Positions 1 to 64,000 of a stretch of 64,000 nucleotides of DNA are shown in pieces. The stretch is from Macrotrachela quadricornifera. Taxonomy: Eukaryota > Rotifera > Eurotatoria > Philodinida > Philodinidae. The notes beneath the pieces are model-generated. The model ran no database searches. It saw nothing but the letters and a program-made list of their open reading frames with translations, and was not told the origin of the DNA. Within the stretch, counting starts at the first letter, position 1. Every line of letters begins with the position of its first letter. The position numbers and the translations under genes are program-made. The stretch is taken from assembly GCA_022393335.1 (NCBI GenBank), contig JAJEKB010020399.1, forward strand, positions 435,379-499,378, read 5' to 3'.

Positions 1-700
1 ATATACTTTTTTTACCTATAGGAAAAATGAAAATCAATAGGAATAATAATTTTGTTCATAGGAAAAATGATTTTAGAAGAATGAAAAATGGATTTCACAT
101 AGAGAAAAATGATTCTGAAAGAATGAAAAATGAATTTCGCATAGAGAAAAATGATTCTATGATATATTAAGTATACATATATATTTTATTTTCGTGTAGG
201 AAAAATGAAATTGCATAGGAATAATGATTTTGTTCATAGGAAAAATGATTTCGAAAGATTGAAAAATGAATTTAGATGATGGAAAAATGAATATATATTC
301 TTTTTAGCAACAGGAAAAATGAAATTCAATCGGAATAATGATTTTGGTGATAGGAAAAAGGGTTTCGAGAGATTGAAAAATGATTTTGTAAGAAGCAAAT
401 TATTGCATATTCTTGCTTCAATATACCCATATATTTTGATACCTACAGAGAAAATGAGTATCAAGAGGAATTATGATTGTTTTCGTGACAAGAATGATTT
501 AGAAAGATGAAAGGGTGAATGTCATTGCAGGAGAAAAGATTGTACATTGTTTTGAAATATCCACATATTTCTTTCTTTACCCTTTGGAAACATTAAAATC
601 AATTGGAGGGATGCATGGTTCGTATTGGTATGAGTTTGATCGATGGAAAGGTGAATTCCGTTGAACATAAAATAACTCGATATTATATTTAATTGCATAG
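1..700. repeat. Degenerate repeats built on GGAAAAATGA
   Basis: The word GGAAAAATGA and its variants recur many times. A longer unit (GGAAAAATGAAA, then AATAGGAATAATGATTTTG, then another GGAAAAATGATTT) starts near 20, 198, 312 and 450. A more degraded copy starts near 590. Spacing is irregular, about 115-180 bp, so this is a decayed tandem array rather than a fresh satellite. Short open frames on both strands here follow from the repeat having few stops and are not supported as genes. Confidence 0.6.
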
Positions 701-1115
701 TTTTTGGTTTCTGGGGAAAAGATGAAATTCAAAGAAAGTGAATTATATTATGCAAATAGTAAATGACGAAAAATCATGGACAATTTGTTTTACATGAGGA
801 AGTTTGGTGTTTTGATTATGAGAACGGTTGTTGCTTATTTAGTTGGTAAGTTTAGTGGAATTGATCGACGATTGTTTGCAATTGTGAGTATCGGTCGAAT
901 TCCCTTTTTTTTTTGTTAAAGATATTATGTTCTGTTCAGATGAAGTGAATAAGTTTATGAGTTTGTTTGTAAATTTACTTTTTTTTTTGAAGGTTACTTA
1001 GACGTGATTTATATGTGACGTCTATCTAGTAATCTGTATCTGTTGGTAGTGTAAAATAAAGATAATGTTATACAAGATTTATTCTTGAAAAAAGATCTTT
1101 TTTTTCAGTTATATA
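701..1115. other. Gene-free AT-rich spacer
   Basis: This holds A/T runs and no convincing open frame. It contains the 3' flank of the minus-strand gene that ends at 1116. Nothing else is seen. Confidence 0.5.
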
Positions 1116-1941
1116 CTAGGAATATTCGTCACTGCTATGAGCATCTGCATATTCGTTCATGGGTGCATCCTCAATAGTCGATGTTGATTGTGATATTTCG
1201 ATTAACAAAGGTGAGGTGGTCATATTTTCATGTAATGTTGTCGATTGCATGATATTGAAAATGCGATCCATTGCTTCCACGAGTTCGATATCAGTAACGT
1301 ATCCATAGTATTCCTTCTCAAATATTTCACTTAAACGTGCCAATTCATCATCATTAATTTCATCATCATCTGAAAATGATGGTTCAGAAAGTTGTTTTAA
1401 TCATATTCGAATGAAGATGCATACCTTTAGATATACATTGTGTTATACAAACTTGATCAAGTATATGTTCAAGAAGCAACTGTATTTCAAGAATGCGTTC
1501 ATCTTCATGGGGATTTTCGCTCAAACGCATACGTTTGAACTCTACGAGAACGTCGTTTTGTTCACCTTCCCATTGTGTAATCGCATAACGAAGACCAGAT
1601 TCCATATCCTTCAACAAAAATACAGTATTATTTAACTCAAGACAATGACTTTACCTGTTTAGTATTTGGAAAATATTGACTCCAATTTAATTGACGTACA
1701 GGTTTTGGTGAAATTACTAAAAATACTGTATTAAAGCAATTAATAATGTTAAAATAATACTACAACGGTGTTCCTTATTTAAAAGTTCTACTTCTGTCAT
1801 TTCTTGATCATCCGCCATATGCTCAATCTCCGCATTATATATTAATGCAAGTCCATACATTCTATTACTTTCATTGATGACGGGAGGATCCAATCCTAAT
1901 TCTCGTAAACGATCAAAGATCTGACTATTGGATATCGACAT
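1116..1941 (-). CDS. Four-exon hypothetical protein, 225 aa
   Basis: Minus-strand gene with ATG at 1941-1939 and stop TAG at 1118-1116. Exons by eye are 1941-1764, 1716-1655, 1608-1425 and 1369-1116. The introns are 46-55 bp, all GT-AG, and the exons sum to 678 nt with every junction in frame. I do not recognise the family. The protein starts MSISNSQIFDRLRELGL. It has a central acidic/hydrophobic stretch that looks helical (EDERILEIQLLLEHILDQV) and an acidic C-terminus (DAHSSDEYS). It lies about 150 bp beyond the stop codon of the KDZ-like transposase on the same strand, so it may be a companion gene of that element or an unrelated host gene. The exon structure is well supported; the function is unknown. 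Confidence 0.65.
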
Positions 1942-2086
1942 GATCTAAAATATGATAAATAACTTTATCGTTAACAAATAAATATCTGTAAATTTAAATA
2001 TCATTTTATGGGTTAGAATTTTTTACGCTTGTTTAAATTTGTTGTAAATAGTCATCATTAATTATGATGTTTATAACCAAAACATC

Positions 2087-4931
2087 TTAAAGTCGCTTAA
2101 GTTTTTTTTCTCGACGTTTCTCGACAATATTATGATTCTTTCGAATCATAGCTACTTGTGACAACCAATCGGTATTGGTTTGATCCAATACATGAACATC
2201 GGTTGTACTCTTATATCTATTAAGCGTTTGTTTCTTTGTGCTTGATTCATTCGTAGATTTTATATTTGATACCGGATTTATTTCAACAAATTGCTTGATT
2301 TTATCACTATGTGGAAGACTTACGTCTTGAACTACACGACATTGGATGATCTGAATATACAATAGCATTCAGTTCTATAAATTCTTCAAATGTTATCATT
2401 ACTTACTATATCAAATATTCGATTAGGTTTAACACGACAATGTGCTAGATTTTTCATATGAAAAAGTAATAGAAGAAATACTGGTGCCCTACGCCATCCC
2501 AATGAGCTGATAATTGAAGAATATTTTTTAAGCCAGCTAAAGTTCTGCTCCGCCGCTTCAGTATTTATGTTATCAAGTACTAAAAAATCTAGGTGTATTT
2601 CAAACATTCCAGAATACTAACTCACATTTATTATTCGCTGGATTCATATTATCACGACACCATTTACCAATATGATTTTTAAAATGTACCCTATCGACAC
2701 TAAATTTAATATTGGATAAGGTTAATGCAGCATCTGTTGCTTTTAAATCTTTTCCCATATGATTATGCAAATATTGGATCAAATGACAACCGTCATCATA
2801 GCAACCAGCAGGTGGTAATGTAGCAGCTACTAAAAAAGAGCATTTTTATTTTTATAATTATTAAAACAGTTTGATGAAGTTACTACGAATGGTTGAGAAA
2901 AGCAAATGAAGAATTTCACGAAGTGTTTCGGATCGAAAAATTTCACCAAATGAAATAAATACTCGACAATTTGTTACACATGCAATTAATCCAAATGAAC
3001 GTAAACAACGACTAATATATGTATCCAATCGTGCTTTGCTTGTTTGACAACCAGTAGCTCCAAATCCTTCTTTTCGTTGTCTTTTCCAGGTGATTTTTCT
3101 TCCAATGTGTCTTCGTCTAGGCCGAATTTCATGTCTTTTTGAAACTGTATCTGATGCTTTTGTCAGCAGCTGATCATCATGATGTAGAGAGCAATAATGA
3201 GATCGTTCTATAGGACTTCTACAACATCCGATCATGAGATTCTCAAATTCCTCTGTCTCGACTTCAACATCCTTGTATCGGCACACTCTACGACGGCATT
3301 TCTGATGTCCATCAATAATAATGGCAGCCGAACATTTATCATTACAAGGACCTATAATATCTTTGTGTGAAGACCATAAATATATAAACCAAGACAACAT
3401 TTTTGGATAATTTTTCCATGACCAGTTATCAAAATCACGCAATGACATTGGAATTGTAACAGTTGAGCAACCCATCATCAAATGAAACTGAAGTATCTGG
3501 TACATAAACAGAGCTTGTGCTAATCGTTTCCAACAAATGGGTTGTACTTGTTCTAAACCTTCATTAAATGCTTCTAAATTAAGACAATCAGAAGTTTTCC
3601 ACCATGAATTGGCATTGCTCACGACGTTACATGAATAATTATTGACAACAGATCTTGCGATTGCAAACTGACCACCCATAAAAATAAATTGTCCATGGTA
3701 TAAAGATTTTGGTGAGTATATATGTTGTTTGCCAACACGTATAAAATTCGGAAAAATGAAGTAGCTCTGAGACTTTTTGAATTCTCCAAAATGCCGACAT
3801 TCCAGCCAAAAAATAGTTCCTAGAAAATCAAATTTATGCCGAATGAGAGTAATAAAAAAAGTAGCATTTTACCCCTACCAGACAATACTTTTCCTTGTTC
3901 ACATATAATTTTAACTTGACGATTATGACTATTGGCTGCTGACACCTGCAACTCACACAAGAGACATACATTCGTAAATGGAACCAAATGTATAAATATC
4001 TTGTTTGACAACGAATAATTGCCAATTATAATAACTGGAAGTAGTTGAATATCAGGTCGAGAATGGAAGAATGCCAAAACACTTTGAATTATTGTATCAC
4101 TGTGGTTGGTATTCAGGCTACTTCGAAATACATTCGCTATATGAAGAATTCGATCAACGTCATAATTTGACCAATGACAATTAAGATAGAAAATAAATAT
4201 TAGTTCATGTGGTAGAAAGTATTTGTACCACCATGTTAAAGCTTCTACTATCTCAACAGACGTTTGTTGCTCAATGCGAATAATATTCATCGACGAACAT
4301 ACTCTATTCACGTTTTTCTAAACATATAATTGATATTTCTTACTTTGAAGACAATAGCTTTTAGGTAGTATGCATTTGTTAAAAATTTCTTTTGTCTATT
4401 GAACAAACTACTAATCTTAAAATAATTGATTCTATACCTTACCGTGTCCATTAGGTGACTTAAGTTCAACGTTGATGAATTTTTTCTTGATAGTTGACCA
4501 TTTACGAATCCAATATTCTCACTTGAATTAGCGAAACACTCGTTATTCTATCAAGAAAACTCGAATTATACGTAGATAAAAATGTAGTAATAAAGCTCAC
4601 ATATTGAAGTGATATTGTATTGCCACCGTAGATGTTAAAAGGTATCGAAGAGTCACACATACTGAGACATTTCAAACATTTCATTGAAGCTTGTGTATCA
4701 AAACATAAATTCTTTTTTTTAATTTTATCGTTGTTGCCAAAATTCTATTTGAAAAATGTAAAAATTAGCACTTATCTTCATTGTCAATCAACATACTAGA
4801 TGATCTTCCATGTGCACATCTTGATTTTCATGACGTACATCAATATTTGTGTTGAATAAACAATCATTGGTGTTGTTAGAAGTGTTGGTAACAATATCAA
4901 CTTGAATATTGTGTGACTTTATGTCATCCAT
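2087..4931 (-). CDS. KDZ/Zisupton-like transposase with cysteine cluster, 8 exons, about 800 aa
   Basis: Exons by eye are 4931-4797, 4744-4523, 4485-4443, about 4301-3873, 3819-2887, 2829-2626, 2579-2407 and 2350-2087. The introns are mostly 37-57 bp GT-AG (one is about 140 bp), the total is 2403 nt, and no internal stop is needed. The N-terminal part has CxxC motifs (MKCLKCLSMC). The middle has a second CxxC (NVCLLC) and a cysteine cluster, IIIDGHQKCRRRVCRY then IGCCRSPIERSHYCSLHH, like the CxC clusters attached to KDZ transposases. The C-terminal part has YDDGCHLIQYLHNH, VDRVHFKNHIGKWCRDNMNP and NTEAAEQNFSWLKKYS, which match the conserved KDZ core, including the glutamate of the NTxxxEQ block. 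The product would cut and paste its own DNA in the nucleus. Weakest point: the start of exon 4, where an alternative acceptor at 4317 would break the frame. The start ATG at 4931 directly follows a possible acceptor CAG, so a further 5' exon is possible. Confidence 0.75.
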
Positions 4932-5058
4932 CTGAAAAAAATGAACTAGACAATCATAATCTTATCTAAGGCAAGTTTTACTAATTCTACGACCCTAAAC
5001 AATGTTTGAAAAGAGACGACTCTTATATTTTTCACATAGTAATACTTTTTTTTTCGGA

Positions 5059-7105
5059 CTAGTTCTTTTTTCTTAATCTATGTGAAATTGGACTGAAACT
5101 TGGTTTGAAAAAAACGTGATATTTTTTCTTATTATTGTCTGCTTGTTCATTTTGACAAACAGTTTCATTCATTTCAATGTTATCCATCGATTGAATCATA
5201 TTCGTGCTGTCATCATCATTTTCATTCATAGCACTTGAACACTCTATCTTCACGATACCATTATTATCATTTGTATTATTATTATTATTATTATTCTTTT
5301 TATTATCAAATGCGATCGTTTGTATCAACATGTCATTTGCTAAAACATGATCCATAATGAACGATTCTATAATACCGTAACATAACGTAAATAACTTACT
5401 CGATCGATCATCAATATCATTCAATATGTCACTACAATCTAATTCAAAATTTTCTGGACAAGAAATATTTTATAAATTATCTATTCAAACCAACAATACT
5501 TACTATCACATGAATGAGTTGTACTGTCATCTAAAGCAGTATTTATCTCTGATTCAGAATGTTCTAGATAAAAAAAAACATATTTTTAAAAAGTTTCTCA
5601 TGCAAATGTGAATTATATACTATCAAATTCAGATAATTTCTCATCAAAACCACTTCGAATCTTCCAAATACTATCCGTATCACAGGAACTATCTGGTGCT
5701 GCTTCTGCAGATTGCATGGTTGTTGTCTCTAAAAAATAAACATTTTAATTTTTTTAAAAACAGTTACAAAATATTATAGTAAAATACCAATTTCGTTGGG
5801 GTTTCAATATAACAAATAAGTCGGACAAATCGTTTTATTAAATCATTATTTATTTTCCAGAAAAGACAAATAAATCACTTGCTTAGGTTTCGAAAAAAAA
5901 ATCAGACTAATAAGATTTTAGAATTTTGAAACAAGAGACAAAATCTCAACAATTAGTTTTTCAATGTTGAAAATATTAAAATTCATCAACTACCATGTTG
6001 GCTGTAAACCATTTTGTTCCAGTAGCAAAAGAAAATTTATTATACTCGTTTTATTGGAGTTTTATTAGACTCTTCTTTTAATTCAAATAATTTTTTTTAT
6101 ATGAGTAAAAGGATCTTCTGGCTTCTATTGTTCTTAAATACATACTTGTTCATATTTGTAGCATATTGTTACCTTCTTCGTTACTGATGGATTGATTATT
6201 TTCTATTAAGTAAACTAAGAAATTTTGCATAGCATACAAATTTACTTACGAGACCGTTGAATGAGAAAGCTCGTGTCCAAATCACGTGCTTGATATTCAG
6301 GTCTTTGTAAAATACGAATAAGTTCATCGGATATTTTCCCCTTTCCATCAACAATAAGTTCATGACAAGTATTACGCAAGTTTTCTAAATTAAGATTAGA
6401 TATACCAAACTCGCTTAACTTGCATTCGAATTTCATTTGATCATTAGTTGACAACGGATTAGGTAATTTTTTTACATATATAGATGTCCACTTCGAACTA
6501 AAAAAGCCTTTCTTCAATACAAATATGAGATCTAGTTCAATTAATTTAGACAGTGCTGAACCAAGAATACTAGCTGATCGTTTTATTACTCGGTCAGTAT
6601 AAAGATTAGATGATGTGAAGATAATTGATTGGAAAAGAAGCACTCGGGACATGATTTCAGCTATACGTGGTTGTAATCGAACAATACGTTTTTGTTTTTT
6701 TGACAATTTTTCACTATCTTCAGTTTTTAAACATGTTATTGTTGAGGATGATTGTTGTAATGCTGAAAATCGTTCTTCTGGTGTCAAATACATAAGTAAC
6801 TTGTATTGTTCAATGTTTCCTGTTATTAGATCACGACATCGTTCAACCATATCAAATGTAATATAGTGTTGAATAACTTGACCATTTCATCAATAAGATA
6901 TTCGGCGAATAAATTTTGAATACGATCAACAAAATCAGCAGTAACTTTACCATTATTTGGAAAATGCTTGTACTTTACCAAATATTTAAGACCAATTGAA
7001 TACGCTAATTCAAGGATATATAAAAATCCGACAATACGATGACTGCTTTGAACGCTTTTGCCTAAACGAGCTGCTAAATGATCGTTGTTCTTTTCAGCAA
7101 CACCT
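5059..7105 (-). CDS. Multi-exon hypothetical protein with acidic Asn-rich tail, 5' incomplete
   Basis: Minus-strand pieces join in frame as follows: about 7105-6251 (main exon), 6202-6173, 5728-5621, 5563-5504 and 5453-5059. An optional 33-nt in-frame intron lies within the last exon. The main part contains LAARLGKSVQSSHRIVGFLY and later DMVERCRDLITGNIEQYKLL. The tail is acidic with a run of seven or more Asn, and it ends HRLRKKN. No family is recognised; a distant likeness to helicase-associated DUF3987-type ends is only a guess. Near 6872 the reading frame shifts by one base between VDRIQNLFAEYLIDEMVKLF and YITFDMVERC, so the copy may be damaged. No 5' end or start codon is visible before the 120-bp tandem array, which suggests truncation. 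It could be the partner gene of the KDZ-like element next to it. Confidence 0.45.
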
Positions 7106-7419
7106 TCATGAAAAAAATGTAGGTTATTTCAGTTTTATCATATACTACATAAATAACTGGTTTCACATAGTTCAGGTATTTTTCAATCAGCTTTTGTATA
7201 CAACTCGAAAAATTAAAATATTCATCTTATAATATATTTTATAATTCGTCAATGTGACAGAATTTTCTTTAAATATTCTCTGAGTAGCACTTTTTTGGTT
7301 CGTTTCACTATGATTATTAATTCTATCTATTCCCTCGACTGAAGGGAGGGTCATATGAAAAAAAATAGTTTGCTTGCTTGCTTGCTTGTCGTCGGAGTCA
7401 AAGGTCAAAAAAACATGTT

Positions 7420-8165
7420 TTCAAGAAAATCACGACATTTCATAAAGTTTGACCAAAGATAATCGGGGTCGGGGAATCCAATGGCACCATCAGTTTTTCG
7501 AAACTTGCAACTCAGTTTTCTTGGTCTAGAGTAGGTCCCCGGGGCAAATCCTTGAAATCATATAAGGGTTGACCGAAGGGTAATCGGGGTCGGGGAATGC
7601 AATGGCACCATCAGTTTTTCGAAACTTCCAACTGAATTTTCTCAGTCTAGAGTAGGTCCCCGGGGCAAATCCTTGAAATCATATAAGGGTTGACCGAAGG
7701 GCGATCCGGGGTCGGGGAATTCAATGGCACCATCAGTTTCTCAAAACTTCCAACTGAATTTTCTCGGTCTAGAGTAGGCCTTCGGGACAAACCCTTGAAA
7801 TTGTAGAAGGGTTGACCGAAGGGTAATCGGGGTCCGGGAATCCAATGGCACCATCAGTTTCTCAAAACTTCCAACTGAATTTTCTCGGTCTAGAGTAGGT
7901 CCTCGGGACAAACCCTTGAAATTGTGGAAGGGTTGACCGAAGGGTAATCGAGGTCGGGGAATCCAATCGGACCATCAGTTTCTCAAAACTTCCAACTGAA
8001 TTTTCTCAGTCTGGAGTAGGTCCTCGTGACAAACCCTGGAAATCATAGAAGGGTTGACCGAATGATAATCGGGCTCGAGAAATCCATCGATGTCATCGGT
8101 TTTATGCAACTCCGGCCTCGACTTTATCGGCCTAAAGAAGTGTTTTTGAAGAAATCAGTCAGTTT
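7420..8165. repeat. GC-rich tandem array, unit about 120 bp, about 6 copies
   Basis: The phrase GGGTTGACCGAAGGGTAATC recurs near 7566, 7686, 7806, 7927 and 8048, with a diverged first copy near 7447. Spacing is close to 120 bp. Each unit continues with CAATGGCACCATCAGTTT and GTCTAGAGTAGGTCC. The copies are much alike, so the array is fairly young. It has more G and C than its surroundings and no long open frame. Confidence 0.85.
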
Positions 8166-8767
8166 TATAATGTCCCATTATGAGCGGTTACTGGTTCGGA
8201 TTTTGAGGAGGTTCGGTTTTTGAAAACTTCTCTGCAAGTTAAATTTGGACGTACACAATATCTTTTTGCATAAAATCTCGTTTTGTGAATCGACATTCTC
8301 ATAAGAATTTAAGTTGGGAAGTATATGGCAAGCAGGATTACGCATGTCCTGCTCATGTGTATATTCACATCTACCAATGAATATCGGCAGTTCTCTCATT
8401 CGTCTAAACAATGACTTGTTTTGTTTTATCAATAAAGAAGATTTTTCTACGCTAATATGCATGATTTGTAGAGATCACTGTTAATCCATTGGACACCCGC
8501 TGAGTGGTCGTTCCGTATTGAATAAGTGCTACATATCTGATTCGAACCATACTAAGTGTGGTAAAGTTGTGTCTTATCTGTAACATATATGGACATGCTC
8601 AACCATATGAGACCCCATTAGTACTTTTGCTTATACAACTTTACTTAAATATTAAGAAAAGGTAGTTTTTTTCTGATAATTTTATGATTTATTGCGATGC
8701 TCTTGATCAATCTTCATATACAGAATAGAAAAAATTTCTATAATTATTCGAAGCATTTGCATAACGG

Positions 8768-8822
8768 TGAGTAGTCGGGAGTGGCGGACCGGAGGGAGGC
8801 CGACGACTGACTGCGAGCTGCT
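8768..8822 (+). repeat. GC-rich dispersed module, copy 1
   Basis: Contains GTCGGGAGTGGCGGACCGGA followed by CCGACGACTGACTGCGAGCT. It is diverged relative to the copies at 9498 and 10625 and could form a small hairpin between its GTCGG and CCGAC parts. Confidence 0.7.
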
Positions 8823-8997
8823 AGGAATGACTTGAAATTGGCATTTCAAAAGGCTTTTGAGAAATTTACCCATTGTACAATGTACTAGACAGCATCAGTA
8901 TAAACTGTAATTTTATCAGTTTCGTCGATGCTTCTGACAGATTTTTATGTAACGAAAACAAAACAAATTATAATTCTGGGTGGCATTATGCACAACA

Positions 8998-9055
8998 GCG
9001 AGCAGTCAGAAGGGCGGACCGAAGGGCCGCCGACGACTGACTTCGAGCTCTGAGT
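8998..9055 (+). repeat. GC-rich dispersed module, copy 2
   Basis: Reads GCGAGCAGTCAGAAGGGCGG, then ACCGAAGGGCCGCCGACGAC and a TTCGAGCT ending. Same module as copy 1 with substitutions. Confidence 0.7.
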
Positions 9056-9497
9056 ACCGACTTTGGGTAGAAGACGTTTAAAGAACGTTGAAAGCTTCAC
9101 ACTCTGTAATAAAAAGTAATCATGACTACTTAAGTGAAATCTATTTGTATCACTGTTAAAGGGGAATTTTGTAAAGGATATCAGAAAAGGATGTTATGAA
9201 CGCCAGTTAGAGAAGATTCAGTCGAAAGTAAAGTGAGTTCTAACGATGAGCGTTACTTGTAAGTAAATATTCGTGACCTGGTGCGGTTTTCTGTATGAGA
9301 ATAGACATTTTGTAGAAAGTTTGATCAGAGGGTTTGGGAAGTTGAGGAGTCGAGTAGGACCATGGATTTCTCTTTACCTCCTCCTCATCCACTTTAAGAT
9401 AACTACGGTACACCACGAGAGTGTCTGCTTCTTAATGGTCGTGGGAAAACGGGAGACAAGCGATGTATAGACTAAAACGGTGTTATAGTAATCGGTT

Positions 9498-9605
9498 AGC
9501 AGCGGGGAGTCGGGAGTGGCGGACCGAAGGGACGCCGACGACCGACGAGCCGCTGCGAGTTTGCTTTGATAGCACATATATGGTCGCGCAAGAACTAAGA
9601 AGATT
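9498..9605 (+). repeat. GC-rich dispersed module, copy 3 (extended)
   Basis: Core AGCAGCGGGGAGTCGGGAGT, then GGCGGACCGAAGGGACGCCG and ACGACCGACGAGCC. The core is essentially identical to copy 4. Similarity continues about 45 bp further (CTGCGAGTTTG..., GTCGCGCAAGAACT, GAAGATTGCATG). Confidence 0.8.
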
Positions 9606-10618
9606 GCATGTATACCTTCCCTCAGTAATCTCACTCAATAGTGCAAGTTTAGAAACCATTGTAGGTATCATAGTATAACTATTTAGGAAAGTATGCCACC
9701 GTGGTTTTTCATGTCAATCTAACTTAAGAATAATCGATTTAGGTAGCGAGCAACATATGTGTCTAAACTAGTAGGACAATCTGTATATGTACGAGTAAAG
9801 ATTAAGCGATCGCATAAAGAAAGTGTGATCGTGTCAGAAGACTTGTGACGATGAGCAGCTTTAGTTCGCTCGGCTGTAAGGAGAGTGTGGCTGAGGGTGG
9901 AAGCGAGTTGTCAACTGATATATTAGTTGTTTGTGAGACCCTCCAGAGACCACACAAAATTGACAGAAACGTCCAAACTGTTCACAGTTCATTCTTTTGG
10001 ACGCCGATGATGCATAATCTTCAATTATGATAAAACTACTGTCGAAAAGGAATGCGTATAGAACTGTCTCCTCCCGTATCTATGTCGTGAACCAAAAGAG
10101 CAGATAGCGAACGGATCCAGGTAGGAGATAACGATTGTGGGGAAGGTCTTATAAATATGGCCGCACAGAAGTTTTCTCAGCTCGACAGTGAGTCAGTGAT
10201 AACCCAGATATCCACTGGAAGGATCTCTTAAAAAATGGGATCTTTTGTTGCGGAGAGTGCTCTGTTTGAGACTTAGTGGAAGAATGGCACAGTGCCATGT
10301 GAAATAAAGGCTGTACACAAAGATCTGCACATTTTCGTGAGGCAACACGGATAAGGAAATGTGTACGACTGCCATTCCTTTTAGAAAGAAAGCAACAAAC
10401 GCAGCTGAAATTGCATCGAGTATGTGTGCAGCATATTGGCTCGAGCGAATGAAAAACTCGTTTTTCAACGTTAGAGTGTTTATGCAATTTATGCAGCAGT
10501 TCGCAGAACGGGAAAGACTCTTTATCTAGTCGATGACATTGAGGCTATGTTTGATTCTACATAAACGTGGAGAGCAGTAGACATAGGGAAAGCTGACTGA
10601 AAGAGAACAAGAATCAAC

Positions 10619-10730
10619 GGTTAGCAGCGGGGAGTCGGGAGTGGCGGACCGAAGGGACGCCGACGACCGACGAGCCACTACGGGTATGACTCGATGTCAC
10701 AAATGCACTCGCGCAAGATCTTGGAAGACT
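10619..10730 (+). repeat. GC-rich dispersed module, copy 4 (extended)
   Basis: Same core as copy 3, preceded by the same GGTTAGCAGCGGGG lead-in and followed by a diverged match (CTCGCGCAAGATCT, GGAAGACTTCATTG). The two copies lie about 1.13 kb apart in direct orientation. Confidence 0.8.
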
Positions 10731-11215
10731 TCATTGGTGCATTCTTGAAATCATCGGACATAATGCTGAAAATTGAGAAATTGTGGAACAAGTTATATAG
10801 AAGTGCTTCAAAGAATGTATCTTATGGTATTCCTTGAGAGCATATCCAAGCACGGTTGGTTGTGGACACAGTGAGTCTGCTTGACGAGGGATATTTATGT
10901 GGAAAAGTTTGTTCGATGTCGTTTCTTATTAGAGTCGCAGGTATCTAATCATATCTTTATTATTATTCTCGCTTGTAGCTTTCATCTGACCATGAGAAAA
11001 TCAGAAGAACGGAATTGAATAGTGTTCTCGTAACTTTACACACAGAATAGGTCGAATAATTGTTTTTTCGAACATTACGGTTTTGGGAAAGAGATTGAAA
11101 TTGCTCGCTCGTCTAAAGTTACTAGGTCAGTCGCCCCCACATTGGCACAAGCACGAAACACTTCTGCCTTTCATAGTCGAGGGTTAAGTGAGTCACACGA
11201 CGAACGTTATTTGTA

Positions 11216-11283
11216 CTTATAATAGTAGAGAAAAGCTACTGGCTTATCGTTTGAGCTAGTAGCGTTTCTCTACTATTATAAAG
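11216..11283. ncRNA. Long near-perfect hairpin, microRNA-precursor-like
   Basis: The 5' arm CTTATAATAGTAGAGAAAAG-CTACT is the reverse complement of the 3' arm AGTAGCGTTTCTCTACTATTATAAAG, except for one mismatch and one extra T. This gives a stem of about 24 bp with a loop of about 17 nt. Size and shape fit an animal pre-miRNA. It could equally be a tiny palindromic repeat or a transposon relic. The ends are AT-rich like transposon termini, but only one copy is seen here. Confidence 0.5.
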
Positions 11284-11289
11284 ATACAA

Positions 11290-12385
11290 CATGGTATTGT
11301 TCTGGCCAATCCAGGATCCTCTTTCATATGACCCGGACAATAGTATGTTTTATGCTTACAATAGAACTGCGAAAATGGAATATCAATCAAGATGCTCACC
11401 CCTATATAGAAAAGTTAATTATACAAATCGAGTCAAAAAATTTGAGCCATCCTTTATACATATCACAACTATGTACTTTTAAAGTTTGTCAGATATTATA
11501 GCATTGAGAAAAGAACATTTATGTTATGCAAATCAAGATAGTTTTTTTTTGTGAACTTTATGGGGTTTGATTTTGCTTGCATTTATATCGACAGTATACG
11601 TAAAATAATTAGAAATAAATCGAACATAAATTAACCTTTTTACTTCTTTGAAATAACTTTGCTATGAAATTATTTTCCACAATTAGGAAGTATTCGATTT
11701 ATTATTTATTATATCTGATATATATAAATAAAATAAAACATAATCTACAAAACTATTTCAAGTTTTAACAGGCTTTTAAAGATTTTTTGATGCAAATCGC
11801 TGTCCTATATATTTCCTATATAGGTGAAGGGAATCCTATATAAATGATACTCTTCCTATACTATATATTCCTATGTTTTTTCAAAGTGCTGCTACGAAGC
11901 CAGATTGAAGGGAGTTTAATTTATGACAGGCTTCATTTTGTAGACTTCTAGCTTAGTATCAACCATTTTATCGATTTAGTTATAGTCATATTCACAGAAA
12001 AACAAATGAAAGAATAGTTGATTCACAGAGAAGTTATACTGTATAGATACAAACAGAACCCGCGCGAGCGGGGGGGAAGTGGAAGGATGTACACCCCCAA
12101 CAATTTTAAATTTTTGATGTTTTTCAGCGACAAGTTTATATTTAATGCGTTTTCGTGTTTTTTGCAAAATTTTTCAGTAAAAATTCCCTTTACACCTACT
12201 CAATCTTAGATCCTTCCCGCAGCTCCTGCTAGTTGGTGCTAACAACAATAATTAAAAATTCTAAAATTTTTTTCCATTTCATTCGGTAGTGATTGTAGTC
12301 ATGTATGGCCGCATGGAATGTATACTTTCTTCTTAATCGCTTGTTAACTTGTTCAAATCTAACTTTTGTCATTTTAAATTCATCG
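11290..12385. other. Gene-free AT-rich stretch
   Basis: No supportable gene. A G-run (GCGCGAGCGGGGGGGAAG) lies at about 12062. Short frames at 11291-11482 and 12018-12209 show no recognisable domain. Confidence 0.45.
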
Positions 12386-12389
12386 ACGT

Positions 12390-12648
12390 TTAAACGTGCC
12401 AACATTCAGTTAGCCTATAGCCAGATAAAAACCATCGTTTTAAGAGATTAATAGCAACTCTCAGATCAAACCTGAAACGCATTGTAATATTCTTTTTTAA
12501 TTTTAATGAATCAGATCGAACACGTCTAGACGTTAAAAAATTTTTCATCCAGACTGCGTCTAAATGCGTACGTGCTTTGCATTTCGCAAGCATATCAAAC
12601 ACGATTTTAGCAAAAAAATATTTATATGGGTTATCAGAGTAGTACTGC
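12390..12648 (-). pseudogene. CaM-kinase-like C-lobe fragment
   Basis: A single exon preceded by an acceptor-like ATTATTGCAG encodes YYSDNPYKYFFAKIVFDMLA followed by KARTHLDAVWMKNFL. This follows the pattern DxPYxxxSxxAKDFIxxML...RLxAxxxLxHPWL at the end of calcium/calmodulin-dependent kinase domains. A basic stretch, LKLKKNITMRFRFDLRVAIN, sits where such kinases carry a regulatory helix. No upstream kinase exons are found on this strand before 13.1 kb, so it is probably an isolated fragment or captured exon. The usual Asp-Pro before Lys/Arg is replaced by Cys-Lys. The family call is tentative. Confidence 0.35.
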
Positions 12649-13120
12649 AATAATTGTCAATTGTTTAGCAGATGTTTATTAGTTAGCAGTTGAATCTTGA
12701 GAACTTTTACTTTTCACATAATTATTCACTTAAGGATGTTGTTAAAGAAAAATAATCACTCTATATGTATCTGAAAGTTCTTAAACAAAAAACTTGCTAA
12801 AATACTATCAATCAATTTATAGTATTGTATTTTGGAACAAAGTGTCGACGAAAATTATTGAAAATAAATTTGAAAATGCAAGAAAAGGAGAAATTTGAAT
12901 GTTTTATATTTTGTATTCATTTCTAATTGAAAACCAAGTATGCTACATGCACAAATATTTAGATTAGTTTTACATAAGGTACTTTTATGATTTATCTATT
13001 CAATTCTCATTCAAAAACTTGAAAGTAGTGTTCTTAATAAAGCAAACGTTTTATAAACTTTACTTTAAAACAAAAAATAAGCAGAGCAACAAACTGAAAA
13101 AATGAATTGTTCTAAGAAAT

Positions 13121-15830
13121 TTAACATTGATTATTAATAAGTTCAAATTTTTGTATACGATTGTTACCGGAATCACTTACTATTATATTTCCATCACTGT
13201 CAAATTTAAAATCGCTCGGATCAATCAACTTATCGGGTAATGGACCTGAGATGAAGCCTGATTGAGGAGCGCAATTAACTATACAGGTTCCACCAGCTGA
13301 ATAGTTTCCTAAAGTCCATCGAACAATACGACCATTAGCCTTCTCTAATATATAAATATCTTGATTGAAAAGAACAGTAACTGTTCTAGGATGTGCTAAT
13401 TGATGTAACTGAGTACCATGTACACCACTTCCAGCTATAGTTTCACCAGTTCTATTACCAATTGGATGAAAGCGTTGAATACGATGATTACCAGCATCCG
13501 AAACATAGAGTGAATCATATAGAGAATCAACAAAAACTGCTTGTGGATATGAAAGAAAAGATGCATTACTTCCATTTTCATGAATGACACCAGCTATGGA
13601 AATTCCACTTTCTGCGTTTGGTGTCCACATAAGAATCCTGTGATTGTCTGTATCAGAAATATATAATTGCTTCTTCTCGTTTAACATGATTCCGCCAAAT
13701 AATAATTGTTTAGAGACTGAAGATATTGAATCATAGCTAGCAAATGTCACGCCTATACGAGAATCTCGCAAAAATTTTATTACTTGTATACCATCGGTAA
13801 TATATAAATTTTGTTCATTATCGATATCGATCCATCTCATTGAGCTCAAACCTTGCATGATAACTTCTCCTCTTGAATCACCTTGTCGAAATTTTATTAC
13901 TCGTTTATTACCACTATCTATGACATAGAATGTATTATGATCGTCCATATCAATAACGATTCCTATGGGAGTGTGCAGCATCGATATATTAGAACCGGAT
14001 ACGCCATTTTGAGCACCAGCTATTGTAGTTGCATTTCTATTCCATCGTGCACAACTAGAAACTTTTGTAATCACTGAAATGGAAAAATAATATTCATAAG
14101 TTACGAGTCTGGAAGACTTTTATACTATACGTTGCATAATATAAAGAAGATAGATTTTTATAAAAAACTATTCTAGTCTTTGTAGGTTTTAGATGAAAAA
14201 AAACTCATATGTAATTTAATCTTCAAATAGTGACACAGAGTTATAACTAGATTGTGCTGTGTCACGATATACTCAGATCAACTCAATACGATGATTCTAC
14301 TTATGATTTAAAACCGACAGAAAATTTGTCAAGAAAAATCTGACACTTCATTTTCTAGTATCATATGGAATTTTCTAGAAGCAAACGTTGTTGAAGACGG
14401 GAATTTTAAGTATTTAATGAACGTTGTCTTCTAGTTAATATGAAAGCTTCAGTCGTAAAAAGACGAATTTTTAAGAATTACATAGGCAGAATATTTGAAT
14501 ATCTGGAGATTCAAAATGAGTGCAAAATACAAATTTTGATTTTTTAAACACCTAAGACAGAGCCTTCAAAAATATTCTAACTCGCATTGTATGATTTGCC
14601 GCATATTTTTTCTTTTGTTCACGTCAGTTTTCTAAAAGAGGCAAATCATTGGAATCAAAGATATAGCACAATATATGTTCAAGTTTACATTGATAAATTT
14701 TGTGTTGGTGAGGAAGACAAGCTTACCTGTTGACATATTTGTACCATTTGGAAGCATAACATTGCTTAGTCTAATAATACCTTTTTGTGATACATTCAAT
14801 AGAGCATTGATTAAATTTGTTTTGATAAATGAAACCTTTTATTTGAAAATATAAATGAAAAAATGTTGTTCTTATACAAACAACATAAATTTCTATAAAA
14901 AACATGTCTTACCTGCTGCATTGTGACAACATCGAAAATTGAAGTCGAAAGATTTGAATTTGTAAATCTTGTAGTGCATAGAAATGTATTGCGAAACTTG
15001 GAATAATCTAATGATACTTGATCAAATATGTTTACCGATCCATTTAATCCTTCACATTCAAATCGTGAATTAATGAAACTAACGTTTGACATAGCTGAAC
15101 CAATAAAGTGTACTCCTCCAGTAAAAATACAGTTAATAAACGTTGAATTAACAAGATATACAGTCTCCAACAATAAACTATTGAAGACATATTTACCAAT
15201 TAATGGACTTTTTACTGTTATATTATGCAGATCTGCACCAGTTAAAGAAACGGTAGATTTTGGTTTTGTACGATCTGGTAATAATTTATTTTCATAGAGA
15301 AATATGAATAATAGACCACGACGTACACTATCAATTTCTCTTAAGGTCATCAATGTTTTACGACGAATGTACAAGTATTTTGCGTCTTCATTTAAAAACA
15401 TAATATGATTTTGTGGTTGTTTGTACAAAACACTTGATATATCATCCATATACCTTGAATAAAGTGTTTGATGATGAAGATCTAGCTGTTGTTGATGATC
15501 TTCTTCACGTTGTTCCTGAACGAGTTGACGATCATGTATACGAGTTTCATTTGCAATTCTTAAATCTTGTAGTCGTGTTTCATTAGCTATGTCTAATCCT
15601 GTTCGTGCAATTTTCCAATCTTTATCTCTTGCAAGTTCTGCAATCTTAACATCTTGAAGATAGGTTACAATTGTAAAGATAGCAATGGTAAGGGGTATTG
15701 AAGCTTGAAGAAGATATTTTGTCACAATAGCACAAGTCTTATGTTTTGATGTTTTTTTCGATTGTTTTGAAAGTATAACCGATGTAGATGGAGTGGAATG
15801 AAAGCGACGAAAAAATCGATGACGAGGCAT
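13121..15830 (-). CDS. Membrane protein with pentapeptide-like region and NHL repeats, about 659 aa
   Basis: Three exons by eye: 15830-14913, 14835-14727 and 14073-13121. Introns are 77 and 653 bp, all GT-AG, and the total of 1980 nt is in frame. I chose the ATG at 15830 (MPRHRFFRRFHSTPST). A basic N-terminus is followed by one membrane helix (YLLQASIPLTIAIFTIVTYL). Next comes a charged helical stretch with repeated IANETR.(H/Q)D units. Then a region of A/S-N-F/L-type five-residue repeats (TGADLHNI, STFINCIF, SNVSFINSRF) suggests a right-handed beta helix. The last exon has about six NHL repeats, for example DSGNKRVIKF, DTDNHRIL, DAGNHRIQRF and DSGNNRIQKF, forming a predicted beta-propeller. 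It is probably a type II membrane protein with the propeller outside or in a lumen. The ligand is unknown. Confidence 0.8.
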
Positions 15831-15859
15831 CTTTTTATTTTCGAAGAACACAAAAATAA

Positions 15860-16711
15860 TGTTTTTTACAGTGTCATCTCTATGAGAAAAAGAAGCGGAG
15901 TTACATATTTAAATACAACGTCAAAATAAAATTTGATCCTTTTTTTTTGAAAACTACTTCATTAATATTCGAAACTGAATTAGTTACAACTTTATATCAA
16001 CGTTTTGCGTTCGAAATCTTCAGTTATTTGATATTCTTCAGTAAACTGATGCACTATTGTATACTAATCTATGAGTACTCATACAATTACAATATGTGAA
16101 CGGAAAAAAATATAATGTTATTTATTAGTATAGCTTGTCTGTATAAGAATATCTGTGACTTTCTTTTTATAATAGAAAACTCGATCTGTTTGACAAATTA
16201 GTAGCAGGAAATATTGCAACTACTTGGAAATGGAGCAAGGTTTTTGACTACAAAATCATTTTGTTTTAGTATGAATTCCGTCCGATCCTGATCTTCTTGT
16301 CAATTTCAATGCAACAGGAAGCCAAATTTGAAGAATTGCAATTGATCAACCATAAAACGAATTCATAGATATCTCTTTAATCTGTCGAAAAAAGACATTA
16401 ATCATTAGCATCACATATACTATATAAATTTAGTCTCGAAATGATTCAATTGTTAACATTAGTATAAATATAAATATGAGAAAAGTTTTTTACAAATTGT
16501 TTAAACGAAATAAAAACATTTATTGAACTTTGAAAATATTCAATTGTTAATCATAACGATAAATAATAATATACTTATAAAAATATACTATTTATTTAAA
16601 TAAAAAGCAATTTATTATCTATACTGATTATTTTATTTATCATTATAAAACGTATTATGTCAATTTAACATGTAAAATATATAAATTCTCTGTCTATATA
16701 AAATATTATTA
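15860..16711. other. AT-rich upstream region of the NHL gene
   Basis: Presumed promoter and intergenic DNA. It is very AT-rich, and no open frame or structured repeat is supported. It ends at the Helitron insertion point. Confidence 0.4.
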
Positions 16712-17679
16712 TCTATATATATATATATATAAAGGAGACAGTTTGTTTGTCTGTCTATTTGTTCTTCATTCATTTGGACACGGTACGAGCAAACGCAATG
16801 AAATTTTCCATGGAATATCAATTCGTCCTTGGGACGATCATAGGGTAGTTTTCGACCGCGAAAATTTCCACGTGAGGAAGACGTTTGTTCCCTCCTGTGG
16901 TTGAATTTACTACAGTAAATGGCTTTTCAGAGAATTTGTGCGCATGATTAGTTTCTGAATAGTTCAAGAATGAAAGTATATAAAAACATCGGCTTTTTGT
17001 TATTGGTCACGCGACATTTTAAGATATTCGAAAAAAAGGAATAGAATGTGTAAGATAAAGTGTAATCGTATGAATGAAAATATCCATTGAATGGAGAAAG
17101 CAACAAATGAGATGACAAATCATTACTCATGACTCATAATGGGCTGGAGCCGAAAACACTTTGATCATCAATCTTCTATATAGATAAAAAAGAATATTTA
17201 TCTGTTTTTTTATACATTTTGTTTCCGTAATACCTGGCATCATCGAAGTTCTCATGGCATACCCCTTAGTTCAGAAGACAGTTAAGAGAGCATCAGCGAG
17301 AGCGACATGACTCGAGAAGCGGGATTTGAGTGTAATTTCATACAGGTTATGATATACTGCAATTTTCACCAATCTTTCAAAAATTTTGGAAAAACCGATA
17401 CGATCGTTAGAATACCTGCCTTCTACCGTGACCTTTTTTGCATCGAATGTTAATGTGAGGTATGGTAATGGGTATGAGTAAACCGAAAGTGACTCACATC
17501 CACACACTATTTCCTGAATTATCGGTTTTAAGCATGGATGTAAGTGTATGCATGGCGGAACATGTAGCAGTAATAGATCGAAAGCTTCCAGCATACTCTC
17601 TCTACATCTTCTGTCGTCTTCTGACATGTTAGGTTTTCAGTATGGCGGTAGCCCCAGCAATGCTGGGCACTACCGCTAG
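16712..17679 (+). mobile_element. Non-autonomous Helitron, 968 bp
   Basis: The 5' end is TC (TCTATATATATATA...AAAGGAGACAGTTTG). The 3' end is CTAG at 17676-17679. Just before it lies a double-stem hairpin at 17645-17676: GCGGTAG pairs with CTACCGC and CCCAGCA pairs with TGCTGGG. The base before the element is A and the base after it is T, the expected A/T target of Helitrons, with no target duplication. No Rep/helicase gene is inside, so it depends on a helper elsewhere. The hairpin abuts CTAG more closely than in the textbook form. Confidence 0.8.
17271..17627 (-). CDS. Hypothetical ORF inside the Helitron, 118 aa
   Basis: Open frame of 118 codons starting ATG (MSEDDRRCRESMLEAFDLLL) and ending ALADALLTVF. 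It has normal amino-acid composition and no low-complexity bias, unlike the flanking DNA. It may be a captured host-gene fragment, which Helitrons often carry, or chance. No family is recognised and no splice partners were found. Confidence 0.3.
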   Translation of the reverse strand: MSEDDRRCRESMLEAFDLLLLHVPPCIHLHPCLKPIIQEIVCGCESLSVYSYPLPYLTLTFDAKKVTVEGRYSNDRIGFSKIFERLVKIAVYHNLYEITLKSRFSSHVALADALLTVF

Positions 17680-17689
17680 TTAATAATAA

Positions 17690-18090
17690 TTAACAGTTGA
17701 TAGCTAATTTAAATATTAATTAATCAAATATAAGTTGAGTAATCTTTCATTATAATATAATTATATATTATTTTATTTTTTATATACTAAAAAGTTTATC
17801 ATCACAGCTCAATTAAAGCTACAATGTGTAGCTGATATATTCATATTCTCTAGAATATATTTTACTGGAAATTTTTTAAATAATTATCATTCTAGTTTTA
17901 TAGATACGCATTTGCAATGAATTTTTTTTATCGAAATAAAACGATTGCAAATCACAGTAAAAAATTTCTACCTTGTATCTGTCTATAATGGAGAATTAGC
18001 CGATAAACTTCTAGTTAACACTTGTACTGGCTTTTTTTTCGAAAATCTATGTGACGTCGAAAAAATAATTTGGAACTCTAAATGGTATTA
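17690..18090. other. Gene-free AT-rich spacer
   Basis: AT-rich sequence between the Helitron and the next foldback structure. No gene or clear repeat. Confidence 0.4.
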
Positions 18091-18094
18091 ATAA

Positions 18095-19030
18095 GCACTG
18101 TGTATGGAAAGTTTGTACAAATCATATTACATGAAACAATAGGATAATCAGTCATATATTTATTGTATACAGGGTGTTCCAAAAGTAAGGTAACACAGAA
18201 AAAATTGAATATCTTCATTACGGCTTGAGCAAACAAGCTAATTTTTCTATCAATGATAGAGGCATGTTCAAGCTTTGTATCTATAAAGACATGCCTAAAG
18301 AGACTCTTTGTTAAGTATCACAATTGATCTTAAAAAAAATTTTACTTTTTCATAGATAGAAAATAAAATAAAATACTTAAGAAAGGATCTCTCTAGGCAT
18401 GTCTTTATAGATACAAAGTTTGAACATGCCTCTATCATTGATAAAAAAATTAGCCTGTTCGCTCAAGCCGTAATGAAGAAATTCAATTTTTTCTGTGTTA
18501 CCTTACTTTTGGGACACCCTGCATATTGATATTCGATATCAGTAGTATGTTATCAACGATCTAACAAATTATTTAGTATATTAAAAATAACTACAAATCA
18601 ACATTATTTAAGTTCTCTTAATAATCACTATCACCTTATTGTCGAAATCAAAACTTTTATCATGAGGATATATCGAAATTTTCGAACAAGTGGAAATCAA
18701 TAGGCACAATACCTGAGGCGTATTCTGGGTAATTCAGTTTGAAGGTGAGCGTGTCATTCTGCCTGTTCTCCAGATATTGCATCTATTGATTGCCACTAGT
18801 TCGCAAATTTTTGTATATATTCTCATGACAACAGTTTTGATTTTGACGAAAAAGTGGTACCAATGTTAAAGAATATTTAAATAATGTTTATTGGTAGTTC
18901 TTGTTTCATAGAATAAACAATATTTCCTTGATCGTTGATAACACATCATTGATATCGAAGATGAATATATCGATTGTTTTCCTGTTGCTGGTATAATATG
19001 ATTCCGACAAACTTTCCGTATACGATGATA
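18095..19030. mobile_element. Foldback element interrupted by a MITE
   Basis: A left arm near 18527-18740 is the diverged reverse complement of a right arm near 18760-18978. Shared phrases are TGTTATCAACGATC, AACATTATTTAA, CGAAATCAAAAC and AATCAATAG. Further out, GTATGGAAAGTTTG at 18106 matches the reverse complement of the sequence at about 19008-19021. The left arm therefore continues on the far side of the MITE at 18170-18521, which must have inserted later. Confidence 0.6.
18170..18521. mobile_element. MITE with about 110-120 bp inverted repeats, Tc1/mariner-type ends
   Basis: Starts CAGGGTGTTCCAAAAGTAAG and ends with its reverse complement (CTTACTTTTGGGACACCCTG). The arms match over roughly 115 bp, including AGGCATGTTCAA.CTTTGTA and ATAAAGACATGCCTA. 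There is no coding capacity. The left flank is TA; the right flank is CA, so the expected TA duplication is not exact. Confidence 0.8.
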
Positions 19031-19660
19031 CATTGTTTAAAATATTCTCCAATATTTATTCTACTTAGATTAAGTTTTATTCACAGTTGATGCATTGAAA
19101 TGCGGTTTCACACTGCATTTAAACACATTTTCAGTATGATATGGATTGCCCACGTAAAAAAAACGACATAAAAAATCACATTTTAATCGATTTTTTATCA
19201 CAAAAAAATCGATTGAAATGGCACGATTTTAATCAGATTTTTAATCAGTAAGAAATCGATTAATATCTATTCTTTTGAAAAAAATCGATTAAAATCAGAT
19301 TTTTCGAAATAAATGGATTTTAATCGATTTTTTGCTAATTAAAAATCTGATTAAAATCGTGCCATTTTAATCGATTTTTCATCACAGAAAAATCGATTTT
19401 CATCTATTATTTGCAATTAATCAAGTTTCATCGATTATTTTCATTTAATCACGTTTAATAATATTTTAAGTGAAAATTACTTTTACCCGGATTTGATTCT
19501 AAAACGTCTGATTTTCTTATATTCATAAATTGTGGACTTACCAATGAGCTAAAACCGGACATATACGATAAAGTTGAAACCTCTATACAAATTATTCAAC
19601 ATTGAGATGGCACAATTACAAAAATGAATTAAAATCGATTACGCAGTATAATACAAGGAA

Positions 19661-21622
19661 GTGGCTATGTACACACAGGTAGATATAATCAACATATTAT
19701 TAAATATGAAGTCATATTATAGTATTATATGTATTTGTTGATTAATTAAAATTGAATATCTAAACTTTTTCATAATTTTATTAATACTTTATTACATACT
19801 AATAAAGTATAAATCAAATAGTACAACTACACAATTATAGAAAAAAATTAAGTCAAATAAAGATCAACAACTCATCAGCATATCTGGTGCTTTCTCTCTT
19901 TGGTTTTAAAGAAAATAGTTGAATTTCATTATTTTCAAAAAATTTAACATAACGATCACGTAAAAGATACCTGATCATAAAACATTAAAGATAGAACATC
20001 TCTATCTCTAATGCTTTATCTGTTATAACTGAATAATTCTCACAAATTTTCTCATTTTTAGATCGTTATGAGTTAAGTTTTAATTATTCGTAAAAATAAT
20101 TTTATTTAATTTTGTATAGCATTTCATTTTAAAAAAAAATTCACAGTGTAATCGAGCCAACTCTTGGTTTGATCTTGATTCTTCCTTTAAGTCTTCGAAC
20201 AGGACATTTAGTATGACATACATATATTACATTTTGGCATCGAACACAGTTAAATAATTCTCTCATTATTTTTCCATTATATATTTCATTGAAGGAGGTT
20301 TTATATTCATTAGTTGAGTAAAATTAATGCACCAATTTTTAAATTTTTTCTCCAAATGTGCCCAATTATCAATTTACTTTTTAAAGCAAGAATCTTTATC
20401 TTGCTTTATTTTTCTAGTCGAAGAACTACGAGAAGCACGAAACAATATACTTAGATTTAACTATAATAGCAACATAGACCTTTTTGTAACAGATATTGAG
20501 AATAATTATGATAGACTTTTTAATGATATAATAGTATTTATTTGATACTATAAACGAGGTTATATTAAATCGGTCCATTTTATTATAAAAATTGTCGATT
20601 CACTTCATTTGATTTGTGAACCTATTAATAAGTTCAATAGAAAACAAGATTAAAGTAAGGATGAATCGGTCGATCTTAATATAGGCTATGTTCTCCGATA
20701 TCAAGTTATTTCACCTTTTCTATTTTTCAGCTTCCTATTTTTAAACCAATTAACTAAAGAAAAGAAAATATAAAATTTTTCTTTTTATAAGCATCGATAA
20801 AAAAATGATATAATTAAGAGGGAAGCTAACGCTACGTGATTATCATGTTTTCTATCTAAAATAATGAAATTCAACTGTTTTCTTTAAAACCAAAGAGAGA
20901 AAGCACCAGATATGCTGGTGAGTTGTTGATCCCCATGCCGCTTATTTTTCATCGAAACCGTCAGCTACCGGTGGTTCATTATAGAACCGTCGGTTAGGAC
21001 CGGTTTCTCTTTTTTTGTCACTTTTTTATCGAGTTTTCTGTCAGATTAGTACTATCTGTCATGAGAACGTTGATTTTTACCTAAAAAAGTCGTTTCAAAC
21101 ATGTTACAACATATTCTATAAGAATGTGCTACAGTTGTCCTTATAGGTTAATAGCCTGACGAATGATTATTTTATGGCGCCATCTTTAATAAATATTCAA
21201 ACTCGTGAACTAAGCGAAAATAGCTGATGTGGCTCGCATCAGCGGATTTAGCACACTCACATATGTAAGGAGGCGTGATTTCGACTCAAATCTGACAATT
21301 TTCTATGATCAAAAAAAATATTTGTTCAGTTAAAAATGAAAAAATATTGAGTAGAAAAACCGGAGCAAACCGCGATTAACTCCTGTTAACCGACGGTTTT
21401 CGACCGGTTTTAGCGACATGGAACTTTATTTGACTTAATTTTTTCTATAATTGTGTAGTTGTACTATTTGATTTATACTTTATTAGTATGTAATAAAGTA
21501 TTAATAAAATTATGAAAAAGTTTAGATATTCAATTTTAATTAATCAACAAATACATATAATACTATAATATGACTTCATATTTAATAATATGTTGATTAT
21601 ATCTACCTGTGTGTACATAGCC
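19661..21622. mobile_element. Foldback structure with about 275 bp arms
   Basis: The left arm 19661-19935 starts GTGGCTATGTACACACAGGT. It is the reverse complement of a right arm split into 20858-20932 and 21422-21622. The spacer of about 920 bp between the arms has no convincing gene. The arms are nearly identical, so the structure is young or maintained by conversion. Confidence 0.75.
20933..21421. mobile_element. Nested MITE, about 489 bp, ends CCATGYCGCT
   Basis: It splits the right arm of the surrounding foldback, whose uninterrupted sequence is visible in the left arm. It begins CCATGCCGCTTATTTT and ends as the reverse complement of CCATGTCGCTAAAACCGG. Inner copies of AACCGTCGGTT and AACCGACGGTT occur at both ends. 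It is non-coding. Confidence 0.75.
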
Positions 21623-21726
21623 AAACGGCTATATACACATATGTGTATATAGTCAGTCAGCTATGTACACTTTTGTGTACATAGCCACTTGGCTATGTAC
21701 ACATATGTGTACATATCCACTTCCAT
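21612..21726. repeat. Cluster of GGCTATGTACACAT palindromes
   Basis: Three palindromic units stand in a row: GGCTATATACACATATGTG..., AGCTATGTACACTTTTGTG... and GGCTATGTACACATATGTG.... Each is 28-34 bp and self-complementary. They extend the right end of the foldback arm, whose left partner has only a single half-site, so they seem to have expanded on one side. Confidence 0.75.
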
Positions 21727-21894
21727 AATACAATCAATTAAAATCAATTTATTATTGAGAAATCGATTAAAATCAGTTGTTGCGTCAGACATAATCAAAA
21801 AATATCACATTTAATCGATTTTATATAATTTTCGAAAATAAATCGATTTCAATCTGATTTTTTTCTGCTTTTTTTTAAATGTCCATGTGAGTGT

Positions 21895-22100
21895 ATCGAG
21901 TGCAGGGTACCCGAAAAAGTACCCTGTTACCAGTGTATCACAGAATCTTGATGGGTATTGAAGTACGTAAAGTACTTTCAGGTACCCTACTGGAGGATGT
22001 CCAGTAAATAAATACTTGAGGGTACTGATCAGAGACTTAATTAGGTACTCTTCCACAGTATTTCCAGGTACCTTGTCACCAAAACTGCAATACATTCATG
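21895..22100. repeat. Small repeat region with GGTACCCT words
   Basis: It begins with the palindrome CAGGGTAC-CCGAAAAA-GTACCCTG and repeats GGTACCCT, GGTACTC and GGTACCTTG over about 200 bp. It is probably a short non-autonomous element or relic. The 116-codon open frames that follow on both strands (22098-22471) show no family and are not called. Confidence 0.4.
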
Positions 22101-22511
22101 ATCGAATCTAACTTTTTTTGCTTTTTTCATTTCATTTTTTTAAAGCAATTTAACTCCACCATAGCGACCGTAATCCAGCGGCTTCTGTGCCGGTCGCAAG
22201 TCCCAATAAAGGAGAAGCGTTTGACGGAAAGGGTGCAGATAACGCCATTGGTAAAAAGAACAAGACGGCAGAAACTAAAAATGAACCACTTCAACACGAA
22301 ACCATACCGGCTCGGACGCCGCCCAGGAAAACAAGGTCCGCGTCTTATGTCCAGTGACCAGAGCAGAGCCGAAAAATCGGCGACTGAAAAAAATCCATGT
22401 ACGACAAAAAACGCGGAAAAACTAAACTTGCCAAAAATACTCTCATAGTAGGAATATGAATGTGCAAACACTATGGACTGAGGGTTTCTTACTAAGCATA
22501 CAAGCTACAAA

Positions 22512-24849
22512 GGGTTCTAGGCGGTTTGCTCGCACAACACTTACTCGCGGACACTTGCCTGCAGGACACTTGCCATGCTCCATTAAAAATGGACACTTGC
22601 TCGCCGGACAGTTGCCCGTCTAAAATACCTGCTCGCTAAATATTTATGCATCATTTGTCAATTCTATAACTCCTTTTTTTTATTTGATTGCTGTTCGCAT
22701 TTTATTCAGATAGTTAGAAAATTTAGAGATTATGATAAAAATATGAATACACATATAAGAAAGTGATCCAGTATGCTTAGATCGTCAAATTGTATAAAAA
22801 AATTAGGCAGATTTGAGAGAAATATTATTTGCTAATCCTAAAACCTTTTCTACATTTGTCATAGAGGACTCGTTCAAAATATTCAAAATTCTTTTTTCTC
22901 GTCTTTCCGTAAGCAGATGTTTTCGTCTTCGAACACCAGCTTCGGCTTGATGCAATTGAGCCTCGACATATGATTGTTCTTTAGTCAGTAATTCGAGAAA
23001 TTTCCACATATTTAGATGTACACAATCAACGAGTGACGAGAAACGATTGTGCCATCCTTCAATTTGATTATTAGTCCGATGATAACCTTTCATAGTGCGT
23101 TCATGAACATTCCAAGTGACCAGATCGAATTAAGGCTTTTATTTTGATTGACTTCCACGTTTTTTCGCACCAATATAAGTTTCTTCAAAATATAACAACA
23201 CCTCCTTTGCCTTGAGTGGATTTTGTTCTTTCAATTTTTCAAATGTATCGATAATGTCATATACATCGAGAAACGCCAAAGCAGGTAAAGCCCGAATTTG
23301 TTGAGCAAGAGTCTGGTTATTGGAATAGTCAACTTTCAGTCCAAGACGAACAACAGCTCTGTACACCGACTGACAAAGGTGGAAGAAACATCCGTCAATG
23401 TTCGCTTGCGGAAAAGTCGCTTGAATGCTAGAAATAGCGGCTATTTCGAAGTCCATTGACACATTGGCAGGATCTAAATTCGGTTTTAAATCATTAATTA
23501 CTTTAAACATCTCATCATAGCATTTTTTGCTTTTCCTAAAAGAAAAGATTCATTAATCATTATTTGAGCTGAGTTATATTTACCTGGTAGTAAAACATAG
23601 ATCATTGGAAAGATAGTATCCAAATACTCGCAATGAATGGTGTATAATTGAAAAAATAAACTTGGTACCACAGAGAATGTCCCACCGACAAATATATTCG
23701 ACGATCTTTTCAGGATTTTGAGCTGTTTTTTTGTAAAAAAGATTAAAATTCTTCTACTCGTTGGTCCTGAATCATACTGTAGAAACTTTTTGTTTTTTGC
23801 TGTTTGTGTCATATGAGACGGAATTGATAATGCTTGAAGTGACGCTGGTAATGCGTTCGAACTCTGACTTTTTTGACGAATACGACGAATTGTTCTCTTC
23901 AGATTATGCAGGTCTGGTAACGACACAATTGCTTGAGCAGATAAACAACCAACACTCCCAGCAACGATATCATGTGTTGATCGATCCGATGATCTGGTTT
24001 CCTCATTCATTCGGGCGCGTACATCCATCAGTTCTGCGGCACTCGCGTTCGGCTCGTGATTATGTGAACCGATTGTATGTACAACTCGATCGTTGATTGT
24101 ATGTAATCTTGTCTTGCATTGACCATGTCTTTTACGATTACAACACCATATTGTCCTATCACCCATTAATCTTTTGATAGGAAACATATAGCCATCAACA
24201 ATATACGCAGGATTTCCTCTAGAAGTGATCATTTTGTGATGCGCCGCCGACATCGTAAAATCAAATAGTTAGATGTTCGCTGCCTAATCGACCAGGATGC
24301 ACCAATACTAGATGACTAACTCTATATTGTCGGACGGATGATAATAAGATAAGAAAGTGATCGTTTCACACTATGTTTACTTATGCAAAATCATTAGCCT
24401 TATGTAGAATGAGACATCATTCATCTATAGGAAATATCCAACGGATGAACGAGGTAAAATAATCCGAAAAATCCTAACAGATATAATACACATGGGTAAT
24501 AACACGTAGAGAAGGAAAGTACTTGTCAAGGAAAAAAATGAAACACGCTATGTATAAGAAAGGAAAAATCCACATATATGTGATGACAGAAAAGGAAAAG
24601 TCTAAACATATGAGTCAATAGTAGAACGCAAGGAAAAGAATTATCGATACACGTAAAAACGAAAATTAAGCGTTCGAAAGGAATAGAATGAAGCATGAAG
24701 GCGATTGGTATCAAATGGCGAGCACAAGTTATGCGGGCGACTGTCCGACAGGCAATTGTCCGCTGCAGGCAAGTGTCCGTTGCAAGCAAGTGTCCATGAC
24801 GAGCTTATGTCTCGCGAGCAAGTGTGCAGCGGGCAAACGGCCGTAACCC
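22512..24849. mobile_element. Mutator-like (MULE) DNA transposon, about 2.34 kb
   Basis: The left end GGGTTCTAGGCGGTTTGCTC and the reverse complement of the right end, GGGTTACGGCCGTTTGCCCG, form an imperfect inverted repeat. Inside each end are repeated GGACACTTGC words: at 22549, 22564 and 22591 on the left, and in reverse at 24769 and 24786 on the right. The transposase remnant lies between. No exact target-site duplication is visible next to these borders, so the true ends may lie slightly further out. Confidence 0.65.
22803..24253 (-). pseudogene. FLYWCH-MULE transposase, decayed
   Basis: The N-terminal part (24253-23525) carries a FLYWCH-like zinc finger, seen as GDRTIWCCNRKRHGQC, then VHTIGSHNHEP. 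It is followed by the MULE core (VGGTFSVVPSLFFQLYTIH). The middle (23510-23139) has MDFEIAAISSIQATFPQA and DGCFFHLCQSVYRAV, the second catalytic Asp region. The end (23093-22803) has YHRTNNQIEGWHNRFSSLV with the catalytic Glu. Damage: the first catalytic Asp of the usual DGTF is Gly here (GGTF, near 23690); a one-base frameshift lies near 23525; and stops separate the last two blocks (near 23130). A 55-bp intron may lie at about 23530-23585. This copy cannot encode an active enzyme. Confidence 0.8.
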
Positions 24850-24854
24850 GTTTT

Positions 24855-24995
24855 ACCTAGATCTCTCTGTTTAGATATTATCTCTAATGATATCACATAC
24901 GCATCGATATCTATACCTGGATCTCTTCGTTTAGATAACATCTATGATGATATTTTATGTGTATCTATCTCTTTACCTAGATCATTGCGCCACGT
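24855..24995. repeat. Short tandem repeat, unit about 60 bp
   Basis: The phrase ACCTAGATCTCTCTGTTTAG recurs as ACCTGGATCTCTTCGTTTAG about 60 bp later. A third, partial copy (ACCTAGATCATT) follows. It is AT-rich and non-coding, immediately beside the MULE right end. Confidence 0.65.
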
Positions 24996-25181
24996 ATATA
25001 AAGCTCGCATTTTTCATATGCAAAAATATGTACATTGTACTCTTCTATCTTCATTGTATCAACTTCATTCATTAATTAGTACGTTAGTAAACTTCTGTAA
25101 TTTTAAACATGGTTTACGTTTATTATATTACACGACATAATAATATATTTTTCTGTTTTCGATAAATTCTTTGTTCATAAT

Positions 25182-26885
25182 GCCGAAAAGTTATGAGTTT
25201 TCTCAGGAAGTGAAACAATTAATGTTTCATATTATTAATTTTGTTGAAAATGAAAACAAATGGTCCAGTAATTCCTCTCTACAATGTAACGGGTCGCCTT
25301 GCCAAATTGTTAAATATTTCTGAAAGATCCGTCTACAGATTAAAGTAAGAATTACACCAACTAAAAGAGAAAGATATAAATCAACAACAGCAGCACGAAA
25401 CAAAAGAACAAGGTGAAATAGATGTAATTGTTAGAGAACTTCGTAGTCGCACTATCTCATCGTCAACGTCCAAACGTCGTCAATCTTCAGGATCTAATCC
25501 ATCAGCGAAAATTCTTTGTCGTCGACATACTGCTTCTGCTGCTTCTTCATCAAATAAAATCAATCTTCCTATTCCTCAAGCATTGTCTTCTCAAAAGAAA
25601 AGTAAAAGATTTATTCCATTATTTAAACAGTAATAAAGTCAATTGTTCTTTTAGTGCATTCTGGACATCGAAAGATCATTCTGTCGGAACAAGGGAAAGA
25701 TTTTAATTAGAGTTGAATTTCATGCATTAATTGAAGAAAAAGTATATCCAACTTCTGATAAGCTATAAAAAAGACTGAAAGAGCAATATGAAGATTTTTC
25801 TATTCGTTCTGCAAGTACGTTACGCAAAACAATGAAAAGTGTAAGTGAAGTACTTGTTCTGACGTATGCAAGAAGGAAGAAAAGGAAAAGTTCATTTGTA
25901 TTATCATGACGATGAAACGTGGTTGAACCTTCGAGAGGTCAAAAGATTAATTTGGACTTTGAAAGGCAAAGAAGAAATCAAAAAAAGTGGAGGAAGAGGT
26001 AAATTATGACGTCACTCATAAATCATTCTCTCACATATCATTACTTTTCTTATCAGTAGGATCTCGCCTGGCGGTGTCTGCGCTTATAAGTGTTAAAGGT
26101 TATCATACTCCATCAGTTGAAATTTGGTCTTACGCTGAAGAGCATAATATGGATTAAACGCATTTTCTTTCGTGGTTAGATTCAACTTGTGCAACTTTAA
26201 GAGAGGAGATTGGTGAGTTAACATATTCTGAGTCGAATTTTCAATGAATGATATCTAACACTTTTTTCACAGGTGAAAAAGAAAGAATTGCTATTTGCTT
26301 GGACAACGCATCATGGCACAACAAACTCACGGAAGAATTAATCATTCCAAAGCGTTCTTTAACAAAAGGAGAAATTCAAAAATGGCTTCAAAATCGAAAA
26401 ATTCATTTTCCAGAAAAATTTGTTAAAGCTTAGTTACTACAGCTTGTATGTGCAAACTGTTCACGTAAGGAATATATTGTAAGCTACTTTTTTTAAACAT
26501 TATTTTGAGTTTTTCGAACCTTGCTTTTCCTCCTTATTTTGTTAAATAGAGTGATCGTATCGCAAAGTAATACGATGTAGAAATTATTTGTCGTCCAAAA
26601 CTACATTGTAGTCTCAATCCAATTGAACTCTCATGGAATAATCTTACTCAGTTTGTTCGTGATCAAAATGCAACATTTCGTCAAGATGATGTGAAACAAC
26701 TAACTGAACAGTTTATGGTAATAATGGATGATAAACTCGCAAGTTCATATTTTCATCATGTCTACAAAATCGAAGAGATGTATAAAACAGCAGATGAAAT
26801 AATGGAAGAGGAAATTGAACCACATTTACAATCTCACAGCGAAGAAACAGATTCTAATGACAGTGAGGAAAATGTGGAACAATAG
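25182..26885 (+). pseudogene. Tc1/mariner-superfamily transposase, multiply broken
   Basis: It starts ATG (MPKSYEFSQEVKQLMFHIIN) with a helix-turn-helix-like part (NVTGRLAKLLNISERSVYRL) one frame away. Catalytic blocks follow in separate frames: HDDETWLNLREVKRLIWTLK near 25900, CLDNASWHNKLTEELIIPK near 26300, and CSLNPIELSWNNLTQFVRDQ near 26610. They carry the D, D and E expected of this superfamily. Frameshifts (near 25260) and in-frame stops (near 25340, 25710, 25770 and 26150) break it. One or two short introns may account for part of the fragmentation near 26000 and 26210. It ends with an acidic tail (SNDSEENVEQ). No inverted terminal repeats were found. Confidence 0.7.
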
Positions 26886-26889
26886 TTCT

Positions 26890-28071
26890 TTTTGTGTTTG
26901 TACTTTTTTCAAATTTTGGTTTATATGCGGAGCAAGTAATACACGCTCTGTTGTTTAAAAGACTAATTAAAAATACGATAGGATCAAGTAGATCATAATA
27001 GATGCAGATTTTCCTTATCAAAGCAACTCAAAAATAAGCATTTTCTTATGTCTGTGTTCATGAGCTCTATATGAAACTACAATTTAATATTCCAATAAAC
27101 TCTTTCATGCTAATTAACATAATCGAAAACCTATATTCGGAGTATTTTTTGTTTTTCAACGAAAAATATGCCACATGAAATTTCTCTCTTAAAAGACATC
27201 GGAGTCTTTCAATGAGGCGAAATCTAGAAATTGCTTAGATACCAATTTGAAGAGGGAATATCGGGGTGTATACCCGACGAAAAAAATGCCCTCTGAAGTA
27301 TCCGTCAATATGCCCTTAATTTCGTATTCCAAAGGTGAGCTGAAAAAGTACCTGGGAAGTTCACTTTCCCACACGAGCATGTACTCCCGACTGTCGTCTA
27401 TTGAACGGTGAAACCCGCAAGTCGATATCACTTTCCGTTCATGAGTTACAAACTTTTCTTCAACCTGCCTTCTTTAAAAATTTCGATAGTAGTTTTGGTT
27501 TTGGTTTTGGTGCACGATTAGTCAAGATTTATAGGGATCCGAAGGTCAAAAATTTGGATCTGGGAAAAACCTTTACGTACCCTTGATGTTTTATCGAATA
27601 TTCTGAGAGTCTCATACGTCATTACAGAAATTCACAAAAAATTGGACTTGGTTCGAGCCATAACAACAATTTGATTGTCATGTAGTACAAAAAATGTTGG
27701 CGGCAAACAGTTTAAGTGGGATGTCGTTTTGATTGGACACCAATCGCGTCTGAATAATCTGATTGTATTTATAGCGCCGGAGTGTTTGGATTAACCTTGG
27801 TTGTTCACTAAAAACGGTCACATAACACTACATGTGTGTACGGCTTTTTTTCATTAGCTCAAATCTATCAGGTATCATCAGTCAACATAGACAATTCTGC
27901 GATTTCACACATAAAGCGTGCGATGTCACGATTGTCAACAATCTAACAAACGTGCTGGCAATTTACTTTTCCATTTCTTTCTGGGAGTGACACTATAGTA
28001 ATACTTGTCATTCATATTGTGCTTAATGGAGAAAATTTTGTCATAAAAGAACGTCGTTTAATTATTAAATA
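26890..28071. other. Intergenic region upstream of the receptor gene
   Basis: No supported gene. It presumably holds the promoter of the receptor gene at 28072. A short TTTTGG repeat lies at about 27493. Open frames of 60-80 codons on both strands show no domain. Confidence 0.45.
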
Positions 28072-31000
28072 ATGTTCCGTTTTCTGCTATTAATGTTTTT
28101 GATGCGGACGATGATTAGATCTCAATTGATTCTTTATGATACGTATCACATTGACAATACTAATCGCTTACAGTTCGATTGTTTGCATCAATATCGACGC
28201 GTGGTTCGCTTTTCTAAATCGAACCTTGGCTATATATTCACAAGTAAGATCAAGTATTGTCTTCGGCCAATGGATGAAAATAACTCAGCGATCTACAATT
28301 TTATCAACACACGTGACCGAAACTACACGTTTGATGAATTACGTCGTTTCAATGTTACCGCAGAAGATTTATTATCATGGTCAGCTCCTATTGATCTTGC
28401 GGAACGATATCAACACTATCTCAATCAATCGACCATTACATCAATATCGGATGAAATATTCTTCAATTGTACAGAACCGTGGTTCGGGTCTCAATGTCAA
28501 TACTCCTTCACTCTTGGTGAAAAGAAAGAATTCAATACTATCATCGAAACGATGTTTCAGGCAAAGCGCAATTACGCACAGCCTCATAAAGTCACTAATT
28601 TGACGTGCTACATTCATCTGGCATGTGATCGTGGTGGTTCACCTATGTGTCTCGACTGGCGCGAGGTGTGCAATGGCCGAGTTGACTGCCTTAATGGAGG
28701 AATAGATGAGGCTCACTGTTCTGATTTGGAAGTGAACGAATGTGGTGAAAACGAATTTCGATGTATTAATGGCTTGTGCATTGCGCATGAATTTTGGCAA
28801 AGCGGTGAACACAGTTATGTCTGTCCGGGTCAATCTTGTCATCATTTTCCGTATGGAAGTCTTGATTGTTTTCGAACACCAAAATCTGATTGTGAAGAGT
28901 GTTCATGTCCATCAGGTTCTATGAAATTTCCGTGTGGAGATGGACAATGTGTGGAAGATTTTGATGTATGTCGAAATGGACGCCATTTATTACTTGTTGC
29001 AGCGATGATTATTCAAGGAAATTTATCATACAGATGCTGGATGGCAATGGTTTGTCTTACAAAAATTACAGATCGAATCGATGGAATATCATGTGAACAT
29101 TTCGTGAAGTCGTCTAATTTTATTTTTTCTGTACAATCGTGTGACTCTCTCACTCAGTTTCCAACGATTCCTGTTCTTTTCGATCATGTTCAATTTCTTT
29201 ATCGTAAAAAGAATGCTTCAGATTTAAACATTAAAATTGCTCTAGCACCTGATTATATATGTTATGATGAGCAACTGTGTGATTATCTAACACCTACCTT
29301 TTATAATGGGAGTAGCACTTGTCGTCACGCTCATGAGATGGGCATTAAATCTAATGTGACATATGTCAACTGGTCGTCTATTATTCATTCGATCAAGCCA
29401 TATTTTCGTGGATGCCTAACCAGACGCACTCAAAACAAAGGTAATCCACCGCATGCATTATTGTATTGCTGCAAAAATTCATCAAAATGCATTTCAAAGC
29501 ATCGAATTGTTGACGGAATTTCGAATTGTTATTTAAATGATGATGAAGAACAGTTTGAACTGAGCTGCTCAATGAATCACACACATCGTTTCAAATGTGA
29601 CAACGAAGACAAATGTCGGTCCCCTTTGTTCTCAACAGACGTATGTATTTCTCGTAAACACCGAAATCTTAGTGAGATATTATTCCAAGAGATATGTGAT
29701 CGAGTTGTTCATCTATTGCCTGAGACGATCGATGGACGAAATTATACAGATGAGACGGAATGCGAGCATTGGCCTTGTAATAATATCTACACACGATGTG
29801 ATGGTTTCTGGAATTGTCCTGATGGGCAGGATGAAATAAATTGTAATAGTTCGATATGTGAGACACCGTCGCTTGCATGTTTATCTCCCCTTAACTATAC
29901 ATTGAGCTGTTTGTCAGCAGACCGAGTCAAAGATCAAACAATCGATTGTCTTGGTGCATCCGATGAACTTGACCTCTGCCTATCCATAGATTCTAATTCT
30001 CTAGTTTATCATCAGCTTCACTGTTGGAATAGTATAGAATGTGCAGAATTCTTCTCTAATTGTGGTACATATAAAACCTGCTCAATTGCTGACAACGCAG
30101 CAATTTGTAGACGTCGTCATCAGGTGTGCCAAAACGATCTTCGCAATTATCGACGAGATGTACAAGACGCTTTTTGTCATATTGGTAAAATGAAAAATAC
30201 CTACTTTTCACTCGACACCTCTTCTTTCTATCCTGTGTTGGAAAAAAAATGATCAATTATGCTGATGAGTGGCCACTGACCCGTAATATCGTACCAAGCA
30301 TGATCAAATCCCAACCTGATGATATTGCATGGGCATGGCGTTGTAATCGCGGTTTATATGCTCGTCTTTGGCTCGGAGGTAACAACTATAGCTATAAATG
30401 TTTTTGTCCACCGAGTTACTACGGTGACTTTTGTCAATACCAAAATCAACGAGTCTTTCTAAAGTTGGGTTTAGCATTGGCCGATCGTCAAGGTCTTTAT
30501 GCAATTGTTATCACATTGATTAATGATGATGATGATCGTCAAGAAGTAAATTCATATGAACAGTTTGTTATCGCAGCTGAACAGTACTGTGGAGAATTTT
30601 TGGATACATATCTTTTGTACTCATCACGACCTAAAAACAGTTCGAAGAATTATAGTATCCGGATTGATGCTTTCGACAAGAATTCGTTATCATACCTTGC
30701 GAGTTGGTACTTAAGAATTTCTTTTCTGTTTCTTCCCGTTAATCAATTGTCGGTTGTGTTGAATGTACCATCTTACAGGGCTCTCAGTTCCAACAATTGT
30801 ACTTACACATGTATCAATGGTGTTTGCACAAAATATACTGATACAGAAAAGTCCTTCTGTCGATGCTTCACGGGTTGGTCTGGTGCTCAATGTCACATTC
30901 CAATAAACTGTAATGATTGCTCGTCTGACTCGATCTGTGTCGGTTCCATTCACAATCGATCTATTTGCATTTGTCCTCTTAATAAATTTGGCTCTCGCTG

Positions 31001-32693
31001 TTTACTAACACAATCATGCTCATGGAATACCTGTCAGAACAATGGTTCCTGTGTAGTAACCCATGTGGGCCATACCGAAGAATCGTTTATTTGCCTTTGT
31101 TCTGAGCGATTTTATGGAAATAGATGTGAGAAATTAAAGACAGAACTAAAAATTTTCCTTGGAAACGTAGAAATTTTATCACATCTGCTGATTTATATTG
31201 TCACGATAAATGACAAACAAAAATCATCTCAGACAGTAACTCTGCAAAAACTGCGTTTGTTTCAGAAATATATGACACTCTTTATTGCAGACCATTTTCA
31301 CATCGTTTTCGTCAAAATCGATCGCACTTATTATTTGACTGTTGTACAGAAACTACAACAATCTCACATTTCGACATCAATTAGTGCTTTCCGAGCATGT
31401 ACTCCAATCAATGAACTACTTAATTCAACATTAAGAGCAATGCATTTAATTCGAAAAGTTAAATATTATCACAAGATCTGCCAAACACAAATCGACCTTT
31501 TTTGTTTCTTTGACGATTTCTATATGTGTCTCTGCACACTTGATCGTCATGCTAACTGTTTCGAGTTCAACCATAATCCAGATCTGACTTGTCGACACAA
31601 AACTCACTGTCAGAATGGTGCAGAGTGTTTGCAAGATAATCCAAAATGTCCATTAACCACTGTGTGTCTTTGTAAAGATTGCTTTTTCGGCGACCACTGC
31701 CAGTTATATGCCAAAGGCATTGGATTGACACTGGATGACATTTTGCGCTACGAAATACGACCGCATGGAACATTGGCCGAACAGCCACGCTCGGTGAAAC
31801 TGAGTGCAGCTTTAACAATAACCATGTTCACCGTCGGCTTGATCAATAGTGTCTTTTCTTTCTTGACATTCCAAGGAAAAAACTCACGACAAGTCGGTTG
31901 TGGAATATATCTTCTTGCATTATCGATCACTTCTTTATTAACGGTAGTTGCATTCACATTCAAGTTCTGGTTTCTCATTTTCACTCAAATGAATGTGAAC
32001 GTCAATCGTTCTTTTATTCGTGGAGGATGTATATCCATCGAATCTATACTCAAGCTTTTCTTATACCTAGACCATTGGCTTAATGCTTGTGTGGCCATAG
32101 AACGGGCATTCACTATATTCAAAGGAGTTACTTTTGATAAGAAGAAAAGTAAATGTATTGCTCTGTGGATAATTTCCTTTTTACCGTTACTCATCACAGT
32201 TACTATCATCCATGAACCTGTGCACCGTAATTTGTTTGACAACAAAGATGAGCACCGTGCTTGGTGTATCACTCAGTATTCCCATAACGTCCAGAAATAC
32301 AATACTGCTATTCTTTTCTTTCATTTCCTTGTTCCCTTCTTCGCCAATCTTTTTTCTGCTCTGTTTATCATATTCACAGCTGCGCGTCGTCGAGCCGTGG
32401 TACGAACGGGTCGGCGCTACGAGCAACATCTCTATGAACAGTTACGTGAACATAAACATCTTCTGTTGAGCCCCTTAATACTTGTTGTCCTGGCATTGCC
32501 CCGTCTTCTCATCTCATTGTTGACAAGCTGCATGAAACCGTCACAAAATCCGGGGCTTTATCTATCTGGCTACTTTATCTCTTTCGTCCCATCTATTCTT
32601 TTCTTTGCTGTATTTGTTTTACCATCGAAATTGTATACGCGACAATTTAAAAACTCGTTAGCAAGTTGGAGACGACGAATTACTCGACATTAA
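28072..32693 (+). CDS. LDLa/EGF seven-transmembrane receptor, split by one frameshift
   Basis: Part 1 (28072-30241, about 723 aa) starts with a signal-like MFRFLLLMFLM. It has LDL-receptor class A modules (ACDRGGSPMCLDWREVCNG at about aa 184; NECGENEFRCINGLCIA at about 223; ECEHWPCNNIYTRCDGFWNC at about 563). Part 2 (about 30249-32693) has EGF-like modules (CFCPPSYYGDFC; CINGVCTKY...CRCFTGWSGAQC; CQNNGSCVV...CLCSERFYGNRC; CQNGAECLQ...CLCKDCFFGDHC). Seven membrane helices follow from about 31800, and the protein ends SLASWRRRITRH. Helix 3 ends ERA in place of DRY, as in divergent rhodopsin-like receptors. The frames meet in a run of eight A at 30242-30249, and the sequence on both sides reads as one receptor. 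It is a predicted cell-surface receptor with unknown ligand. It is an intact gene only if the A-run is a sequence error or is bypassed. Confidence 0.8.
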
Positions 32694-32869
32694 ATCTTCT
32701 TTTTTTGCATTTTGCGCCTGCTAGACTCATTCGTTTATTTCTTTAACTTTATCTGACGAAATTTCTGTTGAGTACATCGAGAGTTCTACGTACCGAACGT
32801 AATAAAGCGGGGTTATTTCTTTAATTTATTTGTCTGACTAATATAGTTTTGAAAAGCTTATATCTATTG

Positions 32870-33165
32870 AGGGTTATCCAAAAGTAGTGGCGGAGGGTCT
32901 GTTTTTTCTTATAAGTCGATAAAGAAAAACTTTTTTTACCAATCGATAGAGTGTCTTTCGCTCTATCTTTCTATGCTATTCGATCAATATCCAACCAAGA
33001 TCAAAGTAATAAAATTTCGACTAAAACTTTTTTTTGTCGAACTCTATCTAGTAGCTAGAGTGTATAAAATCATCTACACGTGTTGTTTTTTTCGTTTTTT
33101 CTTTATTTTCTCTTGTTCTTTCTTTCATCATCGTCTGCTTATCTCTTGTAATAACTAACATTCCA
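32870..33165. repeat. Left terminal inverted repeat of the mariner element
   Basis: Pairs with 34287-34584. Shared landmarks read inward are GGAGGGTCTG, CGATAAAGAAAAACT, CTATCTTTCTATGCTATTCG, CACGTGTTG and AACTAACATTCCA. Confidence 0.85.
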
Positions 33166-33234
33166 TGTATTTCACAACGGACAAGAGGTAATAGTGATAG
33201 AAAAAAGAAATACAAGAATGAGTTTATCAGTTGT

Positions 33235-34162
33235 TTATTTCATCAAATGTTCGAAATAATCACCTTGGTTATCTATACACAACTGCATTCTTTCAATTCA
33301 TTTTTCAAATGCTTTTTTATATTCTTCTTTGCTCAGAGAATACATGAAACTGACCACAGCGTCATATAATGATTGTGAATCACTTTGATCAGTCAGATTT
33401 TCTTTGATTAAGTCAAATAGCCAAAAATCACATGGTGATAAATCAGGAGAGTTAGATAGATGCGGTATTACTGTGAGACCTTCTGATTCGAGATAGGTAA
33501 ACACATCTTCGTGAACATGTGGTTCTCCATTGTCATGATGAGTTTTAATGCCACGGGTTCCGTACGAAGATCTTTGGCGTTTACTTTCATCGACGACATG
33601 ACGTAAACAGTTGTCGATATAATACTGGTGATCGATAGTTTGTCCTCGTTCAAAACGGTGAATGAACAAAGGATCATTAGATTTAAAAAAGATGACTAAT
33701 AAGGTCTTTGGAGCATACTTACTCTGTCGAACTACAATAGATGGAGGATCTCCTCTTCTCATCCACACTGTATTTGATGACTTTCGACCAAGTCGTTTAT
33801 GCTGAAACTACAATTCGTCACCAATTATTAAATCACATAATCGCCATGTTCCTTGCTGAATTTTTTTAAAGTTTGCTTTACATATTCGAACTCGCTCCGC
33901 CCGCTGCAAATCGGTGAGATCTTTAGGTACATAGCGTGCAGTGACCTTTATAAGGTTCAAATGATTGATGATGATTCGATGAATCGTGCCATAGCTTAAA
34001 TCAGTTTGCTCTTGTAACTCTTGGATCGTGAGATAAGGATCGTCGTTGATAAGAAGGAGCTTGATCAGCATAAACAGAACACAATTCATCATAAATAATT
34101 CTTGCTTGGATATTAAGTGCGGCACGCACTTTAATGTAGAAACGGAAATTTTCTGTACTCAT
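33235..34162 (-). pseudogene. Mariner (DD34D) transposase, inactive
   Basis: Starts ATG at 34162 (MSTENFRFYIKVRAALNIQA) with the mariner N-terminal helix-turn-helix. Near 34060 the frame shifts, and roughly 60 residues expected in the family are missing, so the protein jumps to INDDPYLTIQELQEQTDLSY. The first catalytic Asp survives in IIGDEL but is followed at once by a stop (TAG, near 33810) where mariners have Trp. The second lies in THHDNGEPHV and the third in SPDLSPCDFWLFD. There are 34 residues between the last two, the mariner DD34D signature. A second stop (TGA) replaces Trp after KKAFEK near 33297. The frame ends at 33235. Confidence 0.85.
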
Positions 34163-34286
34163 TTGAAACGGGAAAATATAGCTAGGATTAAGTTTGATTT
34201 GATTTCCGACTTTCTTAAATATACACAAATAAACGACACGTGCACACAAAACGAATACGACGGATGCGTTAATGTATATGTACGTA

Positions 34287-34584
34287 TGGAATGTTAGTTA
34301 TTACAAGAGATAAGCAGACGATGATGAAAGAAAGAACAAGAGAAAATAAAGAAAAAACGAAAAAACAACACGTGTAGATGATTTTATACACTCTTGCTAC
34401 CAGCTAGAGTTCCACAAAAAAAGTTTTAGTCGAAATTTTATTACTTTGATCTTGGTTGGATATTGATCGAATAGCATAGAAAGATAGAGCGAAAGACACT
34501 CTATCGATTGGTAAAAAAAAGAGTTTTTCTTTATCGACTTATGAGAAAAAACAGACCCTCCACCACTCCTTTTGGATAATCCTA
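34287..34584. repeat. Right terminal inverted repeat of the mariner element
   Basis: Reverse complement of 32870-33165 with only scattered differences (for example CTACCAGCTAGAG against CTCTAGCTACTAG). Confidence 0.85.
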
Positions 34585-34589
34585 AGTAT

Positions 34590-36640
34590 TACCTTGAAAT
34601 CAGTTTTCGAAAGAATATTATATATTGATTGAAATCGATATTTTTTTGGAACCGGAAGTTATACAATAATCAATATAACTCGTCAAGAATTATTGATAGT
34701 TTAAGCTTAACCATGTGGTTAGAAGAGCATATTTGTAAGTGATTCGGTAGAAAAATCTTCATTTTTGTGTTTCTAGAGACTTGAGAACATTTGTATCATT
34801 TAATAAATACGCTCTCTCGTTTTAGATAGATGTATTCTTTCAATCACACATCCATAACACATAAATAGACTATTGTTTTCTACATAAGTAACATTGTTTT
34901 ATCGAGCCGATTTTGATTAAATCCTGGCGTGTGAATGCTCTCCCTTTTCCTCCATTTAGCTACTTTTGCTTCAACATTCAAAAAATCGTACACTGTGTCA
35001 TATAATTCCTTTCCCCCATGCTTTTTATCTGTTTGTGCAATATTTTAATCTGTGAATAAATAAAAATTTGCTTTTGTGATTCTAGTGCTAGTTGATTTTA
35101 CTGTTTTGCGTCAAGCTTCTATGACTATTTGAATGATCACTACGGCAGGATATTTGTTATACGTCCTAACAGACTTATTACGTTTTTCTGAGACACAGAT
35201 ATCTTTGGAAAATGAGACACTAGTTTCAATATTAGAAGGTTTCGACTTCTAGACAAATTTTGTATCAGAATGGAACTTATGTCTCCCAAAATTAATGGCT
35301 GTAAAATATAGACTAAGTCTATCTTATCATATGCATTCTCATGGGAACATCTGTATAAATTTGAATATCTCAACGTAAAATCTTGCCTTTCAGTGATGAA
35401 AACCAGAGCTAGAACGAGTACAATTATAAATGCTTGCGTCCTAACTCTGTGGTAGAAATTTGGACCCACTCTCCCTCCACAGACTGTATCCGATATTTTC
35501 ATAATTTAATTAAATAATTAATTAATTTTTCTCTAATGAATTAGGAACCCATCACAGACCGTGACAGACAAGCACTCGAAGGATCATAGCACATGGAAGA
35601 TGTGATCTGAAGACCATCACAGACTGTGGTAGACGGCTTCGAAGCACTATCAGAGACCATGTATAACTTAGATCTGGTCAAAATATCTATCTAGAATTTC
35701 CTTATTGAAGTTTTATGCTCTAAATGAAGGAATAATGCCGAAGTATATCTCGCTATAGGAAAAAAATACTATGTTTTAGGGAATCAGCAGCAACAAATAT
35801 ATTGTGTTTCACATTTTAAAACCGCAGAAATAGCGCCAACAGCTTTATTACTTTTTGTCATTCTGTTTATACTGTTCATTCGTGTTTTATTCAATACTTA
35901 TGCAGTCTGAAAATTGAAATCTCAATTACAACGCTAACATCACATCACGAAAAACCACAGCCTCATCGAACAATTACCATTCTCGGACATTGAAATGCAA
36001 CCGCGCCGGTCATATGACGAACTTTCATAACAATTCGCAGCATAACGTTCATTAGTTATGAAACCTACACGAGCGTTGCGTGTGGAGTGAGAACTCTGTA
36101 AGCACAATACATCTTCTCCACCTCCAAAAATTACTTAATAGTTGCGACTGCTCAGCTATCGAACACTGCACATTATCTTTACGTTACTCACTGACAAGAG
36201 GTAGTTGTAAGCGATTGCATCGTTCTCGCTTTCTTTTTCTCTATGACTCATTTTGTTCTTTTTTCAAAAAAAAGCTATCTTCGATAACATTCTTTTTCTT
36301 TCTCTTTATATGCGGTATATGTGTTGATGCTTTTTGTTTTTTTTTCGAAGTATGTGCTTTGGCTGTAGTTTTATTTATTTTTTCGAATACATTCGTTACA
36401 TTGCAATTTCTCTCTTCCTCTGCAAACAGGGCATAATACACTGCATAGAGGGAATTCATACAAGGTTTGAAAGAGATCATCGTAAGTAGCTCGAAATTAT
36501 CACTTATTAACTCATTCTCATAGACTTTACTCTGGGAACCAAAAATGAATCTATAGTCATGGACTAAACCCAAACCACTAGAACTCGAGCCGATAAACTC
36601 GAACTCGAATCCATAAACTCGGATTCGACACGAACTCAAG
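34590..36640. other. Gene-free stretch, one short direct-repeat cluster
   Basis: No supported gene. Around 35550-35665 the phrase CATCACAGAC (or TATCAGAGAC) recurs three times about 60 bp apart. An open frame at 35140-35502 (minus) has a hydrophobic stretch but no family and no splice partners, so it is not called. Confidence 0.4.
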
Positions 36641-36648
36641 ACTATAGT

Positions 36649-37293
36649 TTCGAGTTGGAGTCGAGTTCTATCTACTACGTAGACATGGAGACTAACGGAA
36701 TAATTCCCTTGGCTGTAGTCTGGTTCTTTAAGTTCTTTTTAATCGGAGTACTTTCAGGTTTTCAAATCCTATATTGCGAAGGTACCCTTATACCCCCAAG
36801 TCCTACATTATAGATGTACTTTTAGGTCCTCAAATGTTAAGTGACAGGGGTACTCTTAGCTCCTTAAGCCCTATATTATGGTAGTACTCTTATTTTCTCA
36901 AATACAATACTATTGTGGTATCTTTAGGTTCTTAAGTCTTATATTATAGGAGTACCTTTAGGTCTACAAGTAAAGGATTTGAGGATTAAAACGAACCTTT
37001 ATGATATAGGACTTGAGAGTATCTTTGTTATATAGCACTTGAGAACCTAAAGGTAGCTTTATAATATAAGACTTAAGGAGCTAAGAGTACCACTATCACT
37101 TAACATTTGAGAACCTAAAAGTGCATCTATAGTGTAGGACTTGGGGGTATAAGGGTACCTTCACAATATAGGATTTGAAAACCTGAAAGTACTCCGATTA
37201 AAAAGAACTTGACGATTCAGACTACAGACAAGGGAATTATTTCGTTAGTCTGCATGTCTACGTAGTAGATAGAACTCGACTCGAACTCGAAGA
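36649..37293. mobile_element. Foldback element of about 645 bp
   Basis: The left half is the diverged reverse complement of the right half almost to the centre (about 36970). Matching landmarks are GAGTCGAGTTCTATCTACTA, CTACGTAGACATG.AGACTAACG, AATCGGAGTACTTTCAGGTT and CCCCCAAGTCCTACA. Within each arm a phrase like GTACTTTTAGGTCCTCAA repeats about every 50-60 bp. It is non-coding. Confidence 0.85.
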
Positions 37294-37299
37294 TATAAA

Positions 37300-39600
37300 T
37301 ACTCCTTTTCCTAACATTATGAAAAATGTATAGAATTTATTTTTTAAATTATTATAAGTTATAACATAGTTTGAGTATCAAGAAGTCTGATACAAACTAT
37401 GAAAGCAAAGAGTGTGGACCGTCGAACGATCCAGACTTAAGTGGAGTAGGTTTTAGCTTGGTCTTATACTATTTTTTGCTTTTGATACAGAAAAATCCCT
37501 CAAAATATGAAATTTATACCTTTTAGTCTATTTTTCTTGCACGGTGCACAATAGAATCTCATAATAAGTATACTACTGGAGAGAGGACGTCTTCCTTTAC
37601 AAGCCTACATATGTCCAGTTCTTGGGTCAAAAACTACTGTGAAACTTGCTATCGCTTTTGGTACCGTTGGAATCGCCGTTTCTCGCTGCATCTGATAGGC
37701 CGATTAGAAATCTCAGAAAATGTGTATGCGATATCGGTGTATAGTGGGCCAAAAAGGGCCCTTATCCGCCCCTGTCCTTATTCGTAATGAAAAATATCGG
37801 TATAAAAGTTATTAATTACAATAAACAGTCTTTCACTAAAACAAATAATAACCATTGCGTTACATATAATGTTAAGTTGATTATAATATTAGCAACAAAC
37901 AAATTAGAATTTGCATAGTGAATATGAAGTCTAGTTTACTGATATGTATTTCTCAATTCAAATTAAATTGAAATAGATAGTGATTTTCATCAAAATTAGA
38001 TTTGTTTTCACAGCACCATTATTATTAATAACAAATTAATTTTCACAAATTCTAATAAGTATTATTAATACTTATTCTGTTCTAATTTCATTAATCTAAG
38101 ATTATCGCTTCGTTTAGATATTCAAACCAATATGTCCTAGGTAAAAATTCCGACCATTGAAAAAATATTTCATTAAAAATGATTACATCATTGACAGTAG
38201 TATAAAATTTGAGAGTTGAATTCAACTATTCAACTATTTTTTCAACTATTCACCTTTTCAATTATTCAACGTTTTTCCACTTTTAAACTGTACAACCACC
38301 ACTTTGCTCTCATAAAAACATTATCCCAACATGTTTCCCAATTTTTTCATCCTTACTCACTCGGTTTCCTACGAAACCAAAACTGAAGAAAAAGTAAAAA
38401 GTTAAAACCGATCGGTAAACCTAGTACTCCATAGTCCTAAGTCAATAGCAAACCATACATTAACCCATGATTTTTCCACACAAGCTTACTCATTTATCCA
38501 TTAACACTACCAATACCATCCTATATCCACCTCATCCTAACACCATTCATCGCAAATTGCCATCCACTCTCATCTGGTCCGCTGCTTTCAGAGATTCTAC
38601 CCTCACTCTCACCCTCACCCTCACCCTCAAAGCTGACAAAAATTATCTCTTCAGCCATGTACCTTGGCAAACGGCAATCTCTTTGTACACAAAGACTTGA
38701 GGTGTACACAGAGACCAGCGGGTCACGGTGCTTCCCGCTCCCACGCCGCGACACCGAAATGAAGAGAACTGTTTACGAACGTATAAATTTTCCTCGAGGA
38801 ATTATTGAAATGCATGTAATCATGAACACAGGCTTTAATCCTGGCAGTGAGTAGAATTTATATGATGCAATATATACATGATTCACTCGACACAATACCA
38901 CTATTCTATGTGTCTTCAGGTTTAACTGTTAATTATGGAATGTGTGGTAGAGGTATTTCACCTTTCTCTTTCTCTTTGGGATTAGTGAACAAATATAGAA
39001 CAAATATTTATCTAAAGCTCCACATGAACTTTTCCATGGGCTAATGCTCCATTCATTAATGTATGCCTTCAGGAGATTACTTTACATGAAGAATATACTC
39101 AGAAAATATTTTTATTCAAACGCTCTTGCTGCAGCCATTTCATCACCTCAACATCCCGACGATATACATTAAATTAATTATGGTTACTATAACTTCTTCT
39201 AAAAATCACTCTTATCAATAGGCCATAGTATACTGCTAAAATTAAAGTCAATTAATGCCCTTCTTTTTCATGACCTTCTTCACAAGACGTATAAACAGAA
39301 AGCCGGATTCTCCTCAGCAAACAAAACGGACATTATTCTTACGTTTTATCAAAATGACAGGTTTATTTATACTTATTTCCACATCTAAACTAAAATCGGA
39401 ATCTATTTCTATGAATAACATTGGTACCTATGTATACCTATATAACGAGAACTAGAACTAAATCTATTCTGATATATACCTATTTATTTTATAAGTCATA
39501 TATGACTGTTGAGGATGCATTTATATTATAAGTCGAATTAGACAACTCATGCAGATTTTTGAAGCTTACATATATTTTCGAAGAAAATATTGCTTGTAAG
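37300..39600. other. Gene-free region, short simple repeat
   Basis: No supported gene. A run of CCCTCA units lies at about 38600-38630; it is too short and interior to be a telomere. Open frames near 38467-39044 are short, show no domain, and overlap on opposite strands. Confidence 0.4.
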
Positions 39601-39604
39601 TTTG

Positions 39605-42600
39605 AAGCAGAGACCGAAACGGAGCGGGGAAACGGGGCGAGGAATCGGGGTGGGGTGAGTTTTTAAGCCCTCGAGGCGGGGCGGGTTGAAGTTTTCGAGA
39701 GATACAGTGAGGCTGGACGAAGTTTCATTTTCGAAATTTTTCGTGCTAAAGTTTGATTATAGAATATTTAAATGATGCAGTTTAAACTCAATGATGAATA
39801 TCAAAGTCAATGATGGATGTCTTTGTAATACAGACTTTTATCCTCCACAACAACCTCTTTTAAACTGAATTAATAGCCAATGATACTGAACATGTATTAT
39901 TATTGGATATATGGATGGATGGATGGAAAATATGCAATTGATCATCACCTCATTGATGATGCCGTATTATATTTGATGAAAGTCAATCCATGTATCTGCT
40001 TCTCTCATAATGCTTTTATTGTAATTTTATTGTAACAAGTGTTCATCCTGCAGTTTCTCTGTTTTGGTCTATAACACATATTAGTACGATTTTTCTTGTA
40101 CAGCAACAACAAATGTTGTTTATTTCGATTTACTTTTTTTTGCTTGATGTGTATTTATTCATACGCTTTTTTACAATGATTTACTAAATCGTTTTCGTCT
40201 TTTCTATATTTTGATCTAAGTTTCTTTAATATTCTTTATCGTTTTTTTCTTAGACGATGTTATTAGGTGTGCACGCTTTCTCTATATATCATCTCACTCT
40301 TTGAATTATATCATTCTTTGTGTTCTTTCTCGACGGTAATATCATTCTTTCTATTCTTTGTCATAGATGATTTCATCCAACTCTTCGTATGTTTTTCCTT
40401 TGTCCTTAATATATATTTAAGACGTTGTTAACTTCACAACCAACATGTTCATTCTGCGAAACACATTAAAATAACTTTTGATATATCTTTACTTGAATTA
40501 AACAATTCTTCTTTTCTAAGTCTATTCGAATGGTAAACGATAACGATGGTGATCTTATTCTTTTATCATCTTCTCAAAATCAACCATCAACTGCTGATTT
40601 TATTGATAAACAACGAATTAATGATGATTCAAATCAATCAAAAACAATTGCAATGCTGTTAAAAAAGAGTGACAAGAAGTATGTGGTGATGAAAAACAAT
40701 AGAAATGTATCAAGTGGTATATGGTTAAAGTTCGGTTTACCAGCGAAACAAAATGAAGAAAATCCTGATCAATATGATGTTATACCAAATTATTCATCAT
40801 GTTTTAAATGTTTTCGAACATATCGATTTATCAGTTCATCTACTAGTAGTATGAAAGATCATAAATGTCCTCAAGACGTTCCTAAAGGACAACAACAACG
40901 GCAACGTCTTGCACTTCACCATCATCTTCACGAACAATGATGTCAACAAAAATTATAATACAGAAAAAAGATCGTTTAAAGCAGCTATTTGTTCGATGGG
41001 TAGTAACTGGTTTACGACCGTTTCAAATTGTTTCTGACAACGGTTTAGAAGTTATTATTCAAGAATGTTTAGATATAGGTATAGTTGTATTAACTTTTTA
41101 TTGAATGTCATTGATCTTCAAAAATTATTTCTTAAGGTCGTGAACTACATTTACAAAAACTTTGTGCATATGATTTGTTATGTACTGATCGAACAATTCG
41201 AAATGAATTAACCAGAATGGCTGACGATGAGAGAAAAGAATTAAAAGAATTACTTGTAGATTGCGCAAACGCTGGTTGTCTTTCAATAAGTCCAGATGTT
41301 TGGACTGATAATCATCGAAAAATAGTTTATTTAGGTGCCACAGCTCATATAGTGGACAGTCATTTTAAATATCGTTTAATTGATTTATTTTGTATTGAAT
41401 TTAAGGAGAAAAAAAAACTGCTGATAATATAATAAAAGTAAATGTACAACATTAATCTGTTTGTTGATAATATATTTAATAATTTCATTTCAGCTAGTTC
41501 AACAACAACTTTTTTCTATGAACTTGATTCATCAATGGATTTAATCACCTTCGTTAGTAATAGAGGGTCGAATTTTATTAAAGGTTTACGTTATTATCAT
41601 CATATGTTTTGTGTAGCACATCGTCTGCATGGTATATTAAAGAAAGTATTTTTCCAAAATGTCGCAAAAGAAAAACAATCACCGTTTAAAACTCAACCAA
41701 TTATTTCTATTGAAATTACACCAACAAAAACAACATCAAATTCTCGTCAATTATCTCCAGAAATTCTTCCTAATGGTGAACATCAAGATGAAATTGAACA
41801 AGCAGCTATTGAAGAATGGAATAAAGAAGAAGAAGATGATGATGACAAAGATGATTCATTTGATCATTCAGCATTGGCTTCAGCCAATATTCCTTGGAAT
41901 GCCCAAGAAGTATTGGATACCATTCATCATTGTAAAGTGCTCGTTCAGTATGTAAAAAAAGTAAGATTTTTGTTGAAAAAAATTTAAACAAGTTGTTTTA
42001 AATATCCGCTTTTAGACAAGTTTAAATCGTCAAGTTCAATTAATGAATGAAAACGAAGATGGTAACGTGAAGAAACAACAGCATTCACCATTTACCACCA
42101 TTCATCAATGTTCTAAAGTTCGTTGGTTATCGATGTGTAATCTACTCGAAAGTATCAAAAGATCATATGAACCCTTAAAAGAGTTGTTAGCTGAATCTAA
42201 ACAATTACATCGTATCGAAAAGATTAATCTGTCTATAGTGGAACAATTAGTTGAGTTTTTACGTCCATGGAATTCTGTATTAAAGGAAGTACAAAAGGGA
42301 AATACACCATCCATACATTCTGTGTGTCCTTGTATCAATTACTTATAAGATGATTTACGTAAACGTGAACGAAATGAACGAAATGGTAAGATGTTGGCAA
42401 TATGTTTTCATTTATATTTGTTATTTGGTATCATATAGGAATGAAATTTTTTGCTAAACGAGCATTATCGTTATTAAATTCAATGTTTGTCATCGAAGAT
42501 GAATTTATACTTGCAACATTTCTCCATCCAAATTTCAAACGATTAATGAACACAACACCAGCACAAAAAACAGAATGTTATCACACTTGTCGTGTATGGC

Positions 42601-43260
42601 TACCAAAACGCAATACATCAGCAACAACAACAACTGATTTAGCAACCAATGATGAAAATGAACCACCAAGAAAAAAACCAAAAAATTTATTACAACAATT
42701 AATGGATAATGAAATTTCCAATACTAAATCTTCAACTAAAGATAAAGATGAAGTTGACATATACATCAATTTTAAAGTGGATAAAGAAAACGATTATTCA
42801 AATCCTTCACTATTCTGGCAAGAATATCAACAAATATTTCCAAATCTAGCAAAACTAGCGCGTCGCACTTTTTCCATACCATGTAGCTCAGCTGCGGTGG
42901 AGAGAGAATTTTCTGCTGCTGGTCAAGTTGTAAATCAAAGAAGATCAAATTTAGATCCATCAACTGTTAACAATATCTTATTTCTTCGTTCAATTGAGAA
43001 TAACAAAGCAAAAAACTAATCAAAATGCATACAAAGTGTTTTTTTTTTTATATATTTTTTCTTACTCTTTTGTAAGTTTTTTTTAATTATATAATTAAAT
43101 AAATTTCATCATCAAATAAAATAGTTCTTATAAGAATAAGACGGAGCGGGGCGGGGAGCGAAGAAAAGAAGCAAAGGGCGAGGTGAGGCGAGGCGGGGAT
43201 AACTTCTTTCGGGGCGAAGCGGGGCGGGGAGCAAAAAATTCTCTTCGTTTCGTCCTCTGG
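39605..43260. mobile_element. hAT DNA transposon with G-rich flanks, approximate limits
   Basis: The decayed hAT transposase is bracketed by GC-rich, strongly G-biased patches in an AT-rich setting: 39613-39690 (GAAACGGAGCGGGGAAACGG...) and 43138-43240 (AGACGGAGCGGGGCGGGGAG...). They are similar and stand in the same orientation. I could not find exact terminal inverted repeats or an 8-bp duplication, so the borders are rough. Confidence 0.5.
40530..43019 (+). pseudogene. hAT transposase with BED-type finger, decayed
   Basis: Exons by eye start at 40530 (MVNDNDGDLILLSSS). A BED-like zinc finger follows (SSCFKCFRTYRF...HKCP). Then come LRPFQIVSDNGLEVIIQECL, a 58-bp intron (41079-41136), SISPDVWTDNHRKIVYLGAT, VSNRGSNFIKGLRYYHHMFC with AHRLHGILKK, KVRWLSMCNLLESIKRSYEP, and the C-terminal dimerisation block (IPCSSAAVEREFSAAGQV ... 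NNILFLRSIENN). The catalytic Asp expected in VSDRGSN is Asn here (near 41561). Frames shift near 40905, in an A-run near 41410 and near 41525. A stop lies near 42346. The transposase is inactive. Confidence 0.85.
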
Positions 43261-43723
43261 TTTGAAGTCGATATTTTTAGGCAACCAGTGTATAATATCA
43301 TCTCTACTAATACATGCATTAGTGTATCTTGCTATCTGTTGATAAGAAGAAAAAGTGACTTAGAATGTCCATGTGTTATATTGTATCATTGATGTACATG
43401 TATGTGATTAGTTTTTTTTTCCTACAAATTAAATGAAAAAAAAACTGTTTGATTGATGAAGCGTGACTAACCATAAATAAATGAAAAAAAACAAGCAAAG
43501 GAAGAGACATTTTTCGATAGAAAGTAAATTTTTGTACACGTTTTTTTTTTTATATTATATTTTGCCATTGTGCTATTCATCAGAAAGTATTTTATATTGT
43601 TACCAAGTTCTACATAATTAACAAAGTTTCATTTCATGAATGTTTTATTAAATGTAAGTCTTTCTAGCATTATACATTCATAGTCGATGCAATCAAAATT
43701 ATAATTTGTATTCAATACACGTT

Positions 43724-45631
43724 ATGGAGAAGCTAAGACGATTGCGACGACCTTATGTTGGTGCAATTCAGAACTATCTAGTCGTCTGGCTAAACGAGAA
43801 TATCGATAAAGAGAATAATGCTGATTGTCAAAATGCCATTACTAAGTTACGAGAAGTAGCAAATAGTGTTAATACATTCAATGATATTGATAAATGTGTT
43901 AATTTTATTACTGATATTAAGACCGAAAAGACCTTTATGATTTGTTCGAGTTCCACCGGGCACATTATTGTCCCGATCGTCCATGATATGGCACAGATCA
44001 GTTGTATTTATATCTTTTGTGAAAATAAAATCCAAGATGAACAATGGACACAGAAATGGCTCAAAGTCAAGGATGTCTTTACTGATATTCAACTCATGTG
44101 TAAAGCACTGAAGAAAGCTGTTCACGAATGCGATCAAAACAGCATTTCGATGAGCTTCGTGTCCACTTGTAGCCATCCAATAAATAAAAATCTCGATCAA
44201 CTTGATCAATCCTTTATGTACACTCAGATACTAAAGGAAATTCTACTAACCATTAACTTTGATGAAAAATATTTTAAAGAATTTATTACATTCTGCCGAG
44301 AAATATTTGACGGCAATCCAGCCGAACTTCATCATGTCGATAAACTCGAACAAGAATATCGTCAACATACACCAATCTGGTGGTACAGCTATCAATGTTT
44401 TCTTTTCTCGATGCTTAATCGAGCATTACGTGTTATGGATGTCGATCTCATCATCAATTTGGGCTTCTTTCTTTGTGATCTTCATCAACACATTACTCAA
44501 GTACATTTCGAACAATATGGCAGGAATTCTCATTCAACCATCTTCACTGTCTATCGTGGTCAAGGTTTGTCTCAAACAGATTTTGAACAATTGATAAAAA
44601 CAGAAGGTGGTTTATTATCATTTAATAACTTTTTGTCCACTAGTAAGAACCGTGAAGTTTCGCTCGACTTTACCCGTCAAACGATAAAAAATTCCAATTT
44701 AGTGGGCATCTTATTTGTCATGACCATCGATTCCACCATACCTTCAACTGTATTTGCTGATGTTCGAGACATTAGTTGTTATCAGGAAGAAGAAGAAATT
44801 CTTTTCTCCATGCATTCCATATTTCGTATTAAACAAATTAAACAGATTGATGACAATGATCGACTTTGGCAAGTAGAGTTGATATTGACTGGAGATCACG
44901 ATCCACAATTACAGACACTAACGGAATGTATACGAGAAGAGACATTTTCAAGTTACAAAGGATGGCATCGATTGGGGAAATTATTGATTAAACTTGGACA
45001 GTTTAACAAAGCACAACAAGTGTATGATGTATTGCTTGTTCAGACATCTGATCATCGTGAGTTAGCACACATTTATCATATGCTTGGAATGATCAAGAGA
45101 AGTCAAGGAGAATATTCAGAAGCGATTACATTTTATGAAAAATCACTTTATATTAAACAGAAAATTCTTTCTTCAAATGATTCCGATTTAGCTATCTCTT
45201 ACAACAACATCGGTTTAGCTTATCAGGAGATGGGAAATTATTCGAAAGCACTTTTGTATCACGAACAAGATCTTAAGATTTCAAAAACGATTCTTGCTCC
45301 AGATCATCCTGATTTGGGTATTTCTTACTGCAATATGGGAAAAGTATTTAATCGAATGGGTGAATATTCAAAAGCACTTTCCTATCACGAAAAAGCGCTC
45401 AAGATTTTTCGAGCAACTCTTCCTGAAAACCATTCTTATTTTGCTGCAACTTACAACGAGATCGGCTTTGTGTATGAAAACATGCGCGAATATTCGAGAG
45501 CATTGTCCTCTTATGAACGTGCTATTAATATTGGACAACGTTCGTTACCTGAGAATCATCCACGTCTTCAACAGTGGACAAAGAATCTTGAACATATAAA
45601 AAAGAAGTTGGAAAATAAATCATTTGAATAG
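43724..45631 (+). CDS. ADP-ribosyltransferase-TPR protein, 635 aa
   Basis: Single exon. I chose the ATG at 43724 (MEKLRRLRRPYVGAIQNYLV). The first 140 residues are an unassigned N-terminal domain. Next is an ART domain with the R-S-E pattern: TVYRGQGLS (Arg near aa 277), FNNFLSTSKN (Ser-Thr-Ser near 305) and CYQEEEEILFSMHSIFRI (Glu-x-Glu near 357). All three catalytic positions are present, so arginine-type mono-ADP-ribosylation of proteins from NAD+ is plausible. From about aa 400 to 610 come five or so TPRs of the kinesin-light-chain type, for example HMLGMIKRSQGEYSEAITFY and YNNIGLAYQEMGNYSKALLY, which probably choose partners. No signal peptide is seen, so it is likely cytosolic. This fusion is typical of large bdelloid gene families. 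The stop is at 45629-45631, and a MITE begins 8 bp later. Confidence 0.9.
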   Translation: MEKLRRLRRPYVGAIQNYLVVWLNENIDKENNADCQNAITKLREVANSVNTFNDIDKCVNFITDIKTEKTFMICSSSTGHIIVPIVHDMAQISCIYIFCENKIQDEQWTQKWLKVKDVFTDIQLMCKALKKAVHECDQNSISMSFVSTCSHPINKNLDQLDQSFMYTQILKEILLTINFDEKYFKEFITFCREIFDGNPAELHHVDKLEQEYRQHTPIWWYSYQCFLFSMLNRALRVMDVDLIINLGFFLCDLHQHITQVHFEQYGRNSHSTIFTVYRGQGLSQTDFEQLIKTEGGLLSFNNFLSTSKNREVSLDFTRQTIKNSNLVGILFVMTIDSTIPSTVFADVRDISCYQEEEEILFSMHSIFRIKQIKQIDDNDRLWQVELILTGDHDPQLQTLTECIREETFSSYKGWHRLGKLLIKLGQFNKAQQVYDVLLVQTSDHRELAHIYHMLGMIKRSQGEYSEAITFYEKSLYIKQKILSSNDSDLAISYNNIGLAYQEMGNYSKALLYHEQDLKISKTILAPDHPDLGISYCNMGKVFNRMGEYSKALSYHEKALKIFRATLPENHSYFAATYNEIGFVYENMREYSRALSSYERAINIGQRSLPENHPRLQQWTKNLEHIKKKLENKSFE

Positions 45632-45639
45632 AACAATTA

Positions 45640-46230
45640 CAGGGTGGTTCAGAAGTTATCTACCAGTCCTTGATTGCAAATAACTTTTGACAGGAACAAG
45701 ATAGAGAGTTGTGGTTTTCACCATCTGAATGAGCAATGCTGATAACATCGATCTGTATAAAATTCATCAAGACGAAAGATATTTTTTTTTTATTGAAAAT
45801 TATCGATTAACTCTCGTTTCTATGCATATTTTCGTCAAATTTTACAATAATCTCGATTCAATTTATATAAAAATATACCTTAAATCATGATTTTTCTCAC
45901 TATAAAATTTTGAAAGTTTCTTTGATAATCCGCTTCTTAAGGCAGGCAAAGAGCTGATAGATAATGTAGTGAGTTTACAGTGGAATAACTGTGATTTAAG
46001 GTATATTTTTACATAAATTGAGTCGAGATTATTGTAAAATTTGACGAAAATATGCATAGAAACGAGAGTTAACCGGTAATTTTCAATAAAATAAATATCT
46101 TTCATCGCGATGAACTTTATACAGATCGATGTTCTTAGCATTGCTCTTTCAAATGGTGAAAACCACAGCTCTCTATCTTGTTTCAATCAGAAGTTATTCG
46201 CACTCAAAGACTGGTGGGTAACTTCTGGTA
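45640..46230. mobile_element. Foldback MITE, about 590 bp
   Basis: Starts CAGGGTGGTTCAGAAGTTAT. The left arm (45640-45890) matches the reverse complement of 45985-46230 almost throughout, for example CAGAAGTTA, ACCAGTC.TTGA, TTTTCGTCAAATTTTACAAT and ACCTTAAATCA. It is non-coding. The right end lacks the final ACCCTG. It starts 8 bp after the stop codon of the ART-TPR gene, so it is probably part of that gene's 3' UTR. Confidence 0.85.
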
Positions 46231-46239
46231 AATAAAAAC

Positions 46240-47220
46240 TGAAAATTTCAAAAAGTAGCCCCCCCCCCTCCAGTAGAAGGCTCCCCTAAAAACTTCATTT
46301 TCTTTTTCATTTTAGAAACGTTTGTTCTCCTCAGAAATTAGCTATAGGTCCAAACTGTTTTTAGTGTAAAAATAGATTGCTAAGGTCCATACCTTGAAGG
46401 TGTCAAAAAGAAATTATAACTAACATTAGACTTTTTAGAGAAAAAATGAAGATTTAGAGCAGATATATATTGAAATGAAAATGATAACTATAAATATTTT
46501 TGATTTTTCATAAGAATATGCTTGTAACACGAATACCTAAAAATTCTCCAGAATTATTAGAAAAAGAATTATCAGTTATATAGATAAGAAACTCAATCAA
46601 TTTCAAACAGCATATGAAGATTAAACAACAAATATGACAGAATGGCGTTCCAAACTTGTATATATATTGTGAAAATATGAATGAAAAAAAGTAAGACATT
46701 TGTTGTGAAAGTTACATAATATTATTTGGTAAGATCTATTTTACCGTCATGAACGATTCAATCTTTTATTCTGCTGCTGTTTAGAAAAGAGAACTAGGCA
46801 TGCTACAATAGCAAACCCAATCCAAACATTTTAGATTTGAAGTGATTTTATCACCAAAACACAAAATTGATCAAAAATTCAAAACTTGAAAGGTTTGGTA
46901 TTGTAACATATCTATATAGAACGCAAAATACTTTTTCCACGTTGTGTATCAATAGACAGAACGAAAAAAAAAGCATTTTGTTTTCTTCCAAGATAACCGC
47001 TTATGATTAAGAGAACAAACTTTTACGTAAGAAAAAAAAGTCAAATGTTGTATAGAGTGACTCACTGGGTAAAAAAACTATCAACTTCATTTAAACGACT
47101 AAAGAAACTTATTTTACTCTTATATTATAACTATCATAGTTTTGTTTTTTTCATAACCTTCAAATATGACTTAAAATGGTAAGTATATACAACATTAATA
47201 CTACTCTATCCATATCTTCT
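46240..47220. other. Gene-free AT-rich stretch
   Basis: No supported gene. A short C-run lies near 46260. Earlier exons of the FAF1-like gene would be expected here on the plus strand but none was recognised. Confidence 0.4.
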
Positions 47221-47227
47221 TTCTTAG

Positions 47228-47640
47228 GATGTTGATATATTAATCAGTGATAATAACAAAACTCATGATCAGACAAACATTATTCATTTTAATGAGTGTA
47301 AATAATTTATAGAAGAGAAAAACATTTTACATATTATTTTTCATACAGGTTCTGAAAAAAACTGCGAAGAAATAATTGCCATTGAAACATTACAAAAATC
47401 TCTTTGTGAAAAATATGATGAATGTCCAGTGTTTTTTATTGGTTCTCTTAAAGATGCATGTCAAGAAGCTTTTGGATCATCACAGGTGACAGAGGTTTGT
47501 AGACAAATTGTTTTCTAGTTATTCAAAACACTAAAAATGCTTCATATTTCAGCGTCGTCCAGTACTTGTCTACATACACAATGACAAGAATGCATTTATT
47601 AACATCTTTTGTCAGAATATGTTCTGTTGGACAAAAACTA
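47228..47640 (+). pseudogene. FAF1-like (UAS-domain) gene fragment, 3' end cut off
   Basis: Three short exons are visible: 47228 to about 47302, 47349-47494 and 47553-47640, with GT-AG introns of about 46 and 58 bp. The translation includes KYDECPVFFIGSLKDACQEA and RPVLVYIHNDKNAF then INIFCQNMFC. It follows the start of the UAS (thioredoxin-like) domain of FAS-associated factor 1, a VCP/p97 adaptor in ubiquitin-dependent degradation. Similarity ends at NMFC, eleven bases or so before the CCCAGGT terminus of the 12.4 kb transposon. I do not find the rest of the UAS domain or a UBX domain on the far side near 60,034. It is either broken by the insertion or a partial duplicate. The N-terminal UBA part is also not seen. 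Confidence 0.6.
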
Positions 47641-47790
47641 CCCAGGTGAACCAATCCGACACCGGATCCTATAGGATCCGATCATCCGACAGAATCCTGT
47701 AGGATTCCGGGTGACGGAATTGCATAGGAATCCAACTGTCGGATTAGTATCGGATTCCGATGATATCCGATTGTCGGAGCTAATATTTGT
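47641..47790 (+). repeat. Left terminal and subterminal repeat array of the CMC element
   Basis: It begins CCCAGGTGAACCAATCCGAC. It contains the perfect palindrome CGGATCCTATAGGATCCG (47663-47680), then many TCCGA/TCGGA/GGATTCC words up to about 47780. It is GC-rich against an AT-rich background. These are probable transposase or helper-protein binding sites. Confidence 0.8.
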
Positions 47791-49780
47791 TCAACTGTCG
47801 CACTCCAATGATATTTCTATAACGCCTTTATAATTTTGTCGAACTGTTAATGGAATGTTGTAGGTATGAGCGCATTTCATTCGAAGTCTACTTATGTTCC
47901 CCTATAGAACTATGTGAATTTGAATTGTTAGGACCTGATGAGTCACTAAAAGGCTTCTGATCAGGGATCATCATGAAATATTGCTATTTTGCTCACGACG
48001 TATATCATGCTGTAACAAGAATAGGAAAAATTAACTTCATGTGTTGCAAACAATGCCAACGTGATGACACACATTTGACAGTTTTCGCAACCGATATTCA
48101 ATATTCATTTATATTATATTGACAAATGTTTTAATTGAACTAAATTTGCGACATAAAATTACTAAGTAAGAAAACCATGAGATATCGTTTTTAATACTGA
48201 GGCAAATTTTAGGATCACTAAAGCAAATTTTCTTTGTTCGTAGAACTACAATGCAGCGTGACGTGCGAATAGACTTGCTTTGTGCTAGACTTCGTATTTG
48301 ATAAAATTTTAAGATGCCACACGGCATAGTCACATATAAGATTTAGTAGAATTCTGTCTATATGTAAGTTTTAGACAGATGCAATAATACTAATAACAGT
48401 TTTCCGTTGCTATCTAGCCAGTAGAAGGCATCATGCGATAATGAATTTTTGTTGGTCATACTCATCATTATTTTTATTTTTACATTTAATCAGAGCACGT
48501 CCCAGATACCGCAGCACAGGGTCTTACAAAACTAAAATTGTCTATGTAAATAGAAAAAATATTACATTTTATTATTATTTTTTCTGATTTTTTTGAGTAA
48601 TAACATAATCAATGATTAAGTCGTTTTGAATTTCTTTTTTCCTTTAAAATATTTGAAGGTATATAATTATTTGACTAGATTGAAAAATAAGATTGTAAAC
48701 TTTAGTCAATATCTTTAGAACATTCCATTTCTTGCTACTTGTATTGGCGATTTAGTATTACAAGCTGTATTTCTTTCTAGTAATCTTGAAGTTAAAGAAA
48801 TTTTAAATATCTTCTCAGATAAGTCATCTATAGGATCAAAAAAGTTATTTTCATCAGGGACCAAAACTTGAAAATCTATTAGCTACAAAAAAATTTTGTA
48901 ATTCGTTGATAACAGTCTAATATGAATGAAATCTAAAAGAATGTTATGAAGACAATTTAACAAATAAAGATAACCATAGAAAAACTAAATAACAAATGAT
49001 TCGAACGTTATTCGAATAATACAGTTACTGTTCTCCTCCGTATATGATCTATAGAGAAAATTATTGAAAAACTTATGTGAAATTGATTATTCTTCGGATT
49101 TGTTGGCATTAATATAGTTTTATTAGCATCTAATTATAATCTAATGTTTCACTTTAGATTTCGATTGGAATATTATAATTGTAGTTTTTTATTGTAGAGT
49201 AAGCCAAATAATTACAACTTAATAATAAATCGCTATTCATTGATATAGATAAAGTTCCTTAAATAATATAATACATACTCAATCTAATAGAAATAAAACG
49301 AAGCCAGAGTTTTCCATGATTAAAATAATATTTAATTTAGATTAACAGTAATTTCAATTTATTGTAGTGTAATTTAAAAGCTTTGTATTTTGTTCAGTTT
49401 TGTTCTGCTTATATGGGAAGCATAATCTAATTCCAATCAGATAATTGTATCACCTTGAACTTGTAACTGTCGTATTATATTTTCTATTTACCATAAAAAA
49501 TATTGTAACTTTTCTGTTTAATCTTATATTTTTTTTAAGTCTTTTATGATCTATCAATTCGATTAATTTGTAATATTACAAATAACAAGCCACCTTATCG
49601 AAATTTTTTTTACGGAAGTTCGAGACGCTTGTCAGTTTCATACTAATATTTTAAAAACAAAAATTACTCAAATTGAAATGTAAATGCTTTCTTTTTTTTC
49701 AAGTATTGTTTTTTCAGATTTCTTGTTGATTTGATAATTGACCATCAATTTTTTTGAATCGTTTAAAATATTTCATCAGA
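47790..49780. other. Non-coding 5' region of the CMC element
   Basis: AT-rich with no supported exon. It presumably holds the promoter and 5' UTR of the transposase gene that starts at 49782. Confidence 0.4.
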
Positions 49781-49781
49781 A

Positions 49782-52700
49782 ATGGATATTTGGATATCAT
49801 CCACTATTGAAGATGAACTTAATGTTGCTTGTGAAAAGCGACATCATTATAATACTTTACGAAAAGAAATCCGTAATAAAGAACGTAATTTAGATAATTT
49901 CAAATTGTTGCACAGTAATGATCAAACCTCTAATGAAACATCTTCATTAAATGAAAATGAAATTATGCAAGTTGATGAAGCAGCTTATCAAAATCAACAT
50001 CCAACATCAAGCTCAACCATATCAAATTGTTTTTCTATAAAAAATACGTCCATTTGTGCTGAATCACGATCAGATAATGATGATGATGATTTTGAAATCA
50101 TTAATGCATATGAGTCCTTTCTAAATTCAGATCAATCTCATAGTAGTTCTGACGAAGAGCAAGAAAATGACTATGATAAAACTCGTGTTGATCGTTTACA
50201 TAGATATACAAATGTGACTACATCAGATACATGTATAAAATTGGTACATCTCTTGAGAAGTTCACAAATAAGTAAATCTCAATCTAAACAACTGTTATTT
50301 TTTATTCATGATTTACTTCCAACACCAAACAATTTCCCGAGAAGTTTATCAAAGCTATTCTCTGAAATCAATATTCAAACATATTACAATAAACGAATAA
50401 TTTGTTGCTTATGTGGTACACGATTAGATAAACAGAAAAAATGTTTTACTTGCCAAGGCTTCGAAAAAAAGCATTTAGCATTTATTTATGATAGTCACTT
50501 CACAAAAATATTGACCTTGACCGTATCTCGATTATTTCAAGAAATTGAAAATTATAGAGAAAAATTTTCAAAACATAACAATAATAATGTGAATGAAATA
50601 TATGGTATTCCATTTGCAAGTATTTATCAAAGTATACGAAAATCATATAACAATAAAACTATTAGTTTATTATTCCATTTGGATGGAATTGGTATTTGTA
50701 AAAGTACAAAGCTGAAGATGTGGATATTTCCTGCATCAATCATAGAATTACCACCCAATCTACGTTATAGAAGAGAAAATATGCCACTTGTTTCCTTATG
50801 GTTTTCTTGTACAACTCCAAATTTTGATATGTGGCTGTCGGACAGCATTCAAATGTTAAAATCATTGAAATCGAACGGTATGTTTTTTGTTTTTAAATAT
50901 ATAAGTTTTACAGTAGAGAAAGAGACAGTTTGAAAAAATGATACTTTAATAACAGCAAAGAACAGTTAAATGTTGCTAATCCCCCTTAAACGATTTTGTT
51001 TTTTTTCCATGTGTCCTGTTGTAAATAGAAATATAAAGATTTTTTTTTAGTTTTACGTTCTCTTTACTGTGTGCTTCATTTACAAAGCCCGATAGATAGA
51101 ATAAGAGAGATGCTTTCATCACATGTTTATCTTATGAATATTTATTTAAATGGTGAACATATTTTATTCGAAATTTTTTTATCTCAAAATAACTATTTTC
51201 ATAATGTGGTTATTAGAAGTGACAGTGTGAATTATAGTATATTGTTTTCTCCTAATCATGATACAACATATTCGGTAAAACTATCTTGAAAATGAAGAGA
51301 TCATCAATTTATCTAATAAAATATCTCTCAATTACGATGAAAAGTTCAGAAGCTGTTTTCATTATTCCTAATGAGTCGTTAACAAAGCTTCGTTGTTTTT
51401 TCAAAAAAACTTAATTTTTATTTTGCTATTTGAACAATGGAACTAGCTTTTAATTAAATGCGAACCCTGGATCCTATCTCTGCCAGAACATCGGCGACAA
51501 ATCATAGATAGTTATAGTACATACACAATTGAAAGCTAATTATACTGTCCAAGTTGAAAAATAAAAATAAAGTTTTTGAAACATCGAGAAACCTTTTTTG
51601 ACGATCGAATACCTAATTACACAAAAACAAATTTAATGAAAGCTTTCTTTTTTAGGAATATCGATTGGAAAAAATTTTTCAAATCTAAATGTTTTATGCT
51701 ATGGTGTTATTGGCGATTGTCCTGCCCTCAGCTTAATTACCAAAATTCATAAATCATGGCGGTTATTATTGTTGTTTTTATTGTTATTTAAAAGGCGTTC
51801 ATAATCATATTTGTAGAAAAAGACAATATCCATTGTTGCTTCCATTAGAAAGTCGTGATCCAAAATCATTCGCTATCGAAGCCGAAATAGCTGATGATAC
51901 AGGTAAAACGTTATACGGACACAAAGGTAAAAGTAAATTGTCAGAAATTATTGATGTTCCATTGCCCGTTGCAATTATTTGTGATTATCAACATGTGACG
52001 TTACTTCGCCACTTTCGAGATGTTGTCAAAGTAATAAGCTCTTCTTTACCAATTGGAATACGAAAAGATATAGATTATAAGATACGAAACCAATCTTTCC
52101 CGCATTTTTTCAATCGCAAGATGCGTGGCATTGATGAGTTTAGTTATATTAAAGCGAGTGAACTTCGCAGTTTGTTGTTATATGGTTTTATTCCAAATTT
52201 TTACAATGTATTAACTATCGATCAAGGAGCACATATGTGCTTATTTATTTGTGGCATTCGTATGCTCTATAGTTCTGATAAACTCTTTGGTAAATCAACA
52301 AGTTCTCTAGCTGGTGAATTGTTAGAAACATATTATCAACATCACAGACAATTTTATGAATATTTGGAAAACTTTGTTCTACATCTGCATATACATTATG
52401 GCGTCAATTACGATCGACATGGTGCACTCTCTTGTGTAAACACATTTGCACAAGAGAGCCTAGTTGGTTATATTGCATCTAATCGAAATGGTAAGTTAAT
52501 ATCTTTCAAATTTTGAAACGTGTTTCAAGTATAGGTTCATATAGACAAATAATCTTCTTTCTACTTCCATTTATTAGGTACACGAGATCTCGGTGATATC
52601 ATTATGAACTATTATAATATCGAGATGTATCTTAGTAATAAAACAGATAATTCAATATCAGTCTGTTCTGATGGACCGTTAGATGCTATGTCAAATGTTA

Positions 52701-53184
52701 TTGATTATTATATTGATGAAGTCCTCTTAAAGCATCATACTATCTTTTGTAATTGTAATAAATCAATAGAGAAATGTGTGCATTTTTTTCAACGTTATCG
52801 TATCCGTGGTCGAATTTTTCATTCAATGGCATATAAAAAAAAGGATTATGTAATAGTTATGCAATACAATATTTGAGCAACAACACATCAAACAAAACTA
52901 AGTGTTTTGGAGAGATAATGATATTTTTTTCCAATCAAATAGACTCATATGCTCTTGTGAAAATATTGGTTAGCCAACAGTTGCACAGCGATCATTTCAA
53001 GCCATCACAATTTTATAGAAAAATACGTCAACCACTTGATGCATTTTATCATATTGTTACACATGAAGATCGATTTGTATGTATACCAGTAGCGAATATA
53101 CTGAAACATTGCATTGTATTTGCAAAAGATTCAAGCAAATTTATCATTATTACTCCTGTATCTTCGTACGAAGAGCATGATTAA
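49782..53184 (+). pseudogene. CACTA-like (CMC) transposase gene with two frameshifts
   Basis: Exons by eye: 49782-50877, 51656 to about 52490 (containing a frameshift), and 52578-53184 (containing a frameshift). Introns are 50878-51655 and 52491-52577. The N-terminus is acidic and low-complexity. A zinc-binding CxxC pair follows (CCLCGTRLDKQKKCFTCQ). Core blocks are LLFHLDGIGICKSTKLKMW, VLCYGVIGDCPALSLITKIH, YYCCFYCYLKGVHNHICRKR, SFPHFFNRKMRGIDEFSYIK and YGVNYDRHGALSCVNTFAQE. They follow CACTA/EnSpm-type transposases, with Asp candidates in HLDGI and IGDCPA and a Glu candidate in AQES. One base too many lies at about 51751-51763, because the zinc-knuckle block is in a different frame. A run of eight A near 52835 shifts the frame again before the C-terminal block (FVCIPVANILKHCIVF). 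The copy is probably not functional as it stands. Confidence 0.75.
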
Positions 53185-53835
53185 ATGCTTGCAAAAAAGA
53201 ATATTACATTTTAGTATGCATAAGAGAGGAAGTACGTTTTAGATTATAGTTTACATTGGAACATATACATACTAGTATATGATGCTATAGTTATTTTAAG
53301 TTTTATATTAGGACCGTTTTTCAGTGTGTTATTTCATTTTGGCACGTTTTAATAAACTACTTTATTTAGTTCTTTTCATATATGATGACACTATTGCTTT
53401 TCTGATTTTGTTAAAGAATTAATTTCTTCTTCTTATCGTGATTATAAGAAAAACTCTTCCATAAAGTCACACAATACAAAAAAATTACCAACAGTACAAT
53501 ACATTTTTTAATTTTGCTTCAAGATAATTTCTAACTATTAAAGATACTTCATATTACAGTTCATAAATGGTAAGCGGATATTTGAATTGAGGTTGCCAAA
53601 TTTTTATCTAATAACATGCATGACTATTAAAAACAGATTTACTCGCTAACATCGCTATCTATATTTTATAGAACATATGCTGGATTCCAGCCAACGAACA
53701 GAATAAACTAATATAGTATGCAAAATTATTTGTTCGACGAAGTCTCTAGTCAGAGATCAAGTCTTTGTTGTCCAAATCCAGGTTACTTAAATCATACGAT
53801 GTATGTTTTTATTTTAAAAAAATCATTTTAGAAGA

Positions 53836-56030
53836 ATGGTTGCGTCATCGACCATAAGAACAAGTAGTGGACGTACAATAAAACCATCAAAACGTTATTC
53901 TCCAGATTCACCTTCATCATATCTACCAACTCAAATAACAACATCTTCGTCAATTACTTTTGATGGTAATGCTCTATACGGTGATATTTTTTACACATAT
54001 CTTCCACAGTCTTGTCTTCGAAATGTACTACTCTATGTCATATAAAGTAAAATTGAAGTAGTTTTAATCAACGCTTAATTTTTATCGCTAAGAAATACAA
54101 AGATAGAATTTATCTTATGATATATATCGAAATAAGTTTTATATATCTTACTGTTTCCTATAGAATACCATTTATAATGAGTTTTATTTCTTGTTCTTCA
54201 AAAATAACCTTCGATTGTACATTTTAGTTAATAAACAACAGGCTCGAAAGAAAAAATGCATTGCAGAAAATGCCATTCCTACACAATTTGAAGATGGCGA
54301 CGATGATGATCGTGATGAATTTTTTTGGTATGAATAAAATACGTTTGTTAGGACGATTTCGTTTTCAGAATAAAATTTCAAACATTTTTCTTGATTAAAA
54401 AAGTCTTCTATAACTTGCTTTGTTATTCAGATGCTCAGCCACCGAAAAAAAAAGCTAAAATATGTGCGAAATCTCAGCAAAATAGCCGTGAGACCGTTGA
54501 TAATAAAGAAGGTAATTATTGAAATCTATATATATGCCATTGTCGTTCATAAATATGTTTCTTACATATTTTATCTAATATTTTTTTCAACCTATTTCAG
54601 TGGAATTTCATCCAACTTCTTTTGGTAATGAACATTACTCGGAAGATGAATATTTAGAGGATAGTATGAACTCCATTTTTATGAATGTTATCATTCATTA
54701 TAGGACCCATACTAATTTAACAAACACTTTTTCTGTTTCAGGTAATGTTTATCCAACATCTCAACGACATATAGCTTTTCCAACAAATTCAAAGCACTCA
54801 GTTGATATGTGTGAAACGATTCGAAAAGGTATCGATAAACGAATAAAAACTCAACTAATCCAATAACTTTTATTCTTATATGCTGCTGTTCTAGATCTTA
54901 CTAATGTTTACGAAAAATTAAATAATTCGCTACAAACAAGTCTCGACCGATTCGAAAAACGGTTCAACCGTTTGACTAATATGTGTGTAGCTGCTGTAAG
55001 TAATTACTATAAAGATGGTATTAATTTCTACGATAGAATGTATAAGAGCAAAAATGTAGTTCTTGTAAAACATATAAGATTGATCAGTAGTTTTTATTTT
55101 TAACCGTGTACTAAATTTATGATCACGTTCGAAACGTATTTTACTACTGTGAGTTACAAACAAAAATGAAACACTTTTGCTTTAACACTATATTTAACAA
55201 GACATACACGAATTACAAGCAGAATCTATGTAATCATTGATGCTATATGGAAGAAAATTTTTTGAATTGACCAGCTTCTATACAATATCACCTACATGAT
55301 GTAGACTACATTATGGATTTCACCATTCCTCTGATTTGCATTCTTCCTTTTTCAAACGAATTCTATTTTTTAGAATCAAAATTTCTTAGAACAATACAAA
55401 TCAACATCACATGATGATTTTGAAAAGAATGTGGTAAGTGAAGGTTTTCAGTTAAATATTTTTTTTCCTTTAATGCTTCTTCAACAAGTAGACTTGTTAA
55501 TTTAGAATTTTGGTGAAATCAATTTATTGGATTTCTCAGCAAAAACTTATTCTGACTATGCTCGCTCCATATTACGTATTCTGTATTCCCGAGAAGAGTT
55601 ATGCTCAAAAATACTACCATCATCTTCAACGCATTATGCCCGTGAACATTTGGACCTCGACAGATTTCATTTATTTCATCGTAAGTTTTCCAGAAAAAGG
55701 TTTTCGATTACAATCTCCCGAGCTGAACAGGTCTTTTCTTTTCTACAGTTCATTAATTTTTCAGTGTAAAGGAATTATCCTATTTCTTATAACATAAAAA
55801 AAAATTATTTTTTATTTTTAGGTGCAATCCGGAGTAAATATCGTATCGATGAACAAAGATACGATCATTTCTTTAAGTATTGTTTACGCAGGAAGCTCGT
55901 TGATTTTCTATGTGATGAAAGAAAACGAGAGAAGAAAAGAAAACAGCAACTAATCGACGCTGCAGAACGTATACGTGCTGGTACACAAACAACTTTAACA
56001 ATATTTTCCATCGATCCAAAAATTAATTAA
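53836..56030 (+). CDS. Multi-exon protein with BEN-like C-terminus, inside the CMC element
   Basis: Exons inferred from GT-AG signals: about 53836-53963 (MVASSTIRTSSGRTIKPSKR), 54228-54328 (acidic), 54431-54511 (PPKKKAKIC, basic), 54600 onward, 54745 onward, a helical exon near 54895 (NNSLQTSLDRFEKRFNRLTN), then about 55507-55680 and 55822-56030. The last two exons give YARSILRILYSREELCSKIL, LDLDRFHLF and a basic tail. The pattern of a helix with an acidic FSxEEL-like turn followed by LDxxR resembles BEN domains, which bind DNA or chromatin. The gene lies downstream of the transposase in the same orientation. Inferred role: a DNA-binding helper of the element, like TnpA of plant CACTA elements. 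Exon limits in the middle are uncertain. Confidence 0.5.
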
Positions 56031-56039
56031 TATTCTAAT

Positions 56040-57290
56040 GATCAAAAACAATTACAAACATATCACTTTTTTTACTCAAAAAAAAACAAAGACAACAGCT
56101 ATTTTACTGTTCCTCCTCTTTTCGAAACTCCTATTATTCATCATTTCTCTTGTTCGTTACACGCTAAATAGTATATTGAGCACAATTTTTATATTTCCCA
56201 TTTAAGGCCATCGTACGAATCCACTAACCCGCTTATGCCATATACCATTGCCGCCTTCATAAAACTATAAAACATTTCCTCGCCTGTTTTTCCCTCCCTG
56301 CTAATACCATTATTCATGACTATCCGCAATAATTTCCTGTTTTTCTAGTTCTGATTTAAGAATTTCATAGCTGCTTAAAGGACTTGAAATCCTTACGGCT
56401 AACCGCAACACATATTCTTTTCTCGTAACAGTTCTTGCGATTTCTCCAGTTTGCTAAATCAATTCGATTTCTTCCAGTTATTTCTTTTAAAAGATTTTAT
56501 TAATTGTTCTAGGATTTAAGATCCTCAACGATTGCCTATTTTGCTGCTTTATTTCGAAGACTCTTGATTATTTTTCTACGTCTTCCAAACTCCTCTTATT
56601 TGCTTCTTTTCACTTTATATCCGAAAGGATATTTTTTATTTTTCTACGATTTAACATTCTTATCCTTTCCGTCCTTTCTTTTTTTATTATAACACATTCT
56701 TTTTATTTCTTTCACATGGAAACTCCTTCACCTCAGCCAACACTATTTATAACGAAGGATTTTTTTCAATTTTAGAATTTCAATTCCTGCACGTCAATTT
56801 CTATACCTTATATCCTTCAAAGATGTGCCACTATTTCTCGTCCAACTCTGACACTTCAACGTACCCATCCTTATTAAGAGGTGAATATATTTTTGTATTT
56901 CTTTAATATTTCGAAATACTGAATAATTTTCTCCATTCTATATTTAATGTATAAGATTTTTTTGTATTTATTTAGTATTTTAGAATACTTAATCTAGTTA
57001 TCCATTCTATATTTAATGTATGAGATTATTTTGTATTTATGTAGTATTTTAAAATACTTAATATAGTTATGCATTTTATGTTCAATATAAAGGGGATTTG
57101 TGTATTTTTTTAGCATTTTGACAGCGTGCATTGTTTTCGTGGCAAATATCGGAAAAGATATTTGCTGATTTCGGTGGGTGGTTGTGTGATTGTATTCGTG
57201 GTGCGGGACTAAATTTTGGCTTTATAGTTTGCTTGTTTGTGGTGTTGGTAATTGATTGTTTTGGTGGATTAAAATTTCACGGTGTAGGTC
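56040..57290. other. Non-coding spacer inside the CMC element
   Basis: Between the two BEN-like genes. Around 56890-57100 a phrase close to TTTTGTATTTATTTAGTATT followed by ATTCTATATTTAATGTA repeats three to four times about 75-80 bp apart. Otherwise AT-rich without a supported gene. Confidence 0.5.
56885..57110. repeat. AT-rich tandem repeat, unit about 77 bp, 3 copies
   Basis: Copies begin near 56885, 56955 and 57032. They share TTTTGTATTTATTTAGTATT, a tail AAAATACTTAAT and TTCTATATTTAATGTATGAG with small changes. It sits upstream of the second BEN-like gene and could be regulatory or neutral. Confidence 0.65.
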
Positions 57291-57293
57291 AGC

Positions 57294-58621
57294 ATGAAAA
57301 GTCATGGAAGTCGAGATGGTAAGAAATGTATGATATAGGAGTTATCGTATTTTAACGAGTCGTTCGATTTTAGGTGATAGTGAGGACCGGTTTGAATTGG
57401 TGGAATGTAGGGATGGTACTAGTAATGATGAGAGGAGCTGTCTCTCGAAATCGTTGGAGGATAGTGGAAATGGTAATTTATCGGCCTGTGATAGTGAACA
57501 AATGAAAAAGACAGATTTATTGGCTGCTTATTCGACGGAATTACAGTCTTTTGTGGATGATGAGTTAGGTGTGATTGTTGGGGAAAATAAAGAAAATAGG
57601 AAGAAAAGTAGTATAGAAATTGGTGTGTCTATTTGTAATATTCATCAGCCATTATTGTTGTTTTCTACTTAGGGGGCAGAATTGGCAATAAGCGAAAAAG
57701 ATGTGTTGATGGAACTGCAGATTCTGTTGGATGTAAGAAGTGCGAGGGGCGGAAGAATAATGATGATGATGATTACGAAACATTGAAAAAACGTTGTGCT
57801 CGTCTGGAGGCTCGAATCAGTAAGTTCGAGATGGGGTGGATGCGTAAGTATGAATTATTACGATGCTTTTTTTGTTATTCAGGACATATTTTTGGGCGTA
57901 AAAATAGAAAGGAGGTTTCAGTTTTTAACGAATAATATATGTTGATATAAAGCGCGCTTCTCTTATTTTATCTGAATTCTTTAGGTTACTTTGTTCTTCT
58001 TTTTCTCGTAGAAAATAGCATATTTTGTAAAATAAATTGGTTTTAGCGGTATATATAGATTGACATGCGAATATTCATAGTAAGTTTTGATTGAAGAAAG
58101 CTAAACTTACTATAAGATTTACTGGCACGTATTGATAATTTCTTTGTGTATTTAGCAAAGCCACGGCAATCTGAAGTTATTGATTTTTTTATTAACACTG
58201 CAAAAGTATTACGTCCAATTGAAAATGAATTATATGGTGATGAAGCTGAATGTTTTTCCAAGTTAATTGACGATTTGGGTATTAATAAAGTTCATTTATC
58301 CTACTTTATTAAAAATAATGCCACAGCTAGTGCAAGAACGTTGATAAAATGGAAATATCCAAACCCACCAGTACATTTTCGTTTACCTGATGTGGATAAA
58401 GAACTGATTGATATGATAATTCGTAAGTGGAATTTATTATATTATTACATATAAAACAAGCGTTGTATTATATAGAATTCGTTCGCTTTTCAAATCCTCA
58501 AGATCAATCATCAATCATGTCGATCAGAAAAGCTATTTCGAATTATTTTTCTTCATTCGCTTTTAAAAACAAAAGCAGAGCCTTTACTGATTCCAACGCA
58601 GATACAACAGAAGATCACTAA
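57294..58621 (+). CDS. Second multi-exon protein with BEN-like C-terminus, inside the CMC element
   Basis: Inferred exons start at ATG 57294 (MKSHGSRDG). They continue 57374 to about 57622 (acidic, with TELQSFVDDELGVIV) and about 57672-57843 (basic NKRKRCVDG, a CxxC in GCKKCEG, then a coiled-coil-like ETLKKRCARLEARISKFEMG). The next exon is 58155-58421 (SEVIDFFINTAKVLRPIENE ... SARTLIKWKYPNP) and the last is 58476-58621 (FVRFSNPQDQSSIMSIRKAI). It ends TAA at 58619-58621. The block LPDVDKELIDMII followed by RKAISNYF resembles the LDxxKxxAIxxFV...AIxN pattern that closes BEN domains. Same strand as the transposase and the first BEN-like gene. An element-encoded DNA-binding partner is inferred, not shown. 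Confidence 0.5.
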
Positions 58622-58624
58622 GAG

Positions 58625-59815
58625 TATTATCATTGTTTTGATGAAGGAGGACGTTTCTTTTATTTTTATTGGTATTTTACTATAAAGTACAATCAATTTT
58701 ATGAAGAAAGCTGAATTTTGGAATTTTCTTCTTTTCATTGTTCATTGGTTATAAAAATTTTTGCTTTGATGTTTGCTTTTGCTTTATTGAACATTTTTGG
58801 TTTCATATTACTTCTCATATTATCTAATATTTTTTCTTTTTCTTTTTTTTTCTTTATTATTTTCAAACCGAATTTTATGCTTTTTCAATTTCTCCTTACT
58901 TAAATACGTAACATACCAATAAGAGCAATATTTAACTTGCAAGAGCCTAACACATTTGAGAGTAGTGTATAAGGTCGATCGATTTAAGCACAATTACATT
59001 ACTGATTTCTTATTAATCTACATGCGGATCTATCCATTCATGAACTTAACAATTAGTGTAAAAAGTTTTTGCAGAAGGACAGATAGTATCACAAAGAAAT
59101 AAGAAAGTTTCAAAAGATGATTAAATATATGAACGATAAAATCGTGATATAATCGATTTATTGTCGTATTACACCATAACTTGAGAATATGTCGATATAA
59201 TTGAAAAATCTAAACGAACAACAATATCGATGGTAAGTAGTTTTCACATAGTATAATATTAATTTTTCAAACAAATGATTTATAATTTGTTCATCGTGCA
59301 TTTCTAAAAGATACCATTTTCAGTAGAATTTCGTTTACAAATCAGTAAGAGATTTGTCTCTCAGCTTCTATAATAGCAAATATTCATGTTCGATCGAAAA
59401 GATAACTACGAAACAACAAAGCATACTTTTCCTTTTGGCAAAAAGTATGGATGTAAATCATTTTACATAGCTATAAGTATATAAAACTACCAAAAGATAA
59501 CTGAATAATAGTAAAAGTTTCATCCGATGTATTAGTATGAGACGTTGTTCATCAAGAACATGCTATGCATTACTACGGTTTGTTATAGCTACTATTATCA
59601 ACTACATAACATATATTTCTGGATAATTTCTGGGTGTATGTAATTATACTGAAACCACTAAACGATACTTTTAATATCAGCTATAATCGTCATAGAAAAA
59701 ATGTGCTATTTACTTGTAATAAAACAATAAATGATCATAAAAGAATTGAGATACTTAAAATATTGACTATTGTCTTTTTTACTACATTGTCATATTTTGC
59801 TCGCCCGTTATGATA
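58625..59815. other. Non-coding 3' region of the CMC element
   Basis: AT-rich with poly-T/poly-C-T stretches near 58800-58870. No supported gene before the right terminal array. Confidence 0.4.
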
Positions 59816-59817
59816 TT

Positions 59818-60033
59818 GTTGCAGTGTAGGATTTTATAGGTTCCAGTTAATAGGATCCGATCGTTTTCCGATTAACGGATTTTGTCGGTTCAAGTTACTG
59901 GGATCCGATCGGATCCGTAATCCGACGGATTCCGACGCGATTCCGTCACCAGGTTTCCGATGATATACGTATAGGATCCTGTCGGATCCTATAAATTCCG
60001 ATCGGATCCGACTCTAGGATTGGTTGACCTGGG
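59818..60033 (-). repeat. Right terminal and subterminal repeat array of the CMC element
   Basis: Dense GGATCC, TCCGAT and TCGGAT words, including the perfect palindrome GGATCCGATCGGATCC at 59901-59916 and GGATCCTGTCGGATCC near 59975. It ends GGATTGGTTGACCTGGG, the reverse complement of the left terminus with one change. It is about 1.5 times the length of the left array. Confidence 0.8.
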
Positions 60034-61808
60034 TTCTTATCTTTTATCCTCAAACAAATACGAGAATATCCTTTCATCTTAGTAAGATGCACCATTCATA
60101 GACATATGTGTCGATATCTTGATTAAATTCATTTTTGAATTTTCTTTTGTCATAGATGGTAGCCATGGTATATCTTTGTTCATTCTCTTTCTTGCTTCTG
60201 TTCTGTGTCTCACTTGCGATTCTCTCATCATCTAGCGTGATGATTGTATGATACAGTCTTTTTTCTTCTCATCTTGCTACGCGTCTGTACTCGATGATAC
60301 AGCATTTTCTCTCTCATATTTCTTTGGTTTCATTGACATTCCTCCCACATGTGTTTTTCTTCCTTTCACATTCTTTGTTGTTCGCCGCTGATTCTGAATA
60401 GGAGAGGGTGTATTGGAACGTGATATATGCATGAGAGAGGGCATTGGAAGCAGTAGATATATATTGTTTCATTCTTGCGTGCTTTTTGATGATGTGCTTA
60501 CATTCTTTTTTGCTCCGATTCGTGTTCGGTTGTGTAATAAAAATTTCTCTCTTCACATCTTTTTAGTTTCTTGTTCCTGTTTAATTTCGTAATCATCTAT
60601 ATATTCTCATTTTCTTTTTAAAGTGTTTCAAACAGCTCTAACTGAAACTTGAAATTTATCACTTAACTGTCGATAAGAAAGTCCGTTTTCTTTCTTTTTT
60701 TTTGTAAATAAAGTTCATGATGAGTTGTTATAATTAATAATGTAACATTAACGCTTCATTCACACTTAACTCGTTTTACCTTATTCAGTATGAATGGAGC
60801 CATAACCACTAATTCATCTTAAAAAGATACCAACAATCACATTGCTGGATTTGTTTTACGTTTTTCGGTGTAATTGAGGCCTAAGATACAAACATATAAC
60901 AAGTTATTCTAGTGTATTTCGACAAGAGTAAAATTGCTTTTTTTTCTGTTTCTTTCTAAGCTAATCACAAAACTAGCCAGTGAAATACATTGTGTTAATT
61001 CAAAGTTTAGGGATGCTCTCTATAATGTTCACATTACGGGGGGTAAATTATACAGTTGGGATCACAAAAATGTGTTTACATTCAGAATTGTGAGGGGATC
61101 ATTAAGAAGGGGATGAAAACCAGTAAAAATCGCTCGGAAGATCGGATGGGGGTTCAGCATTACAGGTCTTACTGTGCATTCTCTTGTCTGCTGTATTACC
61201 TTTTATTGTAAAGTCGATACAATCGTAACTCTCAAAATTCTGAAGCTTTCGTTAGTTCTATAATTAGCCCCTCTCTTGTAGAAAATCAAACTATACCTCT
61301 AAACCGCGTTTTTAACGGGCTTCTATTTAGTAAAAAATTCATTGTTCATATCACTAGTCGTTAGTACTGTACCTACCTGGAAAAACATTTTTGGCAACCC
61401 TGTACTTTTTTTCTTCTGGGATTGTTTTATCATATATATTTTATCTTTCATTTTCTTTGAAGTAAAGAGTGTGATTCAGTACATATGTAATATAATGTCT
61501 TGTGGGTTGATTCGAAAAAAAATTGGATTATAAAGAAGTAGGCTTTTTTTTGAGTTTTGTTTTGATTAGAATACTCTTGAACGGCGTAATCGGATTTCAA
61601 AGAATCCGAATCAGAGGGTACTGGTCTATTCTTGTGGTTTCTTTTTCATAATTTTTTTCATGTGATGTTCGATTAAATTAATTTTTCCAATCTAGCGGAA
61701 TAATGCATTATTCACATAATGAGATATTTTAGAGACAAGATCGAATTCTCTAACTTGTATTATTCTTTTAATTTTTTTCGTTTTTAGAAGCATCAATTCA
61801 AATTTCAA
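60034..61808. other. Mostly gene-free region right of the CMC element
   Basis: Apart from the helix-turn-helix relic at 60617-60693 no coding exon is supported. Several 60-80 codon frames exist on both strands without any domain. No continuation of the FAF1-like gene was found here. Confidence 0.4.
60617..60693 (-). pseudogene. Helix-turn-helix fragment of a transposase
   Basis: The minus strand reads ENGLSYRQLSDKFQVSVRAV then a stop. This is the GLSYRQIAxxFxVSxxTV pattern of Psq/CENP-B-type or Tc1-type N-terminal DNA-binding domains. Nothing further of the protein is recognised on either side. It is a short relic. Confidence 0.5.
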
Positions 61809-61809
61809 G

Positions 61810-62331
61810 ATGTCCAATGAAGATGCCAAAGATTTTGAGGATGCTAATAAAAAACTTATTCAAGATTTCATAATAGAAGTTGACAAATTACGCGGTGACA
61901 TACCAGAAGAAGCCAGAGACTGGATCAAAGAAAAACTAGCAAAGGGTGGTCCATTTAACAGTTTTTATAAATATGTCAATCAACATGCAAACGAAATTGT
62001 TCAAGTAGATTATAATTTTTCTGGGAAAAAACCACAAGAGGAAAAAGAATGGCGATTAAAGTTAACAATCAATACAGACATGCCAAATCAAGCAAGAGGT
62101 CAAAGAGCACATTTTGGCGGCGAACTTGATTTCAATGATGGTAAAACAAAAAAGAATGTTAATATTCACAAATGGCTTCCCGACAGTATGCTAAAAGTTG
62201 GAAGACCAACTGACAGACATGTTGAACTCGAAAACTATCCGTCAGCTCCAGAAGAACATAAGGATTTTAAATTTGGAGGTTATGCTAATTGGAGTAGTGA
62301 ATCGTTTAAATATCCTGCGAAAAGATCTTAA
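61810..62331 (+). CDS. Hypothetical protein, 173 aa, single exon
   Basis: Open frame from ATG (MSNEDAKDFEDANKKLIQDF) to TAA at 62329-62331. It is hydrophilic and charged with no signal peptide or membrane segment. Features are an N-terminal helical part (IIEVDKLRGDIPEEARDWIK), a central WRLKLTINTDMP, then FGGELDFNDGKTKKNVNIHK and a C-terminal FKFGGYANWSSESFKYPAKR. Codon usage looks coding, and an AATAAA lies just after the stop (near 62338). I do not recognise the family. An upstream acceptor-like TTTTTAG near 61787 would allow a non-coding first exon. It is likely a real host gene. Confidence 0.65.
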   Translation: MSNEDAKDFEDANKKLIQDFIIEVDKLRGDIPEEARDWIKEKLAKGGPFNSFYKYVNQHANEIVQVDYNFSGKKPQEEKEWRLKLTINTDMPNQARGQRAHFGGELDFNDGKTKKNVNIHKWLPDSMLKVGRPTDRHVELENYPSAPEEHKDFKFGGYANWSSESFKYPAKRS

Positions 62332-62334
62332 CAA

Positions 62335-62786
62335 CGTAATAAATATTATGCTATTTCATGCTAACTTTTTATGTAATCAAGATGTTCTTAAATAAAAATG
62401 AATTGCAATGGATTACTTGCTGAGCTAAGAGACGAAATGTACTGGATTTTTAAACTAAGTTCAACGTACATCTAATTCTGAAAAGAGCGTACTTTTACAA
62501 TAACAACATGAATCCTCAAGTTCTTGAAATTTAATCCTTTCGAGACGATTCAGTTTTGCTAGAAAATAACTTTGTATTTATTGGTTTTCATGTATATTCA
62601 TGGTCAGTAAATACGTATATTTGATGATTTTTTCAGAATTCGTAGCATTATCGTCAGTTCTTCCCCCTTATGTGTAACAGAGCCATCACAATTTTGCTCT
62701 GATTTACACATCATCTGAAGGAACCAATATAAAATAGTGAAAACTCATTGAGCGATGTGAGTTTCTTAGATGATAATTTTGCTAAA
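62335..62786. other. Short spacer with the 3' flank of the 173-aa gene
   Basis: Two polyadenylation-like AATAAA words lie near 62338 and 62391. Nothing else is recognised. Confidence 0.4.
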
Positions 62787-63222
62787 ATGCAGTTCGATTG
62801 TTTAAGTTCTGAAGAAGAGAATACGGGTGATAACTTAGATTTACAAGTGTAGAATGAGATAAAATTGGAAGCAGATGCTGAATCTCATAAAGATCATGAA
62901 ATCGTTGAAGGAATAACGCCAGCTTTGGAAGATAATGCAATCAATTCTGTCGGTTTTTATCGAGATTTTGTCAATGACGAAATCATTAGTCTTATAATTC
63001 ATGGAACTAATTGATATGCACAACAACATTTACAAACTCAGAAACTTAGCAAACAAGCAAGAATCTTTCAATGGACACCAACTACTAATAGAGAAATTCT
63101 AAAATTCATGGGAATTGTTATTCAGATGGGTTTGGTACAAACGCTGAAAGTAAACTACTAGTAGAGCAAAAACAATTTATATGAATCTGAAGTGGTTCAA
63201 AATATACGGTTGAGAGATAAAG
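62787..63222 (+). pseudogene. piggyBac transposase N-terminal fragment, dead
   Basis: Reading on from ATG at 62787 (MQFDCLSSEEENTGDNLDLQ) through stops gives FYRDFVNDEIISLIIHGTN, QARIFQWTPTTNREILKFMG and IVIQMGLVQ, then SKNNLYESEVVQNIRLRDK. This is the start of a piggyBac (DDE_Tnp_1_7) transposase domain. Stops interrupt it at about 62850 (TAG), 63012 (TGA) and 63159-63164 (TAG TAG). The likeness ends abruptly near 63222, before any catalytic Asp, so the rest was lost or replaced by other sequence. Confidence 0.75.
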
Positions 63223-63770
63223 GACGGGGAACGTTTTCCTTTGTTTTCGGCCCCTATAGAAAACATCATCAGTTCTTCATGAAACTTTCAGTAATTTTAG
63301 GGCTCATAGTAAGTAGTCAATCCTATAAATTTCAACTTGATCAGTTAAGCTTTTGCCTCACTTTGGGCATCCGTCAGATAGCTCCCCATATGACCTATAT
63401 CAGTGACCTTATGTACCGCCAATCTCCACTATATAGCCCAGAATCAAAGCCATTTTTTCAGCATGAATACTATTTATTAAGAGCTTGAAAACTGCCCGAA
63501 CAAGTGCTGGAAAAAAGCTGTCTTGTAATCGTTTTTCGTAGTATACCGTCCATCTTATGGCTGGAGTATGTGAGAAGTGGTATCTGATATCTATGATGTT
63601 TATTATTTTGGAGAGAAGTAAATAATTTCCTAATGTGCCTGCTACTAGTTGAACATTTGAGTCGTCTAAAATTAGACATGATAAATATACTACACCCCTC
63701 TAAGACTTTGTTTGTCAATTATGGTGTCTGTGAAAGATATTAGGAATTTTTATTGCTTAGTTATTGTTTT
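63223..63770. other. Unassigned sequence after the piggyBac fragment
   Basis: Less AT-rich up to about 63480, with an open frame that continues from the piggyBac relic but shows no family. It may be a later insertion. Nothing firm can be said. Confidence 0.35.
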
Positions 63771-64000
63771 TCATGAAAGCGAATATAAAAGACCATCTTC
63801 ATAGGATGATTCAACAAAATCATTTATCAATACACTATCATCAAGTATACGCAAGTATGAGTCGGATGGTTGATTTCTTGAAATATCATTTTGATGACAC
63901 TGATATGCTAAGAACCATATTGTAGCTGCACAATGTGAACATACACCAACTTGCCTATCACCAATTGGACAATCGTAGCAGCTGCTCAGAATTTCTTCTG
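63771..64000 (-). CDS. C-terminal end of a protein with SWIM-like cysteine motif, cut by the window edge
   Basis: The minus strand is open from the window edge to TGA at 63773-63771, giving 76 residues. It contains CYDCPIGDRQVGVCSHCAAT then IWFLAYQCH, and ends DGLLYSLS. The pattern C.C..G.R.VG.CSH...IW.LAY is the SWIM-like block found near the C-terminus of many transposon-related animal proteins. The start lies beyond the window. It may be a transposon gene or a domesticated derivative. Confidence 0.6.
   Translation of the reverse strand, partial: EEILSSCYDCPIGDRQVGVCSHCAATIWFLAYQCHQNDISRNQPSDSYLRILDDSVLINDFVESSYEDGLLYSLS

Follow-up and report, generated by a model that had tools for sequence, protein, structure and literature searches.

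A CMC-type transposon of Macrotrachela quadricornifera with a linked second gene, possibly BEN-like, and family-specific arrays beside conserved ends

A stretch of 64,000 nt from Macrotrachela quadricornifera, referred to here as the window (assembly GCA_022393335.1, contig JAJEKB010020399.1, positions 435,379-499,378, forward strand), was analyzed, and we found that its positions 47641-60033 are a genuine CMC-type DNA transposon. Protein matches indicate a bdelloid rotifer as the host. From left to right, the element contains a transposase and two further genes in the same direction, and a subterminal array lies beside each end (Table 1).

Table 1. Features of the transposon, with positions counted within the window
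Feature	Position	Strand	Basis or remark
Left terminal inverted repeat, CCCAGGTGAACCAATCC	47641..47657	+	exact match start in other copies
Left subterminal array, TCCGA/GGATCC words	47655..47800	.	word counts, shuffle tests
Perfect 18-bp palindrome inside left array	47663..47680	.	palindrome scan of window
Transposase exon 1 (DUF1258 match; LFHLDGI holds the first D, by eye)	49782..50877	+	Pfam match
Transposase exon 2 (second D VIGDCPA, C(2)C = CFYC, H(3)H = HLHIH, E = FAQES; by eye)	51656..52490	+	
Transposase exon 3	52578..53184	+	second frame break near 52840
Gene 2, nine exons, 329 aa, frame intact, possibly BEN-like C-terminal domain	53836..56030	+	predicted splicing
Gene 2 exons 1-5	53836-53965, 54228-54311, 54431-54511, 54601-54663, 54742-54828	+	
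Gene 2 exons 6-9	54895-54995, 55374-55433, 55506-55680, 55822-56030	+	
Gene 3, five exons (57294-57318, 57374-57622, 57673-57843, 58156-58422, 58503-58621)	57294..58621	+	predicted splicing
Right subterminal array, GGATCC/TCCGA words	59825..60016	.	word counts, shuffle tests
Perfect 16-bp palindrome, GGATCCGATCGGATCC	59901..59916	.	palindrome scan of window
Right terminal inverted repeat, inward reading CCCAGGTCAACCAATCC	60017..60033	-	inverse of left end, one mismatch; border common to other copies

The matched ends 12.4 kb apart, which the original prediction had taken as the borders, were confirmed: the inverted terminal repeats agree at 16 of 17 bases, and other copies have identical borders. 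At least 40 left-end matches were scored in the genome, and among 20 fetched loci, four (L014, L015, L018 and L021) matched both base 1 and base 12393 of the element, with borders 1-3 bases off in six more (L019, L020, L023, L024, L025 and L028). Nine of 11 compared copies (the exceptions being the window and L019) have flanks in common over a minimum of about 160 bp per side; these short copies therefore count as one insertion within a larger repeat that was amplified afterwards, and not as independent insertions. Among seven independent insertions, a candidate target duplication of 2 bp was identical in three (L011 CA, L035 TG, nested family TA), and one of the two candidate bases agreed in the remaining four, including the window. 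The terminal bases are CCCAGG, not CACTA, and the pair CCCAGG...CCTGGG is common to related elements; CA..TG termini were absent, with CCC..GGG in the window element and its relatives.

The predicted CACTA-like transposase was also borne out. Pfam DUF1258, a CMC transposase domain, matched it at E 3e-10 (40.4 bits vs a cut-off of 33.1), and the CMC layout D, D, C(2)C, H(3-4)H, E could be read by eye across exons 1 and 2 (HLDGI, VIGDCPA, CFYC, HLHIH, FAQES). The reading frame is broken near 51750 in exon 2 and again in exon 3. In the accessible part of PMC12730594, this layout defines the CMC/CMCT superfamily (EnSpm, Mirage, Chapaev, Transib, ESTA), together with a 2-5 bp target duplication. 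The termini usual there are CA..TG, in contrast with CCC..GGG here; however, CA..TG is stated for most cases only, and therefore CCC..GGG does not exclude CMC membership.

Both further genes have intact frames under predicted splicing, as expected, with exon models whose splice sites were chosen from the sequence alone. Their fates as standard parts of the element differed. Gene 3 (276 aa) had been proposed as a second BEN-like helper, which was rejected: no Pfam family matched it, its profile scored at decoy level against solved BEN domains (97 of 200 decoys equal or higher), no copy of it turned up in L029 and L033x, both complete relatives, and only three other genomic places match it. Two complete related elements stop less than 0.5 kb past gene 2. 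Thus, gene 3 is most readily explained as an addition peculiar to the window family, and is no regular component of the lineage. Of the 23 close transposase loci, the window among them, 17 have a gene-2 relative on the same strand, 2.0-5.7 kb downstream; none was detected at the other six, nor beside any of 24 distant CMC transposase loci. By this linkage, gene 2 belongs to this transposase lineage.

The splice position and C-terminal domain of gene 2 were conserved across loci. In exon 2, dN was 0.17 vs dS 1.36 between L033 and L038 (36 codons), and 0.43 vs 2.99 between the window and L033 (39 codons), a mark of constraint on the domain. The close pairs L032/L033 and L029/L035 had few changes (a single, non-synonymous one in exon 2 of the latter), and constraint there was weak. 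Identities of transposase and gene 2 were correlated over 15 pairs (r 0.95), but r fell to 0.10 without the L032/L033 pair; we therefore rejected this correlation as evidence for co-inheritance.

Profile comparisons point, weakly, to a BEN-like C-terminal domain in gene 2. Pfam BEN (PF10523) had no match in either window protein or in the gene-2 family consensus, contrary to what had been expected of both genes. In a 10-row domain alignment searched at E up to 10, BEN matched three rows (L033, L036 and a third, possibly the near-identical L032), with a best E of 0.022 and 15.4 bits, below the gathering cut-off of 23.2; no other family was hit in two or more rows. Four full-length gene-2 proteins gave no Pfam BEN match, and the other weak names were Glypican (0.0055) and DUF5737 (two of the four). 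With hhalign, the domain profile scored 26.6 against the BEN stretches of five solved structures, with a probability of only 33.5%; this was above all 500 decoys, whose maximum was 18.0 among the 300 with shuffled targets and 17.8 among the 200 with shuffled queries, and the alignment spans the first helix through a conserved LD. A genome-wide Pfam BEN search returned nothing at E 0.001, with controls equally silent. The likeness is to BEN-domain DNA-binding proteins such as NAC1, Insv, Bsg25A/Elba1, BANP and BEND3, which are host proteins, whereas gene 2 is element-borne and its similarity is below the family cut-off.

The dense palindromic arrays proposed for the two ends held in part. GGATCC occurred 13 times in 64 kb vs 5.3 expected, a count reached by none of 100 shuffles, and 8 of the 13 fall in the two end regions of the element. 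Across the window as a whole, TCCGA was no commoner than expected (71 vs 76), but its occurrences cluster next to both ends. At the right end none of 500 shuffles reached the top hexamer, and at the left the highest of 500 equalled it. Palindromes of 8 bp were in excess at the right end (6 vs 1.6 expected, matched by 3 of 500 shuffles) and not at the left (1 vs 1.0 expected). Other perfect palindromes of at least 14 bp in the window were for the most part A+T-rich.

A new observation is that elements with the same CCCAGG...CCTGGG ends differ in their subterminal motif, forming three clear classes and, provisionally, five. Right ends keep CCTGGG, and the dominant array words next to it differ between families. 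The window and L029 fall into one motif class, and L033 has a different one. Of 16 array ends, 10 had a top hexamer above every one of 500 shuffles; no palindrome excess was found in motif classes 4 and 5. In the four elements read at both ends (window, L029, L035, L033x), the arrays keep to roughly the outer 250 bp on each side.

Plant CACTA elements are the textbook example of transposons that depend on a second protein for reading the repeats close to their ends. As far as the accessible part of PMC2613891 goes, plant CACTA/EnSpm elements (Spm/En, Tgmt*) encode a DNA-binding second protein besides the transposase, as is predicted here, and TNPA recognises subterminal repeats that diverge between families while the termini are conserved. 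The present elements differ in that their termini are CCCAGG rather than CACTA, the target duplication looks like 2 bp and not 3, and the second protein looks BEN-like. Gene 2 also reads as a separate gene, although alternative splicing from a shared start may occur. PHIS/Nuwa transposons likewise combine a transposase with a second protein, a DNA-binding Myb/SANT one there and a predicted DNA binder here (PMC12730594, accessible part), but both the transposase superfamily and the DNA-binding domain are different. A BEN-like partner of CMC elements is not named in that part of PMC12730594, whose main text contains neither the word BEN nor subterminal, and our search of an open-access library turned up no description of a BEN protein within a CMC element.

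We consider it fairly probable that these elements represent a two-protein CMC lineage, in which a DUF1258-type transposase works with a BEN-like partner binding family-specific end arrays. The transposase would recognise the conserved CCCAGG...CCTGGG ends and cut there. The gene-2 protein, rather than the transposase, would most likely bind the repeats beside both ends, as a dimer or higher oligomer, and once bound could join the two ends for the transposase; it perhaps also controls the promoter of the element, and the model for these roles is TnpA of plant Spm/En. In function, gene 2 could correspond to plant TnpA, with its protein bound to the array of its own family. Short palindromes, for example ACATGT and CCAATTGG, are the targets of several BEN proteins, among them NAC1, Insv and Bsg25A through their BEN domains; the NAC2 BEN site is non-palindromic, which counts against the two-protein reading (PMC7764960, accessible part). 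More tentatively, bdelloid CMC elements might carry their own BEN-type proteins whose specificity has been repeatedly retuned, each family having arrived at an array motif of its own (palindromic in several cases) while the cleavage ends stayed unchanged.

The two-protein design would also stand if the gene-2 domain were a helical DNA-binding domain of another family that resembles BEN by chance, a somewhat unlikely case. Pfam scores under the cut-off and the lack of a BEN match in most rows speak for it, as do the lack of a credible solved-structure match by sequence and the poor AlphaFold2 model of a Rotaria relative (pLDDT 41, 5-row alignment); yet no family other than BEN recurred among the rows, and chance resemblance sits poorly with a profile score that no decoy reached. 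We think it unlikely that gene 2 is instead the repressor of the element, or a chromatin factor for its expression, with the arrays read by the transposase itself. Known BEN proteins do include repressors and boundary/insulator factors (accessible parts of PMC6911014 and PMC6317261), and gene 2 and the transposase diverged about equally between loci (mean identity 51% and 48%, respectively, 15 pairs); divergence therefore gives no reason to prefer gene 2 as the protein that reads the arrays. However, a mere regulator would need sites at the promoter end only, and all four elements read at both ends have two arrays. Moreover, plant TNPA binds repeats and also suppresses (PMC2613891, accessible part), and therefore repeat binding and repression are not mutually exclusive.

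It appears quite improbable that gene 2 is a hitchhiking host gene, captured once and carried without a function in transposition. Such a history might account for the 19 of 36 gene-2 loci with no transposase detected alongside, and gene 3 is another extra gene in the window element. Nevertheless, some unlinked loci have an explanation (L030 a contig end; L035 a deletion derivative with both element ends; L037 transposase remnants), linkage was kept across transposases only 41-49% identical (L032/L033 apart) and confined to the close loci, and both the splice position and the domain are conserved.

If the two-protein reading is correct, an animal CMC lineage would share the layout of plant CACTA with an apparently different DNA-binding domain. 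Several families that agree in their terminal bases and differ in array motif occur in this one genome. How fast subterminal repeats coevolve with the sequences coding for their readers is left open in the accessible part of PMC2613891, and the families here would offer a way to measure it, with every protein tried against every array. If BEN specificity has indeed been retuned, such protein-array pairs would show within one genome how it evolves and how sister transposons avoid cross-mobilisation, and transposons would count among the origins of animal BEN proteins. Gene-2 relatives were also present in Rotaria magnacalcarata and R. sordida.

With the first 260 bp of the CMC element as a query against the 450-Mb genome assembly, at least 40 matches were obtained (40 of 101 candidates were scored), and 20 regions around left-end matches were compared, one of which (L010; L numbers denote other loci of the same genome) was nearly unreadable (9,306 of 9,901 letters unread). 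Local comparison revealed that four loci (L014, L015, L018 and L021) matched bases 1 and 12393 exactly, and that six more (L019, L020, L023, L024, L025 and L028) had both ends, 1-3 bases off the borders. These two-ended copies were 1.2-1.5 kb in length, except L019 at 3.3 kb, and the coding parts of the element were not found when searched for in the short ones. Common flanks in 9 of the 11 compared copies marked these as one insertion inside a larger amplified repeat; the window element and L019 each had their own flanks, and the left flank was also distinct in L009, the L011/L012 pair and L027. Thus, the borders put forward in the original prediction are matched by other copies and, given the differing flanks, are real and recur in independent insertions. 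A target duplication of 2 bp is probable: identical bases lay at both sides in three of seven independent complete insertions (L011, CA/CA; L035, TG/TG; a nested family, TA/TA, whose member L014 has TA/TT flanks), and one of the two flank bases agreed in four of the seven (window, TA/TT; L029, TC/TT; L033x, TT/TG; L019, AT/AG).

Features of the window element and motif classes of subterminal arrays (window coordinates; models of genes 2 and 3 are predicted from sequence, with splice sites picked to preserve the frame; the number of array classes is provisional)
Feature	Position	Composition	Remarks
CMC element	47641-60033	12,393 bp	starts CCCAGGTGAACCAATCC, ends with inverse of CCCAGGTCAACCAATCC
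Transposase	49782-53184	three coding blocks	frame breaks near 51750 and 52840
Gene 2	53836-56030	nine exons, 329 aa, frame kept	introns all GT-AG
Gene 3	57294-58621	five exons, 276 aa	introns all GT-AG
Array class 1		TCGGATCCGA-like	window, L029, L035, further element beside L046
Array class 2		TATACGATCGTATACG-like	L030, L032, L033, L038
Array class 3		AAGATCTTAC-like	L039, L040
Array class 4		ATACGG/CGGTCCG-like	L042-L044
Array class 5		weaker ATCATATATGAT-like set	L045, L046

Exon 1 of the transposase matched Pfam DUF1258, and the CMC transposase layout (D, D, C(2)C, H(3)H, E), as defined in PMC12730594, was found by eye in the window protein. Among 20 database relatives of exon 2, three name an organism (Rotaria sp. 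Silwood2, Adineta steineri and Didymodactylos carnosus). Because of its two frame breaks, the window copy, as assembled, is probably not autonomous. Frames were broken as well in L009, an 87% relative of the element's left third, which ends where a piggyBac-like frame (by eye) starts (L009:5100-5730, reverse strand).

Gene 2 belongs to this transposase lineage. A genome search with the last 127 aa of its protein yielded 53 exon matches at 36 loci including the window, many of them exon pairs flanking a short intron, and transposase exon 2 gave 70 matches, 59 of which were used and yielded 47 loci (the 11 omitted were extra fragments of loci already counted). With a split set post hoc at a gap in E-value, 23 loci were close relatives (E up to 7e-19) and 24 were distant (E from 2.5e-14). 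In 17 of the 23 close loci, the same strand carried a gene-2 relative 2.0-5.7 kb downstream (16 of 22 when the window is set aside; C99 and C100, two loci counted separately, may be two copies of one), and none of the 24 distant loci had one. Retention of gene 2 with the transposase, a check named in the original prediction, was borne out in most close loci. Of the 36 gene-2 loci, 19 lacked a transposase match in the exon-2 genome search. Six of these 19 were compared locally: L030 was truncated by a contig end, L037 had upstream transposase remnants, a transposase was sought and not found in L038, and L045 and L046 were covered on the downstream side only. The sixth, L035 (L035:836-2755, reverse strand), is a 1.9-kb element that kept both ends and gene 2 within its TG/TG duplication, and no transposase match was found in it. 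Database relatives of gene 2 numbered three, all from Rotaria magnacalcarata or R. sordida; together with the named relatives of transposase exon 2, they point to a bdelloid rotifer as host.

Gene 3 had no database relatives at E 0.01 and matched three other genome places only. One match lay ~1.7 kb past gene 2 of the L036 element and was oppositely oriented; the contigs of the other two had neither a transposase nor a gene-2 hit in the genome search lists. The complete elements L029 (6,255 bp) and L033x (8,262 bp, formed by the adjoining stretches L034 and L033) end <0.5 kb past gene 2, and gene 3, which had been expected to accompany the transposase, gave no match in L029-L033 or the other oriented loci. 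Its proposed role as a BEN-like helper was not supported, as 97 of 200 decoys scored equally well or better in the BEN comparison. Few genome matches, absence from relatives and the failed BEN comparison indicate that gene 3 is an extra of the window element.

Judged by sequence profiles, the gene-2 domain is best described as BEN-like rather than as BEN. Single-sequence searches with the window proteins gave no match to BEN, and four full-length proteins did not hit BEN either, their few weak hits being to unrelated families (Glypican at best, E 0.0055). When a 10-row alignment of the domain was used, Pfam BEN was matched by three rows, the window's row not among them; single-row rescans gave E 0.022 for L033 and E 0.092 for L036 (positions 2-75 of 76), with scores under the cut-off, and no match for L029, L030 or the family consensus. 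An hhalign comparison of the same alignment with stretches of five solved BEN structures (BANP, BEND3, Bsg25A, Insv and part of BEND6) gave P 4.4e-4 and a probability of 33.5% over 55 columns in the expected register; its score (26.6; shuffle maximum 18.0) was reached by none of 300 column-shuffled targets and none of 200 column-shuffled queries. Thus, the BEN-like C-terminus originally proposed for gene 2 held in profile comparison, where it beat all decoys, but not by Pfam scores. Solved structures searched by sequence profile yielded no BEN, and a structure prediction of a gene-2 relative was too poor in quality to inform on fold.

GGATCC and TCCGA words were dense at both window ends, as first noticed. 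The right terminus CCTGGG was retained in seven of eight further fetched loci and in L029, L030, L032, L033x and L035, and L038 had the variant CCTGAG. Within the fetched stretches, the CCTGGG end was not found downstream of the gene-2 relative in L041:1-1551 (reverse strand), and no element end was found in L031, L036 or L037. At 10 of the 16 array ends, the top hexamer scored above every one of 500 shuffles; it equalled the highest shuffle at four (window left, L033 left, L030 and L042) and fell below it in L038 and L045; an excess of 8-bp palindromes (<=22 of 500 shuffles) appeared in 6 of the 16, in classes 1 to 3 only. Since the classes were set once the arrays had been viewed, and some words recur between classes 2 and 4, the total of five is provisional; the first three classes are clear. 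The window gene-2 domain is 47% identical both to that of L029, also class 1, and to that of L033, whose class differs, so motif class is not a simple follower of divergence. At L046:1201-1450, two families adjoin: ~20 bp past the right end of the class-5 element, another CMC element starts, whose left array is of the GGATCC type. At L033:80-262, the element's right end adjoins a ~14-15 bp tandem repeat (GGACAATTCGTTGCA-like).

DDE transposases cut at the terminal bases; these are conserved across the elements studied here, and the array forms a second, variable layer. In plant Spm/En, according to PMC2613891, subterminal repeats are cis-determinants of transposition recognised by TNPA, the second protein, which suppresses too. 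BEN domains of several proteins bind short palindromes (NAC1, ACATGT; Insv and Bsg25A, CCAATTGG), with NAC2 an exception, as stated in PMC7764960. Most simply read, gene 2 would fill the TNPA role using another domain. Among the papers listed in searches of the open-access PMC literature (which leaves aside paywalled articles, the majority of preprints and Repbase), no title or opening of an abstract described a CMC element with a BEN protein; an earlier description may exist. In PMC5704228, the BEN domain occurs in the reference list and CACTA in an unrelated sentence, and the main text of a bdelloid TE paper (PMC7943196) has no occurrence of EnSpm, CACTA, CMC or Chapaev.

Elsewhere in the window, frames were recognized by eye that resemble a MULE-type transposase (22806-24268, minus strand), Tc1/mariner (33301-34158, minus strand) and a protein with a hAT-like C-terminus (40497-43016, plus strand), together with a 657-codon open frame (43658-45628) that has the appearance of an ADP-ribosyltransferase with TPR repeats.
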